Source of the DNA: Aurantiacibacter rhizosphaerae
Lineage (GTDB): Bacteria > Pseudomonadota > Alphaproteobacteria > Sphingomonadales > Sphingomonadaceae
NCBI RefSeq assembly: GCF_009807005.1
Contig: NZ_WUBR01000001.1
Span: 1,302,001 to 1,366,000, forward strand
Length of the DNA: 64,000 nt
Reading direction: 5' to 3'
Shown here in pieces: positions 1 to 64,000 of the stretch (positions within the stretch are counted from its first letter, which is position 1; each line of letters begins with the position of its first letter). Both the position numbers and the translations under genes were made by a program. The notes under the pieces are model-generated. The model worked only from the letters and a program-made list of their open reading frames with translations, did not search any database and had not been told where the DNA came from.

Positions 1-228
1 AAGCCAGCAGATCAATGGCGTGCAGGACTTTTGGGCTTTGTTCAGGCCTATGCAGGCCTCCCCGCGAATGATGATGATGTGAAAGAGGATCAGAAAAGTC
101 TTGCGGAGTTCAGAAAAGGCGCAAGTTCTCGCACCCGGAGTAAGTCTAGTCGAACCCAGCGACTTTTCGGCTTAAAGAATTGGTTGGCGCAAAATTTTCC
201 AGAGCTTATTGAAGATAAGGATAGCTGA
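1..228 (+). CDS. C-terminal fragment of an unidentified protein
   Basis: The reading frame is open from the first base of the window and stops at 226-228, so only about 75 C-terminal residues are visible and the true start lies to the left. A TTG at 31 could start an isolated 65-residue protein, but the frame continues upstream without a stop. The tail is charged, with an Arg/Ser/Lys-rich stretch followed by a short aromatic segment ending in acidic residues. I recognise no family. It belongs to the A+T-richer left island. Confidence 0.45.
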   Translation, partial: KPADQWRAGLLGFVQAYAGLPANDDDVKEDQKSLAEFRKGASSRTRSKSSRTQRLFGLKNWLAQNFPELIEDKDS

Positions 229-286
229 TCTCATACAGCCCGGCCTTTGAAGAACGGGCAACTCACGAGGTTGGGTTCGCAAGCCG

Positions 287-1012
287 CTAAGCTCGTAAAC
301 CTTCAATCGACCAGCGCACGACGTCCTCCCGGGTGTCACTTCCCCAAACGGACAAATGAGGCACATTCCCAAACCGAACGTAAAAGCCAAATGCTGAGGC
401 CTCACCACGGTGGGCTTGCCACTTGCCATGGTCTGCGCTTCGACTTTCTTGCGAAATTATTTCAATGCCAGATGCAAAGTGTTCGATATGGCCGAACGTC
501 ATCAGAAAAAGCGGTTCAATCGCTTCAATGAACATCTTATGCACCGGCTCACATAGCTTCACTGCTCCTCTATAGCCGGGATGGGTTGCAACGCCGGTCG
601 ATCTTGTAAAGGCTAGGTTGGAGGCGGGAGTAGATCGCGTAGCTACGCCCATCTCCCCGCAAAGAGCTTTAATTCGACGTTGCATCGTCGATTGGCCTTT
701 CGGCAGAATGTGCCCGCCCGGTGCCCATTCTTCATCTAAAAAGGCATTGTTTCCGCGCCGTGAAGCGTCAATGCTGTCCTGCAAGGTCGAACTCTCGGAC
801 CCTCCTGGATTTAAGCCTAAAAGATAAACCGGACCTTTCGTTAAAGTCTCATCAGAGGAGTAAAGAACCGCGCCGGGACGATTGATTAGGCCAATATCCG
901 ATAGATAAATCTCTGCGTTATCGAGCACATCACTCATATCATCGTATTCCTTCCGATTAGCCTCTGCGATCCTAGTAACTATCGAGTGCACTAGGCCCTG
1001 CTCATGTGACAC
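287..1012 (-). CDS. Protein with uracil-DNA-glycosylase-like motifs, island gene
   Basis: A 241-residue soluble protein. The start is a GTG at 1012; an AGGAG ribosome site lies at 1021-1025 (minus strand), eight bases upstream, which decides the start. Near residues 65-71 it has LLGLNPGG, resembling the GxxPG first motif of the uracil-DNA glycosylase superfamily. Close to the C-terminus it has PHLSVWG, in the place of the second HPS-type motif. These motifs are seen; the family assignment is inference and the catalytic residues are not certain. It is transcribed away from the two following genes and shares the island's lower G+C content. It could act in DNA repair or defence, or be an unrelated protein with a chance match. 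Confidence 0.55.
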   Translation of the reverse strand: MSHEQGLVHSIVTRIAEANRKEYDDMSDVLDNAEIYLSDIGLINRPGAVLYSSDETLTKGPVYLLGLNPGGSESSTLQDSIDASRRGNNAFLDEEWAPGGHILPKGQSTMQRRIKALCGEMGVATRSTPASNLAFTRSTGVATHPGYRGAVKLCEPVHKMFIEAIEPLFLMTFGHIEHFASGIEIISQESRSADHGKWQAHRGEASAFGFYVRFGNVPHLSVWGSDTREDVVRWSIEGLRA

Positions 1013-1279
1013 CGTGTAGTCTCCTGTGAGCGTGTCTCACATGAGTTGTATTTGCCGCCGTGGGACGGTTTCTCGCTTTGCCATAGAGCCTAGTGAGAGA
1101 GTTTAAACCTACCTCTAGTTCTGCCCGTTCTGCTACGTCTCGTAGCCAAGGCACGTTCGGGTAAATTGCTGCTTGGTGCGATTTGTTAACAAGAGAATGT
1201 GGGGCCACGCGCCAATGTCCCTTTAGATTTTGTTCGTGGTTTTACACTATCACGCATCCTTCCTAGATGGAGGGAAACA

Positions 1280-1759
1280 ATGCGATTATTCTTTGGCGGC
1301 TTTTTGCTTCTCTGCGCCGCAAGTCCGACACTCGCGCAAGATCAGTCATCGCGTTTCGACCTAGTATGCTTGGGTGCTGGCGCAGCAAACCGTCAAGCCA
1401 CCGCAACCGTCAACGCTTGGGACAACCAAGGAGGCTTCGGTTCGGCTAATGTTGTCGGAAATCGCTCTGTTCCCTTTGACGATCAGGTCAACCTATGGAT
1501 TGAGGGCGAAGAAGGCCGGTTGCGTATGCCGCGCGCAATGTTGCCAGCTATTCGAGGGGGAGAAGATGGGTGGTTCAGGGTATCTTCTATCGAAATCACC
1601 CCTGATGAAATTACCGGCTCCATCCGCGTCAATCCTCTCAATAATCCGAGACTTCGGATTGACCGCATGACAGGTGCTATTAGCATTTCGGGCAAGGCGG
1701 GCGATTACTCCGGTCGGTGTCAGCGATATGATCCTGAAACGGTTCAGCGGGCATTTTGA
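1280..1759 (+). CDS. Secreted protein of unknown function
   Basis: The chosen ATG at 1280 follows GGAGGGAAAC and begins a 159-residue protein with a clear signal peptide: basic start, hydrophobic core about residues 4-17, and a likely cleavage in TLA-QD near residue 20. The frame is open up to 1199, but that extension lacks a ribosome site. The mature part is about 140 residues with many Gly, Asn and Ile, and two Cys that could form a disulphide. I recognise no domain. It is followed 29 bases later by a membrane protein on the same strand, so the two are probably co-transcribed. Confidence 0.6.
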   Translation: MRLFFGGFLLLCAASPTLAQDQSSRFDLVCLGAGAANRQATATVNAWDNQGGFGSANVVGNRSVPFDDQVNLWIEGEEGRLRMPRAMLPAIRGGEDGWFRVSSIEITPDEITGSIRVNPLNNPRLRIDRMTGAISISGKAGDYSGRCQRYDPETVQRAF

Positions 1760-1788
1760 ATGTCGGCTAGGCGCGGCGGAGCGAAGCA

Positions 1789-2772
1789 ATGAATAACAAA
1801 ATGCTGGGTTTTGCGGGATCAGCCCTGCTCATTGCAGGACTTTTCTTACCCATAGCGTCGTTACCGTTCGTCGGTAATATCACGCTCATGAGCTATGGCT
1901 TCAATGTCGTAGCCGTTGGGTTGCTGATTTTGGGTCTTTTAAGCGGACTATTCGTTTGGGCCAACCGCCGCGATGTTTTGATTTGGACCGGAGGAGCAGC
2001 ACTAGCCACCTTGATCTATATGTTCGGACGGCTGCAATGGGGCATGATGCAAATGCGCTCCAATATGACGGAGCAACTGGAAGGCAATCCATTCGCGGGT
2101 TTTGCTCAAACAGCTATGGCGTCAGTGGGCTTGCAGTGGGGTTGGATTATCCTCGCCGCAGGACCGGCACTTTTGGTTTATGTTGCGGTTCAGGACCGGA
2201 AGTCGGAAGGCTCGCCTCTGTTTTCCCTAGGTGACAATGTCGAGCGTATTATTGCTGGTATCTCTGCGCTCGTCCTAGTGATAGCGCCGGTGCAGGACGC
2301 ATGGGGGTATTTGAACGCTGCCGCTGCGGACGACACCGATGCACGCTCACTCTTTTCGTCACCCGTGACACAAGCCGAAACCAGTTCCGGCCCCACCGGC
2401 GAAGAAGCAGGTTATATCCAAAACAGCCTGCGCCTTTATGAGTTCGAGGCGAAATACCACGACAGCATGTTTGAAGGCCGGGTACCTGGTGTGGACTTCA
2501 AGATCAAAAATGAGGGTGATCGCACTATCAACAGCTTGACGTTGAAGGTCATCTTCTATGACGCAGATGACCAGCCCATTGCTGAAGAACTATATTATCC
2601 GGTCAATGTTGGCGGTTTCAGCATGGGAAATGAAGACCGACCACTTCGCCCGAATTATATTTGGCAGCAGGAGAACGACCGCTTCTACATGGCGAAGAAC
2701 GTGCCCACCGAATGGAGCGAGGGAAAAGCCCGCGCAACTATAACCGACATTGAGTTTGATCCAGCCAATTGA
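1789..2772 (+). CDS. Membrane protein with C-terminal extracytoplasmic-type domain
   Basis: A 327-residue protein. About four hydrophobic segments occupy the first half (roughly residues 5-30, 32-55, 60-80 and 105-130), with another near 150-170. The last 120 residues are polar and look like a beta-sandwich binding domain, with the segment from LYEFEAKYHDS to YNIW-type aromatic residues and a statement-like pattern of alternating strands. Its start ATG lies 29 bases after the upstream secreted protein. No family is recognised. The hydrophobic half plus soluble tail suggests an envelope sensor or assembly factor, but that is only inference. Codon use is A+T richer than the core genes. Confidence 0.6.
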   Translation: MNNKMLGFAGSALLIAGLFLPIASLPFVGNITLMSYGFNVVAVGLLILGLLSGLFVWANRRDVLIWTGGAALATLIYMFGRLQWGMMQMRSNMTEQLEGNPFAGFAQTAMASVGLQWGWIILAAGPALLVYVAVQDRKSEGSPLFSLGDNVERIIAGISALVLVIAPVQDAWGYLNAAAADDTDARSLFSSPVTQAETSSGPTGEEAGYIQNSLRLYEFEAKYHDSMFEGRVPGVDFKIKNEGDRTINSLTLKVIFYDADDQPIAEELYYPVNVGGFSMGNEDRPLRPNYIWQQENDRFYMAKNVPTEWSEGKARATITDIEFDPAN

Positions 2773-2816
2773 TCCTAGCCCCGCCCAAATCGGCAGGTAA
2801 AACCGATCAATTCAGA

Positions 2817-2850
2817 TTGTGCAAAAATCTCTGTGACGCTTAGAATAAGC
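2817..2850 (+). promoter_or_regulatory. Candidate sigma-70 promoter with overlapping palindrome before the recombinase
   Basis: A TTGTGC element at 2817-2822 and TAGAAT at 2841-2846 are separated by 18 bases. The -10 box sits inside the inverted repeat GCTTA-GAA-TAAGC (2838-2850). This could be an operator or resolution subsite used by the recombinase that starts at 2918. The site is seen in sequence; the role is inferred. Confidence 0.35.
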
Positions 2851-2917
2851 TAGTCTTTTCCGTGACTTAAGTAATACCCGATGCTAGATTTCCCTTGGCA
2901 AGAGCGAGGGAAATCAG

Positions 2918-3475
2918 ATGCTTGTTGGCTATGCGAGGGTATCAACTGCCGATCAGGAGGCGGGACTTGAGGCGCAGGAACGCGATCTGCGTGCAACGGG
3001 TTGCACAAAGCTATTTAGCGAGAAGTCATCATCGGTCGCGCAGCGCGATCAACTTCCCGCCGCGCTCGATTTCGCGCGCGAGGGTGACTGCTTGGTGGTG
3101 ACTAAGCTCGACAGGCTGTGCCGGAGCGTTGCGGACCTTGTGTCGATCATGGATACCCTGCGGACCAAGGGCGTGGCGCTTCGCATCCTGTCGATGAGCC
3201 TCGACACTGCAACACCAACCGGCAAACTTATGGTGAACTTGCTCGGCTCGATAGCGGAGTTCGAGCGGGAATTGATGCTCGAACGTCAGCGCGAGGGTAT
3301 CGAGAAAGCGAAGGCCGCCGGGAAATACCGTGGCCGGGCACCCACAGCGCGCCGTATGGCCCCGCAGGTGCGAGAAATGCGAGCGGATGGTGCTCGGGCC
3401 TGCGAGATCGCCTCCCGGCTTCATATCAGCCGCAGTTCGGTTTATCGCATCTTGTCGGAAGCCGAGGCAGGATGA
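2918..3475 (+). CDS. Serine recombinase (resolvase/invertase family)
   Basis: A 185-residue small serine recombinase, the usual length for resolvases and DNA invertases. The N-terminus MLVGYARVST carries the catalytic Ser9 after Arg7. A KLDRLCRS block (about residues 67-74) contributes the arginines of the active site, and GSIAEFERELMLERQREGI (about 108-126) is the conserved region leading into helix E. The last 45 residues form a helix-turn-helix of the Hin type ending in SRSSVYRIL. It catalyses site-specific strand exchange by a 5'-phosphoseryl link. A GAGGG ribosome site precedes the ATG by seven bases. Its stop overlaps the next start as ATGA, so it heads a three-gene cassette that faces a reverse transcriptase. 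Confidence 0.93.
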   Translation: MLVGYARVSTADQEAGLEAQERDLRATGCTKLFSEKSSSVAQRDQLPAALDFAREGDCLVVTKLDRLCRSVADLVSIMDTLRTKGVALRILSMSLDTATPTGKLMVNLLGSIAEFERELMLERQREGIEKAKAAGKYRGRAPTARRMAPQVREMRADGARACEIASRLHISRSSVYRILSEAEAG

Positions 3476-3672
3476 GCAACGCCGTTCCCGCCCTGTTTGC
3501 TGCGATCACCGCCAAGCTCGAAGATTTGCACGCTATCGCTATCGAAGGGCAGCGGAGAGATAACTCGCCAGACATTCAGCGTGCGCTTGCAAGGCTGCTT
3601 CGTAGCGGAACCGGCTCAATCAACCGAACGATCAACAGCGTTGGGAAGCAGGTCGATGCCTCCGATGAGTAG
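3472..3672 (+). CDS. Small helical protein coupled to the recombinase
   Basis: A 66-residue reading frame whose ATG overlaps the recombinase stop codon (ATGA), a strong sign of translational coupling. The sequence is mostly amphipathic: a hydrophobic N-terminal helix (PALFAAITAKLEDLHAIAI), then an Arg/Gln-rich middle and a polar, acidic end. It lacks a signal peptide and cysteines. I recognise no family. Its 3' end overlaps the start of the HNH-like gene by 17 bases, so it is the middle member of a tightly packed operon. It may be an accessory DNA-binding or partner protein, but the sequence alone does not show this. Confidence 0.55.
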   Translation: MSNAVPALFAAITAKLEDLHAIAIEGQRRDNSPDIQRALARLLRSGTGSINRTINSVGKQVDASDE

Positions 3673-4102
3673 CAGTCGTGCACGTCCTTGGGAGACATCA
3701 TACAACGGATGGACTTGGGCCGAACGTATAGCCGTCAACCCGATCCAAAATGCACTGTTTCGCTCTGGTCAGCTTGCGCGGCCCACGGTCTGTTCGATTT
3801 GCGGATTTAGCGATCCGGCGCGGCTACGAACGAGCGGTTACATATTCGCGCACCTCGAACAATATGACCGGCCCGCCGAACTCTTTCCGGCTTGCAAGAA
3901 ATGTCATGCGGCTCTCCATGCACGGTTTAGTGACCCACAGCGGTGGCTATCGCGCCTGCAGAGCGTCGAAGTTCGTTCAGAGTGGCCTAGGCTGCTGTCA
4001 CTCGATCCGGCGTCTCAATGGCGATCATTTCGCCTCACCTACCCGGAGAGACTGCCAACGCCCCATGATAAACCGTCGCCCCACCTTCAATTTGATTTCT
4101 AG
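3656..4102 (+). CDS. HNH-like four-cysteine zinc protein
   Basis: The start at 3656 gives 148 residues and follows AAGCAGG; an alternative ATG lies at 3665. The frame is open further upstream, but that part overlaps the previous genes. The core reads Cys46-x2-Cys49, then His66, Tyr70 and Pro73, then Cys80-x2-Cys83-His84 and His88. This spacing fits the treble-clef fold of zinc-binding HNH endonuclease-like proteins, where CxxC pairs hold zinc and a His sits in the beta-beta-alpha-metal site. Whether it cleaves DNA is uncertain, because the usual Asn/His pair is not clear. It overlaps the preceding small gene. Its stop overlaps the stop of the convergent reverse transcriptase by four bases. 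Confidence 0.6.
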   Translation: MPPMSSSRARPWETSYNGWTWAERIAVNPIQNALFRSGQLARPTVCSICGFSDPARLRTSGYIFAHLEQYDRPAELFPACKKCHAALHARFSDPQRWLSRLQSVEVRSEWPRLLSLDPASQWRSFRLTYPERLPTPHDKPSPHLQFDF

Positions 4103-5541
4103 GCTGCTCGGTCGGTATCCACTGGACGACGGATGTGGTTGAGCAGCCGGGCACATTCTGCGATCAAATCCTCCCGGCGGTCCACGGCATCTTTATTGTC
4201 GTATTCGGGCACCAGTTCTTCCAGTGTGCGCCCTTCCCACCGGGTAATGATAAGCGCGAATACGAGGTCGCGTCCCGCTGACGCTAGTCTCTCTGGCGTC
4301 GGAGAGCGCATATACAGGGCAGCCGATAGACTGGCCCGTTCTTCTGCCTCCCGAAGTTCGCGCGTTGCCCATCGCGGGTATGCTCGATGGGACGCGGCAA
4401 CCCGACGCTGCGCTCGAAGAATTTCTTCCTCTGTCGGGCAAATCTCCCGCTCCGCAATTCTGTGCCGGTTATGCCGTTCAGGCGTCGGCTGCCAATTAAA
4501 CGCGCCGTCCGGTTCGATCTGACCGAATTGACCAACAAATGGCACTCCGGTAGAAAATCCTCCGCCTTCGGATCGGCCGGGCGGAAGGAAGTGTCCACGA
4601 TCCTTTTCCCTCAACCTCAATGACCCGTAGACCGGCTCTAAAGCCAAGGCCGTCAGGCGTTCTGCTCTCGCTTCCGCCTCCTGCTCTGAATGTCCTAGAA
4701 CAAGCAGATTGTCGGCATAGGTGATGATGTCTTGATCAAAGTCGATCTCGTTTGCGGCCAGCAGACGGCCTATCACTACCTCCCCAACAATAGGAGACGA
4801 CGCGGAACCCAACGACAAGCCATACGAGGCATTGAGGGGAGGTGCAGCACTGCGAGACCATATACGCCTTGAAACGCCGTCGCCCGCCACACGAATGGAC
4901 ATGTCCCATACCACGTGATCGACAACCGCTTCCGGTAAAGGTCGCAGTAGACCGGCCAAGCACTCTCTCGGAAGGTTCCGATAGAAGCCTTCGACATCCA
5001 GTTCGACTGCATGTGTCAGGCCGCGTGCATAGGCCGCTTCGGCAGCACTAAGGGCTGCCGGTATCCCACCGTTGAACATGAATTGGTTCGCTCGGGGTGG
5101 ATTGGTAGCGCGGATTAAATCAGCGACCATGTGCTGAAGCGCGCGCTTATGAGGTCCGTAATTGTCAACGAGACGTGTTCGGCCATCCTTTTCGATTTCC
5201 CGTTGCTGCATCGGCTCGAAGCATGGAGAGAATGGATCAAGCCGGTCAGCGAGTGCTTGCAGAGATTGGCGCGAGGCTTCGCGAATAAGCTTGGCTTTCA
5301 AGACCCCACGATAAGCATGGAAAAGGCCAAACTCATCGAAGCGCAGTATCTTACGAACCAGGCTATGTTGTTGCCGCCGCGATAGTCCGGCCAGTTGAGA
5401 GCAAATGTGCTTCCATCGAGACCGCTGTTCTGCAAGATCGGCAACCAAAGTAGAGTTGGTCCGTGCGAACTCGCGATATGCCCGCACGCCAAACGAAACG
5501 ATTGGCGTTTGCCGTATTGAAGATCGCGAAGAAATCGTCAT
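4099..5541 (-). CDS. Reverse transcriptase with YADN catalytic box
   Basis: A 480-residue RNA-directed DNA polymerase of the retroviral type. The fingers start near residue 110, with KRALQHMV at 132-139. Motif A is ELDVEGFY with Asp182; motif B is GLSLGSASSP at 241-250; motif C is ITYADNLLVLG with Tyr275-Ala-Asp277-Asn278; a motif D/E-like REKDRGHFLPPG follows at 311-322. The last 150 residues are helical and rich in Arg and Glu, with no HNH or maturase domain visible. Asn replaces the second Asp of the usual YxDD, encoded by AAT at 4708-4710. It most resembles the retron or 'unknown group' defence reverse transcriptases rather than a group II intron protein, but I cannot place the subgroup. 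The ribosome site is weak. Confidence 0.85.
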   Translation of the reverse strand: MTISSRSSIRQTPIVSFGVRAYREFARTNSTLVADLAEQRSRWKHICSQLAGLSRRQQHSLVRKILRFDEFGLFHAYRGVLKAKLIREASRQSLQALADRLDPFSPCFEPMQQREIEKDGRTRLVDNYGPHKRALQHMVADLIRATNPPRANQFMFNGGIPAALSAAEAAYARGLTHAVELDVEGFYRNLPRECLAGLLRPLPEAVVDHVVWDMSIRVAGDGVSRRIWSRSAAPPLNASYGLSLGSASSPIVGEVVIGRLLAANEIDFDQDIITYADNLLVLGHSEQEAEARAERLTALALEPVYGSLRLREKDRGHFLPPGRSEGGGFSTGVPFVGQFGQIEPDGAFNWQPTPERHNRHRIAEREICPTEEEILRAQRRVAASHRAYPRWATRELREAEERASLSAALYMRSPTPERLASAGRDLVFALIITRWEGRTLEELVPEYDNKDAVDRREDLIAECARLLNHIRRPVDTDRAA

Positions 5542-5700
5542 TCGGCCTTTACTATCGTCAACAGAGTTAAGAGCGACCTAACCGCGTCTAGATGATCTCC
5601 CGACGCTACACCGTCGAGCCGCTAAACTCATTAGCCGTTTCAATCCCCGTAACCGGCTTAAAACCTGCAAGCTCGGAGGCTGGGCGATGAATTTTCAATG
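5542..5700 (-). other. Leader region upstream of the reverse transcriptase with two small hairpins
   Basis: This stretch lies immediately 5' of the reverse transcriptase gene, where retrons place their template RNA. It contains CGACG-N6-CGTCG (5601-5605 with 5612-5616) and GCTAA-ACTCA-TTAGC (5621-5625 with 5631-5635). No open frame in it is convincing. A retron-type or other non-coding RNA is possible, but I did not find the long msd stem or flanking a1/a2 repeats, so this is weak evidence. Confidence 0.25.
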
Positions 5701-5763
5701 GGATAGTCTAGGCGCATATAACCGACGATTGACAAAAAATATGGCTACCAACGGATGGGTAAA

Positions 5764-5787
5764 TGGTCCTAATCTTGGTCCTAACGT
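5764..5787 (+). repeat. Tandem 12-bp repeat at the island edge
   Basis: Two adjacent 12-bp units begin TGGTCCTAA (5764-5775 and 5776-5787); the first nine bases are identical. They lie between the reverse transcriptase leader and the core aldehyde dehydrogenase gene, where base composition changes. Such repeats can be arm-type sites for a phage-like integrase, but no integrase is in view. Confidence 0.5.
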
Positions 5788-5836
5788 AACCGAATTTGGA
5801 CTAGAAAAATGGCTGAAACCCTTGCAACTTGTTGCA

Positions 5837-5863
5837 TGGCGCGCCTTCCTGCTGGGCGCGCCA
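5837..5863 (-). terminator. Strong inverted repeat after the aldehyde dehydrogenase gene
   Basis: TGGCGCGCC (5837-5845) and GGCGCGCCA (5855-5863) form a perfect 9-bp stem with a 9-base loop. It lies 20 bases beyond the stop codon of the minus-strand aldehyde dehydrogenase. No T-tract follows in that direction, so termination efficiency is uncertain. It may also mark the island junction. Confidence 0.4.
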
Positions 5864-5883
5864 ATCCTTTGTGGCAAAGCCGA

Positions 5884-7263
5884 TTATGGCTGGCCGACGA
5901 AGATACTCTTCACGTTGACGAATTCCTTCACGCCGAACCGGCCGTGCTCCCGGCCATAGCCGGAGTTCTTCACGCCGCCGAAGGGCATCGAAGGGTCCGC
6001 CACGCCATAGACGTTCACGAACACCATTCCGGTGTCGAAATGTTTTGATGCCAGTTCGATCGCGCGATCTTCATTGGTGGAGAGAATGCCGCCGCCAAGG
6101 CCATAGCGGCTATCATTGGCAAGGCGCATCGCATCCTCGTCATCCTTCGCCTTGATGACGGAGGCGACGGGGCCGAAGATCTCGTCGTCATAGGCGGGCT
6201 GGCCCGGCTTCACATTGGAAAGAACGGTGGCGGGGTAAAAGGCACCATCACCATCCGGCACCTTGCCGCCGCATTCGATCTTTGCGCCGTTCTTCACGCT
6301 CTTTTCCACCTGTTCGTGAACGGTATCGCGCAAATCCGTGCGGGCCATGGGGCCAAGATCTGTGTCTTCGTCATTGGGATTGCCGGTCTTCACCCCTTCG
6401 AAGCGGGCGACGAACCTTTTCAGGAATTCGTCATACACCTTCTCCGTCACGATGAAGCGCTTGCCGTTGATGCAGGTTTCACCGTTGTTATACAGCCGCG
6501 CCTGCGAGCAGACCTCTACCGCTGTATCGAGATCGGCATCTTCCAGCACGAGATAGGCATCGTTGGAGCCCAGCTCCAGCACGGTGGGCTTCAGCACCTT
6601 TGCCGCGGCCTGCGCCACATGCTTGCCCGCATCGTCCGATCCGGTGAGGGTTACCCCGCGCACCTTGTCATGCTCGATAATCGCATCCGACGTATCGTGG
6701 TCTATCACCAGCACGGTGAACAGGTTCTTCGGCAGGCCACCCTTTTCGAAAATGTCCGCGATCATCAGGCCGCTGCCGGTGCAGTTGGATGCGTGCTTCA
6801 GCAGCACGCCATTGCCGGCCATCAAGCTGGCGATGGCATAGCGGATCACCTGATAGGCGGGGAAATTCCACGGCTGGATACCGTACACCACACCGATGGG
6901 CGAATAGGTAACGATGCCGCGGCCTGCGTTGGATGGGTCGCGCGGTTCCGACGCCAGTTCCTTGGGCCCGGTCTGCGCGGTGTAATCGCAAATGGCGGCG
7001 CAAAGCTCCACCTCGTCACGGCTATCCTTGATCAGCTTGCCGACCTCGTCCGTCATCAGCTGGGCCAGCTCTTCCTTGTTATCACGCAGCGCCTGGCCAA
7101 GGCCCTTGATCACCTCGGCCCGCTCCTCGGCGGATTTCAGCTTCCACTTCGTGAATGCCTCGTGACAGGCCTCAACCTTGGCGCTGGCAGCATCGAGATC
7201 GATTTCCTCGTAGGTGTCGAGATTCTTTCCATTCGCAGGATTGACGGTTGTGATCGTGCTCAT
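5884..7263 (-). CDS. NAD(P)-dependent aldehyde dehydrogenase, succinate-semialdehyde type
   Basis: A 459-residue aldehyde dehydrogenase with PWNFP at 131-135, general base Glu230 in VLELGSND, and nucleophile Cys264 in NNGETCINGKR. The C-terminus has the usual PFGGVKNSGYGRE block. The length and missing N-terminal extension match the YneI/Sad branch that oxidises succinate semialdehyde and similar short aldehydes in the cytosol. The Ser-Asn after ELG, where most members have Gly-Gly or Gly-Lys, is a small oddity. It stands alone, with an inverted repeat after its stop and a 350-base gap before it. It is the first core gene to the right of the accessory island. Confidence 0.85.
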   Translation of the reverse strand: MSTITTVNPANGKNLDTYEEIDLDAASAKVEACHEAFTKWKLKSAEERAEVIKGLGQALRDNKEELAQLMTDEVGKLIKDSRDEVELCAAICDYTAQTGPKELASEPRDPSNAGRGIVTYSPIGVVYGIQPWNFPAYQVIRYAIASLMAGNGVLLKHASNCTGSGLMIADIFEKGGLPKNLFTVLVIDHDTSDAIIEHDKVRGVTLTGSDDAGKHVAQAAAKVLKPTVLELGSNDAYLVLEDADLDTAVEVCSQARLYNNGETCINGKRFIVTEKVYDEFLKRFVARFEGVKTGNPNDEDTDLGPMARTDLRDTVHEQVEKSVKNGAKIECGGKVPDGDGAFYPATVLSNVKPGQPAYDDEIFGPVASVIKAKDDEDAMRLANDSRYGLGGGILSTNEDRAIELASKHFDTGMVFVNVYGVADPSMPFGGVKNSGYGREHGRFGVKEFVNVKSIFVGQP

Positions 7264-7615
7264 TTTTATGGGTGTCCTTCAAACATTAGCGTTTGATTGA
7301 AAGACGCTTCGCGGCGGCGTTAGGTCCGGCATGGTGGCCAGTGCGCGCGCCATCAGCGATGGATTGAGCGGCACGCCTAGGACTAGCCGCCCCGCTGTCG
7401 GGATTCTTGACACAGGCGGCCGGCGTTTAGGTTTTGAAAACCATCGTAAGGCGCACAAATGCGTGCATCGGCAAAACTGGCACGGGCCGTGCAATGTTAG
7501 TGGTGTAATCAAGAGTTCTTCGAATGAGGCGGGGCCGATCCAACGGTCCCCAACCAAGTCTCCCGGCTCCGCCTCCCCCGAAGAAACCTTCTCCCCTTAA
7601 AATCGCAGAGAAGTA
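7264..7615. other. 352-base intergenic region
   Basis: This gap holds the minus-strand leader of the aldehyde dehydrogenase on its left and the end of the SRAP gene on its right. The only structure I see is a 13-bp palindrome, GCACGG-G-CCGTGC, at 7480-7492. Open frames here have no ribosome sites or recognisable products. Confidence 0.5.
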
Positions 7616-8233
7616 CTAGCGCCTGCCGGCCCAGGGCTCGTCCGTTCGCGTCACCTGCATGTCACCGCTATAAGGGCGGCACAGCTGATACGCATCGTTC
7701 GGCGTGCCCTGCAACCATTGTTGCCAGTCAGCCTGCGGCAGGATCACGGGCATCCTGTCATGCACGCCCTGCACGTGGATGCAGGCCTCGGTCATCACCA
7801 TCGTATAGGCCTCGCCAAATTCGGCACTGTCGCGCCAGAAACCGGCGACGGCCATCAGATCGCTGTCGGGCAGGGAGAACCACGTGCGCGTCTTGCCTCC
7901 TTTTGGCCCTTCCGCCTCTGCAAAGGCGGACACCGGGATAAGGCAGCGGCGCGTCTTGAAACTGGCCGCCCAGAATGAACTGCCAAGCTTGTCCGTCCGC
8001 GCGTTATTGATCGGTTTGGGCTTAAGCGGCTGGCCCTTTGCCCCGGTGCGATTGAGCGGGAAGCCCCAGCTCATCTGCGCCAGCCGCCCTTCGGCCAGCA
8101 CCATGCCGGGATAGCCGGGATACACCATTTCCGGCGCATTGCTGCCCGGGGAAACGGAGAGATCCTGCGCAATCGCATCGAAGAAATGCGCAACCTCGTC
8201 CTGCGATTTGGACATGCGATAAAGGTTGCACAT
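7616..8233 (-). CDS. yedK: SRAP-domain protein (YedK/HMCES family)
   Basis: A 205-residue SOS-response-associated peptidase family protein. Members form a thiazolidine cross-link with abasic sites in single-stranded DNA and shield them. The signature residues are present: Cys2 exposed after Met removal, Asn77 in INNARTD, Glu106 in SAFAEAEG, and His158 in VHDRMPVIL. The third residue is Asn where most relatives have Gly. Its start is just six bases after the stop of the upstream secreted-protein gene, so it may be co-transcribed. No SOS (LexA) box is evident in the short gap. Confidence 0.9.
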   Translation of the reverse strand: MCNLYRMSKSQDEVAHFFDAIAQDLSVSPGSNAPEMVYPGYPGMVLAEGRLAQMSWGFPLNRTGAKGQPLKPKPINNARTDKLGSSFWAASFKTRRCLIPVSAFAEAEGPKGGKTRTWFSLPDSDLMAVAGFWRDSAEFGEAYTMVMTEACIHVQGVHDRMPVILPQADWQQWLQGTPNDAYQLCRPYSGDMQVTRTDEPWAGRR

Positions 8234-8239
8234 GGCCGG

Positions 8240-9139
8240 TCAGCTGCCTTCGTCGACAAAGGGAACGGGCGGCGCGGCCATACCGTCCGCCATCAGCCAC
8301 ACGATATCGCCGGTCACCACGCCCAGCCGCATCGGCAATTGGCTGGAAATAAAGCTATGGATTACCGTGGGCGCAGTGCCCTGTTCGAACTGCGTCAAAT
8401 AGACCTTGTTCGAAAGATCGGCCTCATCGCCATTCCACGTCACCACTTCGCAGGTGTCGGTCACGATTTCAGGATCGCCAACCTGGCCAAATTCATCAAA
8501 GCTGACGCGGTAATGCTTGCCCAGGGGCACGGCCCCTTCGGCAATCGGGCCATTCAGGACATAGGCGACAAGCTTGCCATCGTCGCTCGGCGGCAGGACG
8601 ATGGGAATGTAGCTGACCGAGTGATTGGCTTTCGGGTCGGCAGGCTCTCCATCAAGGCAATAGCTGGCAGACGGGGCGGATATCACCGCGCGCGGCGCGA
8701 CGTATTTTGCCCGCGCCATCTGTTCCGCGATGCCAGTTAGGGCAGGGGCGGATGCGGCATCGTGCAGGGTTTCGGACAGGATCTGGCCCTGTGCAATTTC
8801 GTACTCGCCAAGGGCCACCAGCGGGGCCTGTGCGCCTTCGCCGCGCGCCGCTACGATCGTAACGTTCCATACGCCCAGCGTATCTGCGGGGAAGGCAACT
8901 GCGCCGCGATAGCCATCGCCAAATTCGCCGCCGGTCATCCCGGCATATTGCCGCTGCGCAATGGCGCTTGCCATCTGCACATCGGCCATGATGCGTGCGG
9001 TGGCCTCGGCCTCTCTTGCCTGCGCGCTGCGATCCGCCAGATCGGCGGGCATAGCGGGCTCGGCTGGCGGGGCGTCCTGCGCATGCGCCACCAGGGGCGC
9101 GGCAAGAGCGAGGGTTGTGGCTGCAAGGATGCGGATCAT
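8240..9139 (-). CDS. Secreted protein of unknown function
   Basis: A 299-residue protein with a standard signal peptide: Arg3, a hydrophobic Leu/Ala core, and cleavage in AHA-QD near residue 20. An Ala/Glu-rich helical segment (about 35-65) precedes a larger domain with two Cys (SYCLDG and DTCEVV) that may form a disulphide. I recognise no enzyme motif. It reads as a periplasmic or surface-associated protein conserved among sphingomonads, which is inference. It is followed closely by the SRAP gene on the same strand. Confidence 0.7.
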   Translation of the reverse strand: MIRILAATTLALAAPLVAHAQDAPPAEPAMPADLADRSAQAREAEATARIMADVQMASAIAQRQYAGMTGGEFGDGYRGAVAFPADTLGVWNVTIVAARGEGAQAPLVALGEYEIAQGQILSETLHDAASAPALTGIAEQMARAKYVAPRAVISAPSASYCLDGEPADPKANHSVSYIPIVLPPSDDGKLVAYVLNGPIAEGAVPLGKHYRVSFDEFGQVGDPEIVTDTCEVVTWNGDEADLSNKVYLTQFEQGTAPTVIHSFISSQLPMRLGVVTGDIVWLMADGMAAPPVPFVDEGS

Positions 9140-9213
9140 GAAAGCTCCAGGATTTCTATCGTCTGGAGGATAGAGAGATTTTCCTGAACGGAAACGGACC
9201 CTGCTTTCAAAGA

Positions 9214-9239
9214 AATTGGGCGCCCGCAGGCGCCCAATT
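9214..9239 (-). terminator. Rho-independent terminator of grxD
   Basis: An 11-bp perfect stem (AATTGGGCGCC with GGCGCCCAATT) closes a four-base loop. Read on the minus strand it is followed by TCTTTG and lies three bases after the glutaredoxin stop codon. Confidence 0.75.
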
Positions 9240-9241
9240 GT

Positions 9242-9583
9242 TCAGGAGGCCTTTTCGACCTTCTTTTCATCCATCAACTGCTGCAATTCGCCAGCCTCGA
9301 ACATCTCCATCATGATGTCGCTGCCGCCGACGAATTCACCCTTCACGTAAAGCTGGGGAATGGTCGGCCAGTCGGAGTAGCTCTTGATGCCCTGGCGGAT
9401 TTCCTGATCCTGCAATACATCGACGCTGCCAAAGGCGACACCGCAATGATCGAGGATGGAAACCGCCCGGTTGGAAAAACCGCACTGCGGGAAGAGCGGG
9501 GTGCCCTTCATGAACAGGACGACATCTTTGTCGCCCACGATCTTTGCAATGCGTTCATTGGTTTCAGCGCTGTTGTCGCTCAT
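9242..9583 (-). CDS. grxD: Monothiol glutaredoxin, CGFS type
   Basis: A 113-residue Grx4-family protein with the active-site motif Cys34-Gly-Phe-Ser37. The WPTIPQLYVKGEFVGGSDI block binds glutathione and a bridging [2Fe-2S] cluster. These proteins carry iron-sulphur clusters between assembly machinery and targets, usually as a hetero-complex with BolA. A bolA gene lies 36 bases upstream on the same strand, which fits that partnership. A perfect-stem terminator follows the stop. Confidence 0.95.
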   Translation of the reverse strand: MSDNSAETNERIAKIVGDKDVVLFMKGTPLFPQCGFSNRAVSILDHCGVAFGSVDVLQDQEIRQGIKSYSDWPTIPQLYVKGEFVGGSDIMMEMFEAGELQQLMDEKKVEKAS

Positions 9584-9619
9584 CTATCCCACCACGTCGT
9601 TAGAAAAAATTGATGACAG

Positions 9620-9853
9620 TCAGTTGGGAACGCTGGTGTGCAGTTGCAAGGCATGAAGCTCTCCGCCCATGCGACCGCCCAGTGCTGCGAACACCATCTT
9701 GTGCTGCTGCACGCGGTTTTTCCCGGCAAACTCGGCGGAGGTGACCCGCGCAAGCCAATGGTCGTTATCGTCGGCCAGGGCCTCTATCTCGACTGCGGCA
9801 TCGGGAATGGCGGCCTTGATCAGCGCCTCGATCTGTTCGGCTGGCATGGGCAT
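9620..9853 (-). CDS. bolA: BolA-family protein
   Basis: A 77-residue BolA/IbaG protein with the class II KH-like fold. The conserved stretch FAGKNRVQQHKMVFAALGGRMGGELHALQL includes the invariant His near residue 51 that ligates the shared [2Fe-2S] cluster with monothiol glutaredoxin. It sits directly upstream of grxD, the usual arrangement in alphaproteobacteria. The start ATG at 9853 is followed by a second Met two codons later. Confidence 0.92.
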   Translation of the reverse strand: MPMPAEQIEALIKAAIPDAAVEIEALADDNDHWLARVTSAEFAGKNRVQQHKMVFAALGGRMGGELHALQLHTSVPN

Positions 9854-9878
9854 CAGGATTGTCCTTGCAGGGTAATGA

Positions 9879-10202
9879 TCAGGATTCGCTCATGAACTGG
9901 CGGCGGGCTTCGATAGCCTTTTCTTCCAGCTTGGCGCGCACGCCGGCTTCGTCAACGTCGCAGCCGGCCTGTGTCAGATCGCCCAGCACCTTGCGGATCA
10001 CGTCCTCGTCACCGGCTTCCTCGAAATCGGCCTGCATGACGGCCTTCTTGTAGGCGTCGGTTTCTTCGGGCGTCAGGTCCATCAATCCGGCGGCCCATTC
10101 GCCAACCAGACGGTTGCGGCGCGCGGCCACCTTGAAGGCGGTCTCTTCGTCCAGCGCATATTTGGCTTCTTCGCCGCGTTCGCGGTCCTTGAAATTGGTC
10201 AT
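9879..10202 (-). CDS. F1-ATPase inhibitor subunit zeta (DUF1476)
   Basis: A 107-residue protein starting MTNFKDRERGEEAKYALDEE. This is the alphaproteobacterial DUF1476 family, whose Paracoccus member is the zeta subunit that blocks reverse rotation of F1-ATPase through its N-terminal inhibitory helix. The N-terminal inhibitory region and the four-helix body (NRLVGEWAAGLMDLT and onwards) are both present. I chose the ATG at 10202; the frame runs on to 10277, but that part overlaps leuD. It lies between leuD and bolA on the same strand. Confidence 0.9.
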   Translation of the reverse strand: MTNFKDRERGEEAKYALDEETAFKVAARRNRLVGEWAAGLMDLTPEETDAYKKAVMQADFEEAGDEDVIRKVLGDLTQAGCDVDEAGVRAKLEEKAIEARRQFMSES

Positions 10203-10243
10203 CGGATTATTCCTTGCTAAGTGGAAAGCGTAAAATTGAAATG

Positions 10244-10849
10244 TCAGGCTGCCGCTGCCGTGCCGCGAACCAGCCATGGCTTGTCTGCCGACAGGCGGTT
10301 TTCGTAGCGTGAGATGGCATCATCGCGCGTTAGCGTAAGGCCGACTTCGTCCAGCCCTTCGATCAGGCAATGCTTGCGGAAGGGGTCGATCTCGAAAGTG
10401 AAACGATCCTGAAATGGCGTGGTGACGGTTTGCGCGTCCAGATCGATGGTGATCGGATCGGTCTTCGCCACTTCCAGCAATCGGTCCACCTGCGCCTGCG
10501 GCAGCGCCACGGTCAGGATGCCGTTCTTGAAGGCGTTGCCTGCAAAAATGTCGGAAAAGCTGGGGGCGATCACGGCGCGGATGCCAAGGTCCAGCATGGC
10601 CCACGCGGCATGTTCGCGGCTGGAACCACAGCCGAAATTGTCTCCGGCCACAAGGATGGGTGCGCCGGAAAATTCCTCGCTATCGAAAACATTGTCCGGA
10701 TCGTTGGCCCGCACGGATTCGAACGCGCCAGCGCCTAGGCCTTCGCGGCTGGTGGTTTTCAGCCAGCGCGCGGGGATGATCAGGTCCGTATCCACGTTCT
10801 TGCGACCGAACGGGATCGCCCTGCCTTCTACGGTCTGAACCTTCTCCAT
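10244..10849 (-). CDS. leuD: 3-isopropylmalate dehydratase, small subunit
   Basis: A 201-residue LeuD, the swivelling-domain subunit that pairs with LeuC to isomerise 2- and 3-isopropylmalate in leucine synthesis. Landmarks are the N-terminal [36 protein letters not shown], and [20 protein letters not shown]. The ATG at 10849 overlaps the stop of the small upstream gene (TGATG); a TTG one codon earlier is less likely. leuC lies upstream on the same strand but is separated by a DNA glycosylase and a small membrane protein. Confidence 0.97.
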
Positions 10850-11007
10850 CAATCCGTCTCCGGCTTTTCGCCGCTGGGGATGGGGCCGGGCTGTGTCGGC
10901 TCGTTCTTCTTCTTGCGACGGTTGGCGTAAAGCATGGCTGCGGCAATAGCGGCAGAGCCGATGGCCCCGGCGGCAATGGCCGCTGTCTTTTGAATACGGT
11001 CAGTCAT
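10849..11007 (-). CDS. 52-residue single-helix membrane protein next to leuD
   Basis: A short frame starting [19 protein letters not shown]. One Ala/Ile-rich transmembrane helix (about residues 9-26) is followed by Tyr-Ala-Asn-Arg-Arg-Lys-Lys-Lys, which sets the cytoplasmic side, and a Pro/Glu-rich tail. Its TGA stop shares a base with the leuD ATG, so translation is probably coupled. The codon pattern is typical of the neighbouring genes. I know no function. It could tether or stabilise a partner, or simply be a small conserved membrane peptide. Confidence 0.7.
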
Positions 11008-11046
11008 AATAGTTCAAATGCTCTTGTGATGGCTACGTTGCAAGAT

Positions 11047-11541
11047 TCAGCGAAGAAAATGCTGCAATTTGTCCCACTCTCGCGCTTTTTCATCGAATGT
11101 CATCGCGGCATGGGCCGGGCTGGAGGAGGGGAGGGTGACGCATCTGGCGCCCGATTGCGCCAGTTGCGGCCTGCCGATCGCTTCCGATTTCTTTCCGTTG
11201 AAAGCTACGGCCCGCAATTTCGGCAGGTGGGAGACAAGATCGCAAAGGTCGGTCGCTTCCACCTTGCGGATGCTGGCATCCAGGCTGCCGCTGCGCTCTG
11301 CCGATTTGACGGCATCCCACAGGCCAACCTTGTGGCGAAGCAGCGCCCCGGTCCGTTCATCATAGGGAAGCGATACGAGCGGAGCGCCGATAACCCGCTC
11401 CATCAGATGCCAGAAACGGTTCTGCGGATGCGCGTAATATTGTCCGGCCGACAAAGATTTCTCCCCCGGCAGGCTGCCAAGGATCAGCAATTGCGTATCG
11501 TCCTGAACGATGGGCGCGAAAGATGTCTTACGCTGGCTCAC
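11047..11541 (-). CDS. DNA-deoxyinosine (hypoxanthine) glycosylase, UDG superfamily
   Basis: A 164-residue protein with the family signature [29 protein letters not shown] (about 18-46), which includes the GSxPG first motif and the [10 protein letters not shown] segment. The end of the fold carries PSSSPAHA in the place of the second HPS-type motif. Family VI enzymes remove hypoxanthine from deaminated adenine, and weakly uracil. The length fits the family. It starts 14 bases inside the leuC 3' end, so it is translated as part of the leu operon. Confidence 0.88.
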
Positions 11542-12970
11542 GCGTCAGTTCGCGGACATCGGTGAGGCGTCCGGTCACGGCGGCGGCGGCGGCCATTGCC
11601 GGGCTGACCAGATGCGTGCGGGCACCCGGCCCCTGTCTGCCCACGAAATTGCGATTGCTGGTGGAGGCGCTGCGTTCGCCTGATGGCACCTTGTCCGGGT
11701 TCATGCCGAGACAGGCGGAGCAGCCCGGTTCTCGCCATTCCAGTCCGGCATCGGTGAACACCTTGTCCAGCCCCTCAGCCTCTGCCTGCATTTTCACAAG
11801 GCCAGAGCCGGGCACGACGATGGCCCATTTCACATTGTCCGCCTTGCGGCGTCCGCGCAGCACTTCTGCTGCGGCGCGCAGATCTTCGATGCGGCTGTTG
11901 GTGCAGCTGCCGATGAAGATGTTCTGCACTTCCACGTCCTGCATCCGCGTGCCCGGCGTCAGGCCCATGTATTCAAGGCTGGCGCGGGCGGCGTCCTGCT
12001 TTGACGGATCGTCATAGCTTTCAGGAGCCGGCACGGTGCCGCCGATGGGCACCACGTCCTCCGGGCTGGTGCCCCAGGTAACGGACGGCTCCACATCGGC
12101 CGCGTTGATCACGACGGAGCGATCGAACTTCGCATCGGGATCGGTGTAGAGCGTTTTCCAATAGGCGACGGCATCGTCCCATTCCTCTGCCTGCGGGGCG
12201 AGGGGACGGCCCTTGATATAGGCAAAGGTGGTTTCATCCGGCGCGATCAGGCCGCCGCGTGCGCCGGCTTCGATGCTCATGTTGCAGACGGTGAGGCGCG
12301 ATTCCACGCTCATGTCCTCAAATGCCTTGCCGCGATATTCGATCACGTGGCCGGTGCCGCCGGCGGTGCCGACAACGCCGATGATATGCATGATCAGATC
12401 CTTGGCCGTGATGCCAAGGCCCAGCTCTCCATCCACGCGCACTTCCATGGTCTTGGACGGGCGCAGCAGCAGGGTTTGCGTGGCGAGCACATGCTCCACC
12501 TCGCTGGTGCCGATACCGAAGGCCCAGGCGCCAAGCCCGCCGTGGCAGGCGGTGTGGCTGTCGCCGCAGACGATCGTCGTGCCGGGCAGGGAGAAGCCCT
12601 GTTCCGGGCCGACAACGTGCACGATGCCCTGCTGCGCCGAAGTCTCGTTGAAATAGCGCACGCCGAATTCCGGCGCGTTGCGTTCCAGCGCGGCCAGCTG
12701 ATCGCGGCTTTCCTTGTCCGCGATGGGGATGCGCTTCCCATCTGCATCAAGGCGCGCGGTGGTGGGCAGGTTATGGTCAGGAACGGCCAGGGTCAGCTCA
12801 GGGTGGCGCACGGTGCGGCCCTTCATGCGCAGCGCCTCGAAAGCCTGCGGGCTGGTAACCTCGTGAACGAGGTGGCGATCGATAAAAATCAGGCAGGTGC
12901 CATCATCGCGCCGTTCGATCACGTGGGCGTCAAAAATCTTTTCGTAGAGTGTGCGGGGTTTGCTGGCCAT
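11528..12970 (-). CDS. leuC: 3-isopropylmalate dehydratase, large subunit
   Basis: A 480-residue LeuC of the aconitase family. The three [4Fe-4S] cysteines are in IGSCTNSR and [12 protein letters not shown]. Other landmarks are [16 protein letters not shown] near the N-terminus and [31 protein letters not shown] took the ATG at 12970 ([16 protein letters not shown]) because this is the family's usual start; the frame extends to 13009, but there is no ribosome site there. It heads the operon leuC, DNA glycosylase, small membrane gene, leuD. Confidence 0.97.
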
Positions 12971-13068
12971 GCCGCGCAGATAGCGCGCGTATCGTTTTGA
13001 GCCAAGCATTACGAAAAAATGCTTCTTATCGTCTTGGAAAGTTAACCTTGGGCGTCTAACTTACACAA

Positions 13069-13473
13069 ATGTCAGCCATACCCTTTGCCATCCCGATCAA
13101 GATCCTGCCCGATGATATCGATTTCATGGGGCATGTGAACAATTCCCGCTATCTCAACTGGGTGCAGGATGTGGTGCTGCAGCACTGGCAGAAACTCGCC
13201 CCGGCAGACGAGGTGGCGAGCAAGGCGTGGGTCGCGCTGAAGCACGAGATTACCTATCGCCGTCCCGCCTTCCTGGAGGATGACGTGATAGCCGAAACCG
13301 TGCTGGAAAAGATCAAGGGTGCACGCAGTTTCTACAACACGGTGATTCGCCGCGGTGAAGAGGTGCTGGCCGAGGTGCAGAGCATGTGGTGCTGCATCGA
13401 TGCTGCAACCTTGCGGCCCGCACGCATTGATCAGGACGTGGCGGAACGCTGCTTTGGTCTGCCGCGAACATAG
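13069..13473 (+). CDS. Acyl-CoA thioesterase, 4HBT/FadM hotdog family
   Basis: A 134-residue hotdog thioesterase with the YbgC/FadM signature DDIDFMGHVNNSRYLNWVQD (about 15-34), where the Asp before the GHVNN block is the usual catalytic residue. The strand KAWVALKHEITYRRPAFLEDDV follows as in other members. It likely hydrolyses short or medium acyl-CoA in the cytosol. The gene is divergent from leuC and has no clear ribosome site before the ATG, so the message may be leaderless. A carotenoid ketolase follows on the same strand. Confidence 0.88.
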   Translation: MSAIPFAIPIKILPDDIDFMGHVNNSRYLNWVQDVVLQHWQKLAPADEVASKAWVALKHEITYRRPAFLEDDVIAETVLEKIKGARSFYNTVIRRGEEVLAEVQSMWCCIDAATLRPARIDQDVAERCFGLPRT

Positions 13474-13533
13474 CGCCAGCGCCGTACGGACCACGGGACG
13501 CGTTTGCTTGAGGCGGATTTGCGCCTACAGCGC

Positions 13534-14307
13534 ATGGTGATGACGAAAACCGTTCAGCAACCAGCGCCGGGCCTTGGCCGCAGAGCGCAGGCGGCGATTG
13601 GCCTTGGCCTTGCCGCGCTGATTTCCGGTGCGTGGATTGCCTTGCACATTTACGCGATCTTCGTGTTCGAGCTTACCTGGGCCAGCCTGCCGCTGGGCAT
13701 TGGGATCGCGGTGCTGCAATGCTGGCTTTCGGTCGGCGTGTTCATCATCAGCCATGATGCCATGCACGGTTCGCTGGCGCCGGGCTGGGCGCGGCTGAAC
13801 GGGGCGATCGGCGGCGGGCTGTTGTTTCTTTACGCAGGCTTTGGCTGGCGCAAGATGCGCGATGCGCATTTCGATCATCACATCCATGCCGGCCGCGAAG
13901 GCGATCCCGATTTCGACACCGCCAACCCCAGCCATTTCTGGCGCTGGTACACCACATTCCTGATGCGCTATTTCGGCTGGCGCTCCATCGTCTATGTTTC
14001 CACCCTGGTGACGATCTACTGGCTGGTGGTGGGCGTGCCGATGGTGCAGATCGTGCTGGTGTTCGGCCTTCCGGCCATCGCATCCAGCCTGCAGCTGTTT
14101 TATTTCGGCACCTATCGCCCGCACCGGCATGCGGATGACGGGTTTGGAGACAGGCACAACGCCCGGTCCGATGATTTCTCGCCGCTGGTCAGCCTCGCAA
14201 CCTGCTTCCATTTCGGCTATCATCACGAACATCACATCTATCCGCAAACGCCATGGTGGGCCTTGCCACGCCGCCGCCGTGCGACTGCGGAAACGATACG
14301 GAGCTGA
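13534..14307 (+). CDS. crtW: Beta-carotene 4-ketolase
   Basis: A 257-residue membrane di-iron oxygenase of the fatty-acid-desaturase type that adds 4-keto groups to beta-ionone rings. The histidine boxes are H74DAMH78, H112-x2-HH116 in AHFDHHIHAGREGDPDF, and HHEHH at 230-234, followed by IYPQTPWWALP, all diagnostic of CrtW. Several hydrophobic helices lie between them. The start is uncertain: ATG at 13534, ATG at 13540 or TTG at 13504, none with a strong ribosome site. crtZ follows four bases after the stop. With CrtZ it would convert beta-carotene to astaxanthin-type xanthophylls. Confidence 0.95.
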   Translation: MVMTKTVQQPAPGLGRRAQAAIGLGLAALISGAWIALHIYAIFVFELTWASLPLGIGIAVLQCWLSVGVFIISHDAMHGSLAPGWARLNGAIGGGLLFLYAGFGWRKMRDAHFDHHIHAGREGDPDFDTANPSHFWRWYTTFLMRYFGWRSIVYVSTLVTIYWLVVGVPMVQIVLVFGLPAIASSLQLFYFGTYRPHRHADDGFGDRHNARSDDFSPLVSLATCFHFGYHHEHHIYPQTPWWALPRRRRATAETIRS

Positions 14308-14311
14308 CAAG

Positions 14312-14812
14312 ATGAGCGTAGCTGCAATCATCCTCACCGTGGCAGGTGCGGTCGTGTTCATGGAGGTGTTCGCCTGGTGGGCGCACAAATACGTGATGCA
14401 TGGCTGGGGCTGGGGCTGGCATCGCGATCACCATGAACCGCATGACAATGTGCTGGAAAAGAACGATCTTTTCGCCGTCGTCTTTGGCAGCATCGTAGTC
14501 GCCATGTTCGCAATCGGCTATTACGTGTCCGATTTCCTGTGGTGGTTCGCGATGGGGATTACCGTTTACGGCCTGATCTACACCTTCATCCATGATGGAC
14601 TGGTGCATCAGCGTTATTTCAAATGGGTGCCAAAGCGCGGCTATGCCAAGCGGCTGGTGCAGGCTCACAAGCTGCACCATGCCACCGTGGGCAAGGAAGG
14701 CGGGGTCAGTTTCAGCTTTGTCTTCGCGCGGGACCCCGCCAGCCTGAAGGCGGATCTGAAAAAGCAACGCGAAGCCGGTATCGCCGTCGTAAGAGACAGC
14801 GTGGGCGCGTGA
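14312..14812 (+). CDS. crtZ: Beta-carotene hydroxylase
   Basis: A 166-residue CrtZ that hydroxylates C-3 of beta-ionone rings. The di-iron histidine motifs are HKYVMH, HRDHH, HDGLVHQRY and HKLHHA, in the family order. Hydrophobic segments lie at about 2-20 and 50-85. The ATG at 14312 follows GGAG at 14300-14303, inside the end of crtW, so the pair is translated together. The frame is open upstream but that part overlaps crtW. No other carotenoid genes lie in the window. Confidence 0.96.
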   Translation: MSVAAIILTVAGAVVFMEVFAWWAHKYVMHGWGWGWHRDHHEPHDNVLEKNDLFAVVFGSIVVAMFAIGYYVSDFLWWFAMGITVYGLIYTFIHDGLVHQRYFKWVPKRGYAKRLVQAHKLHHATVGKEGGVSFSFVFARDPASLKADLKKQREAGIAVVRDSVGA

Positions 14813-14848
14813 TACGCTGATCAGCGCGCCCGTTTCAGCGAAACCGAT

Positions 14849-15007
14849 TTAGCGCACGAAGTTCACGTAAATCCCGTGGATCAGGCCCGGCACGAAGAAG
14901 ATCAGCGTCAGGATCAGGTTGATCAGGAAGGTGCCGCCAAGGCCATGCTTCAATGCAACGCCCAGCGGCGGCACGAGGATGGTGGCGATCAGGATAAGGA
15001 TATTCAT
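14849..15007 (-). CDS. PMP3/YqaE-family membrane peptide
   Basis: A 52-residue frame with two hydrophobic helices: MNILILIATILVPPLGVALKHG and TFLINLILTLIFFVPGLIHG. The VPPLGV motif in helix one and the F-V-P-G-x-I-H-G pattern in helix two are the hallmark of the UPF0057 (PMP3, YqaE) family of small plasma-membrane proteins tied to cation and stress tolerance. The size fits the family exactly. It is convergent with crtZ. Confidence 0.9.
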   Translation of the reverse strand: MNILILIATILVPPLGVALKHGLGGTFLINLILTLIFFVPGLIHGIYVNFVR

Positions 15008-15099
15008 GTGTAGCTCCGTTCGGGACTAAAGGGATGTTGACCCCTTCAATCCTGCGGAGCGCTGCATGTTCCTGCATCTTCAGGCGCTACGGCGCGCAA

Positions 15100-15450
15100 T
15101 CACTCCGGCCGGGTCCAGATCCATGTTCCCACCAGCGCCATGATGCCGATGGGTATAAGGGCAATGGGAAAGCCGGCGGTGAAGCCCGTCAGCACGGCGG
15201 CAAGGGCCATGAAGCCCAGCGCTGCATATTTGCTTTTGCGCGCAATGCGGCGATGTTCGCGCCAGTCGCGCAATGCGGGGCCATACTTCGGATGATCCAG
15301 CATTCGCGTTTCCCACTGCGGATTGCCCCGCGCGAAACAGAACACCGCGCCCAGCAGGAAGACAAAGCCCGGCATCACCGGCAACACCATGCCGATCCAG
15401 CCCAGGGCGAAGAACACGATCCCCGCTGCCATCCACAGCGGACGCGCCAT
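15100..15450 (-). CDS. DUF454 (YbaN-family) membrane protein
   Basis: A 116-residue inner-membrane protein with three or four helices. The first half has the family pattern GWIGMVLPVMPGFVFLLGAVFCFARGNPQWETRMLDHPKYGP, the DUF454 signature, and the last 40 residues are two hydrophobic helices. The ATG at 15450 begins one base after the sufE stop; a start at 15465 would overlap sufE. Function is unknown. Confidence 0.85.
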   Translation of the reverse strand: MARPLWMAAGIVFFALGWIGMVLPVMPGFVFLLGAVFCFARGNPQWETRMLDHPKYGPALRDWREHRRIARKSKYAALGFMALAAVLTGFTAGFPIALIPIGIMALVGTWIWTRPE

Positions 15451-15451
15451 A

Positions 15452-15859
15452 TCAGCCTGCCGCAATGCGCGCGGCGTGATCCTGCACCAGCGCGATCATG
15501 TTGGGCACGCCCTGCGTGCGGTTGGAAGACAGCTGGTTTTTGAGGTCGAAGGGGGACAGCGCCTCTGCAATGTCCATCTGTGCAACATCGCTTGCGGGCT
15601 TGTCCTGCACGGCGGAAATTACCAGTGCGACGATGCCTTTGGTGATTGCCGCGTTGCTGTCTGCCAGGAAGTGCAGCTGGTCCGCCTCTCCGGTAGGATA
15701 GACCCACACCTGCGCCGAACATCCGCGCACCAGCGTGGCATCGGTTTTCAGCGCGGCGGGCATTTCATCAAGCTCGCGGCCCAGCTCGATCAGCAGGCGA
15801 TAGCGTTCATCGCCTTCGAGAAATTCATATTCTTCTTGGATATCTTCAAGTGTTCGCAT
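15452..15859 (-). CDS. sufE: Cysteine desulfuration protein SufE
   Basis: A 135-residue SufE. It accepts persulphide sulphur from SufS and passes it to the SufBCD scaffold for iron-sulphur cluster assembly. The acceptor cysteine is in VRGCSAQVWV (about residue 47), and the rest of the fold (ERYRLLIELGRELDEMP, GIVALVISAVQ, LSPFDLKNQLSSNRTQGVPNM) is conserved. It is placed at the tail of the long minus-strand run that begins with the phage-shock genes, 24 bases after the last of these. Confidence 0.95.
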   Translation of the reverse strand: MRTLEDIQEEYEFLEGDERYRLLIELGRELDEMPAALKTDATLVRGCSAQVWVYPTGEADQLHFLADSNAAITKGIVALVISAVQDKPASDVAQMDIAEALSPFDLKNQLSSNRTQGVPNMIALVQDHAARIAAG

Positions 15860-15883
15860 GCCAAGCCATGTAGGGGCTGCGCG

Positions 15884-16135
15884 TCAGAGGTCCACCCCGT
15901 TTGCGATGGCTTCCAGCTTGCGGATGCGCTCTTTCAGGTCGGCGATCTCTATCCGCGCCATGCCTTCGCGCGATCCGCCTTCCATGTCCGGCGCGCTGTC
16001 CGATTGGCCGCGCTGCATGTCCAGCTCGCTGCGTTTGAGGTCCAGCCATCCCTGCCATCCCATCAGTGCAGAGGCGCTGAGCATGGCGATGGCGAGCAGG
16101 CTGCTGGCGGCGAACAACAGGTCAATGTGTGTCAT
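15884..16135 (-). CDS. Psp-linked small membrane/coiled-coil protein 5 (shortened)
   Basis: An 83-residue protein with one N-terminal helix (residues 5-26) and a charged tail ending ADLKERIRKLEAIANGVDL. That ending aligns with the coiled-coil motif of the four preceding proteins (RxRVLERIVTD), but the family tail with QIExLR is missing. It is the last member of the series. It may act in the envelope stress response because of its operon position; this is inference. Confidence 0.65.
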   Translation of the reverse strand: MTHIDLLFAASSLLAIAMLSASALMGWQGWLDLKRSELDMQRGQSDSAPDMEGGSREGMARIEIADLKERIRKLEAIANGVDL

Positions 16136-16174
16136 TGTTTTCCTCCCTGCGGGTGTGCGTGGTGCGTGCGGCGA

Positions 16175-16411
16175 CTATTCGTCGCGCAGCTTTTCAATTT
16201 CTTCCGCCGTGCGGCGTGCCGGATCGGTGGCGATGCGTTCAAGAACCTGCAGTCTTTCGCGCAGTTCTTTCACCTCGTGCTCAAGCTCGGCCTCGCGCCT
16301 TGTGGCATGTTCGGTATCCTCAATTCGATCATCGCCGGGGCGGCGGCCATGAAGATACTTGGCCACAGCGGTGATGAGTACGATCAGGACGATGGCGCTC
16401 CAGAAACTCAC
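16175..16411 (-). CDS. Psp-linked small membrane/coiled-coil protein 4
   Basis: A 78-residue protein: transmembrane helix at about 3-19, basic linker, then a heptad-rich helix ending LRERLQVLERIATDPARRTAEEIEKLRDE. This tail matches the motif RxxVLERIVTDxGxxxxxQIExLR found in the four neighbouring proteins and in PspC. Its start overlaps the upstream gene's stop by four bases. Function unknown; probably a PspB-like inner-membrane partner. Confidence 0.7.
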   Translation of the reverse strand: MSFWSAIVLIVLITAVAKYLHGRRPGDDRIEDTEHATRREAELEHEVKELRERLQVLERIATDPARRTAEEIEKLRDE

Positions 16412-16710
16412 GATGCTGCCTCTTTTCTTGCCTCTGTCTCGGCGCGCAAATCTTCGATCTGGCGGGAGAGATCGGCACCGGGATCGGTAACGATGCGTTC
16501 CAGCACGCGCATCCTGTCTTCAAGATCGGCCTGCGTCTGGTCGCCCCTGGAAACCTGCGCAGCCTTTGCCTCCTCAATGCGCGCCTCAAGTTCCAGCTTT
16601 TGGATCTTGTGCGCCCGATCCCGCTTGCCCGCGATCGTGCCAAATATCAGGCACACCAGCAGCATGACGAAGATAAAGGCCATGATGATGAAGACGGTGA
16701 CAGCGTCCAT
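16408..16710 (-). CDS. Psp-linked small membrane/coiled-coil protein 3
   Basis: A 100-residue protein with a hydrophobic helix (residues 5-28), a long charged helix rich in Lys, Glu and Ala, and the terminal motif LEDRMRVLERIVTDPGADLSRQIEDLRAE. It overlaps its upstream neighbour by one base and its downstream neighbour by four, so all are translated in series. I see no enzymatic residues. Confidence 0.72.
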   Translation of the reverse strand: MDAVTVFIIMAFIFVMLLVCLIFGTIAGKRDRAHKIQKLELEARIEEAKAAQVSRGDQTQADLEDRMRVLERIVTDPGADLSRQIEDLRAETEARKEAAS

Positions 16711-17027
16711 CAGTTGGCGTCCTTCTTGTCGCCCCGCAGGCTCTCGATCTCCTGCGTCAGGTGATAGCCGCTGTCGGTGACGATGCGTTCCACATTGGCG
16801 AGGCGATCTTTCATCGATCCCAGTTCAGCCTGCAGCGCGGCGTTTTCCTGGCTCAGCAGTTTGACGCGCTCCACCGCCTGATCATTCTTGGGATAGACCG
16901 ATTTGCCCCAGCTGTTTTCCAGCGGATAGCCGTGCTTCACACGGATCCAGGTGTTGGCGACCCATGCGACGCCAATCGCAATACAGGGTATGGCAATCGT
17001 CGCTGCGGGAAGTTGCGAGAAATCCAT
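16710..17027 (-). CDS. Psp-linked small membrane/coiled-coil protein 2
   Basis: A 105-residue protein. The N-terminal helix (about 9-27) is less hydrophobic than in the other members. The middle has QENAALQAELGSMKDRLANVERIVTDSGYHLTQEIESLRGD, a coiled coil with the shared end motif. It shares one base with each adjoining gene. By architecture it is PspB-like, but it is not a clear PspB. Confidence 0.72.
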   Translation of the reverse strand: MDFSQLPAATIAIPCIAIGVAWVANTWIRVKHGYPLENSWGKSVYPKNDQAVERVKLLSQENAALQAELGSMKDRLANVERIVTDSGYHLTQEIESLRGDKKDAN

Positions 17028-17338
17028 CAGACCGTTTCCTTCTTCTCGATATTCAGGGGCACGCCGCTGCCTTCGTCCACGCTGCGCTGGTCACGCAGAG
17101 CCTCGATCTGGGTGGCGATGTCATAGCCCTTGTCGGTGACGATGCGTTCCAGCACGCGGACCCTGTCCTCCAGTTCCTGAGCATGGGTGGCATATTGCGC
17201 GGCTTTTTCCGCTGTATGTTGGGCCGTGACGTTGACTTCCATCCTGGCGATTTTTTCCTTGTGCCTCGTCCAGATCAAGCTGATCGGAATCATGCATCCG
17301 AAGATAATGCCAAGTATCGGGATCAGTTCTCCAGGCAT
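17027..17338 (-). CDS. Psp-linked small membrane/coiled-coil protein 1
   Basis: A 103-residue protein with one membrane helix (residues 5-22), a cytoplasmic HKEKIARM segment, and the tail ELEDRVRVLERIVTDKGYDIATQIEALRDQ. It starts 34 bases after pspC. The arrangement of helix, basic loop and coiled coil matches PspB. It is the first of five such genes downstream of pspC. Confidence 0.72.
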   Translation of the reverse strand: MPGELIPILGIIFGCMIPISLIWTRHKEKIARMEVNVTAQHTAEKAAQYATHAQELEDRVRVLERIVTDKGYDIATQIEALRDQRSVDEGSGVPLNIEKKETV

Positions 17339-17372
17339 ATCGGTCCCCCTTTGTCCTTGTGTGATGCGCCCC

Positions 17373-17750
17373 TCAGCGCAGTTGTTCGATTTCCTGCGAC
17401 AGGCGCGGGTTGGATGATACGTAATAGCTCTCCACTTCGGCCAGGCGGCGATCGATGTCCTTCATCCGGCCGCGGATTTCGCGCGCCGTGCGCTTCGGGC
17501 TCTGCCGTACGCGCTGCCAGTACTGCGCCTCTTCCGGCGCGGTGTAGAGGTGCGCGGGCTTCTTGTTCAGCAGCAGTCCGGCGATGAAGTAGAACGGGAT
17601 GATCGAACCGCTGGTTGCGAAAAGCAGGAACACGGCGGCCAGGCGAACCCACAGGGCATTAACCCCGGTGTAGTCGGCAACCCCGGCGCAAACGCCCATC
17701 AGCTTGCCATTCACCTTGTCACGGTAAAGCGTTGTGCGGGGGCTGTTCAT
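17373..17750 (-). CDS. pspC: Phage-shock protein C
   Basis: A 125-residue PspC with the domain signature LYRDKVNGKLMGVCAGVADYTGVNALWVRLAAV (about 8-40), a transmembrane helix (about 36-60) and a cytoplasmic tail. PspC and PspB sense inner-membrane damage and recruit PspA. The tail ends RRLAEVESYYVSSNPRLSQEIEQLR, matching the end motif of the five small downstream proteins. It overlaps pspB by four bases. Confidence 0.93.
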   Translation of the reverse strand: MNSPRTTLYRDKVNGKLMGVCAGVADYTGVNALWVRLAAVFLLFATSGSIIPFYFIAGLLLNKKPAHLYTAPEEAQYWQRVRQSPKRTAREIRGRMKDIDRRLAEVESYYVSSNPRLSQEIEQLR

Positions 17751-18043
17751 GCCTGGTTTCCTTTCTTTTCTGCGAGCAGTTCCTCCAGCTCGCGCAATGG
17801 TACGTTGTCGATGGCTTGGTCGTGGCGGATACGGGGCGTTTCGAAGTCGGGATTGTCGGCCGCGACAAGGCGCTCCACCGTGTCCATCCGTTCGTCCAGC
17901 CGCTTGGCCAGCTGGTAGAGTTCTTCCAGCAGCGCCTCATCATCGGTGGTGATTGTGGCGGCGGTCTTCCACTTTGTTACGTAGTGCAGGATGACCCATG
18001 GCAGGCCGATGAAAATGATCGGTATGGCAATCAGTTCTTCCAC
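17747..18043 (-). CDS. pspB: Phage-shock protein B
   Basis: A 98-residue PspB-like protein with the usual N-terminal membrane helix (about 4-22), the HYVTKWK positive segment, and a coiled coil with DEALLEELYQLAKRLDERMDTVERLVAAD. It is longer than E. coli PspB (74 residues) by a polar tail. It lies two bases after pspA and overlaps pspC, as in the usual pspABC order. It works at the inner membrane with PspC. Confidence 0.85.
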   Translation of the reverse strand: MEELIAIPIIFIGLPWVILHYVTKWKTAATITTDDEALLEELYQLAKRLDERMDTVERLVAADNPDFETPRIRHDQAIDNVPLRELEELLAEKKGNQA

Positions 18044-18045
18044 GT

Positions 18046-18738
18046 CTATTCCCCTTCGTCCTTCTTGGCGCTGCTTCCCATGCCGAGAGCGCGCTTCATT
18101 TCCTCCAGTTCGTCATCCACCTTGTCGCCGCCTTCCAGCGCTGCGAATTCATCCGCGAGGCTGGGTTTGCCATCGCCGATACCCAGGGCATCGGCGCAGC
18201 CTTCGGCATAGTCCACGCGGCGTTCCAGCTGGTCAAAGCGGCTGTGCGCTTCCTCCACCCGGTCGCTGGTCATCAGGCTGCGCAGCTTCACGCGGTTCTC
18301 CGCGCTTTCCAGCCGGGCCGAGATCTGGCTCTGGCGGCTGCGGGCTTCGCGCAGGCGGTTCTGCAGCTTGGCGATATCCTGTTCATAGGCGCGCAGCGCA
18401 TCGTCCAGCACGGCGATTTCCTGCTTCAGCTGGTCGCACATGTCGGCAGACTTGCGCTTTTCCATCAGGGCGGCACGGGCCAGGTCTTCGCGATCCTTGC
18501 TGAGTGCCAGCTGCGCCTTTTCAGACCAGTCGTTCTGCAACCGTTCCAGCTTCACAGTGTGGCGGTGCATTTCCTTCTGATCGGCAATCGTGCGGGCCGC
18601 GCTTGCGCGGACTTCCACCAGCGTTTCCTCCATTTCGAGGATGATCATGCGGATCATCTTCGAAGGGTCGTCTGCCTGGTCCAGCAGTTCGTTGAAGTTG
18701 GCGGCGATAATGTCACGAGTACGCGAGAAAATGCCCAT
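18046..18738 (-). CDS. pspA: Phage-shock protein A
   Basis: A 230-residue PspA/IM30 protein, an ESCRT-III-like membrane-stabilising coiled-coil protein that also restrains PspF. The start MGIFSRTRDIIAANFNELLDQADDPSKMI is classic, and the ATG at 18738 follows GGAGGA. Helices continue through KLERLQNDWSEKAQLALSKDREDLA and RREARSRQSQ-type repeats to an acidic tail (DDELEEMKRALG). The frame is also open upstream to an ATG at 18879 that overlaps the previous gene's stop, so a form with a 47-residue basic N-terminal extension is possible. Confidence 0.95.
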   Translation of the reverse strand: MGIFSRTRDIIAANFNELLDQADDPSKMIRMIILEMEETLVEVRASAARTIADQKEMHRHTVKLERLQNDWSEKAQLALSKDREDLARAALMEKRKSADMCDQLKQEIAVLDDALRAYEQDIAKLQNRLREARSRQSQISARLESAENRVKLRSLMTSDRVEEAHSRFDQLERRVDYAEGCADALGIGDGKPSLADEFAALEGGDKVDDELEEMKRALGMGSSAKKDEGE

Positions 18739-18875
18739 CAAGGGTCCTCCGATATTAAGCGAATTGCCGGTGGGGGTGGGGCTGGTGCGAATACGCTCGA
18801 TTTCCTTGTCGAGGCGCGATCCGATGCCAGTCCTGCCACGTCCGCGCGGCAAGAAGGGGGTGCGGTTTTCGTCGG

Positions 18876-19028
18876 TCATGCCAGTTCCACCGTCGGCAGG
18901 CCCACCAGCATGGCTGGCGCGTCTGCAACCGGCTCCATGCCGGCGAAGATGGTAAAGGCAATCATCGCGGCGATGCTAACCATTGCGGCTTGGCCAACCT
19001 GGCTGCTGAAGAAGCTGCGATCGAACAT
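18876..19028 (-). CDS. Small membrane protein heading the psp operon
   Basis: A 50-residue frame beginning MFDRSFFSSQVGQAAMVSIA. A strong AGGAGG site lies 6-8 bases before the ATG at 19028. One hydrophobic helix spans about residues 14-27, and a second weaker hydrophobic stretch (PAMLVGLPTVELA) closes the protein. It is the first gene after the sigma-54 promoter and directly precedes pspA, so it should be induced with the operon. No named family is recognised. Confidence 0.7.
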   Translation of the reverse strand: MFDRSFFSSQVGQAAMVSIAAMIAFTIFAGMEPVADAPAMLVGLPTVELA

Positions 19029-19062
19029 GTTTTTCCTCCTGAACCCTTTCTGCACCATGAAT

Positions 19063-19078
19063 TGCAACAGCTGTGCCA
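19063..19078 (-). promoter_or_regulatory. Sigma-54 promoter of the psp operon
   Basis: On the minus strand the sequence is TGGCACAGCTGTTGCA. It has the invariant GG and GC at -24 and -12 with correct 10-base spacing, and matches the consensus TGGCACR-N4-TTGCA at nearly every base. It lies 35 bases before the first gene of the psp operon and opposite pspF, a sigma-54 activator, which supports the call. Confidence 0.9.
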
Positions 19079-19178
19079 ATTTTGGGAAACGGGAGAAAAC
19101 TGCGGTTTCTTGAGGATTGTGCGTGCCGGCAGTTAGCGACTATTGCCAAGTGTTGGGATTTTGCACTATATCTTGGGG

Positions 19179-20234
19179 ATGGAGCGCGAAAATCAGTTCA
19201 TCGGCCAGTCCGGCGCCTTCCTGGATGCGGTGGAAAGGGCCAGCCGTGCGGCCCCGATGGCGCGTCCCGTACTGGTAATCGGAGAGCGGGGCACCGGCAA
19301 GGAATTGATCGCCGAACGCCTGCACCGATTGTCGGACCGCTGGGAAGAGCCGCTCGTCACCATGAACTGCGCCGCGCTTCCCGAAACCCTGATCGAGGCG
19401 GAGCTTTTCGGCCACGAGCAGGGCGCCTTCACCGGCGCTACCAGAGCGCGCGAGGGGCGTTTCGAGGAAGCCGACCGGGGTACGTTGTTTCTCGACGAAC
19501 TGGGCACCTTGTCCATGGGCGCGCAGGAGCGGCTGCTGCGGGCCGTGGAATATGGCGAGGTCACGCGCATCGGGTCCAGCCGCCCCACCCGTGTGGACGT
19601 GCGCATCGTCGCCGCCACGAATGCAGACCTGCCACGCCGTGCGGAAGAAGGCACTTTCCGGCCCGACCTGCTCGACCGGCTCAGCTTCGAAGTCATCACC
19701 CTGCCGCCCCTGCGCGTGCGGGAGGGGGATATTCCCGTGCTGGCCGATTATTTCGGCAGGCGCATGGCGGCAGAGCTGAGCTGGGACGAATGGCCGGGCT
19801 TTGCCGATCACGTGGCGCGCGGGCTGGAGAACCACCCTTGGCCCGGCAATGTGCGCGAGCTTCGCAATGTGGTGGAGCGCGCCGTCTATCGCTGGGACAA
19901 TTGGGAACAACCCATCGGAGAGGTGGTGTTCGACCCGTTCGATTCGCCGTGGAAGCCGCTGGCCGATGCAACAACGGCGGCGGGCAGCCGCGCAAGCTCC
20001 GCTGGAAACTCGCAGCAGACCCCTCAAAACGCCCCGCAACACGCTATACAGCCGCGGCTGGACAAGATCGACGATCTGCGCGCCGCGGTGGACGATCATG
20101 AAAAGGCGATCGTGGAACATGCGCTGGGTGCCAATCGCTGGAACCAGCGGCAGACCGCGCAGGCCCTTGGCCTTACCTATGATCAGTTGCGCCACACGAT
20201 GAAAAAGCATGGGATTGGCCAGGACAAGTCGTGA
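19179..20234 (+). CDS. pspF: Sigma-54-dependent activator PspF
   Basis: A 351-residue AAA+ enhancer-binding protein without a receiver domain, as is usual for PspF. Walker A is GERGTGKE (35-42), the sigma-54 contact loop GAFTGA is at 82-87, and Walker B is GTLFLDELGT (101-110). An arginine-finger segment, FRPDLLDRLSF, follows. The C-terminal Fis-type helix-turn-helix ends NRWNQRQTAQALGLTYDQLRHTMKKHGI. A 50-residue Gln/Ser/Pro linker precedes it. The ATG at 19179 follows CTTGGGG. It activates the divergent psp operon and is inhibited by PspA. Confidence 0.95.
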   Translation: MERENQFIGQSGAFLDAVERASRAAPMARPVLVIGERGTGKELIAERLHRLSDRWEEPLVTMNCAALPETLIEAELFGHEQGAFTGATRAREGRFEEADRGTLFLDELGTLSMGAQERLLRAVEYGEVTRIGSSRPTRVDVRIVAATNADLPRRAEEGTFRPDLLDRLSFEVITLPPLRVREGDIPVLADYFGRRMAAELSWDEWPGFADHVARGLENHPWPGNVRELRNVVERAVYRWDNWEQPIGEVVFDPFDSPWKPLADATTAAGSRASSAGNSQQTPQNAPQHAIQPRLDKIDDLRAAVDDHEKAIVEHALGANRWNQRQTAQALGLTYDQLRHTMKKHGIGQDKS

Positions 20235-20408
20235 TCGCTTACGGGTTTTTACCTCGCATTAAGGCTGGCTTAGGAACTTGCGGTTAGGCATTTTCTGGAG
20301 AGAGGACGGCAATGCTGGTTCGGGCCATGGCCCCGTCAGCGCGACTAGCCTGACGCCTGCCTTACGCCTGCCAGAGGCCTGATAGAGAAAAGAGCTGCAA
20401 CCAGAACG

Positions 20409-20786
20409 ATGCCGAAAGCTGTTTCAAAGATCGCTCGTCGCCCTGTCTATTCCGAAGCGGATGCTCCGCCTCAGAAGGTGAACTTCCTGGTGGGCGTAGT
20501 GGCCTTTGTAGGCGCGATCGGGGTGGTGGGCATTTTCGGCCTGGCGAGCATCGGCGGCGGCATGGATGGCGGTGATACCGGCCCGCATGTCATCTATGAA
20601 GGCGGCGCTCCCCAGCGGGTGGAGCAGCCCCGCGAAAACATTGTGGCCATGGTGGACGATGATTACGTCGTCGGAAACTTCGGCGATCCGGTCAGCGATC
20701 TTTATGCCGATGACGATGATGGCGGCTGGGGCACGCCCGCGCTGGAACGGGCATCGGATAGCGGCGCAGGCTCTGCCTGGAACTAG
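20409..20786 (+). CDS. Single-helix membrane protein of unknown function
   Basis: A 125-residue protein with a basic N-terminus, one transmembrane helix at about residues 25-45 (FLVGVVAFVGAIGVVGIFGLA), then a glycine- and aspartate-rich outer portion without cysteines. The basic start favours an N-in topology. It stands alone between pspF and the rimP operon, with 174 and 212 bases of non-coding DNA on its sides. No family is recognised. Confidence 0.6.
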   Translation: MPKAVSKIARRPVYSEADAPPQKVNFLVGVVAFVGAIGVVGIFGLASIGGGMDGGDTGPHVIYEGGAPQRVEQPRENIVAMVDDDYVVGNFGDPVSDLYADDDDGGWGTPALERASDSGAGSAWN

Positions 20787-20998
20787 AAAATATCGCAGGC
20801 CAATGCCCACGGCAGGCCCGCGCGCCGTGCTTTTCCCCCTGCAATCTGAGATTCCCGTGTTGCTTTCCCACGCTGCTGCGCCTACATAGCCGCAATCCCG
20901 ACATTGTCTGACACTGGAGGGGCTGGCGCCGAACGGGGCCGGCACCTAAACCTTTGTCTGCACCGTGTTGGTGATTTGGACCTGATGATGGAGACCCG

Positions 20999-21559
20999 AT
21001 GGCCGATATTGCGCGCCTTACAGACGTGATCGAACCCGAAGCTAAGGCACTCGGCTTTGAACTCGTGCGCGTGAAGATGACGGGTTCGGGTGATGAACGC
21101 ACCTTGCAGATCATGGCCGAGGACCCGGAAACGGGCCAGCTGGTTGTGGAACAGTGCATGGCATTGTCACGCCGCGTGTCTGACCGGATCGACGAGGTTG
21201 AGGCCGAGGGCGAAGAGCTGGTGCGCGGCGCGTATCACCTCGAAGTCAGCAGCCCCGGCATCGATCGTCCGCTGACTCGCGCAAAGGATTATTCGGACTG
21301 GGCCGGGCATGAAGCCAAGATCGCGCTGAGCGAAAAGGTTTACGGCCACCGCAATCTGCATGGCGATATTGTCGGCATTGAAGACAATATGGTCACCATC
21401 ACGGACAACCGGGCAGGGGACGTTACCGTCCCGCTCGACAAGATTCACTCGGCGCAGCTGGTCTTCACCGACAAGCTGATGGCCGCAACCAAGCCGCTGG
21501 ATATGAGCGGCGTCGACGATCTAGAAGAACTCGAACAGGAAGAAGAGGCTAACAACTGA
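20999..21559 (+). CDS. rimP: Ribosome maturation factor RimP
   Basis: A 186-residue RimP, which helps the 30S subunit mature. Conserved parts are EPEAKALGFELVRVKM, LVVEQCMALSRRVSDRIDE, and the hallmark YHLEVSSPGIDRPL. The end is acidic (ELEQEEEANN), as in related alphaproteobacteria. It shares a base with nusA (TGATGG), so it heads the rimP-nusA-ylxR-infB translation cluster. Confidence 0.97.
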   Translation: MADIARLTDVIEPEAKALGFELVRVKMTGSGDERTLQIMAEDPETGQLVVEQCMALSRRVSDRIDEVEAEGEELVRGAYHLEVSSPGIDRPLTRAKDYSDWAGHEAKIALSEKVYGHRNLHGDIVGIEDNMVTITDNRAGDVTVPLDKIHSAQLVFTDKLMAATKPLDMSGVDDLEELEQEEEANN

Positions 21560-23229
21560 TGGCCAGTCCCATTTCCGCCAACAAGGCTGAACTGCTTGCG
21601 ATCGCCAATGCCGTCGCATCGGAAAAGATGATCGACAAGAGCATCGTGATCGAAGCGATGGAAGAGGCGATCCAGAAGGCCGCACGCGCACGCTTCGGCC
21701 AGGAAAACGACATCCGCGCCAAGCTCGACCCCGTGACCGGCGATCTGCGCCTGTGGCGCGTTGTCGAGGTGGTTGAGGAAGTGGAAGACTACTTCAAGCA
21801 GGTAGACCTGGAACAGGCCGAGAAGCTGGAGCCGGGTTCCACCGTGGGTGACTTCATCGTCGATCCGCTGCCCGCCATGGACGATCTTGGCCGCATCGAC
21901 GCGCAGAGCGCGAAGCAGGTGATCTTCCAGAAGGTGCGCGATGCAGAGCGTGAGCGCCAGTATGAAGAGTTCAAGGATCGCGCAGGCGAAGTGATCACCG
22001 GCGTTATCAAGTCGGTGGAATTCGGCCACGTGATCGTGAACCTCGGCCGTGCCGAGGGCGTGATCCGCCGCGACCAGCAGATCCCGCGCGAAGCTGCCCG
22101 TGTGGGTGAGCGTGTGCGCGCGCTGATCAGCAAGGTGGAGCGCAACAACCGCGGCCCGCAGATTTTCCTCAGCCGCGCCAATCCCGATTTCATGCGCAAG
22201 CTGTTCGCGCAGGAAGTGCCCGAGATCTACGATGGCATCATCGAGATCAAGGCCGCCGCCCGCGACCCCGGCAGCCGCGCCAAGATCGGCGTCATCAGCC
22301 ACGATTCCTCCATTGACCCCGTCGGCGCCTGCGTCGGCATGAAGGGCAGCCGCGTACAAGCGGTGGTGCAGGAATTGCAGGGCGAGAAGATCGACATCAT
22401 CCCGTGGTCGGAAGACACCGCGACATTCGTGGTGAACGCCCTCCAGCCCGCCACCGTTTCGCGCGTGGTGCTGGATGAGGACGAGAGCCGCATCGAAGTT
22501 GTCGTGCCTGACGATCAGCTTTCGCTGGCCATCGGTCGCCGCGGCCAGAACGTGCGTCTCGCCAGCCAGCTGACCGACAGCCAGATCGATATCATGACCG
22601 AGGAAGAAGCCTCGGAAAAGCGCAGCAAGGAATTCGCGCTGCGCTCCAAGATGTTCGAGGAAGAGCTGGACGTCGACGAAACCCTGTCGCAGCTGCTGGT
22701 TGCCGAAGGCTTCGCCGAGCTGGAAGAAGTTGCCTATGTGCAGCTGGACGAGCTGGCCACCATCGAAGGCTTCGATGAAGAGCTGGCCGAAGAACTGCAG
22801 AGCCGTGCGCAGGAAGCGCTTGGCCGCCAGGAAGCTACGCATCGTGAAACCCGCCGTGAACTGGGCGTGGAAGACGATCTGGCAGAACTTCCGCATCTGC
22901 GTGAAGAAATGCTGGTGGTGCTGGGTAAGGCCGGGATCAAGACGCTGGACGATCTGGCCGATCTCGCCACGGACGAGCTGATCGCCAAGAAGCGCGAAGC
23001 TCCCCGTCGCCGCAACAACAGCCCCGATGGCCCGCCGATGCGTCGTCCCCAGCGAGAGCAGGACAAGGGCGGTGTTCTGGGTGCCTTCGGTTTGAGTGAA
23101 GAGCAGGGCAACGAGATCATCATGGCTGCCCGCGCGCACTGGTTCGAGGACGAGGAAGAGGCTGCACCTGCTGCACCTGCTTCCGAAGCCCAAGCAGAGG
23201 AGGCCGCCGATGCGGAATCCTCACAATGA
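21559..23229 (+). CDS. nusA: Transcription elongation/termination factor NusA
   Basis: A 556-residue NusA with the N-terminal RNA-polymerase domain, an S1 domain near residues 140-200 (VITGVIKSVEFGHVIVNLGRAEGVI), two KH domains (DPVGACVGMKGSRVQAVVQELQGEKIDII and LAIGRRGQNVRLASQL), and two acidic C-terminal repeats (TLSQLLVAEGFAELEEVAY and RREL-GVEDDL regions). The final 40 residues are Ala/Glu-rich. It acts on paused RNA polymerase and in antitermination. It overlaps the YlxR gene by 20 bases. Confidence 0.97.
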   Translation: MASPISANKAELLAIANAVASEKMIDKSIVIEAMEEAIQKAARARFGQENDIRAKLDPVTGDLRLWRVVEVVEEVEDYFKQVDLEQAEKLEPGSTVGDFIVDPLPAMDDLGRIDAQSAKQVIFQKVRDAERERQYEEFKDRAGEVITGVIKSVEFGHVIVNLGRAEGVIRRDQQIPREAARVGERVRALISKVERNNRGPQIFLSRANPDFMRKLFAQEVPEIYDGIIEIKAAARDPGSRAKIGVISHDSSIDPVGACVGMKGSRVQAVVQELQGEKIDIIPWSEDTATFVVNALQPATVSRVVLDEDESRIEVVVPDDQLSLAIGRRGQNVRLASQLTDSQIDIMTEEEASEKRSKEFALRSKMFEEELDVDETLSQLLVAEGFAELEEVAYVQLDELATIEGFDEELAEELQSRAQEALGRQEATHRETRRELGVEDDLAELPHLREEMLVVLGKAGIKTLDDLADLATDELIAKKREAPRRRNNSPDGPPMRRPQREQDKGGVLGAFGLSEEQGNEIIMAARAHWFEDEEEAAPAAPASEAQAEEAADAESSQ

Positions 23230-23911
23230 CACATTAGGTTCGCCTAAAACCGAAGCCGACGTCTCCCCCGCAAAGGGGAGCGAGCGTCGTTGCGTGCTGA
23301 CGGGTAACACCGGCGCGCGCGATGAACTGGTGCGCCTTGCCATCTCTCCCGATGGCGATGTGCACCCCGATGCGCTGGCAAAGGCACCGGGACGCGGCGC
23401 GTGGATCGGCGTTTCGCAGGCAGAGCTTTGCGAAGCGATTGCCAGTGGCCGCCTGCGCGGCGCGCTGGCCCGGGCATTCAAAACGGGCGGCACGGAAGGT
23501 GCGCTGAATGTGCCGGAAGACTTGCCTACAAGAATCGAAAACGCCTTGAAAAAGGCCGTGCTGGATCGCCTGGGCCTCGAAATGCGCAGCGGACGCCTTA
23601 TCTTGGGGTCTGATCGCATCGCTAACGAAGCGCGTATGGGGGCCGTTGCCGCCCTTTATCACGCCGAGGATGCGAAGGAGGACGGGCGCCGCAAGCTGGA
23701 TCAGGCATGGCGTGTTGGCCTTGATGAAGAAGGTTCGGGACGGACGGGCGAGCGCCTGCCACTGGACCGGGAGGCCCTGTCTGTGGCATTGGGCCGGGAA
23801 AATGTCGTCCACTTGGCGCTGGCCGATGCGAAATCGGCGCAACGGATAGCTATCCCGTTGCAGCGCCTGCTGAACTTTATGGGAGCCGCCACAACGGCTG
23901 CTGAGACGTAA
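23210..23911 (+). CDS. YlxR-family (DUF448) RNA-binding protein
   Basis: A 233-residue protein with the YlxR/DUF448 domain near its start: ERRCVLTGNTGARDELVRLAISPDGDVHPDALAKAPGRGAWI. The GRGAW motif is the family mark, and members bind RNA and associate with RNase P in some bacteria. The last 120 residues, LDRLGLEMRSGRLILGSDRIANEARMG and onwards, look like an L7Ae-type RNA-binding extension found in alphaproteobacterial members. The ATG at 23210 lies within the nusA 3' end. It sits between nusA and infB as is usual. Confidence 0.9.
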   Translation: MRNPHNDTLGSPKTEADVSPAKGSERRCVLTGNTGARDELVRLAISPDGDVHPDALAKAPGRGAWIGVSQAELCEAIASGRLRGALARAFKTGGTEGALNVPEDLPTRIENALKKAVLDRLGLEMRSGRLILGSDRIANEARMGAVAALYHAEDAKEDGRRKLDQAWRVGLDEEGSGRTGERLPLDREALSVALGRENVVHLALADAKSAQRIAIPLQRLLNFMGAATTAAET

Positions 23912-23986
23912 CTCGCCGGGTGGCGAAATATGCCGCCCCGAGAGGGACGGCGTGACTGATTGATTTTGAAGGACTGAAACGAGCAC

Positions 23987-26572
23987 ATGAGCGAAGAGAA
24001 CGAAACCCCGAAACGCACCCGCAAGCCGCTTGGACTCAAGCGGGCCGTGGATGCCGGGGAAGTCAAACAGACCTTCAGCCACGGCCGCACCAACAAGGTT
24101 GCGGTGGAAGTGAAGCGTCGTCGCAAGCTCGTGAAGCCGGGTGAAGAGCCCGCCGCGGCACCTGCCCCTGCGCCCGCGCCAGAGCCGACGCCGGAACCTG
24201 CGCCCGCACCCGTGGCCAAGAAGCCTGCCGCGCCCAAGCCTGCGCCAAAGCGTGCGGCGCCTGACGGAGAGACTCCGCAGGAAAAAGTCGCCCGCATGCA
24301 GCGCGAGGCCGAGGAAGACCGGCTGCGCCAGGCCCAGGAATCGCGCAAGCGTGAGGAAGAGGCAGCAAAGCAGGCTGCCGAGGACGAGAAAAAGCGCGCC
24401 GCCGAAAACAAGAAGGCCGAGGAAGAAGCCGAGAAGCAACGCAAGGCCGATGCCGCCGCCGCCAAGGCCGAAACCGCCGCGCCCGCTGCAGAGCCGAAGG
24501 CCGAGGCCGCAACCGAGGCAACGCCGGAGCCAGCAGCCGAGGAGCAGACCGCAAAGGCGCCTGCTGCCCGCAAGTTTACGCCGGTTGCCCGCCCAGAGCC
24601 CAAGCGTCCTGAAAAGAAGAAGGAAGAGAAGAAGGCCGGTGGCCGTTCGGATCGTGCTGGTGGCGGCAATGCTGCCGACAAGCGCCGTTCAGGCAAGCTG
24701 ACCGTCAACAAGGCGCTGAACGAGGACGAGGGCCGCCGCGCCCGCAGCCTCGCCGCGCTGAAGCGTGCCCGCGAAAAGGAACGCCGCGCCCAGGGTGGCG
24801 GCGGCTCCAGCCAGCCGCGCGAGAAGCAGATCCGCGACGTCGTCGTTCCCGAAGCCATCACGGTCGGCGAACTTGCCAAGCGTATGGGTGAGAAGGGCGC
24901 TGATTTGGTGAAGGAACTCTTCAACCTCGACATGATGGTGACGGTCAACCAGACCATCGACCAGGATACGGCGGAATTGCTGGTCGAACAGTTCGGCCAC
25001 AATATCCAGAAGGTTTCCGAAAGCGATGTCGACATCGTCAATGACGAGGACGTCGATCCCGAAGAAACGCAGGTTCCGCGTCCGCCGGTGGTGGCCGTCA
25101 TGGGCCATGTCGATCACGGCAAGACCAGCCTGTTGGATGCCCTGCGCAAAACCAATGTGACGCGCGGCGAGGCGGGTGGCATCACCCAGCATATCGGTGC
25201 CTATCAGGTGACCACGAAGGACAAGTCCAAGGTCACCTTCCTCGATACGCCGGGCCACGCTGCCTTTACCGAAATGCGCCAGCGCGGTGCCAACGTCACC
25301 GATATCGTTGTGCTGGTGGTGGCCGCCGATGACGGCATCATGCCGCAGACGATCGAGGCCATCAATCACGCGAAGGCGGCCAACGTGCCGCTGATCGTGG
25401 CGATCAACAAGATCGACAAGCCCGAGGCCAATGCCCAGAAGATTCGTGAGCGTCTGCTGGAGCACGAGGTGATCGTTGAGGCCATGTCCGGCGATGTGCA
25501 GGACGTGGAAATCAGCGCCAAGGAAGGCACTGGGCTTGACGAACTGATCGAGAAGATCGCGCTGCAGGCCGAGCTTCTGGAACTGAAGGCCCGCCCGGAT
25601 CGCGATGCCGAAGCCACCGTGGTGGAAGCACAGCTGGACAAGGGCCGCGGTCCTGTTGCCACCGTGCTGATCAACCGCGGCACGCTGAAACGTGGCGACA
25701 CCTTCGTTGTCGGCACCGAAAGCGGCAAGGTTCGCGCCATCGTCAACGACCAAGGCAAGCAGATCAAGGAAGCTGGCCCGTCGATGCCGGTAGAGGTTCT
25801 GGGCCTGGGCGGCGTGCCGTCTGCGGGTGAGAAGCTGACCGTTGTTGAAAACGAGCAGCGTGCCCGCGAAGTGGCGGAATATCGCCGTGAGAAGGCAACC
25901 GAGAAGCGTACCGCGCTGGCCCCGACCAGCTTCGACACCATGTTCAACAAGTCGGACGTGATCGAATGGCCGGTGGTGGTGAAGGCCGATGTGCAGGGTT
26001 CTGTCGAGGCGATCACCTCTGCGCTGCACAACCTTTCCAACGATGACATCAAGGTGCGCGTGCTGCATGCAGGCGTGGGTGCCATCACGGAAAGCGACGT
26101 GCAGCTTGCGTCGGGTTCGAAGGCCCCGATCATCGGCTTCAACGTGCGTCCCAATGCCAAGGCGCGTGAACTGGTGAAGCGCGATGGCGTGCGGATGATG
26201 TATCACGATGTGATCTATCACCTGACCGACGAAATCACGAAGGACCTGCTGGGCGAGCTTGGCCCGCTCAAGGTGGAAAACGTGGTTGGCCGTGCAGAGG
26301 TCAAGGAAGTCTTCAAGTCCGGCAAGCGGGACAAGGCTGCCGGCCTGCTGGTGGAAGAGGGTGTTATCCGCAAGGGTCTGCACGCTCGTCTCACCCGCGA
26401 GGACGTTATCGTCTCTGCCACCACCATCGCATCGCTGCGCCGCTTCAAGGACGATGTGGACGAAGTCCGCGCTGGCCTGGAATGTGGTGTGGTCCTCGAA
26501 GACACCAACGACATCAAGCCGGGTGACCAGCTTGAAGTGTATGAGGTGAACGAGGAAGAGCGTACGCTCTGA
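23987..26572 (+). CDS. infB: Translation initiation factor IF-2
   Basis: An 861-residue IF-2. A long low-complexity N-terminus rich in Ala, Pro, Glu and Lys (residues 50-280) leads to the IF-2N motif ([22 protein letters not shown]). The G domain follows with GHVDHGKT (about 371-378), DTPGHAAF and NKIDKP, then the C-terminal domains that bind fMet-tRNA. It positions initiator tRNA in the P site. It follows the YlxR gene by 75 bases. The repeated A/P/K/E codons give the N-terminal half a compositional bias but no sign of frame damage. Confidence 0.98.
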
Positions 26573-26625
26573 GCCGAGTGTATCCCGCCCTTCTCCTTCG
26601 GGAAGGGGCGGGAACGGAGTAACTG

Positions 26626-27051
26626 ATGAGCGAACTTCCCACGATACCGCAATGGCCATCCGCGCGCATGATGGGTGCCGAATATCTCGGCTATGATGCG
26701 GAAACGCAGACGGTCGAGATGGCGTTCACACTGCCGCCCGAATTCGCCGCCATGCGCGGCACGGTGCAGGGCGGATTGCTGGCAGGCCCGTTTGACGAGG
26801 CTTTTGGCGCGGCGTTGTATATGGCGACGGGCGGAAAGCTGCAACTGACGCTGGACCTGAACCTGTCGCTGCTGCGGCCCGTTCCGTTGGAGCGTTTCAC
26901 GATCAAGGCGCGCGCGGCAAAGGCCGGGCGGCGCGTGTGCTTTCTGGATGCCGACCTGTTCGACGTGAATGGAAAGCTGGCCGCACGCTGCACCGCCACC
27001 AGCATGGTGACCGACTGGCCACAGGCGAAAGGTGCCGAGGCCGAGGGTTGA
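26626..27051 (+). CDS. PaaI-type hotdog thioesterase
   Basis: A 141-residue hotdog-fold protein. The segment MRGTVQGGLLAGPFDEAFGAAL (about 43-65) fits the GxxxGG-x-DxxxG region of the PaaI/YdiI thioesterases, with a downstream LDLNLSLLRPV strand. It probably hydrolyses an acyl-CoA. It lies between infB and rbfA, which is not part of the usual translation cluster. The DUF1697 gene starts at its stop codon. Confidence 0.8.
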   Translation: MSELPTIPQWPSARMMGAEYLGYDAETQTVEMAFTLPPEFAAMRGTVQGGLLAGPFDEAFGAALYMATGGKLQLTLDLNLSLLRPVPLERFTIKARAAKAGRRVCFLDADLFDVNGKLAARCTATSMVTDWPQAKGAEAEG

Positions 27052-27584
27052 TGGCAGGTCTGGTCGCTCTGATCGGCTCCATCAACGTAGGCGGCAATCG
27101 TGTGAAGATGGACGCGCTGCGGGTTGCCTTCGAGAAAGCGGGTTTCACCGGCGTTGCCACCGTCACCGCAAGCGGCAACGTGCTGTTCAACGATGATGGC
27201 AAGGACGATACAGAGGGCCGCATTGCTGCGCTGTTGAAAAGCGACTTCGGTATCGACAGCTTCGCGGCCGTGCGCAGCCGCACAGAACTGGCTGCGGCGC
27301 TGGCGAACAATCCATTTACAGAAGCGGGTGAAGAGAAGCTGGTCCACACCATGTTTCTGGAAGGCCAGCCCGATGCGTCTGCCTTCGCGCAGCTTGAGGC
27401 GGATCACCAGGGGCGCGGGCCGGAGAAACTTGCACCCGGCACCAAGGCTCTCCACATCGATTATGTCGATGGCTTGGGCAGTTCGAAGCTGACCAAGCAA
27501 TTGATAGAGCGCCGCCTCGGCTGCCGCGGCACAGCGCGCAATGTTACCTCGATCCGCCGGATCATGGAAAAGATGAAAGACTGA
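27051..27584 (+). CDS. DUF1697-family protein
   Basis: A 177-residue protein with the DUF1697 pattern: N-terminal [43 protein letters not shown], and C-terminal [33 protein letters not shown]. The fold is predicted to bind nucleic acid or protein, but the role is unknown. Its ATG overlaps the preceding stop codon, and its own stop overlaps the rbfA start, so it is embedded in the operon. Confidence 0.9.
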
Positions 27585-27982
27585 TGGCCCGCCATTCCAA
27601 ACCCGAAGACCAGTCCGTCCGCCTACTGAAAGTGGGGGAGCGGGTGCGCCATATCCTCTCCGAACTGCTGGCGCGCGGGGAGGCGCATGACAACACCTTG
27701 CGCGCGTCCAACATCTCCGTGACGGAAGTGCGCATGTCGCCCGACCTGCGCAACGCGAAGGTCTACGTAAAGCCGCTGCTGGGGGAGGACGAGGACGTCG
27801 TCATCAAGGCCCTGCGCACCAATACCGCGTTCTTCCAACGCGAAGTCGCCCAGCGCCTGGGCCTGAAATTCGCGCCCAAGCTGCAATTCCGCCCTGACGA
27901 GAGTTTTGACGAGGCAGGCCGGATCGAACAATTGCTGGACGATCCCAAGGTGCGGCAGGATCTGGAAGACCCCGAAGACTAG
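27584..27982 (+). CDS. rbfA: Ribosome-binding factor A
   Basis: A 132-residue RbfA, a KH-type 30S maturation factor. Key parts are [21 protein letters not shown], the [21 protein letters not shown] segment, and [35 protein letters not shown]. The C-terminal tail is acidic. It overlaps the DUF1697 stop by a base and its 3' end meets the convergent flavodoxin-like gene over four bases. Confidence 0.96.
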
Positions 27983-28470
27983 AACACGCCCATTTCCAGG
28001 CCAGCGGCGAGGGTTGCGCCCAGTTCGCGGACCTTGGAAAGCCCGGTTTCGCCGATGGTCTTTTCGGCCAGTATCTCTTCCTTCGTTTGCGCGGCCACGT
28101 TGATGATCGGCGTGTCCGCAACGCGCTTCAGCCGCCAGCCGGTGCAGATGCGTTCCAGCTGCGCCCTTGCGTTTTCTCCATCCGATCCGGCGCAGATCAT
28201 CGCGGCGTAGGGCCGCCCCTCGATCTTGCCGAGCACATCGTAATAGGTGCGATCGAAGAACGCCTTCATCACCCCGGCAATCGCGGCGAGATTTTCCGGG
28301 CAGGCGAACAGGTAGCCATCGGCATCCAGCAGGTCTTGCGAGCTGGCATCTTCCGCCGCCAGAAAGAGGACATCGATCTCGCCCGCCTCTCGCGCCGCAT
28401 CGCATGCGGCCTGCGCCAGTTGCCTGCTGCCGCCGGTGCGCGAATACCAGATGATGGCGAGGCTCGTCAT
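27979..28470 (-). CDS. Flavodoxin-like FMN-binding protein
   Basis: A 163-residue protein with a flavodoxin-like phosphate loop ([16 protein letters not shown], about 7-22) and the [27 protein letters not shown] segment that flavin reductases use to hold the isoalloxazine ring. It is probably an NAD(P)H-dependent FMN reductase-like or WrbA-like protein in the cytosol. The partner is unknown. It starts four bases inside the upstream AbgT gene's stop, so the two are co-transcribed. Confidence 0.8.
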
Positions 28471-30059
28471 TGGGCAACTATTGCAGTCGGCACTTCGCTG
28501 AATACGCTCGCGCCCGGACCCAGCGGCAGGTCAAACACCACCCATGCCACGGTCAGCGCCATGCCCGATGCCATGATCCCCACGGCATAGGGCACCATGG
28601 TCGCCGCCAGGCTGCCAAGGCCGAAGCCCTTCACCCAGCGCTGACAGAACACCAGCACCAGCGGGAAATAGGGCATCAGGGGCGTGATGATATTGGTGCC
28701 GCTGTCACCCACGCGATAGGCGGCGGTGGTCATTTCAGGCGAGAGGCCCAGCAGCATCAGCATGGGCACCATCACCGGTCCCAGCACCGCCCACTTGGCG
28801 CTGGCAGAGCCGATCAGCAGGTTCAGCGTCGCGCCGAAGATCAGCACGCCCAGCAGCATCGCCCAGGCGGGCAGGCCGCTAGCGCGCAGGGCGTCGGCCC
28901 CGTCCACCGCCAGCACCAGCCCCATGTTGCTCCATGCGAACATCGCCACGAAATGCGCCGCGGCAAAGGCCAGCACCATGTAATAGGCCATGTCCTTCAT
29001 CGCCTCCGCCATCATCGCCACCAGATCGCGGTGATCGGCAATGGTGCCTGCCGCGCGGCCATAGGCCCAGCCGGGCAGCAGGAAGACGAGAAGGAAGAAT
29101 GGCAGCAGGCTGCGGTAGAACGGCGTCAGCTGGCCTTCGGGCGGAGCATCGGGGTCTATCAGCGGGGCATTCGGCATCAGCACCATCGCGGCCCACAGCG
29201 CCACCAGCGCCAGCACCACCAGCCCGGCATTGCGCAGGCCGCGCCGCTCGTCCGGGCTCGTCGAGGTATCATCATCGCCATCGTCCACCGCGCGCGCGGC
29301 CGTTCCATCCAGCGCATAGCCCGACAGGCGCGGTTCGATGATGCGATCGGTGACGTACCAGATCACCGGCAGATAGATGATCGTCATCGCCGCGATGAAG
29401 AACCAGTTGCCCGCGATATTGGCCGTCCACCCTTCGAAAACAGTGTTTACGCTCGCCTCCGTTATGCCCAGCAGCAGGGCATCCAATTGCCCCGGCAGCA
29501 GGTTGGCGGAAAAGCCGCCCGATACCGCGGCAAAGCTGGCGGCGATGCCCACCAGCGGGTGCCTGCCTGCGGCATGATAGACGATGCCCGCCAGCGGGAT
29601 CATCACCACAAACGCCGCGTCGGCAGCGTGGTTGCCCATCATGGACACCAGCGCCACGGCAGGTGTCAGCCAGAAGGCAGAGACCTTGGCCATGGCCGCG
29701 CGCATGGCGGTGGCAAACAGGCCGGAGCGCTCTGCCACGCCGGCGCCCAGCATTACGGTGAGCACATAGCCCAGCGGCGGGAAGTGGGTGAACGTCTCCG
29801 GCATCTGCGTCAGCAGGCGGCGGATATTCGCGCCTGACAGCAGGCTTTCCACCGCGATGATGCGATAGGTGCCGGTTTCGGGATCGATCTCTACCGGGTG
29901 CGGTGCAGACCATCCGGCCCATGCCGCCACCACCGAAATCACCACCAGCGCAAGGATGAACCACAGGAACAGGAAGACAGGGTCAGGCAGGCGATTGCCC
30001 GTCTTCTCGATCCAGCCGAGGATGCCGCCCTGCGTTTGCGCCACTGCCGCTTGGTTCAT
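28467..30059 (-). CDS. AbgT-family transporter
   Basis: A 530-residue inner-membrane protein with about 12 hydrophobic segments. It matches the AbgT family (p-aminobenzoyl-glutamate importer and antibiotic exporters): LPDPVFLFLWFILALVVISVVAAWAG, NHAADAAFVVMIPLAGIVYHAAGRHPLVGIAASFAAVSGGFSANLLPGQLDALLLGIT, and the C-terminal GDSGTNIITPLMPYFPLVLVFCQRW. The substrate could be a folate catabolite or a sulphonamide-type drug. The ATG at 30059 follows GGGGTTTC without a strong site. A start at 30134 is open but unlikely. Confidence 0.92.
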   Translation of the reverse strand: MNQAAVAQTQGGILGWIEKTGNRLPDPVFLFLWFILALVVISVVAAWAGWSAPHPVEIDPETGTYRIIAVESLLSGANIRRLLTQMPETFTHFPPLGYVLTVMLGAGVAERSGLFATAMRAAMAKVSAFWLTPAVALVSMMGNHAADAAFVVMIPLAGIVYHAAGRHPLVGIAASFAAVSGGFSANLLPGQLDALLLGITEASVNTVFEGWTANIAGNWFFIAAMTIIYLPVIWYVTDRIIEPRLSGYALDGTAARAVDDGDDDTSTSPDERRGLRNAGLVVLALVALWAAMVLMPNAPLIDPDAPPEGQLTPFYRSLLPFFLLVFLLPGWAYGRAAGTIADHRDLVAMMAEAMKDMAYYMVLAFAAAHFVAMFAWSNMGLVLAVDGADALRASGLPAWAMLLGVLIFGATLNLLIGSASAKWAVLGPVMVPMLMLLGLSPEMTTAAYRVGDSGTNIITPLMPYFPLVLVFCQRWVKGFGLGSLAATMVPYAVGIMASGMALTVAWVVFDLPLGPGASVFSEVPTAIVAQ

Positions 30060-30144
30060 TGAAACCCCATTTATTCCCTGCGGCGCAGCATGACGGCAAG
30101 TGTGGCACTTTACCAGAGCCTGTCGAACGCCCATTTAGCCTGCA

Positions 30145-30828
30145 ATGACTGAAACCATCCTGCTGGCAGCGATCCTGATCCCGTGCCTGATCGTTGCCAT
30201 TGTCTTCCACGAAGTCGCGCATGGCTGGGTTGCGCTGATGCTGGGCGATCCCACGGCGAAAGAGCAGCGCCGCCTGTCGCTAAACCCCATTCGCCACGTG
30301 GACCCGGTGGGCACGCTGCTGGTGCCCGGTGGCCTCGCGCTGGCGGGGCTGCCGGTGTTCGGCTGGGCCAAGCCTGTGCCCGTCATCAAGCAGCGGCTGG
30401 ATAATCCGCGCTTCGGCATGATGGCGGTGGCCGCTGCGGGGCCGATGACCAACTTCATCCTCGCCCTGATCGGCGCGATCGTGCTGGGCGTGGTGATGGC
30501 GCTATTCCCGGCAGATGTGCCGCCGCCGCAATGGCTCGCCGATGGCGCCTATTATTTCATCGCGATCAACCTGTTCCTGGCGCTGTTCAACCTCCTGCCG
30601 ATCCCGCCGTTTGACGGTTCGCACATTGTCGAAGGGCTGCTGCCAGCGTCTGCTGCGCGCGTTTACAACAAGGTGAGGCCGTTCGGCTTCCCGCTGCTAT
30701 TCATCCTGCTGCTGGTGGTGCCCTATGTTTTCCCGGAGGCGAACATCATCGAGAACGTCGTCTTCCCGCCCGTGGAATGGGCGATGAACAAGTACCTTGC
30801 CGTTTCCGAATGGATCGCCGGTGGCTGA
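30145..30828 (+). CDS. Site-2 protease family (M50) membrane protease
   Basis: A 227-residue membrane protease. HEVAH at 22-26 is the zinc motif in the first helix region, and NLFLALFNLLPIPPFDG supplies the third ligand, Asp, in a later helix. Five or six hydrophobic segments are present. There is no PDZ domain, so it resembles the compact archaeal/bacterial rhomboid-like site-2 type rather than RseP. The substrate is unknown. truB starts inside its last codons. Confidence 0.92.
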   Translation: MTETILLAAILIPCLIVAIVFHEVAHGWVALMLGDPTAKEQRRLSLNPIRHVDPVGTLLVPGGLALAGLPVFGWAKPVPVIKQRLDNPRFGMMAVAAAGPMTNFILALIGAIVLGVVMALFPADVPPPQWLADGAYYFIAINLFLALFNLLPIPPFDGSHIVEGLLPASAARVYNKVRPFGFPLLFILLLVVPYVFPEANIIENVVFPPVEWAMNKYLAVSEWIAGG

Positions 30829-31801
30829 TAAACTTCCCCAGCACGGCTGGATCATCCTCGATAAGCCCGTGGGCCTTGGCTCCACGCAGGCTGTGGGCGC
30901 GGTGAAGCGCAATCTGCGCGAAGGCGGCTATCCCAAGGTGAAGGTGGGCCACGGAGGCACGCTGGATCCGCTGGCAGAAGGCGTCCTGCCCATCGCATTG
31001 GGCGAAGCGACGAAGCTTTCGGGCCGCATGCTGGATAGCGACAAGACCTATGAATTCACCATCCAGTTCGGCGCGGAGACGGAGACACTGGACAGCGAAG
31101 GCGCAATAACCGCCACGACTGACCGCCGCCCACCGCGCGCCGCCCTTGCTGCCATCTGCGAGCATTTCACCGGTGCAATCGAACAGGTGCCGCCCAAATA
31201 TTCCGCGCTGAAGATAGACGGAAAGCGCGCCTATGACCTCGCCCGCGCGGGCGAGGATGTGGAAATGAAAACGAGGGCCGTCACCATTTATTCGCTGCAT
31301 CCGCTGGGCGGCGGAGCCGATGGCGGGGTATCCTCCGCCTTCGCCACCGTGGCGGGCCGGCCCGATCCCTATGATCCGCAGGCGCCGCTGGAACTGGCCG
31401 ACAGCGTCACCTTGGTCGCCAGCGTATCCAAGGGCACCTATATCCGCAGCCTAGCACGCGATATCGCCCATGCCCTTGGAACTCTGGGTCATGTTACCTA
31501 TCTAAGACGTGTGAAGGCCGGGCCCTTCAGCGAAACGCAAGCGATTTCGCTGGACAAGCTGAACGAAATCGGTAAGGGCGCGCCACTTCAAGACCACCTC
31601 CTGCCACTGGAGGCGGGGCTGGACGGTATCCCGGCCCTCGCTCTCGATCCGGATAGTGCGCAGGCGGCCCGACAGGGCCGGGTCGTATCCGGATTGCCCC
31701 AACCCGACGGGCTCTACTTTGCCAGGCTGGAGGAAACTCCGGTGGCATTGGTGGAACTTGAAGGGGGCACGATGAAAGTCGTGCGGGGTTTCAACGTTTA
31801 A
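30821..31801 (+). CDS. truB: tRNA pseudouridine-55 synthase
   Basis: A 326-residue TruB that converts U55 in the T-loop to pseudouridine. The catalytic Asp49 lies in [43 protein letters not shown] and the DKTYEF segment are also conserved, and a C-terminal extension follows [14 protein letters not shown] chose the GTG at 30821, which overlaps the site-2 protease stop codon. rpsO follows within 26 bases. Confidence 0.95.
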
Positions 31802-31827
31802 GGATACTGCGAAAGGTTACAAAACGC

Positions 31828-32097
31828 ATGACGATTACCGCAGAACGCAAGCAGGAAGTTATTGAAGAGCACGCCCAGAACAAGGGCGACACCGGTTCTC
31901 CGGAAGTGCAGGTAGCAATCCTGACCGAGCGTATCCGCAACCTGACGGATCACTTCAAGGCCAACCACAAGGATAACCATTCCCGTCGTGGTCTGCTGAA
32001 GATGGTCAACAAGCGTCGCAGCTTGCTGGCCTATCTCAAGAAGTCGGATCTCGACCGTTACAACGCCCTGATCAAGAAGCTTGGTCTGCGTAAGTAA
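31828..32097 (+). CDS. rpsO: 30S ribosomal protein S15
   Basis: An 89-residue S15. The sequence includes [29 protein letters not shown], and [24 protein letters not shown], the invariant core contacting helices 20-22 of 16S rRNA. It follows truB, and pnp lies 204 bases downstream, the standard order in bacteria. A 12-bp stem terminator separates it from pnp. Confidence 0.99.
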
Positions 32098-32105
32098 GAG
32101 TTTCC

Positions 32106-32136
32106 CGAAGGGGCGGCTGATGAGGCCGCCCCTTCG
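32106..32136 (+). terminator. Rho-independent terminator between rpsO and pnp
   Basis: A 12-bp perfect stem (CGAAGGGGCGGC at 32106-32117 pairing with 32125-32136) has a 7-base loop and is followed by TCTATCT. It lies nine bases after the rpsO stop. The tail is only partly T-rich, so some read-through into pnp is likely. Confidence 0.7.
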
Positions 32137-32180
32137 TCTATCTACGTTCCGTCACATTAGGAGCGTAAGTGAAATGGCAT

Positions 32181-32200
32181 CCTTCACAATTCGGTGAAGG
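32181..32200 (+). promoter_or_regulatory. Hairpin in the pnp leader
   Basis: CCTTCAC and GTGAAGG (32181-32187 with 32194-32200) form a 7-bp stem, 100 bases before pnp. In other bacteria pnp is autoregulated by RNase III cleavage and PNPase in its 5' leader. The stem could serve that purpose; this is inference. Confidence 0.35.
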
Positions 32201-32300
32201 GGCCGGGGGCCGCACAAGGCTCCGCACCGGACCGGGACGGATCACCCGGAACAAGTAGGCCCCGCGATGCAATGTGGCACGCGGGTCAGAAGGATAATCA

Positions 32301-34601
32301 ATGTTCGACACGAAAACTGTATCGCTGGAGTGGGGCGGGAAAACCCTCACTCTGGAAACCGGCCGTATTGCCCGTCAAGCCGACGGCGCCGTTCTGGCCA
32401 CCTATGGCGAAACCGTGGTGCTGTGCGCCGTGACCGCCGCCAAGAGTGTACGCGAGGGGCAGGATTTCTTCCCGCTCACCGTTCACTACCAGGAAAAATT
32501 CTCTGCCGCGGGCCGTATCCCCGGCGGCTTCTTCAAGCGCGAAGGCCGCGCGACGGAGAAGGAAACGCTCACCTCCCGCCTGATCGATCGCCCCGTGCGC
32601 CCGCTCTTCCCGGAAGGTTTCTATAACGAGATCAACGTGATCTGCCAGGTTCTCTCCTATGATGGCGAGACCGAGCCCGATATCGTTGCGATGATCGCTG
32701 CATCTGCCGCGCTCACCATTTCCGGCGTGCCCTTCATGGGCCCGATCGGCGCTGCACGCGTCGGCTTCGTCGATGGCGAATATGTGCTGAACCCCGGCGT
32801 CTCCGACATTTTCGAAGAAGGCCGCCTCGACCTGGTCGTGGCCGCCACCAACGATGCCGTGATGATGGTGGAATCCGAAGCCAAGGAGCTGACCGAAGAG
32901 GAAATGCTCGGCGCCGTGATGTTCGCGCATGAGGAAAGCCGCAAGGTCATCGGTGCCATCATCGATCTGGCCGAACAGGCTGCCAAGGATCCGTGGGAAA
33001 TCGACACTTCCGACGACACCAGCGCCATCAAGGAAAAGCTGCGTGGCATCGTGGGTGATGATATCGCCGCTGCCTACAAGCTGACCGACAAGGGCCAGCG
33101 TTCGGACGCGCTGAACGAAGCCCGCGCCAAGGCGAAGGAAGCTTTCGCCGAGGAAGAAGCGCAGACCCAGATGGTCGCCAACAAGGCGGTAAAGAAGCTG
33201 GAAGCGGAAATCGTTCGCGGTGCCATCCTGAAGGACGGCCAGCGTATCGACGGCCGCAAGCTGGACCAGGTTCGCCCGATCGAGGCGATGGTTGGCCTGC
33301 TGCCCCGTACCCACGGTTCGGCCCTGTTCACGCGCGGTGAAACGCAGGCGATCTGCACCACCACGCTGGGCACGAAGGATGCAGAGCAGATGATCGATGG
33401 GCTGGAAGGTCTTTCGTACAACAACTTCATGCTGCACTATAACTTCCCGCCCTATTCCGTTGGCGAGGTTGGCCGTTTCGGCTTCACCAGCCGCCGCGAA
33501 ACGGGCCATGGCAAGCTGGCATGGCGTGCGCTGCACCCCGTGCTGCCCACCCATGAGGATTTCCCCTATACGATCCGCATCCTGTCCGACATCACCGAAA
33601 GCAACGGCTCGTCCTCCATGGCGACCGTGTGCGGTGGCTGTCTGTCGATGATGGACGCCGGTGTTCCCATCGAACGCCCCGTCTCCGGCATCGCCATGGG
33701 CCTGATCCTGGAAGGCGAAGACTTCGCCGTCCTGTCCGACATTCTGGGTGACGAAGATCACCTGGGTGACATGGACTTCAAGGTGGCAGGTTCCGAAAAG
33801 GGCATCACCTCGCTGCAGATGGACATCAAGGTTGCCGGCATCACGCAGGAAATCATGAAGTCCGCGCTGGAGCAGGCCAAGGCCGGCCGTGCGCATATCC
33901 TTGGCAAGATGACCGAGGCGCTTTCGGGTGCCCGCGGTGAAGTGTCCAAGCACGCTCCGCGTATCGAGACGATGCAGATCGATAAGTCGAAGATCCGTGA
34001 CGTTATCGGCACGGGCGGCAAGGTTATCCGCGAGATCGTGGCCGAAACCGGCGCCAAGGTCGATATCGACGATGAAGGCGTGATCAAGATCAGCTCCTCC
34101 AATGCTGACGAGATCGCCGCTGCACGCAAGTGGATCGAAGGCATCACCGAGGAAGCCGAAGTCGGCAAGATCTACGAAGGCAAGGTCGTCAACATCGTGG
34201 ACTTCGGCGCATTCGTGAACTTCATGGGCGGCAAGGACGGTCTCGTCCACGTGTCCGAAATGAAGAACGAGCGTGTCGAGAAGCCGACCGACGTCGTGTC
34301 CGAAGGGCAGGAAGTTAAGGTCAAGGTTCTCGAGATCGACAACCGCGGCAAGGTTCGTCTGTCGATGCGCGTTGTAGACCAGGAAACCGGCGAAGAGCTG
34401 GAAGACACCCGTCCCCCGCGTGAAAAGCGTGAAGGCGGCGGTGACCGTGGCGGCCGTGGCGGTGATCGTCGTGGCCCGCGTGGCGGCGGCGGTGGCCGTG
34501 GTCGCGGTGGTGATCGTGGCCCTCGCGGCGGCGGTGACAAGGGCGGTGACAATGGTGGCGGCGGTGCCGACCACATGCCGGCCTTCCTCAAGGACGACTA
34601 A
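32301..34601 (+). CDS. pnp: Polyribonucleotide nucleotidyltransferase (PNPase)
   Basis: A 766-residue PNPase, the 3'-5' phosphorolytic exoribonuclease of RNA turnover. Two RNase PH domains are visible ([43 protein letters not shown]), followed by a KH domain ([26 protein letters not shown], about 562-590) and an S1 domain ([32 protein letters not shown]). The C-terminal 60 residues are a repetitive Arg/Gly-rich tail. Length is normal plus that tail. The ATG at 32301 follows AAGGATAATC. Confidence 0.98.
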
Positions 34602-34621
34602 ACCCGTTCGATAGACTATCA

Positions 34622-34653
34622 GGGAAGGGCCGCGAGCAATCGCGGCCCTTTCC
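34622..34653 (+). terminator. Terminator of pnp
   Basis: An 11-bp perfect core stem (AAGGGCCGCGA with TCGCGGCCCTT) has a GCAA tetraloop, extended by G-T and G-C pairs, and is followed by ATTT. It lies 20 bases after the pnp stop codon. Confidence 0.75.
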
Positions 34654-34669
34654 ATTTGGAGAAACGACA

Positions 34670-35353
34670 ATGCTGCCACGCGAAGAAATCGCCACTGCCC
34701 AGATCCCCGAAGGCGACACGCTGACGCTGATCAGCCACGGGCGCGATTTCATCATCATGCTGGGCCGGGACGAGCTGATGGGCACGCGCATGCAGTTCAG
34801 CGAGGAACAGCTTGCGCAATTGACGCTGGAACGGCTGGAAATGCCCGCTCCGCGCGTGCTGATCGGCGGCTACGGCATGGGCTTCACCTATCGCGCCGCG
34901 CTGGCTGCCCTCCCGGAAAAGGGCGAGGTGGTGGTGGCCGAGGTCGTGCCCGAAATTCTCGACTGGGCGAAAGGTCCGTTGTCAGAACTCACCGGCAATT
35001 GCCTGGATGATCCGCGTGGCGAGGTGGTGCTGGCGGATGTGGCGGCGCTGATAGACGATGCGGTGGACGAAACGACGCCAAAATATGACGCCATCCTGCT
35101 GGACGTGGACAATGGCCCCGACGGCATCGTGCGCGACGGTAACGAACGGCTCTACACCCGCACCGGCATTGCCCGCATGCGCGATGCGCTGAACGTGGGC
35201 GGCGTGCTGGCCGTATGGTCCGCCGCGCCCGATCACAAGTTTACAGGTCGCCTGAAGGATGCAGGCCTGGACGTGGAGGTGCGCCGCGTGCGCGCACGCC
35301 CTAACAACAAGGGCCCGCAGCACCACATCTGGTTCGCCCGCCGCCAGCGATAG
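34670..35353 (+). CDS. Spermidine-synthase-like methyltransferase-fold protein
   Basis: A 227-residue protein with a Rossmann-type core: the glycine loop is VLIGGYGMGFTYRAALAALP, followed by VVVAEVVPEILDWAKGPL and the acidic motif DAILLDVDNGPDGIVRDGN. This fits the SpeE-like family. The catalytic Asp pattern of true spermidine synthases is only partly present, so the polyamine role is uncertain. It may be a related methyltransferase or aminopropyl transferase. It follows the pnp terminator by about 16 bases. Confidence 0.75.
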   Translation: MLPREEIATAQIPEGDTLTLISHGRDFIIMLGRDELMGTRMQFSEEQLAQLTLERLEMPAPRVLIGGYGMGFTYRAALAALPEKGEVVVAEVVPEILDWAKGPLSELTGNCLDDPRGEVVLADVAALIDDAVDETTPKYDAILLDVDNGPDGIVRDGNERLYTRTGIARMRDALNVGGVLAVWSAAPDHKFTGRLKDAGLDVEVRRVRARPNNKGPQHHIWFARRQR

Positions 35354-35429
35354 GGGGCGCGATTCCTCTCTCATTCCATTTCGTGCTATGGCCCGGCGCA
35401 GGGTTGTGCTGATATTTGGGAGAGAGAAT

Positions 35430-36494
35430 ATGAGCGAGGAACAGATCGATTTCGCCAAAGTCGAGGAGATGGCTGGCAAGATCGTGGGCGATGTTGCAGG
35501 AGCGGTCAGCCTCTTCATGGCCTATATGGGCGATCAGGCTGGCGTGTTTGACGCTATGGATGGCGAAGGCCCCATGACCTGCCAGCAACTGGCGGACAAG
35601 ACCGGCCTCAATCCGAAATATCTGCATGAATGGCTCGGGTCCGTCTCTGCAGCGGGTTACGTTGACTTTCATCCAGATAGCGAGACCTTTGAACTGCCCC
35701 CCGAAAAGGCACTGGTGATGGCCCGCGAGGGGCAGCCTGCCTGTATGCAGGGCTTCATACAAGCCATTGTTGCGCAGTTCGAAACCCACGAGAAGGCCGT
35801 GGAAACGTTCAAATCGGGGGAGGGGCGCGACTGGTCCGATCATTCGCCATGCCTGTTCTGCTCGACAGACCGCTTCTTCCGACCGGGCTACCAGGCCCAC
35901 CTGATCGACGAGTGGCTGCCGGCACTGGATGGCGTGAAAGAAAAGCTGGAAGCAGGCGCCAGGGTGGCGGACATCGGTTGCGGCTATGGCTCGTCTACGG
36001 TGATGATGGCGCAGCGCTTTCCCAATTCAACATTCGTCGGCATCGATTTCCACGAACCTTCGATCGAAAAGGCGCGCGAACAGGCAAGGGAAGCGGGTGT
36101 CTCGAACGTCAGCTTCGAAGTCGCGCGCGCGCAGGATTACTCTGGCAACGATTTCGACTTCGCCTGCATTTTCGATGCGCTGCATGACATGGGCGACCCT
36201 GTCGGCGCGGCGCGACATATCAGAGAAACGCTGAAGGACGATGGCACTTTCATGCTGGTAGAGCCGATGGCGGGCGACAGCATGGCGGCCAACATGCATC
36301 CGCTGGGGCAGATATTCTACGGCTTCAGCACGGTGGCCTGCACGCCTGCATCGCTGGCGCAGGAAGTCGGCCTTGGGCTGGGTGCACAGGCCGGGCAGGC
36401 ACGCCTAACGGAGGTGCTGAACGAGGCGGGTTTTGCCAAGGTGCGCCGCGCAGCGGAAACGCCAACCAATATGGTGCTGGAGGTGACCGGCTAG
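35430..36494 (+). CDS. Class I SAM-dependent methyltransferase with winged-helix domain
   Basis: A 354-residue protein. The N-terminal part is a dimerising winged helix (GPMTCQQLADKTGLNPKYLHEWLGSVSAAGYV), and the catalytic domain has motif I ADIGCGYGSSTVMMAQRFPNSTFVGIDFH near residues 173-202, and FACIFDALHDMGDPVGAARH as motif II-III. This layout resembles small-molecule O-methyltransferases. The ATG at 35430 follows GGGAGAGAGA. The substrate is unknown. It stands beside the spermidine-synthase-like gene but there is no clear co-regulation. Confidence 0.85.
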   Translation: MSEEQIDFAKVEEMAGKIVGDVAGAVSLFMAYMGDQAGVFDAMDGEGPMTCQQLADKTGLNPKYLHEWLGSVSAAGYVDFHPDSETFELPPEKALVMAREGQPACMQGFIQAIVAQFETHEKAVETFKSGEGRDWSDHSPCLFCSTDRFFRPGYQAHLIDEWLPALDGVKEKLEAGARVADIGCGYGSSTVMMAQRFPNSTFVGIDFHEPSIEKAREQAREAGVSNVSFEVARAQDYSGNDFDFACIFDALHDMGDPVGAARHIRETLKDDGTFMLVEPMAGDSMAANMHPLGQIFYGFSTVACTPASLAQEVGLGLGAQAGQARLTEVLNEAGFAKVRRAAETPTNMVLEVTG

Positions 36495-36509
36495 GCCACG
36501 GCGTAGCGC

Positions 36510-37031
36510 CTATCCCGCGGGCGCGGTGCGGATCTGGCCAAGGTAATCCATCTTGCCCACGTCCACCCCCATGTGCCGCAGGATGGCGTAGGCGGTGGTG
36601 GCGTGGAAGAAGAAGTTGGGCTGCGAGAAGCTGAGCAGGAAATTCTCCGCCGTGAAGGGGATATCAACGTCCTTTGCCTTGAAAATGAAATGCATTTCCT
36701 GCCCGACGAAGCTCTCCAGCTCTCCTGTGGAGAGCGCCCGCAGGCTGTTTTCCGCTGCGCCCAGATTGAGGCGCATCTTTTCAAGATCGCTGTCCGGCTC
36801 CTCCAGATCGGGGGAGAAAGTGCCCTTGCGCACCCCCTCGATAGCGCCCAGCGAATGCGCCACCATGCTTTTCACCTGATAGTCGAATGGCAGCATGTCT
36901 TCGGCCAATCTGAACGCCGCGATGTCGCCATCAGCAAGATCGCTCGCCTTGGCCTTTTCGATCCAACCCTGCGCAGAACCCAGCATCTGGATCATGGTGG
37001 GGATGATGGCGTCGTAAAGCGAAATGGTCAT
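36510..37031 (-). CDS. DUF1993-family protein
   Basis: A 173-residue protein with the DUF1993 (DinB-like helical bundle) pattern: SLYDAIIPTMIQMLGSAQGWIEKAK at the start, PFDYQVKSMVAHSLGAIEGVRKG in the middle, and NFLLSFSQPNFFFHATTAYAILRHMGVDVGKMDYLG at the end. Function is unknown. It is convergent with the methyltransferase and overlaps the divergent leader of the MFS gene. Confidence 0.9.
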   Translation of the reverse strand: MTISLYDAIIPTMIQMLGSAQGWIEKAKASDLADGDIAAFRLAEDMLPFDYQVKSMVAHSLGAIEGVRKGTFSPDLEEPDSDLEKMRLNLGAAENSLRALSTGELESFVGQEMHFIFKAKDVDIPFTAENFLLSFSQPNFFFHATTAYAILRHMGVDVGKMDYLGQIRTAPAG

Positions 37032-37173
37032 CGAAAGGTCCTCGCGTCAGGGCTGCGCCATTTGCTGCCACTCCCGGCCAGTGTCTGCAAGGGCGGCGGC
37101 GCCCCGGCGGGCCAGCTTTCTGCGTGACATTCGCCCACCTGCTGGCATTGTGCGAGCGGAGAGGGAGAGATTC

Positions 37174-38529
37174 ATGGCCACGAAGCCGCGCACCACGACA
37201 TTTGGAGAGGCGCTGAACGCGCAGCCGGTGAAGCCCATTCAGTGGGCCATCGTCACCGTTTGCATGCTGGTGCTGGTATGCGACGGGATTGATCTGCAAT
37301 TGCTGGGCGTCGTCGCACCAAAGGTGATGGAGGCGTTCGATGTAACACGCTCCACCTTCGGCATTGCGATGATGGCGGCGCTGATCGGTTTTGGCCTTGG
37401 TGGATGGGGTGGCGGCTGGCTGGGCGATGCCATCGGTCGGCGCTGGACGCTGGTGATCGCTGCGCTGGTGTTTTCGCTGGGAACGATGGCCGCTGCCACA
37501 TCCGAGGGGGTGTGGGCCATGGCCTTCTGGCGCATGTTTGCAGGGCTGGGCTTCGGCGGCGCCTATGCCAATGCGCTGGCAATGGCGGGCGAATGGCTGC
37601 CGGATCGCTGGCGCCCCGTGGCCATCAGCACGCTTGCCGTTGGCACACCCATTGGCGGCACGGTGGTAGGCTGGATCGGGCCTGACCTTGAGGCCGCCTA
37701 TGGCTGGGAAGGCACGTTCATGATCTTTGGCGCGGCCACGCTGCTGGTGGTGCTGGCCATCGGCATTGTCCTGCGTGACAGCCCATCCTTCCTGCTGGCA
37801 CGCGGGCGATCAGAACTGGCGCAGAAACACGCGAAGCTGGTGCTGGATGACGACGTGGCGCTGTCGCCTGACAGGCACCACACGGATAGCGAGGGCGGGC
37901 CGCAGATCGGCGTGCTGCATCCTTCCAATTTCAGGCTGAACCTAGGCATCGGTATCGCCTTTGCCGCATCCACGCTGGTGGCGTACGGCATCCTCAGCTG
38001 GGGAACCACGTTCCTGACGGCGGAGGATTTCACGCTGAACCAGGCGGGCGATGCAGTGGCGCTGGCGGGGCTCAGCTCCATGGTGGGATCGATCCTGTGC
38101 GGCATCATCATGCGCCGCTTCGGATCGAAGATCGTCATGGCGGCGCTGTCTGCCATCATGGTGGTGTGGATGCTGGCCATCGGCTTTACGATAGAGGGCC
38201 TGCCGGATCAGCTGGACGAGGCGCGACGCACCTATGTCACCTGGCTGGTGGGATTGTCCGGATTTGCCTTCAGCGCCGCCATCGCGGGCATGTATGTGAT
38301 GATGACCCACGGCTATCCGCCCAGCTGCCGTTCGGGCGGCATCGGCTTTGGCATATTCATGAGCCGCCTTGGCGCAGTGTCGGCCACGGGGCTGGGTGGG
38401 GCGCTGCTGGATGCTGGCGGCACCAGCGTGTGGCCCTTCTTCGGCACGTTGGCCGCGGCTGCCGTGCTGGTGTCTGCAGCGGCCTTCGTGGTGGATCGCC
38501 ACGTGCCGCCGCTGGGCAAGGAAGGGTAA
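37174..38529 (+). CDS. MFS transporter, aromatic acid:H+ symporter type
   Basis: A 451-residue major-facilitator protein with 12 hydrophobic segments. LVCDGIDLQLLGVVAPKVMEAF in helix 1 (with the Asp that aromatic-acid symporters need), GDAIGRRW between helices 2 and 3, and RMFAGLGFGGAYANA in helix 4 place it in the AAHS family (PcaK, BenK, and similar). Likely substrate is a benzoate-type acid. The ATG at 37174 follows GAGGGAGAGA; an open frame further upstream is ignored. No catabolic genes adjoin it. Confidence 0.85.
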   Translation: MATKPRTTTFGEALNAQPVKPIQWAIVTVCMLVLVCDGIDLQLLGVVAPKVMEAFDVTRSTFGIAMMAALIGFGLGGWGGGWLGDAIGRRWTLVIAALVFSLGTMAAATSEGVWAMAFWRMFAGLGFGGAYANALAMAGEWLPDRWRPVAISTLAVGTPIGGTVVGWIGPDLEAAYGWEGTFMIFGAATLLVVLAIGIVLRDSPSFLLARGRSELAQKHAKLVLDDDVALSPDRHHTDSEGGPQIGVLHPSNFRLNLGIGIAFAASTLVAYGILSWGTTFLTAEDFTLNQAGDAVALAGLSSMVGSILCGIIMRRFGSKIVMAALSAIMVVWMLAIGFTIEGLPDQLDEARRTYVTWLVGLSGFAFSAAIAGMYVMMTHGYPPSCRSGGIGFGIFMSRLGAVSATGLGGALLDAGGTSVWPFFGTLAAAAVLVSAAAFVVDRHVPPLGKEG

Positions 38530-38669
38530 CCTCCTGATTCGCTTGGCGATTGATTTGGGGCTTAACGGTTTTTGCGCAGGCAGAGCCTTCCGGCACAATT
38601 ATCAGCGATTTCAGCAACCGGGCTTGCGTGAATTGGCAGTAACCCTTGGCTTTGGCGCAATGCATCGGC

Positions 38670-39362
38670 ATGGGGGGAAACCCGTTTGAAAAGCGATCAA
38701 CCTACCGCAAGGAAAAGGCTGCCAGATACGTGAATGGAAATGATCAAGTCCTGTCGACCCAAGGTGCACGGCGCGGGGCATTCAGCCGCATGATAGGCCC
38801 GCTGGGCGTGTTTTTCCGGGGCTTTGTGGAAAATCCGAAGATGGTGGGGTCCATTATCCCGTCCTCCCGCGTGACGATCAATGCCATGCTGGACCGGGTG
38901 GATTGGCAACGGTGCAAGCTGTTCGTGGAATATGGGCCGGGCGTGGGCACTTTCTGCCCGCATATCCTGGATCGCCTGCCGCCGGGTGGGCAATTGCTGG
39001 TGATCGACACCAACCCCCGCTTTATCGAATATCTGCAACGCACGGTGGATGACGATCGTTTTCATGCCATTCTTGGTTCGGCAGAGAATGTGGAGGAATA
39101 TGTCCGCCGGCTTGGCCATGAAAAGGCGGATTTCGTCCTTTCGGGCCTGCCGTTTTCATCCCTGCCCGAAGGGGTGGCAACGCGCATCGTCGAAGCCACG
39201 CAGCGCGTGATCCGCAGCGGCGGCGCATTCCTGACCTATCAGTTCCGCCCCACCGCGAAAGAGCTGACCGAGGCACATTTTGACAAGGTGGACACAGGCT
39301 ATGTCTGGCGCAACATTCCCCCCTGCCTGCTGGTGTGGGGCTGGAAAACGGGCGAGGCCTGA
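38670..39362 (+). CDS. Phospholipid N-methyltransferase-like SAM protein
   Basis: A 230-residue methyltransferase of the PmtA/RrmA-like type. The glycine motif VEYGPGVGTFCPHILDRL (about 76-93), LLVIDTNPRFIEYLQRTV and the ADFVLSGLPFSSLPE motif IV agree with phosphatidylethanolamine N-methyltransferases of alphaproteobacteria. NPKMVGSIIPSSR just ahead is also shared with that family. The start is uncertain: ATG at 38670 or GTG at 38730 (after AAGGAAAAGG). It has a shared terminator with gcrA. Confidence 0.75.
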   Translation: MGGNPFEKRSTYRKEKAARYVNGNDQVLSTQGARRGAFSRMIGPLGVFFRGFVENPKMVGSIIPSSRVTINAMLDRVDWQRCKLFVEYGPGVGTFCPHILDRLPPGGQLLVIDTNPRFIEYLQRTVDDDRFHAILGSAENVEEYVRRLGHEKADFVLSGLPFSSLPEGVATRIVEATQRVIRSGGAFLTYQFRPTAKELTEAHFDKVDTGYVWRNIPPCLLVWGWKTGEA

Positions 39363-39378
39363 CGACAGCAAACAGCAC

Positions 39379-39420
39379 AAAAAAGGCCCGCCTTCCGGAT
39401 ATTGGAAAGCGGGCCTTTTT
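39379..39420. terminator. Bidirectional terminator
   Basis: AAAAAGGCCCGC and GCGGGCCTTTTT flank an inner TTCC/GGAA pair, giving a long stem with A-tract before and T-tract after. It can stop both the methyltransferase gene (plus strand) and gcrA (minus strand), which converge here. Confidence 0.9.
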
Positions 39421-39438
39421 GTTAAATGGCTGTTGCCG

Positions 39439-40134
39439 TCAGCGAACGCGCGGTCCGCCAAAGGGCAGGGGCGGCGGGGGACGGCGCGCACCACGGGGCA
39501 GCTGCGCCTGATAGGCCCGACCGCAATGTTCCACGCAATAGGGGAAACCGGGGTTCACCTTTTCTCCGCAGAAGTGGAAATCCGCCTCTCCGGGATGGCC
39601 CATGGGCCAGCGGCACACGCGATCGTTCAGGTCCAGCAGGCTGGTCTTGTCCGCGATGGAAGGATCGGGCTTTGCCGGCACCAATCGGCGCGGCGGGGCC
39701 GGCGGGATCGGCGGCTGCTGATCACCTGGGCCCTGGCGCAGAAAACCACCGGGGCCATAGGATACGATCTTGGGCAGGTCGGATCGCTTGTCCGGCATGG
39801 GCTGCTGCGGATTGGAGTTGGATGCGGGCGCGGCGGCCTGCGGTTCCTGACGCTCCACCGGCTTTGCCGCCGGGGCTTCCGCTGCCTTTCTGGCGGGCGC
39901 GGGTTTCGGCTTTGTTTTGGGCGCTGCTGGTTTTGCAGCAGCCTCCTTCTTCTTGGCAGCCTTCTTCTCGTTCGCCTTTACCGGGCTTGGTCGTGCCTTC
40001 AGGCCCAGACGATGCGCCTTGCCGATCACCGCGTTGCGTGACACGCCGCCCAGTTCGGTGGCAATCTCGCTAGCGGTGGATCCGCCTTCCCACAGCTTTG
40101 TGAGGGTGGCGATGCGTTCTTCAGTCCAGCTCAT
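39439..40134 (-). CDS. gcrA: GcrA-family cell-cycle regulator
   Basis: A 231-residue GcrA. In alphaproteobacteria GcrA works with sigma-70 at methylated promoters to drive S-phase genes. The N-terminal helix-turn-helix MSWTEERIATLTKLWEGGSTASEIATELGGVSRNAVIGKAHRLGL is diagnostic. The middle is a long Lys/Ala/Pro linker, and the C-terminal domain has CRWPMGHPGEADFHFCGEKVNPGFPYCVEHC, with four regularly placed cysteines and His, likely a metal site. The length is in the normal range. Confidence 0.95.
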   Translation of the reverse strand: MSWTEERIATLTKLWEGGSTASEIATELGGVSRNAVIGKAHRLGLKARPSPVKANEKKAAKKKEAAAKPAAPKTKPKPAPARKAAEAPAAKPVERQEPQAAAPASNSNPQQPMPDKRSDLPKIVSYGPGGFLRQGPGDQQPPIPPAPPRRLVPAKPDPSIADKTSLLDLNDRVCRWPMGHPGEADFHFCGEKVNPGFPYCVEHCGRAYQAQLPRGARRPPPPLPFGGPRVR

Positions 40135-40234
40135 GAAGTTATCGTGTTCCGTTCATCTTGCGGACCGCGCACCATTCCGGTCACGGTCCTTTGTGTTCTT
40201 GCCAGCCCGGCACAGGAGAGATAGTCGCGCCCCT

Positions 40235-41125
40235 ATGACCGATCAAGCACCTGCATCACTTTCCGCCACCGGCGATCTTGTGGCAGCCGGCAGCAATGCC
40301 GGTCGCAAATTCCCGCCAAAGGGAGAGCCGCAGATCACCGGCATCAACCGGATCGGGCTGTGGAGTCTCTATATTAAGGAGATCCGCCGCTTTCTCAAGG
40401 TGCAGACGCAGACTGTGTGGGCGCCCGCCGTCACCACATTGCTGTTTCTGGTGATCTTCACCGTGGCGCTGGGCCGATCCGGGCGAGAGATCATGGGCGT
40501 GAATTTCGGCACTTTCGTTGCGCCGGGCCTGATCATGATGGGCATGATGCAGAACGCCTTTGCCAATTCCAGCTTCAGCCTGCTGGCGGGCAAGCTGCAG
40601 GGCACCATCATCGATCTGCTGATGCCGCCCTTGTCAGAGGCGGAACTGATGATCGGCATCGTGATGGCGGCCATCACCCGCGCGGTGATGGTGGGCGGCG
40701 CGGTGGCGCTGGCCATGTGGCTGTATCCGGGTGTGGACCTGCACGTGGCGCACCCTTGGGCGGTGGTGTGGTTCGGCCTGATGGGGGCCACCATGCTGGC
40801 GATTCTGGGCCTGCTGGCCAGCATCTGGGCAGAGAAGTTCGATCATAACGCGGCGATCACCAATTTCGTGATTGCGCCGCTCAGCCTGCTGTCGGGCACG
40901 TTCTACGTGATTTCCAACCTCTCGCCATTTTTCCAGATGGTCAGCAAGGCGAACCCGTTCTTCTACATGATCTCTGGCTTCCGTTTCGGCTTCCTCGGCT
41001 CCAGCGATATTGGCGACACCAATCAGGCGGTGATCGGCGCGGCGATTGGCGTGGGCGTGCTGAACCTGGTGATGGGCTTCATCACCTACCGCGTTCTGAA
41101 AAGCGGCTGGAAGATCAAGAGCTGA
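40235..41125 (+). CDS. ABC-2-type transport permease
   Basis: A 296-residue inner-membrane protein with about six helices between residues 60 and 290. A cytoplasmic amphipathic helix (LWSLYIKEIRRFLKV) and the FVAPGLIMMGMMQNAFANSSFS stretch fit the ABC-2 family that exports capsule, lipid or drug molecules. No ATPase gene adjoins it in this window, so its partner is elsewhere or lost. The ATG at 40235 has an AGGAGAG site about 14 bases upstream, rather far. Confidence 0.85.
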   Translation: MTDQAPASLSATGDLVAAGSNAGRKFPPKGEPQITGINRIGLWSLYIKEIRRFLKVQTQTVWAPAVTTLLFLVIFTVALGRSGREIMGVNFGTFVAPGLIMMGMMQNAFANSSFSLLAGKLQGTIIDLLMPPLSEAELMIGIVMAAITRAVMVGGAVALAMWLYPGVDLHVAHPWAVVWFGLMGATMLAILGLLASIWAEKFDHNAAITNFVIAPLSLLSGTFYVISNLSPFFQMVSKANPFFYMISGFRFGFLGSSDIGDTNQAVIGAAIGVGVLNLVMGFITYRVLKSGWKIKS

Positions 41126-41127
41126 AC

Positions 41128-41508
41128 CTAGTGCGTCAGGCTGCGGCGCAGGAAATAGCGACCGGCGCGGAAATCTTCGAACAGCTGGTCCACCTGCGGA
41201 TGGTCGATCGGTTCGCCATCTGTATCGATAGAGAGGTTCTGCTGGCTGACATAGGCGACGTAGGAACTGTCCTCGTTCTCTGCCAACAGGTGATAGAACG
41301 GCTGGTCCCGATCCGGGCGCTGCCCTTCCGGGATCTGCTCAAACCATTCTTCCGAATTGGCGTAGACCGGATCGATATCGAAAACCACGCCGCGAAAATC
41401 GAACTTGCGGTGTTTCACGATGTCCCCGATTGCAAAGCGGGCACGCGACCGGCGGGGCGCATCGATGAGCCGACCGGCCTGGGATGAATAGAATTCAGAG
41501 CGTTCCAT
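41128..41508 (-). CDS. hspQ: HspQ-family heat-shock protein
   Basis: A 126-residue protein of the HspQ/YccV hemimethylated-DNA-binding family. The core is RFAIGDIVKHRKFDFRGVVFDIDPVYANSEEWFEQIPEGQRPDRDQPFYHLLAE, followed by YVAYVSQQNLSIDTDGEPIDHPQVDQLFEDF. In E. coli HspQ is a Lon adaptor and affects DnaA. I took the ATG at 41508; the frame is open to 41769 through the tRNA gene, which is not a real extension. It converges on the ABC-2 permease. Confidence 0.93.
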   Translation of the reverse strand: MERSEFYSSQAGRLIDAPRRSRARFAIGDIVKHRKFDFRGVVFDIDPVYANSEEWFEQIPEGQRPDRDQPFYHLLAENEDSSYVAYVSQQNLSIDTDGEPIDHPQVDQLFEDFRAGRYFLRRSLTH

Positions 41509-41669
41509 GGCCCGAATATATGCCGTGCCTTCGCCGTAACAAGCGCCAGCGTAAGCCCGTCCCCCGATTTTACGACGAAAAGGCGCGGAAGGGACTTGGC
41601 AAGCGATAACCAGTCGGCTAACCGCCGCGCTTCCCATCGACTGCGGGTTTAAGCTGACACCCCGTTTGC

Positions 41670-41760
41670 GGAGAGGTGCCGGAGTGGTCGAACGGGGCAG
41701 TCTCGAAAACTGTTGAGCTCCTATGGGGTTCCGAGGGTTCGAATCCCTCCCTCTCCGCCA
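41670..41760 (+). tRNA. tRNA-Ser (anticodon CGA)
   Basis: GGAGAGG (41670-41676) pairs with CCTCTCC (41750-41756), followed by G and an encoded CCA at 41758-41760. The anticodon loop CTCGAAA holds CGA at 41704-41706, reading UCG. A long variable arm and a GGTTCGAATCC T-loop are present, as expected for a class II serine tRNA. Confidence 0.95.
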
Positions 41761-41781
41761 CTCACTCACAGAACAACTACT

Positions 41782-43983
41782 TCAGGCCTTCTCTTCTTGC
41801 TCAATTGGCAGGACAGACACCGGTACGGCCCCCATGCGCGGCTGGCCGTGAAGCGGATCGTAATCGTCGGACCAGCTTAGAAGCTCGTTCACATTCGCGC
41901 CGTGCTCCCGCGGATCGTGATCGTCTCCCGGATTGGCGCCGAAGCCGTGCGTCATTGAAAGGACGCCGGGGCGCAGATCGTCATCGCTTTCCACCACGCC
42001 GACGATGGATCCGTTTTTCGATCGAATGCGCACCAGATCGCCGGGAGATAGACCAAGCTGGGCCAGATCCGTGCCGTGCATATAGGCAGGGTTATAGGGT
42101 GTCCTGAGAATACCCTCGGCACGGTATGTGGCATTGGTGGTTTGCTGAATGCGGCGGGGGATGAAGAGGTAGGGAAAGTCCGGCCCCGTGCCACGGCGTG
42201 CGTGATAGTCTTCCGTCGCCACCTCCTGCAATTGGGCCATCATGCCCGCATCGGCGAGTTCTAGCCGGGCGGAGCAATCGTCGCTGCGCGGGCCGACTTT
42301 TGTCCGCGCTTCCTCGAAGATATGTCCATCAGCATATTGCTTTACTGTTTCCAGCGGGATTGCGGAGCCTTCGCAAAGCAGTGCGTAAAGCGCATCGGTA
42401 TCGGGCTCCCGCTCCATATCCATCGGCAGGGCACTGGCGCGATCCTCGAAGATGCGCCCCAGCTTCAATGAAAGCCCCAGACGGCGCGCGACATGGTAAT
42501 AGATCTCCCACGAAGCCATGATCTCGGCATCGGGTGGCGGCGTGGCCAGCGCTGGATTGTAAAGCCCGTAAGGCTCCTGCACGCCCCATCCGGGGTGAGT
42601 GAAGGAAACGGATTCGAACCATTGCGAGAATGTGGGCACCTCAAGCTGGGTGTTCGTGGCGATGACATGGGTTGCCACGCGGGCGGTGGCGGACATCTCG
42701 ATATCATGCACCACCAGCAGGTCCAGCGCTTCAAGCGCTTCCTTCACCTTGCGCGTATCGGGCCAGGTGCGCATCGCGCCGCCATGCATGAACATCGCGC
42801 AGACATTGCCTTTCGCGGGCGTCATCATCTCTTCCAGCAGGCCGTTGAGCGGCAATCCTGCCACGCTGGCTCCAATGCCGCGCGCAGGCTTTCGCGGGGC
42901 ATCCGGCATGATGGCGGGGTAGGGGGCGGACGGCTGCGCGCGCGGCTGCCACGGCGCAAGCAAAACAGGGCTGCGGGCAGGATCGCCGGGCCGCGTCCAG
43001 AACCCGCGCAGGGTGATCAGGCAGCGTGACAGATAGGTGGAAAGCGTGCCGCGCGTCGCCATGGATGGCCCGACGCCGCTTCCCACATCGCCCCGCTTCG
43101 CCTCGATCAGCAATTGGGCTGCTTGCCGCAGTTGCTCCGGATCGACGCCGGCACGCTGCGCGACATAGTCCGGCGTAAAGGGACTGACGGCAGCTGTTAG
43201 CGCGTCCAGCCCGGTTGCGTTCTCTTTCACGAACGCAGCATCGGTGCCGCCGCCCTTGATCACCAGATGGATCAGGCCCGCCAGGATCGCGGGGTCCTCT
43301 CCCGGAATGCCCTGCAGGTGAACGGCCGCACGCCGGGCGGTTTCGGTGCGGCGGGGATCTATCACGATCAGCTTGCCACCACGGCCCACGAAGCTTTTAA
43401 GCCGCTGGCCGGGATTGTTGTTGGCATATTGCTTTGAAATGATGGGATTGCCGCCGATGATCAGGAACACATCCAGCAGATCAAGCGGAACGTGCCCACC
43501 TTCCCAGGTGCCGTGCAGCGCATCGGATACGAACATGCCCGGCTGGTCTATCGTCGCCACGGTGTAGAGGCTGTTGGAGCCGATCGCCTCCAGGAAAGAC
43601 ACCATCATCGGCGCGGTGGCGGGTTGTTCGTGCACCGGGTTGCCCATGTAGGATGCAACGGAATCCGGCCCGTATTCCTCGATGCATTGCCGCACTTTCT
43701 CGGCAATTTCGTCTATCAGCTGATCCTTGGAAATCGGCACGAAGGAACCATCGGGCATTCGCTTCAGGCTGTGCTTCAATCGGTTCGGATCGTTCTGCTG
43801 TGTCGCCAGCGCCCGCCCCTTGGGGCAGATGAAGCCGCGATGCAGCGGGGCGTCAGGATTGCCCTCAACCTTTTCGATCCGCGAGCCATCCAGCGTTGCG
43901 ATCACCGGGCAGAACCCGCCGCAGCAGCGGCAAACGCTCTTGGCGGTCACCGGCGTGGCCGAAGTCACAGTGCCATCCGTCAT
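41782..43983 (-). CDS. Molybdopterin-dependent oxidoreductase (DMSO-reductase family)
   Basis: A 733-residue catalytic subunit. Four cysteines (C18-x2-C21-x3-C25-x27-C53) ligate an N-terminal [4Fe-4S] cluster. The molybdopterin domain has FLIIGGNPIISKQYANNNPGQRL, GKLIVIDPRRTETARRA and the PYNPAYMHGTDLAQLGLSPGDLVRIRSKNGSIVG C-terminal fold. There is no signal peptide, so it works in the cytosol. The molybdenum ligand is not obvious. Formate dehydrogenase-like or oxidase relatives are possible. It begins 22 bases after the tRNA-Ser and opens the catabolic cluster. No electron-transfer subunit adjoins it. Confidence 0.85.
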   Translation of the reverse strand: MTDGTVTSATPVTAKSVCRCCGGFCPVIATLDGSRIEKVEGNPDAPLHRGFICPKGRALATQQNDPNRLKHSLKRMPDGSFVPISKDQLIDEIAEKVRQCIEEYGPDSVASYMGNPVHEQPATAPMMVSFLEAIGSNSLYTVATIDQPGMFVSDALHGTWEGGHVPLDLLDVFLIIGGNPIISKQYANNNPGQRLKSFVGRGGKLIVIDPRRTETARRAAVHLQGIPGEDPAILAGLIHLVIKGGGTDAAFVKENATGLDALTAAVSPFTPDYVAQRAGVDPEQLRQAAQLLIEAKRGDVGSGVGPSMATRGTLSTYLSRCLITLRGFWTRPGDPARSPVLLAPWQPRAQPSAPYPAIMPDAPRKPARGIGASVAGLPLNGLLEEMMTPAKGNVCAMFMHGGAMRTWPDTRKVKEALEALDLLVVHDIEMSATARVATHVIATNTQLEVPTFSQWFESVSFTHPGWGVQEPYGLYNPALATPPPDAEIMASWEIYYHVARRLGLSLKLGRIFEDRASALPMDMEREPDTDALYALLCEGSAIPLETVKQYADGHIFEEARTKVGPRSDDCSARLELADAGMMAQLQEVATEDYHARRGTGPDFPYLFIPRRIQQTTNATYRAEGILRTPYNPAYMHGTDLAQLGLSPGDLVRIRSKNGSIVGVVESDDDLRPGVLSMTHGFGANPGDDHDPREHGANVNELLSWSDDYDPLHGQPRMGAVPVSVLPIEQEEKA

Positions 43984-44106
43984 TCACGACATCCTTCTCT
44001 CCCCCGGCCAGCTTATTGCAAACCAGTGCGGCCTTTGGGGTGGGAAGTATTGAAGCGTATTTTATGCTGGCTGACAATATCGGAATGAGAAACGGCAAAA
44101 GGTCCG

Positions 44107-44125
44107 ACGGCCAGATTGGCCGCCG
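44107..44125. promoter_or_regulatory. Weak copy of the cluster palindrome
   Basis: The core GGCC-AGAT-TGGCC matches the centre of the TTGGCC-N4-YGGCCAAGC motif seen elsewhere in the cluster, but the outer bases differ. It lies 124 bases before the molybdopterin oxidoreductase start. Confidence 0.3.
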
Positions 44126-44175
44126 GCGCGTGCGACATGCAGGGCTTCATCCACCCTGTTCGCCGATCCTAAAGG

Positions 44176-45633
44176 CTATTTTACGCTTTGCTCCAGGATC
44201 TGCAGCGTCTTGAGATCGGAATGGAAATCCAGCGCGTAATCGCCGCCCTCACGGCCGATGCCGGAGATACCGATACCGCCGAATGGCGCCGTCAGATCCC
44301 GCACTAGGAAGGTGTTTACCCACACCGTGCCGCCGCGCACTTGCCTGCCGACCCGTTCTGCTCTTTCTGCATTGCCGGTGTAGACGATGCCGGAAAGGCC
44401 GTATTGGGTGGAGTTGGCAAGGGCCACGCCATCCTCTTCGCTGGCAAATGTCTGGAAGGTGAGGACCGGGCCGAAGATCTCGCTTTGCACCACTTCGCTG
44501 TTGTTGTCCCTGGGCATAATCAGCGTGGGTTCCACCCAGTTCTGCCCTTCCTTCCAGCGTTTGCCGCCGCGCACGATCTCGTCACCTCTTTCGCGGGCGC
44601 GCTCGATAAAGCCCAGCACGCGTTCGACATGGGTGGGATGGATCATGGCGGAAACGGTTGTGGCGGGGTCCATACTGTCACCCAGCACGTGCTGATCTGC
44701 ATAGTGATTGAAGCGTTCGAGGAATTCGTCCTTCACGCTTTCCTGCACGATCACGCGGGAGCCTGCCATGCAGACCTGTCCGCTATCATCGTACTGGCCC
44801 GCCGCCTTCTTGGCAGCGGCATCGATATCCGCATCTTCGAACACCAGCAGCGCGCTTTTCCCGCCCAGTTCGGCAGTGAACGGCACGATGTTTTCGGCCG
44901 CATTCCTGCCAATCACGCGGGCCGTGGGAACAGACCCTGTAAAGCTGATGCGCTTGATGCCGGGGTCCGACGTCAGGGCGTTGCCGATTTCCGCGCCGCC
45001 CTGCACGATGTTGAACACGCCCGGCGGAAAGCCGGCTTCATCGATCAGGTCGCCCAGCATGGATGCAGACAGCGGAGACCATTCGGCAGGTTTCAGGATC
45101 ACCGTATTGCCTGCCGCCAGCGCGGGGGCGCATTTCCACGTGGAGAGCATGAAGGGCGCGTTCCACGGCGTGATGATCAGCGCCGGGCCGGCGGGCATGC
45201 GGATAACGCGGTTCAGCGTGCCCTTGGAAGACCAGACGCGTTCCTCATGCTCCACCGCCAGATCGGCGTAATTGCGGAAGTTCAGCGCAGCGCGAGAGAT
45301 AACGCGCAGTTGCAGGCTCTCCAGCAGCATCGCCATGTCAAGGCATTCGACAAGCGCGAGCTTCTCCTTGTTCTCCTCGATCAGGTCCGAAAGCCGGTTG
45401 AGATAGGCGGCGCGTTCCTTGGCAGAGAGGGCCGCCCATGCAGGAAAAGCCTCCGTCGCAGCGGCGACGGCCTGCTTCGCGGTATCGGCATCGCCCAGCG
45501 CGACGTCGGCCAGCTTGCGATCCCAGTCAAACGGGCAGCGCGTTTCGAAAGTGCGGGGCGAAGACACCCGGCGATTGCCGATGAAATGGTCGGGAGAGAC
45601 GGATACACCGTCGATGTCGATACGCTCGGCCAT
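44176..45633 (-). CDS. Aldehyde dehydrogenase, HpaE-like semialdehyde oxidiser
   Basis: A 485-residue NAD-dependent aldehyde dehydrogenase. PWNAPF is at 156-161, the base is Glu255 in FTAELGGKS, and the nucleophile is Cys288 in DSGQVCMAGSR. The N-terminus MAERIDIDGVSVSPDHFIG and its closeness to a class III extradiol dioxygenase and an HpaG-like hydrolase suggest 5-carboxymethyl-2-hydroxymuconate semialdehyde or a related ring-fission aldehyde as substrate. The ATG at 45633 is nine bases after the GS-like stop. It is the last gene of the P450-GS-ALDH operon. Confidence 0.85.
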   Translation of the reverse strand: MAERIDIDGVSVSPDHFIGNRRVSSPRTFETRCPFDWDRKLADVALGDADTAKQAVAAATEAFPAWAALSAKERAAYLNRLSDLIEENKEKLALVECLDMAMLLESLQLRVISRAALNFRNYADLAVEHEERVWSSKGTLNRVIRMPAGPALIITPWNAPFMLSTWKCAPALAAGNTVILKPAEWSPLSASMLGDLIDEAGFPPGVFNIVQGGAEIGNALTSDPGIKRISFTGSVPTARVIGRNAAENIVPFTAELGGKSALLVFEDADIDAAAKKAAGQYDDSGQVCMAGSRVIVQESVKDEFLERFNHYADQHVLGDSMDPATTVSAMIHPTHVERVLGFIERARERGDEIVRGGKRWKEGQNWVEPTLIMPRDNNSEVVQSEIFGPVLTFQTFASEEDGVALANSTQYGLSGIVYTGNAERAERVGRQVRGGTVWVNTFLVRDLTAPFGGIGISGIGREGGDYALDFHSDLKTLQILEQSVK

Positions 45634-45641
45634 GAAGGTCC

Positions 45642-46976
45642 TCAGATGTAATGCAGGTAATAGGCGATTTGTTCTTCGCGAGACTTGTCTGCCAGCAGCT
45701 CTATCTCGCGCCGTTTGATGGCGACGTAATTGGCCACCAGCACGCTGCCGATTGCTTCGGTCAGCGCGGTGTCGCTTTCCAGCGCATCCAGTGCAGAGCC
45801 AAGATCGTGCGGGGCATGCTCCTCTGCCGAGACGCTTTCGATGCCGTCCTCTGTTTCCGGGTCGGGCAGGGCATAGCTGTTTTCCATGCCCAGATGCCCG
45901 GCCTGCAACAGCGCTGCGATGGCGAAATAGGGGCTTGCGGCACAATCGCCCAGGCGATGTTCCAGCCGTGCGCCGTTTCCTGTTTCGCCCGACAGGCGCA
46001 CTGTCACGGAACGATGATCCACGCCCCAGTTCGCCCAATATCCAACAAGATTGCCCGGCTTAAGCCGTTCATAGGAATTGGTCACCGGTGCCAGCACGCC
46101 GGTGAGCGCGCGATGGTGTTTCAGCATGCCGGCGATCACGCCCTGCATCACCGGATTTGAGGTGTCGTTCACATCGGACCGGGCGAACACGTTTGTGCCG
46201 TCCTTGTCCGTGAAGCTGAGGTTGAAGTGCAATCCGCTGCCGCTTTTGCCCTCGATCGGCTTTGGCAGGAAGGATAGCAGGTAGCCCCGCTTGAACAGGA
46301 TTTCGCGCGCCATCTGGCGGAACAGGAATGCATCGTCCGCCGCCTTCAGCGCATCGGCATAGCGCAGGGTCAACTCGAACTGCGGGGAATCGAATTCGGC
46401 ATTGATGGATTCAATTGGCAGGCCGCAATTGGCCGCCGCTTGCCAGATATCGTCCACCAGTCCGGCAGGATCGGAGAAGGGGCCGGTGCCATAAACAAAG
46501 GCGCCGGGCGTTTCGTAGGGCACCCATTCGCCATCGGCATTGCGCTGATAGACATAGGCTTCCATTTCGATGCCGATCTGCGGCTCCAGCCCGCGGTCGC
46601 GCCACAACGCAATTGCGCGTTTCAGGGCGGAGCGTCCACACAGCGGGAAATCCGTATCGCCATCGCGCAGATCGCCAACCACCACCTGGGTATCGCGTTC
46701 CCACGACATGCGCAGGTTTGCCGGATCGAACACCAGTTGCATGTCCGGCAGACCGTCCAGCACGCCCGCGCCGGGTGCGGCGATCATGTCCTTGCAATAG
46801 GTTACAGCATAGGCACCCACGCACAGCCGTGCATGGCCCTTTCGCGCTTCTGACAGCGGAACATATTTGCCGCGTGCCAGATTCAGTTGATCGGCAAAAA
46901 GGAGCCGGCACCTTTGCGTGGCTTCGCCTGACGCTGTCACACTGCTATCTCCCAAAACTGCCCCCTTATCTGCCAT
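45642..46976 (-). CDS. Glutamine-synthetase-like gamma-glutamyl ligase
   Basis: A 444-residue protein of the glutamine synthetase superfamily. Parts of the ATP/metal site are visible: GIEMEAYVY, SINAEFDSPQFEL, GSGLHFNLSF, and the HRSVTVRLSG stretch that carries the active-site arginine. It resembles the ligases that join glutamate to amines (PuuA, IpuC and the aniline-pathway AtdA1/TdnQ) rather than housekeeping GlnA. The ATG at 46976 follows GGACGG; a GTG at 46994 near the P450 stop is possible. It sits between P450 and an aldehyde dehydrogenase, with a class I amidotransferase nearby, as in gamma-glutamylation pathways. Confidence 0.85.
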   Translation of the reverse strand: MADKGAVLGDSSVTASGEATQRCRLLFADQLNLARGKYVPLSEARKGHARLCVGAYAVTYCKDMIAAPGAGVLDGLPDMQLVFDPANLRMSWERDTQVVVGDLRDGDTDFPLCGRSALKRAIALWRDRGLEPQIGIEMEAYVYQRNADGEWVPYETPGAFVYGTGPFSDPAGLVDDIWQAAANCGLPIESINAEFDSPQFELTLRYADALKAADDAFLFRQMAREILFKRGYLLSFLPKPIEGKSGSGLHFNLSFTDKDGTNVFARSDVNDTSNPVMQGVIAGMLKHHRALTGVLAPVTNSYERLKPGNLVGYWANWGVDHRSVTVRLSGETGNGARLEHRLGDCAASPYFAIAALLQAGHLGMENSYALPDPETEDGIESVSAEEHAPHDLGSALDALESDTALTEAIGSVLVANYVAIKRREIELLADKSREEQIAYYLHYI

Positions 46977-46997
46977 TTTACCGTCCCACGCCACGTG

Positions 46998-48281
46998 TCA
47001 GCGAGCGGTGACCCTGATCGGCAGTTTCTTGATACCGTGGATGAAATTGGACCGCAGATATTCATGTGGTGCAATCTGCTCGATCTTGCCAAGGCGGCGT
47101 GTCATTTCTTCCAGCACCACGCGCACTTCCAGCTTGGCCAGCCACATGCCCAGGCAAATGTGCGGGCCGCCCTGGCCAAAGGCGAGGTGCGGATTGCGCG
47201 GCCTGTCCAGCTGTAGCTGATAGGGATCGCTCATAGCATCGCCATCGCGGTTGGCGGAAAGGAACCACAGCACCACCTTGTCACCGGCGCGGATGGTTTT
47301 TCCAGCATGTTCGAAATCCTGCGTGGCGGTGCGACGGAAATGGGTGGTGGGGGTGGCCCAGCGGATCATCTCGTCCGTCACGCCTTCCCAGCCGCCGTGG
47401 TTTCCGGCTTGCAGAGCCGTCAGCAGGCCGGGCTGGTTGGCCAGCGAATGGATGGTGGCCGCAATCGAATAGCGGGTGGTGTCGTTTCCGGCCGCGACCA
47501 GCAGGCAGAAGAAGTTGCGGAATTCATCCCGCGTCATCTGCGTGCCGTGGCTGGTGGGCTGCAAAACGGTGTTCAGAACGCCGATCTCTTCGCCTTTTTC
47601 GATCCGGTCGAGCAGATCATTGGCGTAATCGAACAGTTCGACAGCCGCAGGAGAGCGGAAGGGTAGCAGGCGGTATTCATCGGTATCGACCTTATCGATA
47701 ACGAAATCGGTGTAATCGGGATCGGCGTTGGAAATCAGCGCATCGCCGCGCTCCACCAGCCAGCCGGCATCTTCATCCGGCACACCGATGATCTGGCCCA
47801 GCATCTGCATCGGCAGGCGGCGTGCAATACGGTCTGTCGCGTCGAATTCGCGTTCCTCGAAGGATTGGTCCAGCAGTTCCGTCACGATCTGGCGGATGCG
47901 ATCTTCATATTGCGAGATTGTGCTCTTGGAAAAAGCCTTGCTGGCCAGCGCGCGAAAGGCGCGGTGAACAGGCGCATCGGTTTCCTGAAAGGTCTTGCGC
48001 GCCTCGTACTCTTCCTCCGTCTGGTCCTCCATGCGGATACCGCGAGCGGAGGATAGCAGACCGGTCTGCCGGTTCAGTTGCAGGATATCGGCGTGCCGCA
48101 CCACCGACCAGAACCCGTCATCGGGGCCGGTAAATTCGGTCCAGTGGACCGCCGCCTCGCTGCGCATACGGTCAAAAGTCGCGAAGGGTGCGCCGTTGTC
48201 GAAAGCATCTTGCGATGACAGATCGACATGGGGATCTTCGGATCGGGAAAAGGGATAAATCATCACATCAGCCTCTGCCAT
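46998..48281 (-). CDS. Cytochrome P450 monooxygenase
   Basis: A 427-residue soluble bacterial P450. The I-helix is AAGNDTTR (263-270), the ExxR pair is Glu304/Arg307, and the heme ligand is Cys376 in FGQGGPHICLG. No membrane anchor is present, so it needs a ferredoxin donor. A [2Fe-2S] ferredoxin is encoded at 58.8-59.2 kb in the same cluster. No reductase is seen. Its substrate may be an aromatic ring carbon or side chain. It opens the P450-GS-ALDH operon and faces the ring-cleavage dioxygenase. Confidence 0.93.
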   Translation of the reverse strand: MAEADVMIYPFSRSEDPHVDLSSQDAFDNGAPFATFDRMRSEAAVHWTEFTGPDDGFWSVVRHADILQLNRQTGLLSSARGIRMEDQTEEEYEARKTFQETDAPVHRAFRALASKAFSKSTISQYEDRIRQIVTELLDQSFEEREFDATDRIARRLPMQMLGQIIGVPDEDAGWLVERGDALISNADPDYTDFVIDKVDTDEYRLLPFRSPAAVELFDYANDLLDRIEKGEEIGVLNTVLQPTSHGTQMTRDEFRNFFCLLVAAGNDTTRYSIAATIHSLANQPGLLTALQAGNHGGWEGVTDEMIRWATPTTHFRRTATQDFEHAGKTIRAGDKVVLWFLSANRDGDAMSDPYQLQLDRPRNPHLAFGQGGPHICLGMWLAKLEVRVVLEEMTRRLGKIEQIAPHEYLRSNFIHGIKKLPIRVTAR

Positions 48282-48307
48282 CTAGCTAGGAAGCAAGCGT
48301 TCCTTTC

Positions 48308-48327
48308 ACTTGGCAGAACCGGACAAG
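48308..48327. promoter_or_regulatory. Copy of the cluster palindrome between P450 and dioxygenase
   Basis: ACTTGGCAG-AACC-GGACAAG is the reverse complement of the TTGTCC-ACTT-CGGCCAAGC form found before the MFS gene, with the same spacing. It sits 27 bases before the P450 start and 74 before the dioxygenase start, so it could control both. Confidence 0.6.
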
Positions 48328-48400
48328 ATGCCGCCCAGCTATCCCCACCCTGCCGAAAACACGCTATTCGCCTCTGCAAGAACTTACAGAGGAGCGCGAC

Positions 48401-49276
48401 ATGGGTGAGATAGTTGGAGCAGGCATCGTGGCACACGCGCCCACGATCATGATGTCGGAAGAAGATCGCAAGGAATTGAACGAGGGCAAGGAAATCAGCC
48501 TCGTTCCCGGATTGCACCGGCTGCGCGAGGAAGTGCTGGACCCGCTGAAGCCGGACACCATCATTATCCTGGATACGCACTGGCACACCATCGTGGAATT
48601 CTGCGTCACCTCCCACGCACGGCGCGCCGGGCTTTATACGTCCGACGAATTGCCGCGCGGGATGAAGCAGATACCCTATAATCTGAAGGGCAACCCGGAA
48701 CTTGCGAATAGCATCGCGCATCGCGCCACCGAAGTCGGCGTGCGCACCAACCCGATCGACGATCCGTGGTTGCCGATCCATTATCCGACGGTAAATCTCT
48801 CCACCTTCCTGCATGACGATGCGCAGGAATGGCTGTCTGTCAGCCATGCCTATACCGGGGAGCCGGAAACTTTCCTGAAGGTGGGCGAGGGGATTGGCAG
48901 GGCCATCCGTGAAAGCGATCGGCGCGTTGCCATCATCGCCAGCGGTTCGATGAGCCATCGCTTCTGGCCCTTCCTGCAAATCCCGGATCACGAATCCTCC
49001 GATCCCATCCATATCTCCCGCCCCGAAGCGCGCGAGGCGGATCTGGAGCGGATCGAATGGATGAAGGCGGGTGATCATGCGCAGGTCATCGATACAATGG
49101 ACGATTTCCTGCAGCACCTGCCAGAGGCGCGCTTTGGCCACTACCTGATGATGGCCGCAGCATGCGGCGGGCGTGACTGGAAAGCAAAGGGGCGCCAGTT
49201 CTCCGATTATGAGAACGCCACCGGCACCAGCCAGGTGCACGTGTGGTTTGATCGCGACGGAGACGGCTGGGCCTAG
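48401..49276 (+). CDS. Class III extradiol ring-cleavage dioxygenase, LigB/HpaD type
   Basis: A 291-residue protein of the LigB-fold extradiol dioxygenase family. His12 in AHAPTIMM and His-Trp-His in LDTHWHT are the usual iron-binding pieces, with a later GSMSHRFW motif. The closest layouts are homoprotocatechuate 2,3-dioxygenase and related enzymes that open catechol-type rings with Fe(II). The product semialdehyde would suit the HpaE-like dehydrogenase next door. It is transcribed alone, away from the P450 operon, and shares its control region. Confidence 0.85.
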   Translation: MGEIVGAGIVAHAPTIMMSEEDRKELNEGKEISLVPGLHRLREEVLDPLKPDTIIILDTHWHTIVEFCVTSHARRAGLYTSDELPRGMKQIPYNLKGNPELANSIAHRATEVGVRTNPIDDPWLPIHYPTVNLSTFLHDDAQEWLSVSHAYTGEPETFLKVGEGIGRAIRESDRRVAIIASGSMSHRFWPFLQIPDHESSDPIHISRPEAREADLERIEWMKAGDHAQVIDTMDDFLQHLPEARFGHYLMMAAACGGRDWKAKGRQFSDYENATGTSQVHVWFDRDGDGWA

Positions 49277-49303
49277 ATCCAGCCGCTCCTGCCGCAGTTC
49301 AGA

Positions 49304-50137
49304 TCACAGGACTTCGCTCTCCAGCCAGGCGATGATCTCACCATTGCGGGTGCGATCATCCAGGATGTCATCATCGATGCCCAGCTGCCAGCGCAGGCCC
49401 ATATCATCTGGCGCGGCGATCAACCGGTCCAGCTTTCTGACATAGGCGTGCATGCTGTCTTTATCGACGAAGAAGCCTTCAGTGATCATCGCATCTTCAT
49501 ACAGGCGATAAAGCTGCACCAGCTGCTGCAGATCGAATTCCGGATGATACTGCACTGCCCATACCGTGCTCTTGCCAACCGGCACCAGCGCGGCCTGCAC
49601 CTTGCTGTGGGGGTTGGATGCCAGCAGAGTGGCGCTGTCGGGCAGGCGTGTCACCTCGTCATAATGGATGCAGGGCGCATCGAATGATCGGTTCTTCAGG
49701 CTGAAGATCGGATGGCCACGCCCCTCGTCTGTCGGGGTGATCTTGCGGGCGATGCCCACTTCGCGGCCCATCGGGCTGTATTCCACCTGGCCCCCGGCTG
49801 CCATCACCGCGATCTGCAGGCCCCAGCACGATCCGAATATCGGCATGCCGGTTTCGCCTGCCCTGGCAGTCAGCTCTATCTGGTTGGTCACGGCAAATTC
49901 GCTGTCATAGGCGTGCAGCGATGATCCGGTGATCACCATGCCATCATAATCGCCAAAGCCCCGGCCTTCGGGGAAAGCCCAGTCCTCGTCTGCGCCATTG
50001 ATCGTATCCATTTCCAGATCGGGGAAGTGAGTGGAAATGGCCTCTGCGTAAATCTGGCTGGAACTGCGCACGCCGATCTTTGCGCCCAGAGCGCGTTTTT
50101 CGGCGGTGTTTCCTTCAAGCAATAGCAATCGCGGCAT
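49304..50137 (-). CDS. Class I glutamine amidotransferase-like hydrolase
   Basis: A 277-residue class I amidotransferase fold. The nucleophile is Cys104 in GSCWGLQ and the other catalytic residues are His198/Glu200 in VQYHPEFD. There is no synthase domain, so it either supplies ammonia or hydrolyses a gamma-glutamyl bond. Companion enzymes in gamma-glutamyl pathways (PuuD, IpuF and AtdA2/TdnT types) have this fold. It lies 58 bases downstream of an AraC regulator and is the natural partner of the GS-like ligase at 45.6-47 kb. Confidence 0.85.
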   Translation of the reverse strand: MPRLLLLEGNTAEKRALGAKIGVRSSSQIYAEAISTHFPDLEMDTINGADEDWAFPEGRGFGDYDGMVITGSSLHAYDSEFAVTNQIELTARAGETGMPIFGSCWGLQIAVMAAGGQVEYSPMGREVGIARKITPTDEGRGHPIFSLKNRSFDAPCIHYDEVTRLPDSATLLASNPHSKVQAALVPVGKSTVWAVQYHPEFDLQQLVQLYRLYEDAMITEGFFVDKDSMHAYVRKLDRLIAAPDDMGLRWQLGIDDDILDDRTRNGEIIAWLESEVL

Positions 50138-50195
50138 CGTGTTTCCCTGTGGTATTTAAGTCTTGGATCAGAAGGGCTGAGGGGCCCCAGAAATT

Positions 50196-51197
50196 CTACT
50201 GCGCCATCTGCTTGCGGCACGCCTGCGGTGAAACCCCGCTCCACCGGCGGAACGCGCGAGTGAATGTGCTGTGTTCCGAATAGCCGAGGCGCAAGGCGAT
50301 CTGGGCGATGGACAGGTCCGGCTTTGTGCGAAATTCGAACACCGCCTGGCGCATGCGGCATTCGTCCAGCACCTGCTGAAAACTGTGCCCTTCGGTTGCC
50401 AAATGGCGGCGCATGGTGCGGCTGGACATGCCGACCTCGCGAGCCACGCGCTCCTGATCGATGCCAAGCTGGTCCAGGTCGCGATAAACAACCTGCGCCA
50501 ATCGTTCCACCAGCGCGCTGGATCGGTTCTTGTCGGCGATCTGGCGGTTCAGTTCGTTGATCGGCGCCGCGCGATCGCACGGCTCGATGGCGCGATCCAG
50601 AAAGCGGGTGGGGAAGCGGAACATGTTGGTATCCGCCTCGAAACTGCACGGCGCATCCACCACGCGCTGGATGTCGCCTGTCATCATGGAGGCGGAGGCT
50701 TCGAAGTGGAATTCCACCTGGTCCCAGCCATCGGTGGAACCCTGGCACAGGATCTGCGCCAATATGCCAAAGCTGAACATTGCATCCTGATGGCGCGGCC
50801 AGATGTTGGGATCGAGGATGCGGTAGCTGAGCGAAGTCGTGCGTTCCTGGCTATCGATGCGGATATCGGTGCAATCCTGTAGCAGCGCGAAATATTCCAC
50901 GAACCTGCGCAAGGCGGAGCCCACGCTGGTGGAGGCGCAAACGGCATCGCCCACCGGGCCAAGCGATTGGAGGCTGTAGTTGCGGCCTACCAGCCACGGG
51001 ATCGCAACATCCTTGGTGTCACGCACCACGCATTCCGAAAAATCGACGAAGCCTCTCAGCGGTATTCGTCTCTCCGCCTCGGCATCGGCTTGGGCAAAGT
51101 TCTGGAATGGCTTCATACTTTCCGTACGATAGCCCTGGCTGGACATGAAACGCTGCCACCCATCAAGGGCGGAAGAGCGAACGCAGGTAACCGCCAT
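50196..51197 (-). CDS. AraC-family transcriptional regulator
   Basis: A 333-residue regulator. The N-terminal two thirds form an effector/dimerisation domain of the ArgR/OruR type, and the C-terminal domain has two helix-turn-helices: VAREVGMSSRTMRRHLATEGHSFQQVLDECRMRQA and IAQIALRLGYSEHSTFTRAFRRWSGVSPQACR. The ATG at 51197 follows GAGGGAG. Two direct repeats 21 bp apart lie just upstream. It is divergent from the MFS-gabD-gabT operon and likely controls it or the amidotransferase. Confidence 0.93.
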   Translation of the reverse strand: MAVTCVRSSALDGWQRFMSSQGYRTESMKPFQNFAQADAEAERRIPLRGFVDFSECVVRDTKDVAIPWLVGRNYSLQSLGPVGDAVCASTSVGSALRRFVEYFALLQDCTDIRIDSQERTTSLSYRILDPNIWPRHQDAMFSFGILAQILCQGSTDGWDQVEFHFEASASMMTGDIQRVVDAPCSFEADTNMFRFPTRFLDRAIEPCDRAAPINELNRQIADKNRSSALVERLAQVVYRDLDQLGIDQERVAREVGMSSRTMRRHLATEGHSFQQVLDECRMRQAVFEFRTKPDLSIAQIALRLGYSEHSTFTRAFRRWSGVSPQACRKQMAQ

Positions 51198-51250
51198 GTT
51201 TTTTTCTCCCTCAATGGGAAGAAAGCTATACCCGGCGTTGCACGCTGAAT

Positions 51251-51280
51251 TGATAGTTTGTGCCATTTGACTGACAGTTT
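51251..51280. promoter_or_regulatory. Direct repeats 21 bp apart, candidate AraC operator
   Basis: TGATAGTTT (51251-51259) and TGACAGTTT (51272-51280) start 21 bases apart, so they lie on the same DNA face over two turns. This is the usual geometry of AraC-family half-sites. They are between the AraC gene and the MFS gene. Confidence 0.5.
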
Positions 51281-51300
51281 AGGACAGGAATTGGCTACAC

Positions 51301-51319
51301 TTGTCCACTTCGGCCAAGC
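51301..51319. promoter_or_regulatory. Copy of the cluster palindrome before the MFS operon
   Basis: TTGTCC-ACTT-CGGCCAAGC has its end 48 bases before the MFS start. It has the same spacing as the copies at 55.3, 61.5 and 62.5 kb. Confidence 0.6.
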
Positions 51320-51367
51320 CCGTCGCCGCGATCGTGACAGATGAAACGGCACCGGAGGACGATATCG

Positions 51368-52570
51368 ATGGCCGATCGTGTGCACATGCCCGAACACAGC
51401 GCAGCGGCGGCCAATGCGGTCGACGTCAATTCCATAAGCGCGATTGCCAGCGCCATCGTGCTGGGCACGATTGGGGTGCTGTCCTTCATCATCCAGCCCG
51501 GCGTTGTGGGCGGATTTGTGAGTGAGCTTGGCTATACAGAGCCGCAGGCGGTCAACCTTGCCGGTGTGGAGATGCTGGGCGTCGCGATTTCGGCGATCGT
51601 ACTCGCATTCTTCGGCAATCGGCTGAATTGGCGATATGTTGTCTTCTTCGGGCTGGCGCTGGCGATTTTCGGCAATATGCTGTCAGCGGCGATGTTGCAA
51701 TCGTCCAGCTTCTGGGTCGCTCGGCTGGTGGCAGGGCTGGGCCACGGCCTGATCATCTCCATCAGTTTTACCTTCATCGGCATCACTCGCCATGCAGAGC
51801 GCAATCTGGCGCTCTATCTGGTGCTGCTCCTCACCTATGGCGCATTCGTCCTGTGGTTCTTGCCGAATTTCCTTGCCACCTTCGGGTTCACCACGCTGTT
51901 CGGCTGTTTCGCGGTACTGTGCCTCATCTCCATGATCACCGTGCGTTACGTGCCGCGCGCCTATGTGGCCGAAGCGGTAGACGCGCCCAATGCGCGCCAG
52001 CTTGGCCGCCCGATGATCCTTTTGGCGCTGGCCGGCGTGCTGGCCTATAATCTGGCGCAGGGCATCGCATGGGGTGTGCTGGCGCTGGTGGGGTTTGCCG
52101 CCGGCCACGCAGAACAGCCCGTGGCGGACGCGCTGTTCCTGTCGCAGATACTGGCAATTGCGGGCGCGCTGGCGGCGGTGTTCCTGGCGGAACGGATAAC
52201 GTCCCACTGGGCCATCGCCATCGGTATTCTGGGCGGCGGGGCCAGCATTGCGCTGCTGCTCGGCCAGCCGGATTACGCCACCTTCCTGATCGCCGTCTGC
52301 GGGTTCAACTTGCTGTGGAACTTCGTGCTGCCTTTCATCCTGGCAAAGGTCTGCGATTTCGAAGTCAGCGGCCGGATGATCTCATACGCCATCGCCTTGC
52401 AGATGATCGGCCTAGGCGGCGGCCCCTTGCTGGCCGCGCCGCTGATTACCGATGGTTCCTTCTTCTGGGTGGAGCTGGTGTGCATCGGCTTCTTCATTCT
52501 CAGTTACCTTTCCCTGCTTGTGCCGATGAACGCGCACCGGCGCCTGCTTCTCTCTGAAACGACTGTCTGA
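51368..52570 (+). CDS. Major-facilitator transporter
   Basis: A 400-residue inner-membrane carrier with 12 hydrophobic segments and no long loop domains. The WVARLVAGLGHGLIISISFTFIG stretch in helix 4 fits MFS carriers. It starts the operon MFS-gabD-gabT, with gabD four bases after its stop. By position it probably takes up the cluster substrate or exports a by-product. The ATG at 51368 follows GGAGGAC. A frame open further upstream is ignored. Confidence 0.85.
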   Translation: MADRVHMPEHSAAAANAVDVNSISAIASAIVLGTIGVLSFIIQPGVVGGFVSELGYTEPQAVNLAGVEMLGVAISAIVLAFFGNRLNWRYVVFFGLALAIFGNMLSAAMLQSSSFWVARLVAGLGHGLIISISFTFIGITRHAERNLALYLVLLLTYGAFVLWFLPNFLATFGFTTLFGCFAVLCLISMITVRYVPRAYVAEAVDAPNARQLGRPMILLALAGVLAYNLAQGIAWGVLALVGFAAGHAEQPVADALFLSQILAIAGALAAVFLAERITSHWAIAIGILGGGASIALLLGQPDYATFLIAVCGFNLLWNFVLPFILAKVCDFEVSGRMISYAIALQMIGLGGGPLLAAPLITDGSFFWVELVCIGFFILSYLSLLVPMNAHRRLLLSETTV

Positions 52571-52573
52571 CCC

Positions 52574-53989
52574 ATGAACCTTGAACTTGAAAGCCTCGGC
52601 GATGCCGAAGGCGCGCTTGCCGTATTCGATCCTGCCACCGGCAGCGAAATTGGCCGCGCCACAACATACAGTGAGGACGATGTGTCCTCCATTATCACGC
52701 TGGCAGATGCCGCCGGGCAGGAATGGGCGCAACGAACGGCCAAAGATCGCGCCGCCATACTGAGCAAGTGGTTTGCCCTCACCAAACAGCACACTGAAGA
52801 ACTGGCCCGGCTGGTGACCGCGGAAAGCGGCAAGCCGATGGCGGAATCGCGCGGAGAGGTCGCCTATGGCGCGTCCTTCATCGAATGGTTCGCGGAAGAG
52901 GGCAAGCGAGCCTATGGCGAAACGGTGCCGACTTTCGCGGCCGGCAAGCGGGTGATGACCATAAAGCAGCCGGTAGGCACCTGCGCTGCCATCACCCCGT
53001 GGAACTTCCCCGTCGCCATGATCACCCGCAAGGTGGCCCCGGCGCTGGCGGCAGGCTGCGCCATCGTCGTAAAGCCCGCAGAGGCGACACCATTTTCTGC
53101 GCTGGCGCTGGAGCGTCTGGCGCATGAGGCGGGCGTGCCACGCGAACTGTTTCGCGTGGTGCCAACCACCGATCCGGCGGAACTGGGCACACTGTTCTGC
53201 ACGCACCCCCGCATCCGCAAGCTCAGCTTCACTGGCTCCACCGCCGTGGGCAAGACGCTGATGCGCCAGACGTCGGACAATGTCCTGCGCCTCAGCCTGG
53301 AACTGGGCGGCAACGCACCCTTCATCGTGTTCGACGATGCAGACCTGGACGCCGCCGTGGAAGGCGCGATGGCCAGCAAGTATCGCAATGCCGGGCAAAC
53401 CTGCGTGTGCGCCAACCGAATACTGGTGCAGGACGGTGTCCACGATGCTTTCGTGGAAAAACTGAAGACGCGCGTAGAGGCGCTGAAGATCGGCGCAGGC
53501 TGCGAAGAGGGCACGACGCTGGGCCCACTGATCAACAGCGCCGGGCGAGACAAGGTGGCAAGGCTGGTGGATCAGGCTTTGTCCGCGGGCGCGAAACCCG
53601 TCACCGGCGCAACCACCAGCGATGCCGGGGAAGGCTTTTACGAGGCCACCATCCTCACCGGCGTCACGTCCGATATGGCGATTGCCAGCGAGGAGATTTT
53701 CGGCCCCGTCGCGCCCGTCATCCGCTTTTCGACAGAGGACGAGGCAATCCGCATCGCCAATGACACGCCCTATGGCCTGGCGGCGTATTTCTACGCCCGC
53801 GACGTGGGCCGCGTGTTCCGCGTGATGGAGGGGCTGGAATACGGAATGGTCGCGGCGAACGATGGCATCCTGTCTACCGAAGTCGCGCCGTTCGGCGGCA
53901 TCAAGCAATCCGGCATGGGCCGCGAAGGATCGAGCCACGGCCTCGATGAATATCTTGAACTGAAATACTGCCTGGTGGGAGGAATTTGA
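52574..53989 (+). CDS. gabD: Succinate-semialdehyde dehydrogenase-type enzyme
   Basis: A 471-residue NAD(P)-dependent aldehyde dehydrogenase. PWNFP is at 142-146, the base is Glu243 in LELGGN, and the nucleophile is Cys277 in NAGQTCVCANR. The NAGQTCVC box and pairing with a GABA-type aminotransferase make succinate semialdehyde or a related omega-semialdehyde the likely substrate. Its stop overlaps the gabT start. It lies in the middle of the MFS-gabD-gabT operon. Confidence 0.88.
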   Translation: MNLELESLGDAEGALAVFDPATGSEIGRATTYSEDDVSSIITLADAAGQEWAQRTAKDRAAILSKWFALTKQHTEELARLVTAESGKPMAESRGEVAYGASFIEWFAEEGKRAYGETVPTFAAGKRVMTIKQPVGTCAAITPWNFPVAMITRKVAPALAAGCAIVVKPAEATPFSALALERLAHEAGVPRELFRVVPTTDPAELGTLFCTHPRIRKLSFTGSTAVGKTLMRQTSDNVLRLSLELGGNAPFIVFDDADLDAAVEGAMASKYRNAGQTCVCANRILVQDGVHDAFVEKLKTRVEALKIGAGCEEGTTLGPLINSAGRDKVARLVDQALSAGAKPVTGATTSDAGEGFYEATILTGVTSDMAIASEEIFGPVAPVIRFSTEDEAIRIANDTPYGLAAYFYARDVGRVFRVMEGLEYGMVAANDGILSTEVAPFGGIKQSGMGREGSSHGLDEYLELKYCLVGGI

Positions 53990-55275
53990 TGAGCGTGAAT
54001 GCAGATCTCTGGAAGCGGCGCGAGGCTGCCGTGCCGCGCGGTGTCGCCTCCATGCACCAGCGTTTCTTTCACGAAGGCGCCAATGCCCATGTCACAGATG
54101 CAGAGGGCGGCGAATATATCGACTTCGCCACCGGCATCGCGGTCTGCAACACCGGCCACAGCCATCCGCGCATCGTTGCCGCGGTGAAGGATCAGCTGGA
54201 CCGGTTCTCGCACTGCTCCTTCCAGGTGACGCCCTACGAAAGCTATATCGCGCTGGCGGAGAAGCTGAACGCGCGCGCGCCGGTTGCAGGCGACGCGAAG
54301 ACTATCTTTCTGTCCACGGGCGCTGAGGCGCTGGAGAACGCGGTGAAAATCGCCCGCTCCGCCACCGGGCGGCGCGGCGTGATCACCTTCCAGGGCGGCT
54401 ATCACGGGCGCACGCTGCTGACGCTGGCGATGACCGGGAAAACGCAGCCGTACAAGGCGCAGTTCGGCCCGATGCCGGGCGACATTTTTCACACGCGTTT
54501 CCCCATTCCCTATCATGGCTTCGGCGATGATGCGGCAATCGAAGGGCTGAACGCGCTGTTCGCATCCGCGATCGAACCCGAGGCGGTGGCAGCGATCGTG
54601 CTGGAGCCGGTTCTGGGCGAGGGCGGGTTCTACACTGCGTCCTATGATTTCTTCCGCGCGCTGCGAGAAATTTGCGACCGTCACGGCATCCTGCTGATCG
54701 CGGATGAAGTGCAGTCGGGCTTTGCCCGCACCGGCGAACTGTTCGCCATGGACTGGGTTGCGCGGGAGGCCGATGTGCGGCCCGACATGATGACCGTGGC
54801 CAAGGCAATGGCTGGTGGCTTTCCCATCTCCGGCGTAATTGGCCGGGCAGATCTGATGGATACGCCGGGGCCGGGCGGCCTTGGCGGTACCTATGGCGGA
54901 TCGCCGCTGGGCTGTGTGGCGGGCCTGGAGGTTCTCGACATCATCGACGAAGAAGATCTGTGCGCCCGTGCGCGGTTGATCGGCAGCCGCATCAAGGAAA
55001 GGATGCGCGGACTTGGCCTCTCATGCATCGGGGACGTGCGTGGCCCCGGCGCGATGGTGGCCATGGAACTGGTGAAGGATGGCGATCCATCGCGGCCCGA
55101 TCCTGAGCTGACGAAGGCCATCGTGGCGCAGGGTCTTTCCGAAGGCCTGCTGCTGCTGTCCTGCGGCATTCGCGGCAATGTCGTGCGCTTCCTGCCGGCG
55201 CTGACGATGCCCGACGATGTGCTGGAAGACGGCCTCGACAGGATCGAAAAGGTCGTGCGCGCCGCCGCCGGGTAG
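53989..55275 (+). CDS. gabT: 4-aminobutyrate-type aminotransferase
   Basis: A 428-residue class III PLP aminotransferase. The PLP lysine is Lys272 in TVAKAMAGGFP, with Asp239-Glu240 in LLIADEVQSGFARTG. GTGAEALENAVKIAR-type loop binds phosphate. With gabD it makes a module that moves an amino group to 2-oxoglutarate and oxidises the aldehyde, as PuuE/GabT-GabD do after gamma-glutamyl hydrolysis. The ATG at 53989 overlaps gabD's TGA and follows GGGAGGAA. Confidence 0.9.
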   Translation: MSVNADLWKRREAAVPRGVASMHQRFFHEGANAHVTDAEGGEYIDFATGIAVCNTGHSHPRIVAAVKDQLDRFSHCSFQVTPYESYIALAEKLNARAPVAGDAKTIFLSTGAEALENAVKIARSATGRRGVITFQGGYHGRTLLTLAMTGKTQPYKAQFGPMPGDIFHTRFPIPYHGFGDDAAIEGLNALFASAIEPEAVAAIVLEPVLGEGGFYTASYDFFRALREICDRHGILLIADEVQSGFARTGELFAMDWVAREADVRPDMMTVAKAMAGGFPISGVIGRADLMDTPGPGGLGGTYGGSPLGCVAGLEVLDIIDEEDLCARARLIGSRIKERMRGLGLSCIGDVRGPGAMVAMELVKDGDPSRPDPELTKAIVAQGLSEGLLLLSCGIRGNVVRFLPALTMPDDVLEDGLDRIEKVVRAAAG

Positions 55276-55288
55276 CAGGCCCTTCGTT

Positions 55289-55307
55289 TTGGCCTACTCG
55301 GCCAAGC
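55289..55307. promoter_or_regulatory. Copy of the cluster palindrome before TonB receptor 1
   Basis: TTGGCC-TACT-CGGCCAAGC is a full inverted repeat (TTGGCC-N5-GGCCAA). It ends 50 bases before the receptor start. Confidence 0.65.
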
Positions 55308-55357
55308 GTATTGGCGGATTGCGACGCACCTTTCCCGGCACCTTAGGGAGGTCTGAA

Positions 55358-57751
55358 ATGCGCAATCTGTTACTCGGCAGCTGTCTGTCTGCCATCACCA
55401 TCGTTTCGCTCAATCCGCAACTTGCCAAGGCGCAAGATGCGGATGGGCAGCCCGCCGCCACGCCTGCACAGGCGGATGAGCCCGGCATTCTCGACGCGAT
55501 TATCGTTACGGCCAACAAGCGGGCGGAGAACCTGCAGGACGTGCCAATTTCCGTCAGCGCCTTTTCCGGCGATCAGCTGACCGCGCTGGGCGTGACCGAC
55601 ACCACCGGCATCACCCAGCAGATACCGGCGCTGCAGGTGAACCAATGGTCACCCAACCTCACCATTTTCAACCTGCGCGGCGTTTCGCAGAACAACTTTA
55701 CCGACAATCTCGAAGCGCCCGTCGCGGTGTATTTCGACAACGCCTACATGGGGTCGATCAACGGCGTCAGCGGGCAGATCTTCGATGTCGAACGGGTGGA
55801 GGTCCTGCGCGGACCGCAAGGAACGCTGTTCGGCCGCAACGCCACGGGCGGGCTGATCCACTATCTCTCCCGCCAGGCGGAGGAGGATAACCTCAACGGC
55901 TATATCGAGGCGAGCTATGGCCGCTTCAACGATCTGTCGATCGAGGCTGCCATGGGCGGCGGCATTGCCGAGGGCGTGCGCATTCGCGCCGCAGGTCGGC
56001 TGGAAAAAGCCGATGGCTACGTGATCTCGCGCGATACCGATGCAGCTGCGGGACTGGTGGGCAGCGGCCAGGATCTGGGCGGCAAGGACGGCTGGGCCGG
56101 ACGCATCACGATGCAGTTCGAAGTCACGCCAGACCTTACCGCGAACCTGTGGTACAAGCATGCGCAGGACAATGACGTCGATACTGGCGGCTATGTGTTC
56201 GACAATTGCGATTTTCTGGCTAACGGATATTGCGCCGTGGACGATACCGGCCTCGGCAATGGTCAGGGCGGGGTGATCAACGGCATCACTGGCGAACCTG
56301 CCAGCCCGTTCGAGAACTTCGGCGAACGGCGCGGCTATCTGGATCGCAATGTCGATATCTATCAGGCCGATTTCGAATGGGATCTGGGCGACGCGCTGAC
56401 GCTGACGTCCATCACCAATTACACCGATCTTTCAAAAACCTATGGCGAGGATGGCGATGCCATCCCGGTGCTGGTGATCAATTTCGACACCACCAATGAT
56501 TATCGGCAGTTCTCGCACGAGATGCGCCTGGCCGGAGATACCGATTTCGCGCGCTGGCAGGTGGGCGGCTATTACCTCGATATCGACATGGATGGCTCCA
56601 TCAAGACGCAGGGCGCGCCGGTTCTTGGCTCCGCGCTGGAGGTGAATGGCGATGCGGTTGATCCGGCGGTGTTCCAGACATTCGGCCTGTCATCTCGCAA
56701 CTGGTCTGTCTTCGGTCAGGCGGATTTCCTGCTGACCGATACGCTGACGCTGACCGCTGGTGCGCGCTATTCGCAAGACGACAAGTCAATCGATTACACG
56801 GCCACGCTTATCGATCCGGCGGTGGCCGACGATTTCCTCATCGCATCAAGCGCGGCGTTTGAAACCGTGGTGCCGGGCGTGAACGATATCGACTATGGCG
56901 ACTGGGCCGCGCGCGTGGCGCTGAGTTACGAGCCGAACCCCGACCTGTTGCTGTTCGCATCGTGGAACAGGGGCATCAAGGGCGGCAACTGGTCGCTGGG
57001 CTCTGACGTTGTGGCAGAGGATTTCAAGCACGGGGCGGAGACGCTCAACAGCTTTGAAGCCGGTTTCAAAAGCACGCTGGCCAATGGCGACCTTCGTCTG
57101 AATGGCACGGTGTTCCACTACATCTTCGATGATTATCAGGCATTTGCACTAACCGGCGGCGTGCCATTCGTAACCAACAGCGATGCCCGTTCCACCGGTG
57201 CTGAGGTTGAGGCGTACTGGAGCCCGACGCCTCAGCTCAACGTGGTGCTGGGCGGCACCTGGCAAACCTCCAAGGTGGATCAGGTGCGCGGACCGGGCGA
57301 ACAGTTCGGGCCGGAGTTCTTCCCCGGCGCGCCCGATGCACAGTTCTGCACGAATGAGGGCGGTTTCTTCTTCTGTGACTATCCGCAGGATTTCATCACC
57401 GATGCCGAATTCCCCAACTCGCCCGAATTCAGCCTGAACTATCTGTTCCGCTACAACTTCGATCTGGGCGGCGGCGAACTGGCTGCGCAGGTAGACGGGG
57501 CATGGTATGCCGATCAGTATCTGGAAGTGACCAATGGCCTGTCCTCGCTGCAGGAAGCCTATAACGTCACCAACACGTCCCTGATGTACACGGATGACGC
57601 CAGCGGCATTTCGGCGCAGCTGTGGATGCGCAATGTGTTCGACAAGGAATATCGTGCCTACACGCTGAACCTTGGCATTCTGGGCACCACGTCGTTCTTC
57701 GCGCCGCCGCGCACCTATGGCGCGACCTTGCGCATACCGTTCGGCGACTGA
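55358..57751 (+). CDS. TonB-dependent outer-membrane receptor 1
   Basis: A 797-residue receptor. The signal peptide ends AKAQDA near residue 25. The TonB-box-like stretch is DAIIVTANKR, the plug has VPISVSAFSGDQL and VEVLRGPQGTLFGRNATGG, and the C-terminus is a run of beta strands ending TYGATLRIPFGD with a terminal charged residue rather than Phe/Trp. It takes up a large or scarce substrate across the outer membrane. The ATG at 55358 follows AGGGAGG. It lies just after gabT, with a convergent AraC gene behind it. Confidence 0.93.
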   Translation: MRNLLLGSCLSAITIVSLNPQLAKAQDADGQPAATPAQADEPGILDAIIVTANKRAENLQDVPISVSAFSGDQLTALGVTDTTGITQQIPALQVNQWSPNLTIFNLRGVSQNNFTDNLEAPVAVYFDNAYMGSINGVSGQIFDVERVEVLRGPQGTLFGRNATGGLIHYLSRQAEEDNLNGYIEASYGRFNDLSIEAAMGGGIAEGVRIRAAGRLEKADGYVISRDTDAAAGLVGSGQDLGGKDGWAGRITMQFEVTPDLTANLWYKHAQDNDVDTGGYVFDNCDFLANGYCAVDDTGLGNGQGGVINGITGEPASPFENFGERRGYLDRNVDIYQADFEWDLGDALTLTSITNYTDLSKTYGEDGDAIPVLVINFDTTNDYRQFSHEMRLAGDTDFARWQVGGYYLDIDMDGSIKTQGAPVLGSALEVNGDAVDPAVFQTFGLSSRNWSVFGQADFLLTDTLTLTAGARYSQDDKSIDYTATLIDPAVADDFLIASSAAFETVVPGVNDIDYGDWAARVALSYEPNPDLLLFASWNRGIKGGNWSLGSDVVAEDFKHGAETLNSFEAGFKSTLANGDLRLNGTVFHYIFDDYQAFALTGGVPFVTNSDARSTGAEVEAYWSPTPQLNVVLGGTWQTSKVDQVRGPGEQFGPEFFPGAPDAQFCTNEGGFFFCDYPQDFITDAEFPNSPEFSLNYLFRYNFDLGGGELAAQVDGAWYADQYLEVTNGLSSLQEAYNVTNTSLMYTDDASGISAQLWMRNVFDKEYRAYTLNLGILGTTSFFAPPRTYGATLRIPFGD

Positions 57752-57765
57752 ATTTTCGGAAAGCG

Positions 57766-58779
57766 TCAGCTTTCGGCAGTCATCCGGCGATATCGTTCCG
57801 GTGTATTGCCACACTGCGCCTTGAAGGCGCGGATAAAGCTGGCGCTTTCCGAATAGCCAACGGAAAGCGCGATATCCGCGATGGAGCGGTCGCTCTCTGC
57901 CAGCAGGTGGCACGCCTGCTGCATCCGGTGGTGCTGGGCCATGTCGCGGAAGGTCTGGCCGTCTTTCGCCAGCCGTCGCTGCAATGCGTGGACGGACAGG
58001 CCCAGCGCAGCAGCGGCATCCTCCACCTTTGGAGGTGCGGAGACTGCACGCATTTGCAGCCAGTCCTCCAGCCGTTCCACCAAGGTGGCCGGGCCTGCCT
58101 CGTCCTCTGCCTTGCTTTGCAGGTGGTCGACCAGGATGGGAAACAGGTCGCCGCTCAGTTCCCTTCCTCTTCGGGTTAGGTCGGCGGCATCGAAGCTGAT
58201 GGAATTGCGCGGCCGATCGAAGAACACATCGCAATCGAAGAAATCGCGATAGGTCAGGTAATCGCCGACCTGCGCGTGTTCGAAGCACACCTCCCGCAGA
58301 TCCAGTCGGCCGCCGCAGTAATTGCGTGCCAGCGTATAGGTGACGGCAATCGAATATTCCGCGTCCTGCCGCCGCGCGCCCAGGCTGGTATCGCGAACGC
58401 CGTATTCGAAGGTCGCCGTGTCCGGCCCGACGCTGATGGAATTGCGCGCCGATTGCTGCATCACGCCCAGGTAGTGCACGAATGCCGAGAAGGCTTCTCC
58501 CAGTGTGGGCGCGGAAAGGAAGAGGAAGCTGAGCGGGCCAAGGCTGTCCGCACTGGCGATGCGCCCTGCGTGAAGGCCGAAATGGCGATTATTGGCGAAC
58601 TCCGCCGCGCTTTCGAAAAAGGCCAGGAAGGTGCGCAGGGGCAGGGTTGCCTCGCGATCTTCCAGCAGATCCTTGCCCAGACCGAACTCTTCCAGCAACG
58701 GTTCCGAAGCGCGCCCTGTCAGCTCCACGCAATTGGCAACGTGGCGCAGCAGCAGGACGGAAATGGTCGGTTCGGCCAT
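57766..58779 (-). CDS. AraC-family transcriptional regulator 2
   Basis: A 337-residue regulator. The N-terminal domain (FLAFFESAAEFANNRHFGLHAGR, SLGPLSFLFLSAPTLGEAFSAF) matches the ArgR/OruR type. Two C-terminal helix-turn-helices are in AAAALGLSVHALQRRLAKDGQTFRDM and IADIALSVGYSESASFIRAFKAQCGNTPERYRR. It is convergent with TonB receptor 1. It and the regulator at 50.2-51.2 kb are related in layout. It could respond to the pathway substrate. Confidence 0.92.
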   Translation of the reverse strand: MAEPTISVLLLRHVANCVELTGRASEPLLEEFGLGKDLLEDREATLPLRTFLAFFESAAEFANNRHFGLHAGRIASADSLGPLSFLFLSAPTLGEAFSAFVHYLGVMQQSARNSISVGPDTATFEYGVRDTSLGARRQDAEYSIAVTYTLARNYCGGRLDLREVCFEHAQVGDYLTYRDFFDCDVFFDRPRNSISFDAADLTRRGRELSGDLFPILVDHLQSKAEDEAGPATLVERLEDWLQMRAVSAPPKVEDAAAALGLSVHALQRRLAKDGQTFRDMAQHHRMQQACHLLAESDRSIADIALSVGYSESASFIRAFKAQCGNTPERYRRMTAES

Positions 58780-58832
58780 GGCGCAAGGTTAGACCGCAAA
58801 TTCCGTGAAAACGGAAGGGAGGCCGGGCCGGA

Positions 58833-59153
58833 TCAGTCTTCCGGCGCCACACGGCATTCGGCATTGTCCGGCAGATCGGCCATCGATACCTGGCAGGACA
58901 GGCGCGAATTTGCCTCTCGGTGATCCGAACTGTCCAGCAGATCGTCCTCATCATCCGACATTGCGGGCAGGCTGGCGAACACGTCTTGCGGCAGGATCAC
59001 GTGGCAGGTGGCGCAGGAACAGCAACCGCCGCACAGGGCCAGCACTTCGTCCACGCCATTATCGCGCATCGCCTCCATCAGCGAAACGCCTTCGTCCGCA
59101 GTGATCGTGCGGCGTTGGCCGTCACGCTCGATAATTTCGACGGTCTTACTCAT
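58833..59153 (-). CDS. [2Fe-2S] ferredoxin, putidaredoxin type
   Basis: A 106-residue ferredoxin with cluster ligands C41-x5-C47-x2-C50 and C87 (CGGCCSCATCHV and SCQV). Two further Cys lie within the first motif (C44, C45). The layout is that of P450 electron donors such as putidaredoxin. It probably feeds the P450 at 47-48.3 kb; no reductase is visible. The ATG at 59153 overlaps the end of the aldehyde dehydrogenase upstream by four bases. Confidence 0.93.
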   Translation of the reverse strand: MSKTVEIIERDGQRRTITADEGVSLMEAMRDNGVDEVLALCGGCCSCATCHVILPQDVFASLPAMSDDEDDLLDSSDHREANSRLSCQVSMADLPDNAECRVAPED

Positions 59154-60580
59154 GCCTTGCCCTTTGCTCCGCCATAGACTGATTTCACTTCGAGAAACTC
59201 CAGCAGTCCGTGCACGCCCCATTCGCGGCCATTCCCGCTTTTGCGATAGCCGCCGAAGGGTGCCTTGCTGTCCAGCACGCTGCCGTTGAGGTGCACCATG
59301 CCGGTGCGCATGCGTGCGGCCACTTTCGCAGCAGCATCGATATCGCTGCCCCAGACATAGCCGGATAGGCCGTATTCGCTGTCATTGGCGATTTCGACAG
59401 CCTGATCGATGTCGTCATAACCCATGATCGCCAGCACCGGGCCAAACACTTCATCGGTGGCGACGCGCATATCGGTGGTGACATCGCCCAGAACGGTGGG
59501 GGCTACGAAATACCCTGTCAGACCGTCAGGCTTTTCGCTCCCGCCTGCCACCAGCGTAGCGCCATCCACGATGGCCTGTTCGATATGGGTGATGACGCGG
59601 CCATATTGCGCCTCATTGGCGACAGGGCCAAGGTCGGCATCATCCTGCGGCATGCCGACGGTAAGATTACGCGCGACGCGGCCCGCAATTTCCTGCGCTT
59701 CCTTCTGCCGGGCGGCAGGCACCAGCAGGCGCGTGCCGGCATTGCAGCTTTGCCCGCTGTTGAACATGCAGGATGCAACGGCATTCGAAACCGCCTTTTC
59801 CAGGTCTGCATCTTCCAGCACGATCACGGCGGATTTTCCGCCCAGTTCCAGCGCCACGCGCTTGATCGATCTGGCCGCGTTCTGCCCGATGGCGATGCCG
59901 GCCCGTGTGGACCCGGTGAAGGACACCATATCTACTTTGGGATGCCCCGTCAGCGTGTCGCCCAGATCGCCGCCGGTGCCGTGAACAAGGTTGAACACGC
60001 CCGCAGGCAGGCCAGCCTCTTCGACGATCTCGGCCAGAATCGTGGCATCCAGCGGGGCCAGTTCGCTTGGCTTCAGCACCATGGTACATCCCGCGGCCAG
60101 CGCCGGTGCAACCTTGGCAGCGATCTGGTTCATCGGCCAGTTCCAGGGGGTGATCAGGGTGCAGACGCCAATGGGCTCTCGCCGCAGCATGGTGGAGCCC
60201 AAGGGCTCTTCAAAAGCAAAGTCCGGCAGCAGGCGCAGGATCTCGTCAAAATGCTGCGGACCCGATCCGGCCTGCGCGCCGCGGGCGAGGGAGAAGGGCG
60301 CACCCATCTCTGCCATGATCGCATCGCCGATCTCGTCCGATCGGTCTTTCAGCGCCTGATTGATCCGTCCGATGATGGCGAGGCGTTCGTCAACGCTGGT
60401 TTGGGACCATGCGGGAAAGGCGCGGGCGGCCGCATCAATGGCGCGTTTCGCATCGGCGGCGCTGCCCATTGCAACGCGTGCCACCTCTTGGGTTGTGGCC
60501 GGATTGATGACAGGCGCGGTCCGCTCCGCCTGTATCCATTCGCCATCGATAAAGTGGCGCGTTGCATCGGGCAGGGCCAT
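59150..60580 (-). CDS. Aldehyde dehydrogenase, third of the cluster
   Basis: A 476-residue NAD-dependent aldehyde dehydrogenase. PWNWPM is at 145-150, the base is Glu245 in ALELGGKS, and the nucleophile is Cys279 in NSGQSCNAGTR. It resembles the broad-substrate enzymes that oxidise aromatic or aliphatic aldehydes in degradation clusters. The start at 60580 follows the FAH-family stop by four bases. It is in one operon with that gene and the ferredoxin. Confidence 0.87.
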   Translation of the reverse strand: MALPDATRHFIDGEWIQAERTAPVINPATTQEVARVAMGSAADAKRAIDAAARAFPAWSQTSVDERLAIIGRINQALKDRSDEIGDAIMAEMGAPFSLARGAQAGSGPQHFDEILRLLPDFAFEEPLGSTMLRREPIGVCTLITPWNWPMNQIAAKVAPALAAGCTMVLKPSELAPLDATILAEIVEEAGLPAGVFNLVHGTGGDLGDTLTGHPKVDMVSFTGSTRAGIAIGQNAARSIKRVALELGGKSAVIVLEDADLEKAVSNAVASCMFNSGQSCNAGTRLLVPAARQKEAQEIAGRVARNLTVGMPQDDADLGPVANEAQYGRVITHIEQAIVDGATLVAGGSEKPDGLTGYFVAPTVLGDVTTDMRVATDEVFGPVLAIMGYDDIDQAVEIANDSEYGLSGYVWGSDIDAAAKVAARMRTGMVHLNGSVLDSKAPFGGYRKSGNGREWGVHGLLEFLEVKSVYGGAKGKA

Positions 60581-60584
60581 CGCT

Positions 60585-61475
60585 TCAATCTTTCTCGCCA
60601 AGTTTGGATTCGTAGAACTGGGCACCCTGGCCGCCTGCTGCGCGCTTGCCGCGATGCTCCCAATCGCCGCCCATGGCGGTGGAGATCACCTCTTCACTGG
60701 TGGAAGGCTGCGCGCCCACATCGTCACGGATCGGCGTGGGGCCGGTCACGATGCGATTGGTGAGTTTACCAAGGCCTTCAACCTCCACTTCCACCACGTC
60801 GCCCGGCTCCACCGGACGGCTGTTGGCGGGCGTGCCGGACAGCAGCACGTCGCCCGGTTCCAGCGTGATGGTGCGCGCAATATCGGCCACCAGATAATGC
60901 ATGTCCCATTCCATGTTGGCGGTGGTGTCTTCCTGCGCCACCTTGCCGTTCACGATGGTGCGGATGGTCTTGTCATGAAAATCCCATCCCGTGACGAGGC
61001 CCGGCCCGATTGGGCACAGCGTGTCCGATCCCTTTACGCGCAACATGGATCCGGCATCGGTATCGCGAAAATCATGCAGGCCGTAATCGTTGGAAACGGA
61101 ATAGCCCAGAATGTAATCGCCCGCTTCATCGGGGGAGATATTGCGGCATGTCTTGCCGATCACGATAGCGATCTCGCCTTCGTAATTCAGGTATTTGCAC
61201 CGTTCCGGCCGCACGATATCGCCCTTGTGGGTGTTCAGCGCGGTGATGGGCTTGTGAAAATAGGTTGGCGCGGGCGGCAGCTTGGTGATGAATTCATCCA
61301 CCCGGCTATGATAGTTCAGATGCACGCAGATGATCTTGCTGGGCTGGACCGGGGCCAGATGCACCGCATCGTCCACACCGATGCTGCGCCCATCGCGCGT
61401 CACCAGTTCGTCGCCTTCGCGAGTGGTTAGAATAGGATATCCATGAAGCAGGATGCGGCGGTATTCGGTGGTCAT
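60585..61475 (-). CDS. Fumarylacetoacetate-hydrolase-family enzyme (HpaG-like)
   Basis: A 296-residue protein. The FAH-domain pieces are KIICVHLNYHSRVDEF, KPITALNTHKGDIVRP, LNYEGEIAIVIG, SVSNDYGLHDFRD, and GSDTLCPIGPGLV. The acidic/His metal site (E..E..D) can be traced. In homoprotocatechuate and related meta pathways such enzymes decarboxylate or isomerise the ring-fission acid. It lies divergent from the acetoacetate-decarboxylase-like gene and starts the operon FAH-ALDH-ferredoxin. Confidence 0.88.
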   Translation of the reverse strand: MTTEYRRILLHGYPILTTREGDELVTRDGRSIGVDDAVHLAPVQPSKIICVHLNYHSRVDEFITKLPPAPTYFHKPITALNTHKGDIVRPERCKYLNYEGEIAIVIGKTCRNISPDEAGDYILGYSVSNDYGLHDFRDTDAGSMLRVKGSDTLCPIGPGLVTGWDFHDKTIRTIVNGKVAQEDTTANMEWDMHYLVADIARTITLEPGDVLLSGTPANSRPVEPGDVVEVEVEGLGKLTNRIVTGPTPIRDDVGAQPSTSEEVISTAMGGDWEHRGKRAAGGQGAQFYESKLGEKD

Positions 61476-61544
61476 CGAGATCTCCCGGAATTAATCGCGT
61501 AAGCGTTCGATACAGGACTTAGCGTGCCAGGCGGCTTTCATCTT

Positions 61545-61563
61545 TGGCCGTTGTGGCCAAGCT
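61545..61563. promoter_or_regulatory. Copy of the cluster palindrome in the FAH/ADC divergent region
   Basis: TTGGCC-GTTG-TGGCCAAGC is a full inverted repeat lying 70 bases before the FAH gene and 62 before the acetoacetate-decarboxylase-like gene. Confidence 0.65.
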
Positions 61564-61624
61564 TTCCGCCGCAAGGCAGACAAGTCTTGGCATCAAGTCG
61601 ACACAAGATTGCAAGAGGACAATG

Positions 61625-62428
61625 ATGAGCGAGCTCAAGGGCCTATTCTATCCACGCACGCCAACCGGCAAGGCGAGCATCGTGCCGCCGGTGCCGTGGC
61701 ACTATTCGGGCGATCTCATCACCCTTGAATATCGCACGGACCCGGCAAAGGTGGCCGCGCTGATGCCAGAAGGTTTCGAACTGGCGGACGAGGATCCGGG
61801 CGCGCTGGCGGCGATCTGGGCGGATTGGCAATCAACCGGTGACGATCCTGGGCAGCTGCTGGACCCGGTGCGGGTGCAGTACAAGGAAATGTTCATCGTG
61901 TGCCGCTGCAAATTCCAGGGCAAGACCTATACGCGCTGCCTGTATATCTGGGTGGACAAGGAATTTGCCATGCTGCGCGGGCAGCACCAGGGCTATCCCA
62001 AGAAGCTGGGCAGCATCCAGATGAGCCGCCCTGTCGTGGTGGGCAAGGCTGGCCCCCGACTGGAACCGGGCGGCACCTTTGGGGTGACGCTGGCAGCGTT
62101 TGATCGGCGTCTGGCCGAGGGGCGCTTCACCATCCGTGAGGAATGCGAGTCGGCGGGCTTTGTTAACGGGCACCCGATGGCGCACAGCCGCTGGATGCCT
62201 GCGATCGAGACAGACGGCACGCAAAGTCTTAACGAAGTCGTCACCATGAGCGGTTTTGACGTGGAGAAGGGCCGCTGTTTCAAGGGCGACTTCGATATTA
62301 CCTATTTCGACAGTCCGGTAGAAGAATTGCTGGATATTGCACCGCAGGAAAAGATCGCGGGATACTGGCACGAGATCGGCGTTTCCTGGCGGGCTGGCAC
62401 CACGCTGGCGCGCAACAATCTGGCCTGA
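61625..62428 (+). CDS. Acetoacetate-decarboxylase-family protein
   Basis: A 267-residue protein of the ADC fold. The Schiff-base lysine region GQHQGYPKKLGSIQ (about 119-132) has the double Lys of true members. LTIEYRTDPAKV-type N-terminal and HGGC-terminal strands are also present. Members decarboxylate beta-keto acids or act as aldolase-dehydratases, so it could process a ring-cleavage product. The ATG at 61625 follows AGAGGA; an ATG three bases earlier has worse spacing. It stands alone after the control region. Confidence 0.85.
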   Translation: MSELKGLFYPRTPTGKASIVPPVPWHYSGDLITLEYRTDPAKVAALMPEGFELADEDPGALAAIWADWQSTGDDPGQLLDPVRVQYKEMFIVCRCKFQGKTYTRCLYIWVDKEFAMLRGQHQGYPKKLGSIQMSRPVVVGKAGPRLEPGGTFGVTLAAFDRRLAEGRFTIREECESAGFVNGHPMAHSRWMPAIETDGTQSLNEVVTMSGFDVEKGRCFKGDFDITYFDSPVEELLDIAPQEKIAGYWHEIGVSWRAGTTLARNNLA

Positions 62429-62535
62429 TCGCGCCGGCTCAACCCGCGCGGAGAGAGTGAATTTTCAACCTTCAGGCTCGCTGTTTCGGCGGGCCTGAAG
62501 TCGTGCCTGCTGCAAGCGTAAAAGGGCGAATTATC

Positions 62536-62554
62536 ATGGCCTAAATTGCCAAGC
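62536..62554. promoter_or_regulatory. Copy of the cluster palindrome before TonB receptor 2
   Basis: ATGGCC-TAAA-TTGCCAAGC differs from the best copies at three positions. It ends 55 bases before the receptor start, with the same spacing as at receptor 1. Confidence 0.55.
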
Positions 62555-62609
62555 CAGATTGCCCTATCCGGCATCTCATGCACCCTCGAATTCAAGGTCG
62601 GGGAAAATC

Positions 62610-64000
62610 ATGAACAAGTTCGGCAGTACCAAATCTCTACTTCTCGTATCCGCAGCAATCGCCGGTTTTGCGACGCCCGCATTCGCGCAGGACACCGCCG
62701 CTGAACGGGCAGGGGAGCCCGAAGCGCGCGAGCGGCCCAACGAGATCGTCGTTACCGCAAGGCGGACGGAGGAATCTCTTTCCGATGTGCCGATCAGCGT
62801 TGCTGCCTACAGCCAGGAATCGCTGGATGAGCAGGGCGTTCGCAATATCGATGATATCGCCAACATCACGCCCGGCGTAACCCTGACCCGCGGCGATCAG
62901 CGCAATGCGGGCGCGGCCAATATCGCCATCCGCGGCATCTCCTCCACGGCGGGTTCTGCCACCACCGGCATCTATATCGACGATACGCCGATCCAGATCC
63001 GCAACATCGGTTTCTCTGCCTTCACGCCGTTCCCTGCAGTGTTCGATCTGCAACGTGTGGAAGTGTTGCGCGGGCCGCAGGGCACATTGTTCGGTGCAGG
63101 ATCGCAGGGCGGCACGGTGCGCTTCATCACGCAGCAGCCCAATCTCAATTACGTTGAAGCCTACGGGCGCGGCGAGCTGGCCTTCACGCAAGGCGGTGAT
63201 CCAAGCTACGAAATGGGCGCCGCAGTCAGCGTGCCATTGGTGGAAGGCAAGGTTGCCGGCCGGGTAAGCGGCTATTTCCGCCGCGATGGCGGTTACATCG
63301 ACCGGGTAAATTACATCAACGGCAATATCGAGGACGAGAATTCCAACCACTCCGACACGGTCGTTCTGCAAGGCGCGCTGGCAATCGAGCCGACCGAGAA
63401 CCTGACCATTCGCCCGTCGATCTTCTATCAGGACATCGATATCGCGGACGGCAATTATTACTGGGAAGACCTGTCCGATATCGACGATGGCGATTTCCGC
63501 AACGGCAACGCGCTGGCCAACACCAGCAGTGACCGTCTGCTGCTGCCTGCCCTCGCGATCGAACTCGATCTTGGCCCAGTGGCGCTGTTCTCCAACACTT
63601 CCTACTTCGATCGCAGCCAGAACGCGGTGAACGATTACACGGTGTTTGAATCCTCGCTGTGGGCACGCAACCCGTTCTTTCCCGCCGGCTATTTCGCACC
63701 GGCGTTCCAGGATAACCAGCAGGCCAATTTCACCCAGGAACTGCGCCTGCAATCCAATGATCCGGATTCGCGCTTTAGCTGGGTGGTCGGCGGGTTTTAT
63801 TCCCGCAACAAGCAGACCGCCGCGCAGCTGGTGCAGAACACCTTCCTCCCGCAGCAGATCATGGACAATTTCGGCATCACGATCGAACAGTTCTTCGGTC
63901 AGGGGCTGATCGATGGGAAATATACGTTCGTGCTGGACGATGCTGAATCGGTGGACGAACAGATCGCCGGTTTTGGCCAAGTTGATTTCCAGGTCACTGA
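62610..64000 (+). CDS. TonB-dependent outer-membrane receptor 2 (cut by the window end)
   Basis: Open from ATG 62610 to the end of the window, about 463 residues seen. The signal peptide ends AFAQDT near residue 27. The TonB box region is NEIVVTARR, and the plug has VPISVAAYSQESL, NIAIRGISSTAG and VEVLRGPQGTLFGAGSQGG. Beta strands follow, including FTQELRLQSNDPDSRFSWVVGGFYSRN. It is a second receptor of the same family as the one at 55.4 kb. The C-terminus is outside the window. Confidence 0.93.
   Translation, partial: MNKFGSTKSLLLVSAAIAGFATPAFAQDTAAERAGEPEARERPNEIVVTARRTEESLSDVPISVAAYSQESLDEQGVRNIDDIANITPGVTLTRGDQRNAGAANIAIRGISSTAGSATTGIYIDDTPIQIRNIGFSAFTPFPAVFDLQRVEVLRGPQGTLFGAGSQGGTVRFITQQPNLNYVEAYGRGELAFTQGGDPSYEMGAAVSVPLVEGKVAGRVSGYFRRDGGYIDRVNYINGNIEDENSNHSDTVVLQGALAIEPTENLTIRPSIFYQDIDIADGNYYWEDLSDIDDGDFRNGNALANTSSDRLLLPALAIELDLGPVALFSNTSYFDRSQNAVNDYTVFESSLWARNPFFPAGYFAPAFQDNQQANFTQELRLQSNDPDSRFSWVVGGFYSRNKQTAAQLVQNTFLPQQIMDNFGITIEQFFGQGLIDGKYTFVLDDAESVDEQIAGFGQVDFQVT

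Follow-up and report, generated by a model that had tools for sequence, protein, structure and literature searches.

A bacterial reverse transcriptase facing a serine recombinase operon forms a recurrent cassette with a possible role in phage defense

A four-gene block at the right end of a tRNA-Arg island

The window analyzed here, the whole 64,000-nucleotide stretch of Aurantiacibacter rhizosphaerae DNA, carries near its left end a compact block of four genes (Table 1). Those for a small serine recombinase (RES), a 66-aa protein (SML), and an HNH-like protein (HNH) overlap on the forward strand by 4 nt (RES/SML) and 8 nt (SML/HNH), the HNH start being the ATG at 3665 that we chose within a frame open from 3497, and a reverse transcriptase (RT) gene converges on them. 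A preliminary description had reported a recombinase, a 66-residue protein, and a four-cysteine HNH-like protein overlapping each other, with the last stop lying over that of a convergent RT by four bases; all of these reading frames and overlaps are present, the convergent overlap comprising nt 4099 to 4102. The A+T-richer setting that it had noted was likewise borne out, with G+C of 0.51 to 0.59 over positions 1 to 6000 and 0.58 to 0.64 over 6001 to 16000 in 1-kb windows.

Table 1. Features of the four-gene block, its island, and related loci (positions are those of the window unless a locus is named)
Feature	Position	Strand	Remarks
Conserved box, CGTGACTT core, upstream of RES	2856..2868	+	likely promoter or operator
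Palindrome/hairpin directly 5' of RES, over likely ribosome-binding site	2887..2915	+	z -3.59 in the window
RES, small serine recombinase, 185 aa	2918..3475	+	PF00239 and HTH_7
SML, 66-aa protein	3472..3672	+	adjoins RES and HNH in 17/20 RES-HNH loci
HNH-like protein, 145 aa	3665..4102	+	phrog_2340, invariant Cys/His
RT, reverse transcriptase, 480 aa, YADN motif	4099..5541	-	RVT_1, PADLOC generic RT
attR, right island edge	5847..5864	+	18-bp exact copy of 3' end of tRNA-Arg(tct)
attL	L035 5160-5177, left of the window		18 bp at tRNA-Arg(tct) end
tRNA-Arg(tct) gene	L035 5100-5176
C5-cytosine methylase adjoining NaeI-type restriction enzyme	L035 8659-10570, just left of the window		same island
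Drt3a/Drt3b pair	L034 6807-8042 and 8035-10011		contig C2, own genome; PADLOC
327-aa protein preceding RES	1789-2772; L029 4333-5319
~470-aa protein after HNH	L036 4610-5980; L042 7385-8794; L043 8412-9845; L070 3981-5441; L071 3895-5337
1471-aa protein upstream of RES	L046 11860-16275; L076 1-4192		weak NACHT/AAA matches

The block forms the right end of a ~12.7-kb tyrosine-integrase island at a tRNA-Arg gene, with a DUF6538 tyrosine integrase just inside the left island end. Of 11 loci from the same genus, retrieved by way of the neighboring dehydrogenase gene, 9 are empty sites, their island flanks lying at most 0.45 kb apart; at L052 and L060 the 1.5 kb examined did not reveal the left flank. 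Other cargo includes a C5-cytosine methylase, a NaeI-type restriction enzyme, and a GmrSD_N protein.

A close RT family keeps the same layout

Matches to the RT at E ≤ 1e-3 occurred in 10 of 396 genomes sampled across the order, the strong ones in the genome of the window, G371, G377, and G319. A second search gave five loci, of which three matched the contigs of G371, G377, and G319 in length and two (L046 and L050) were new, making six distinct genomes, and a profile search of 149 genomes (20 with a match) added a seventh close RT, L183, in an identical layout. The named relatives belong to the Sphingomonadales (Aurantiacibacter, Novosphingobium). Co-occurrence across genomes, which the preliminary description had raised as a check, is conserved: the RT lies tail to tail with HNH, with RES beyond, in 7/7 close-RT genomes at RT identities down to 35%. 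The facing ends of HNH and RT range from a 4-nt overlap (window and L046) to a 28-nt gap at L048, the one close-RT locus in which SML went undetected. Known defense families lie near 5 of the 7 close RTs as a raw count; at L183, a sixth close RT, SIR2-like and Vsr-like genes were recognized by eye, and L050 has only a nuclease.

Between the window and L046, also from Aurantiacibacter, DNA is alignable only from ~2841 to 5540, a span that begins at the RES promoter and ends where the RT starts. Within it, dN/dS is 0.24 for RT, 0.17 for HNH, 0.21 for SML, and 0.10 for RES, values indicating that the four-gene block is under purifying selection. Whether the genes are one system or met by chance had been left undecided in the preliminary description; the layout kept in all seven genomes, together with the sharp edges of the alignable block, favors one system. 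In its own genome the RT is present in a single copy. The window RT had no match at 1e-5 in phages and plasmids, and there were no viral contigs with RT relatives among the pattern matches.

The RT falls outside the known classes examined

RVT_1 was the sole Pfam domain in the RT (E 2.6e-6; at 27.8 bits slightly below the cut-off of 29.6, which it reached in the genome search), and only generic RT models of PADLOC recognized it (PDLC01136, 6.6e-9; PDLC01607, 2.7e-4). Residue D182 and the YADN motif are invariant in the six aligned RTs (6/6), with YADN also present in L183, and the second Asp of the metal motif is Asn. A six-row RT profile matched RT-Cas1 (7kft, 1.1e-6) and G2L4 (9d4s, 8e-5) in the PDB. 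The nearest folds to an AlphaFold model of the RT (pLDDT 68) were the G2L4 and GsI-IIC RTs (E ~1e-6), a match that, with an rmsd of ~10 and TM of 0.40 to 0.53, is good for fold class only; a retron complex with an HNH nuclease (9n69, 1.2e-3) was among the weaker fold matches. By these comparisons, the nearest relatives of the RT are CRISPR-type and group II-like RTs. In contrast to RT-Cas1, the window RT has no Cas1 domain; it differs from both in being partnered with a recombinase, and it carries YADN where G2L4 has YIDD. The second D of YIDD is reported to face outward in the G2L4 structure (PMC12337344), which makes enzymatic activity of a YADN protein plausible.

Membership among group II intron, retron, diversity-generating retroelement, and CRISPR-associated RTs was considered and rejected. 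As a group II intron RT or maturase, the protein scored about 18.5 to 18.6 bits against the curated cut-off of 300 for TIGR04416, and no intron RNA family appeared in Rfam scans; a tree, as proposed in the preliminary description, set it apart from the sampled group II intron proteins. Retron-Eco8, retron IA, and further RT-nuclease systems resemble the window unit in having a nuclease gene alongside the RT. However, the window RT lies outside the sampled retron clade, its gene is convergent, and no msr-msd-type RNA was found. No retron model matched at E ≤ 1, the clade is separate from RTs matching retron models, and Rfam gave no match to msr-msd RNA near the RT, although unfamiliar RNAs could escape such a scan. 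The RT leader (5542-5846) folds like its shuffles (z -0.05), and six upstream regions yielded no convincing alignment of a conserved noncoding RNA (ncRNA). No UG, Drt, or Abi model of PADLOC matched the window RT at E ≤ 1; its relatives are weakly similar to UG17 and UG4 models, L026 matching UG17 at only 4.1e-5. RTs of the DRT/UG type are nevertheless like the window RT in being lone RTs in defense-type islands. A diversity-generating retroelement was rejected because the longest direct repeats in 1000-7300 are only 25 to 33 nt at ~63 to 76% identity, and a CRISPR-associated RT because a Cas1 fusion is lacking and array-like repeats are absent from the same region. The genome also holds a second RT system, an adjacent Drt3a and Drt3b (PADLOC 8e-122 and 1.6e-198; Table 1).

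RES, its leader, SML, and HNH

RES has the Resolvase catalytic domain (PF00239, E 8e-42 over residues 3-137) and C-terminal helix-turn-helix (HTH_7, 5.5e-6 at 148-180) of a small serine recombinase in Pfam and matches the DNA invertase family phrog_125 at 5.8e-59. Pin/Hin-type recombinases share the complete Resolvase domain and HTH, but RES sits in a fixed operon with SML and HNH, and a local inverted site pair was not found. We rejected RES as an invertase of local sites, as a long inverted repeat pair is absent from 1000-7300, and ruled it out as mobilizer of the island, whose tyrosine integrase and tRNA-Arg att sites account for mobility. PinQ, a serine invertase, is reported to inhibit a phage (PMC12529663).

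Upstream of RES is a conserved box that is likely a promoter or operator. Its core, CGTGACTT, precedes the start of RES by 50 to 59 nt in 8 of the 18 loci examined, and a different conserved box lies there in 4/18. It occurs once near RES in the window; at L029 a second copy lies ~3 kb downstream. A palindrome follows directly before RES (Table 1), with no further copy at ≤3 mismatches in the window or its genome. Compared with dinucleotide shuffles, the last 42 nt of the RES leaders fold with a mean z of -1.90 over 18 loci (p < 0.05 in 6/18), against -0.19 for 60 control leaders of other open reading frames (p < 0.05 in 4/60). L039, L043, and L077 had been excluded from this set beforehand and L068 had no start; starts were assigned by rule, possibly wrongly for L078. 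Stem sequences vary among loci, which would fit a hairpin formed in RNA; a protein site that changes from locus to locus is a possible alternative.

The best Pfam match of SML reached only E 0.037, and PADLOC, NCBIfam, and PHROGs gave none at E ≤ 1. For HNH, phrog_2340 ("endonuclease") matched at 2e-5, and the motifs CxxC, HxExY, and CxxCHxxxHxR, which include all four cysteines, are invariant in 14 aligned homologues. Pfam offered no HNH match and nothing better than E 0.6, no convincing match was found in the PDB, and the predicted structure is poor (pLDDT 47). HNH is a candidate nuclease, weakly supported as such by the phrog_2340 match.

The RES-SML-HNH operon recurs with and without the RT

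The order sample of 396 genomes contained HNH homologues in 22 and SML homologues in 21, and the class sample HNH in 4 of 385. Among 28 mapped HNH loci, a RES-type recombinase adjoins HNH in 20 (at L077 only a distant one, E 1.5e-23), with SML detected in 17 of these. Of the remaining eight, L039 has a larger serine recombinase and DUF2924 nearby, L068 has a recombinase match ~2.6 kb away, and L041, L067, L069, L072, L074, and L075 have no recombinase among the genes shown around HNH. All strong SML places (15/15) fall within HNH loci that carry a RES-type recombinase, and of the 10 weak ones, 9 have a larger serine recombinase as a neighbor, with an E of only 0.0014 at L100. These weak homologues are at L096, L098-L102, and L104-L106, the first with DUF2924 too. 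Given these locus counts, SML and HNH go with serine recombinases whether or not an RT is present, and RES-SML-HNH is a recurrent operon in Sphingomonadales in either case. The framing of the preliminary description, an RT with a nuclease partner, consequently shifts, as HNH and SML accompany recombinases, often without an RT.

Most RES-SML-HNH loci have no RT, which is therefore not needed for them, and between the window and one of these (L036) only ~2841 to 4100 is alignable. Replication-initiator-like proteins follow HNH in RT-less L073 and L076 (6.8e-4 and 1.5e-5). A tRNA-Gly(ccc) gene lies near the operon in four genomes (L026, L036, L071, L076) and tRNA-Lys(ttt) in three (L044, L045, L078), and these tRNA-adjacent loci recur with tyrosine integrases.

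Other neighbors recur as well (Table 1). A family of ~470-aa proteins without a known domain lies 3' of HNH in five RT-less loci. The same 327-aa protein precedes RES in the window and at L029, with a dN/dS of 0.09. A 1471-aa protein is encoded upstream of RES at L046 and L076, which come from two genera and whose DNA is 83% identical over 4.2 kb.

Loci with an RT are spread across the RES tree (5 changes against a shuffled mean of 5.3) and across the HNH tree (6 against 5.3), and the two trees, built with one of the two HNH copies at L070, conflict at the starred forks. Alleles of these genes are, by this comparison of trees, exchanged while the RES-SML-HNH/RT layout stays, which argues against tight coevolution of one HNH with one RT.

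A serine recombinase accompanies most of a wider RT clade

In a maximum-likelihood tree of RTs sampled across the class, L029, L030, and L032 group with the window family (100/98). The L029 RT is encoded downstream of RES-SML-HNH in the same orientation; HNH is missing from L030 and L032, where a recombinase of the Resolvase plus HTH_62 type lies directly downstream of the RT. At L184, from the later 149-genome profile search, a resolvase lies 0.78 kb downstream, and the order at L030, L032, and L184 is a tyrosine integrase-like gene, RT, and recombinase. The clade comprises 14 rows (100/98), or 15 (97/95) once ten weaker matches are added; the fifteenth is the broken fragment L163, and the other nine were placed elsewhere in the tree.

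A serine recombinase lies within 1.5 kb of the RT in 11 of the 15 clade members, three of them without HNH. The others are L186 (one at 1.8 kb, with open reading frames between), L163 (none in 1.5 kb), L187 (~5 kb from a RES-SML-HNH operon), and L185 (which starts at a contig end). The same test found a serine recombinase in 0/34 comparison RT loci, ~30 distinct RTs with mostly 1.5-kb flanks and some shorter, and a recombinase in 0/23 of the weaker profile-search RT loci, a set that also contains L186, L187, and L163 with different ids. The RT-recombinase link thus holds for every member of the close family but loosens toward the base of the clade. In the mostly open-access literature, as far as it was accessible, no study pairing an RT with a serine recombinase was found, and neither "resolvase" nor "HNH" occurs in the accessible main text of PMC8934634 and PMC4244168.

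Discussion

The arrangement seen in the window, RES-SML-HNH opposite an RT, is a recurrent one; no intron RNA was detected for this RT, and most of its clade sits beside serine recombinases. We tentatively read the cassette, with confidence just short of even, as an accessory, probably anti-phage, DRT-like RT system coupled to a recombinase module; this function is inferred, and island context makes phage defense its probable purpose. Under attack on the cell, the RT would make DNA, working like a DRT, and HNH would cut DNA as an effector or processing nuclease. RES with SML could move or switch the locus. By masking the ribosome-binding site, the leader hairpin would hold RES-SML-HNH expression down until some trigger opened it, and transfer of the whole island between hosts would fall to its tyrosine integrase. 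We counted for this reading the layout in 7/7 genomes, the block edges, the dN/dS values, the recombinase link, the restriction-bearing island, the defense families near close RTs, and the leader hairpin. Against it we counted the association of HNH and SML with recombinases regardless of the RT, the unclustered RT loci in the RES and HNH trees, the replication-initiator-like proteins after HNH, the ncRNA that was not found, and the Asn in place of the second Asp. A tyrosine recombinase beside DRT10 is reported to be dispensable for defense (PMC12632851), which we also counted against this reading.

An alternative, which we consider rather unlikely but worth weighing, is that RES-SML-HNH and the nearby RT are a mobile-element backbone that serves the maintenance, replication, or spread of integrative elements. 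The roles this would entail, dimer resolution and homing by HNH with no host defense, are doubtful to the same degree. The recurrence with tyrosine integrases by tRNA-Gly and tRNA-Lys genes is consistent with such a backbone, as are the allele shuffling between loci, the company of SML and HNH with DUF2924 and larger serine recombinases, and the gene order at L030, L032, and L184; the replication-initiator-like proteins at the two RT-less loci fit it too. The window island, however, is already equipped with a tyrosine integrase and att sites, and most RES-SML-HNH loci lack the RT.

A second alternative, improbable on present evidence, is a retroelement: the RT would copy an RNA, its DNA product would be inserted or exchanged at a fixed site by the serine recombinase, and HNH would nick the target or prime. 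This could explain why the RT clade lies mostly beside serine recombinases even where HNH is absent, and why the block moves as a discrete unit. The related RT branch, moreover, includes RT-Cas1, which is reported to integrate copied nucleic acid (PMC11014452). Yet the RT is single copy in its own genome, terminal repeats or paired recombination sites were not found, and neither Rfam scans nor folding of the RT leader gave a template RNA. That the RT and recombinase operon are unrelated neighbors that met in the island is very improbable: the operon does occur without the RT and four clade members (L185, L186, L187, L163) lack an adjacent recombinase, but the layout is shared by 7/7 close RTs down to 35% identity, and a recombinase lies near 11/15 clade RTs against 0/34 comparison loci.

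Non-intron bacterial RTs have repeatedly been found to act in immunity or repair through unexpected chemistry. The class-specific PADLOC models miss the present clade, which typically has a serine recombinase next to it. It is a long shot that this is an unrecognized bacterial RT lineage with the serine recombinase as a dedicated partner for site-specific insertion or exchange of RT-made DNA; if true, it would be a reverse-transcription-plus-recombination system, either a bacterial recombinase retroelement or a defense that writes DNA into a fixed site. Seven naturally occurring versions of this small four-gene cassette are at hand, so that whether the recombinase beside the RT is a working part or luggage is now testable.
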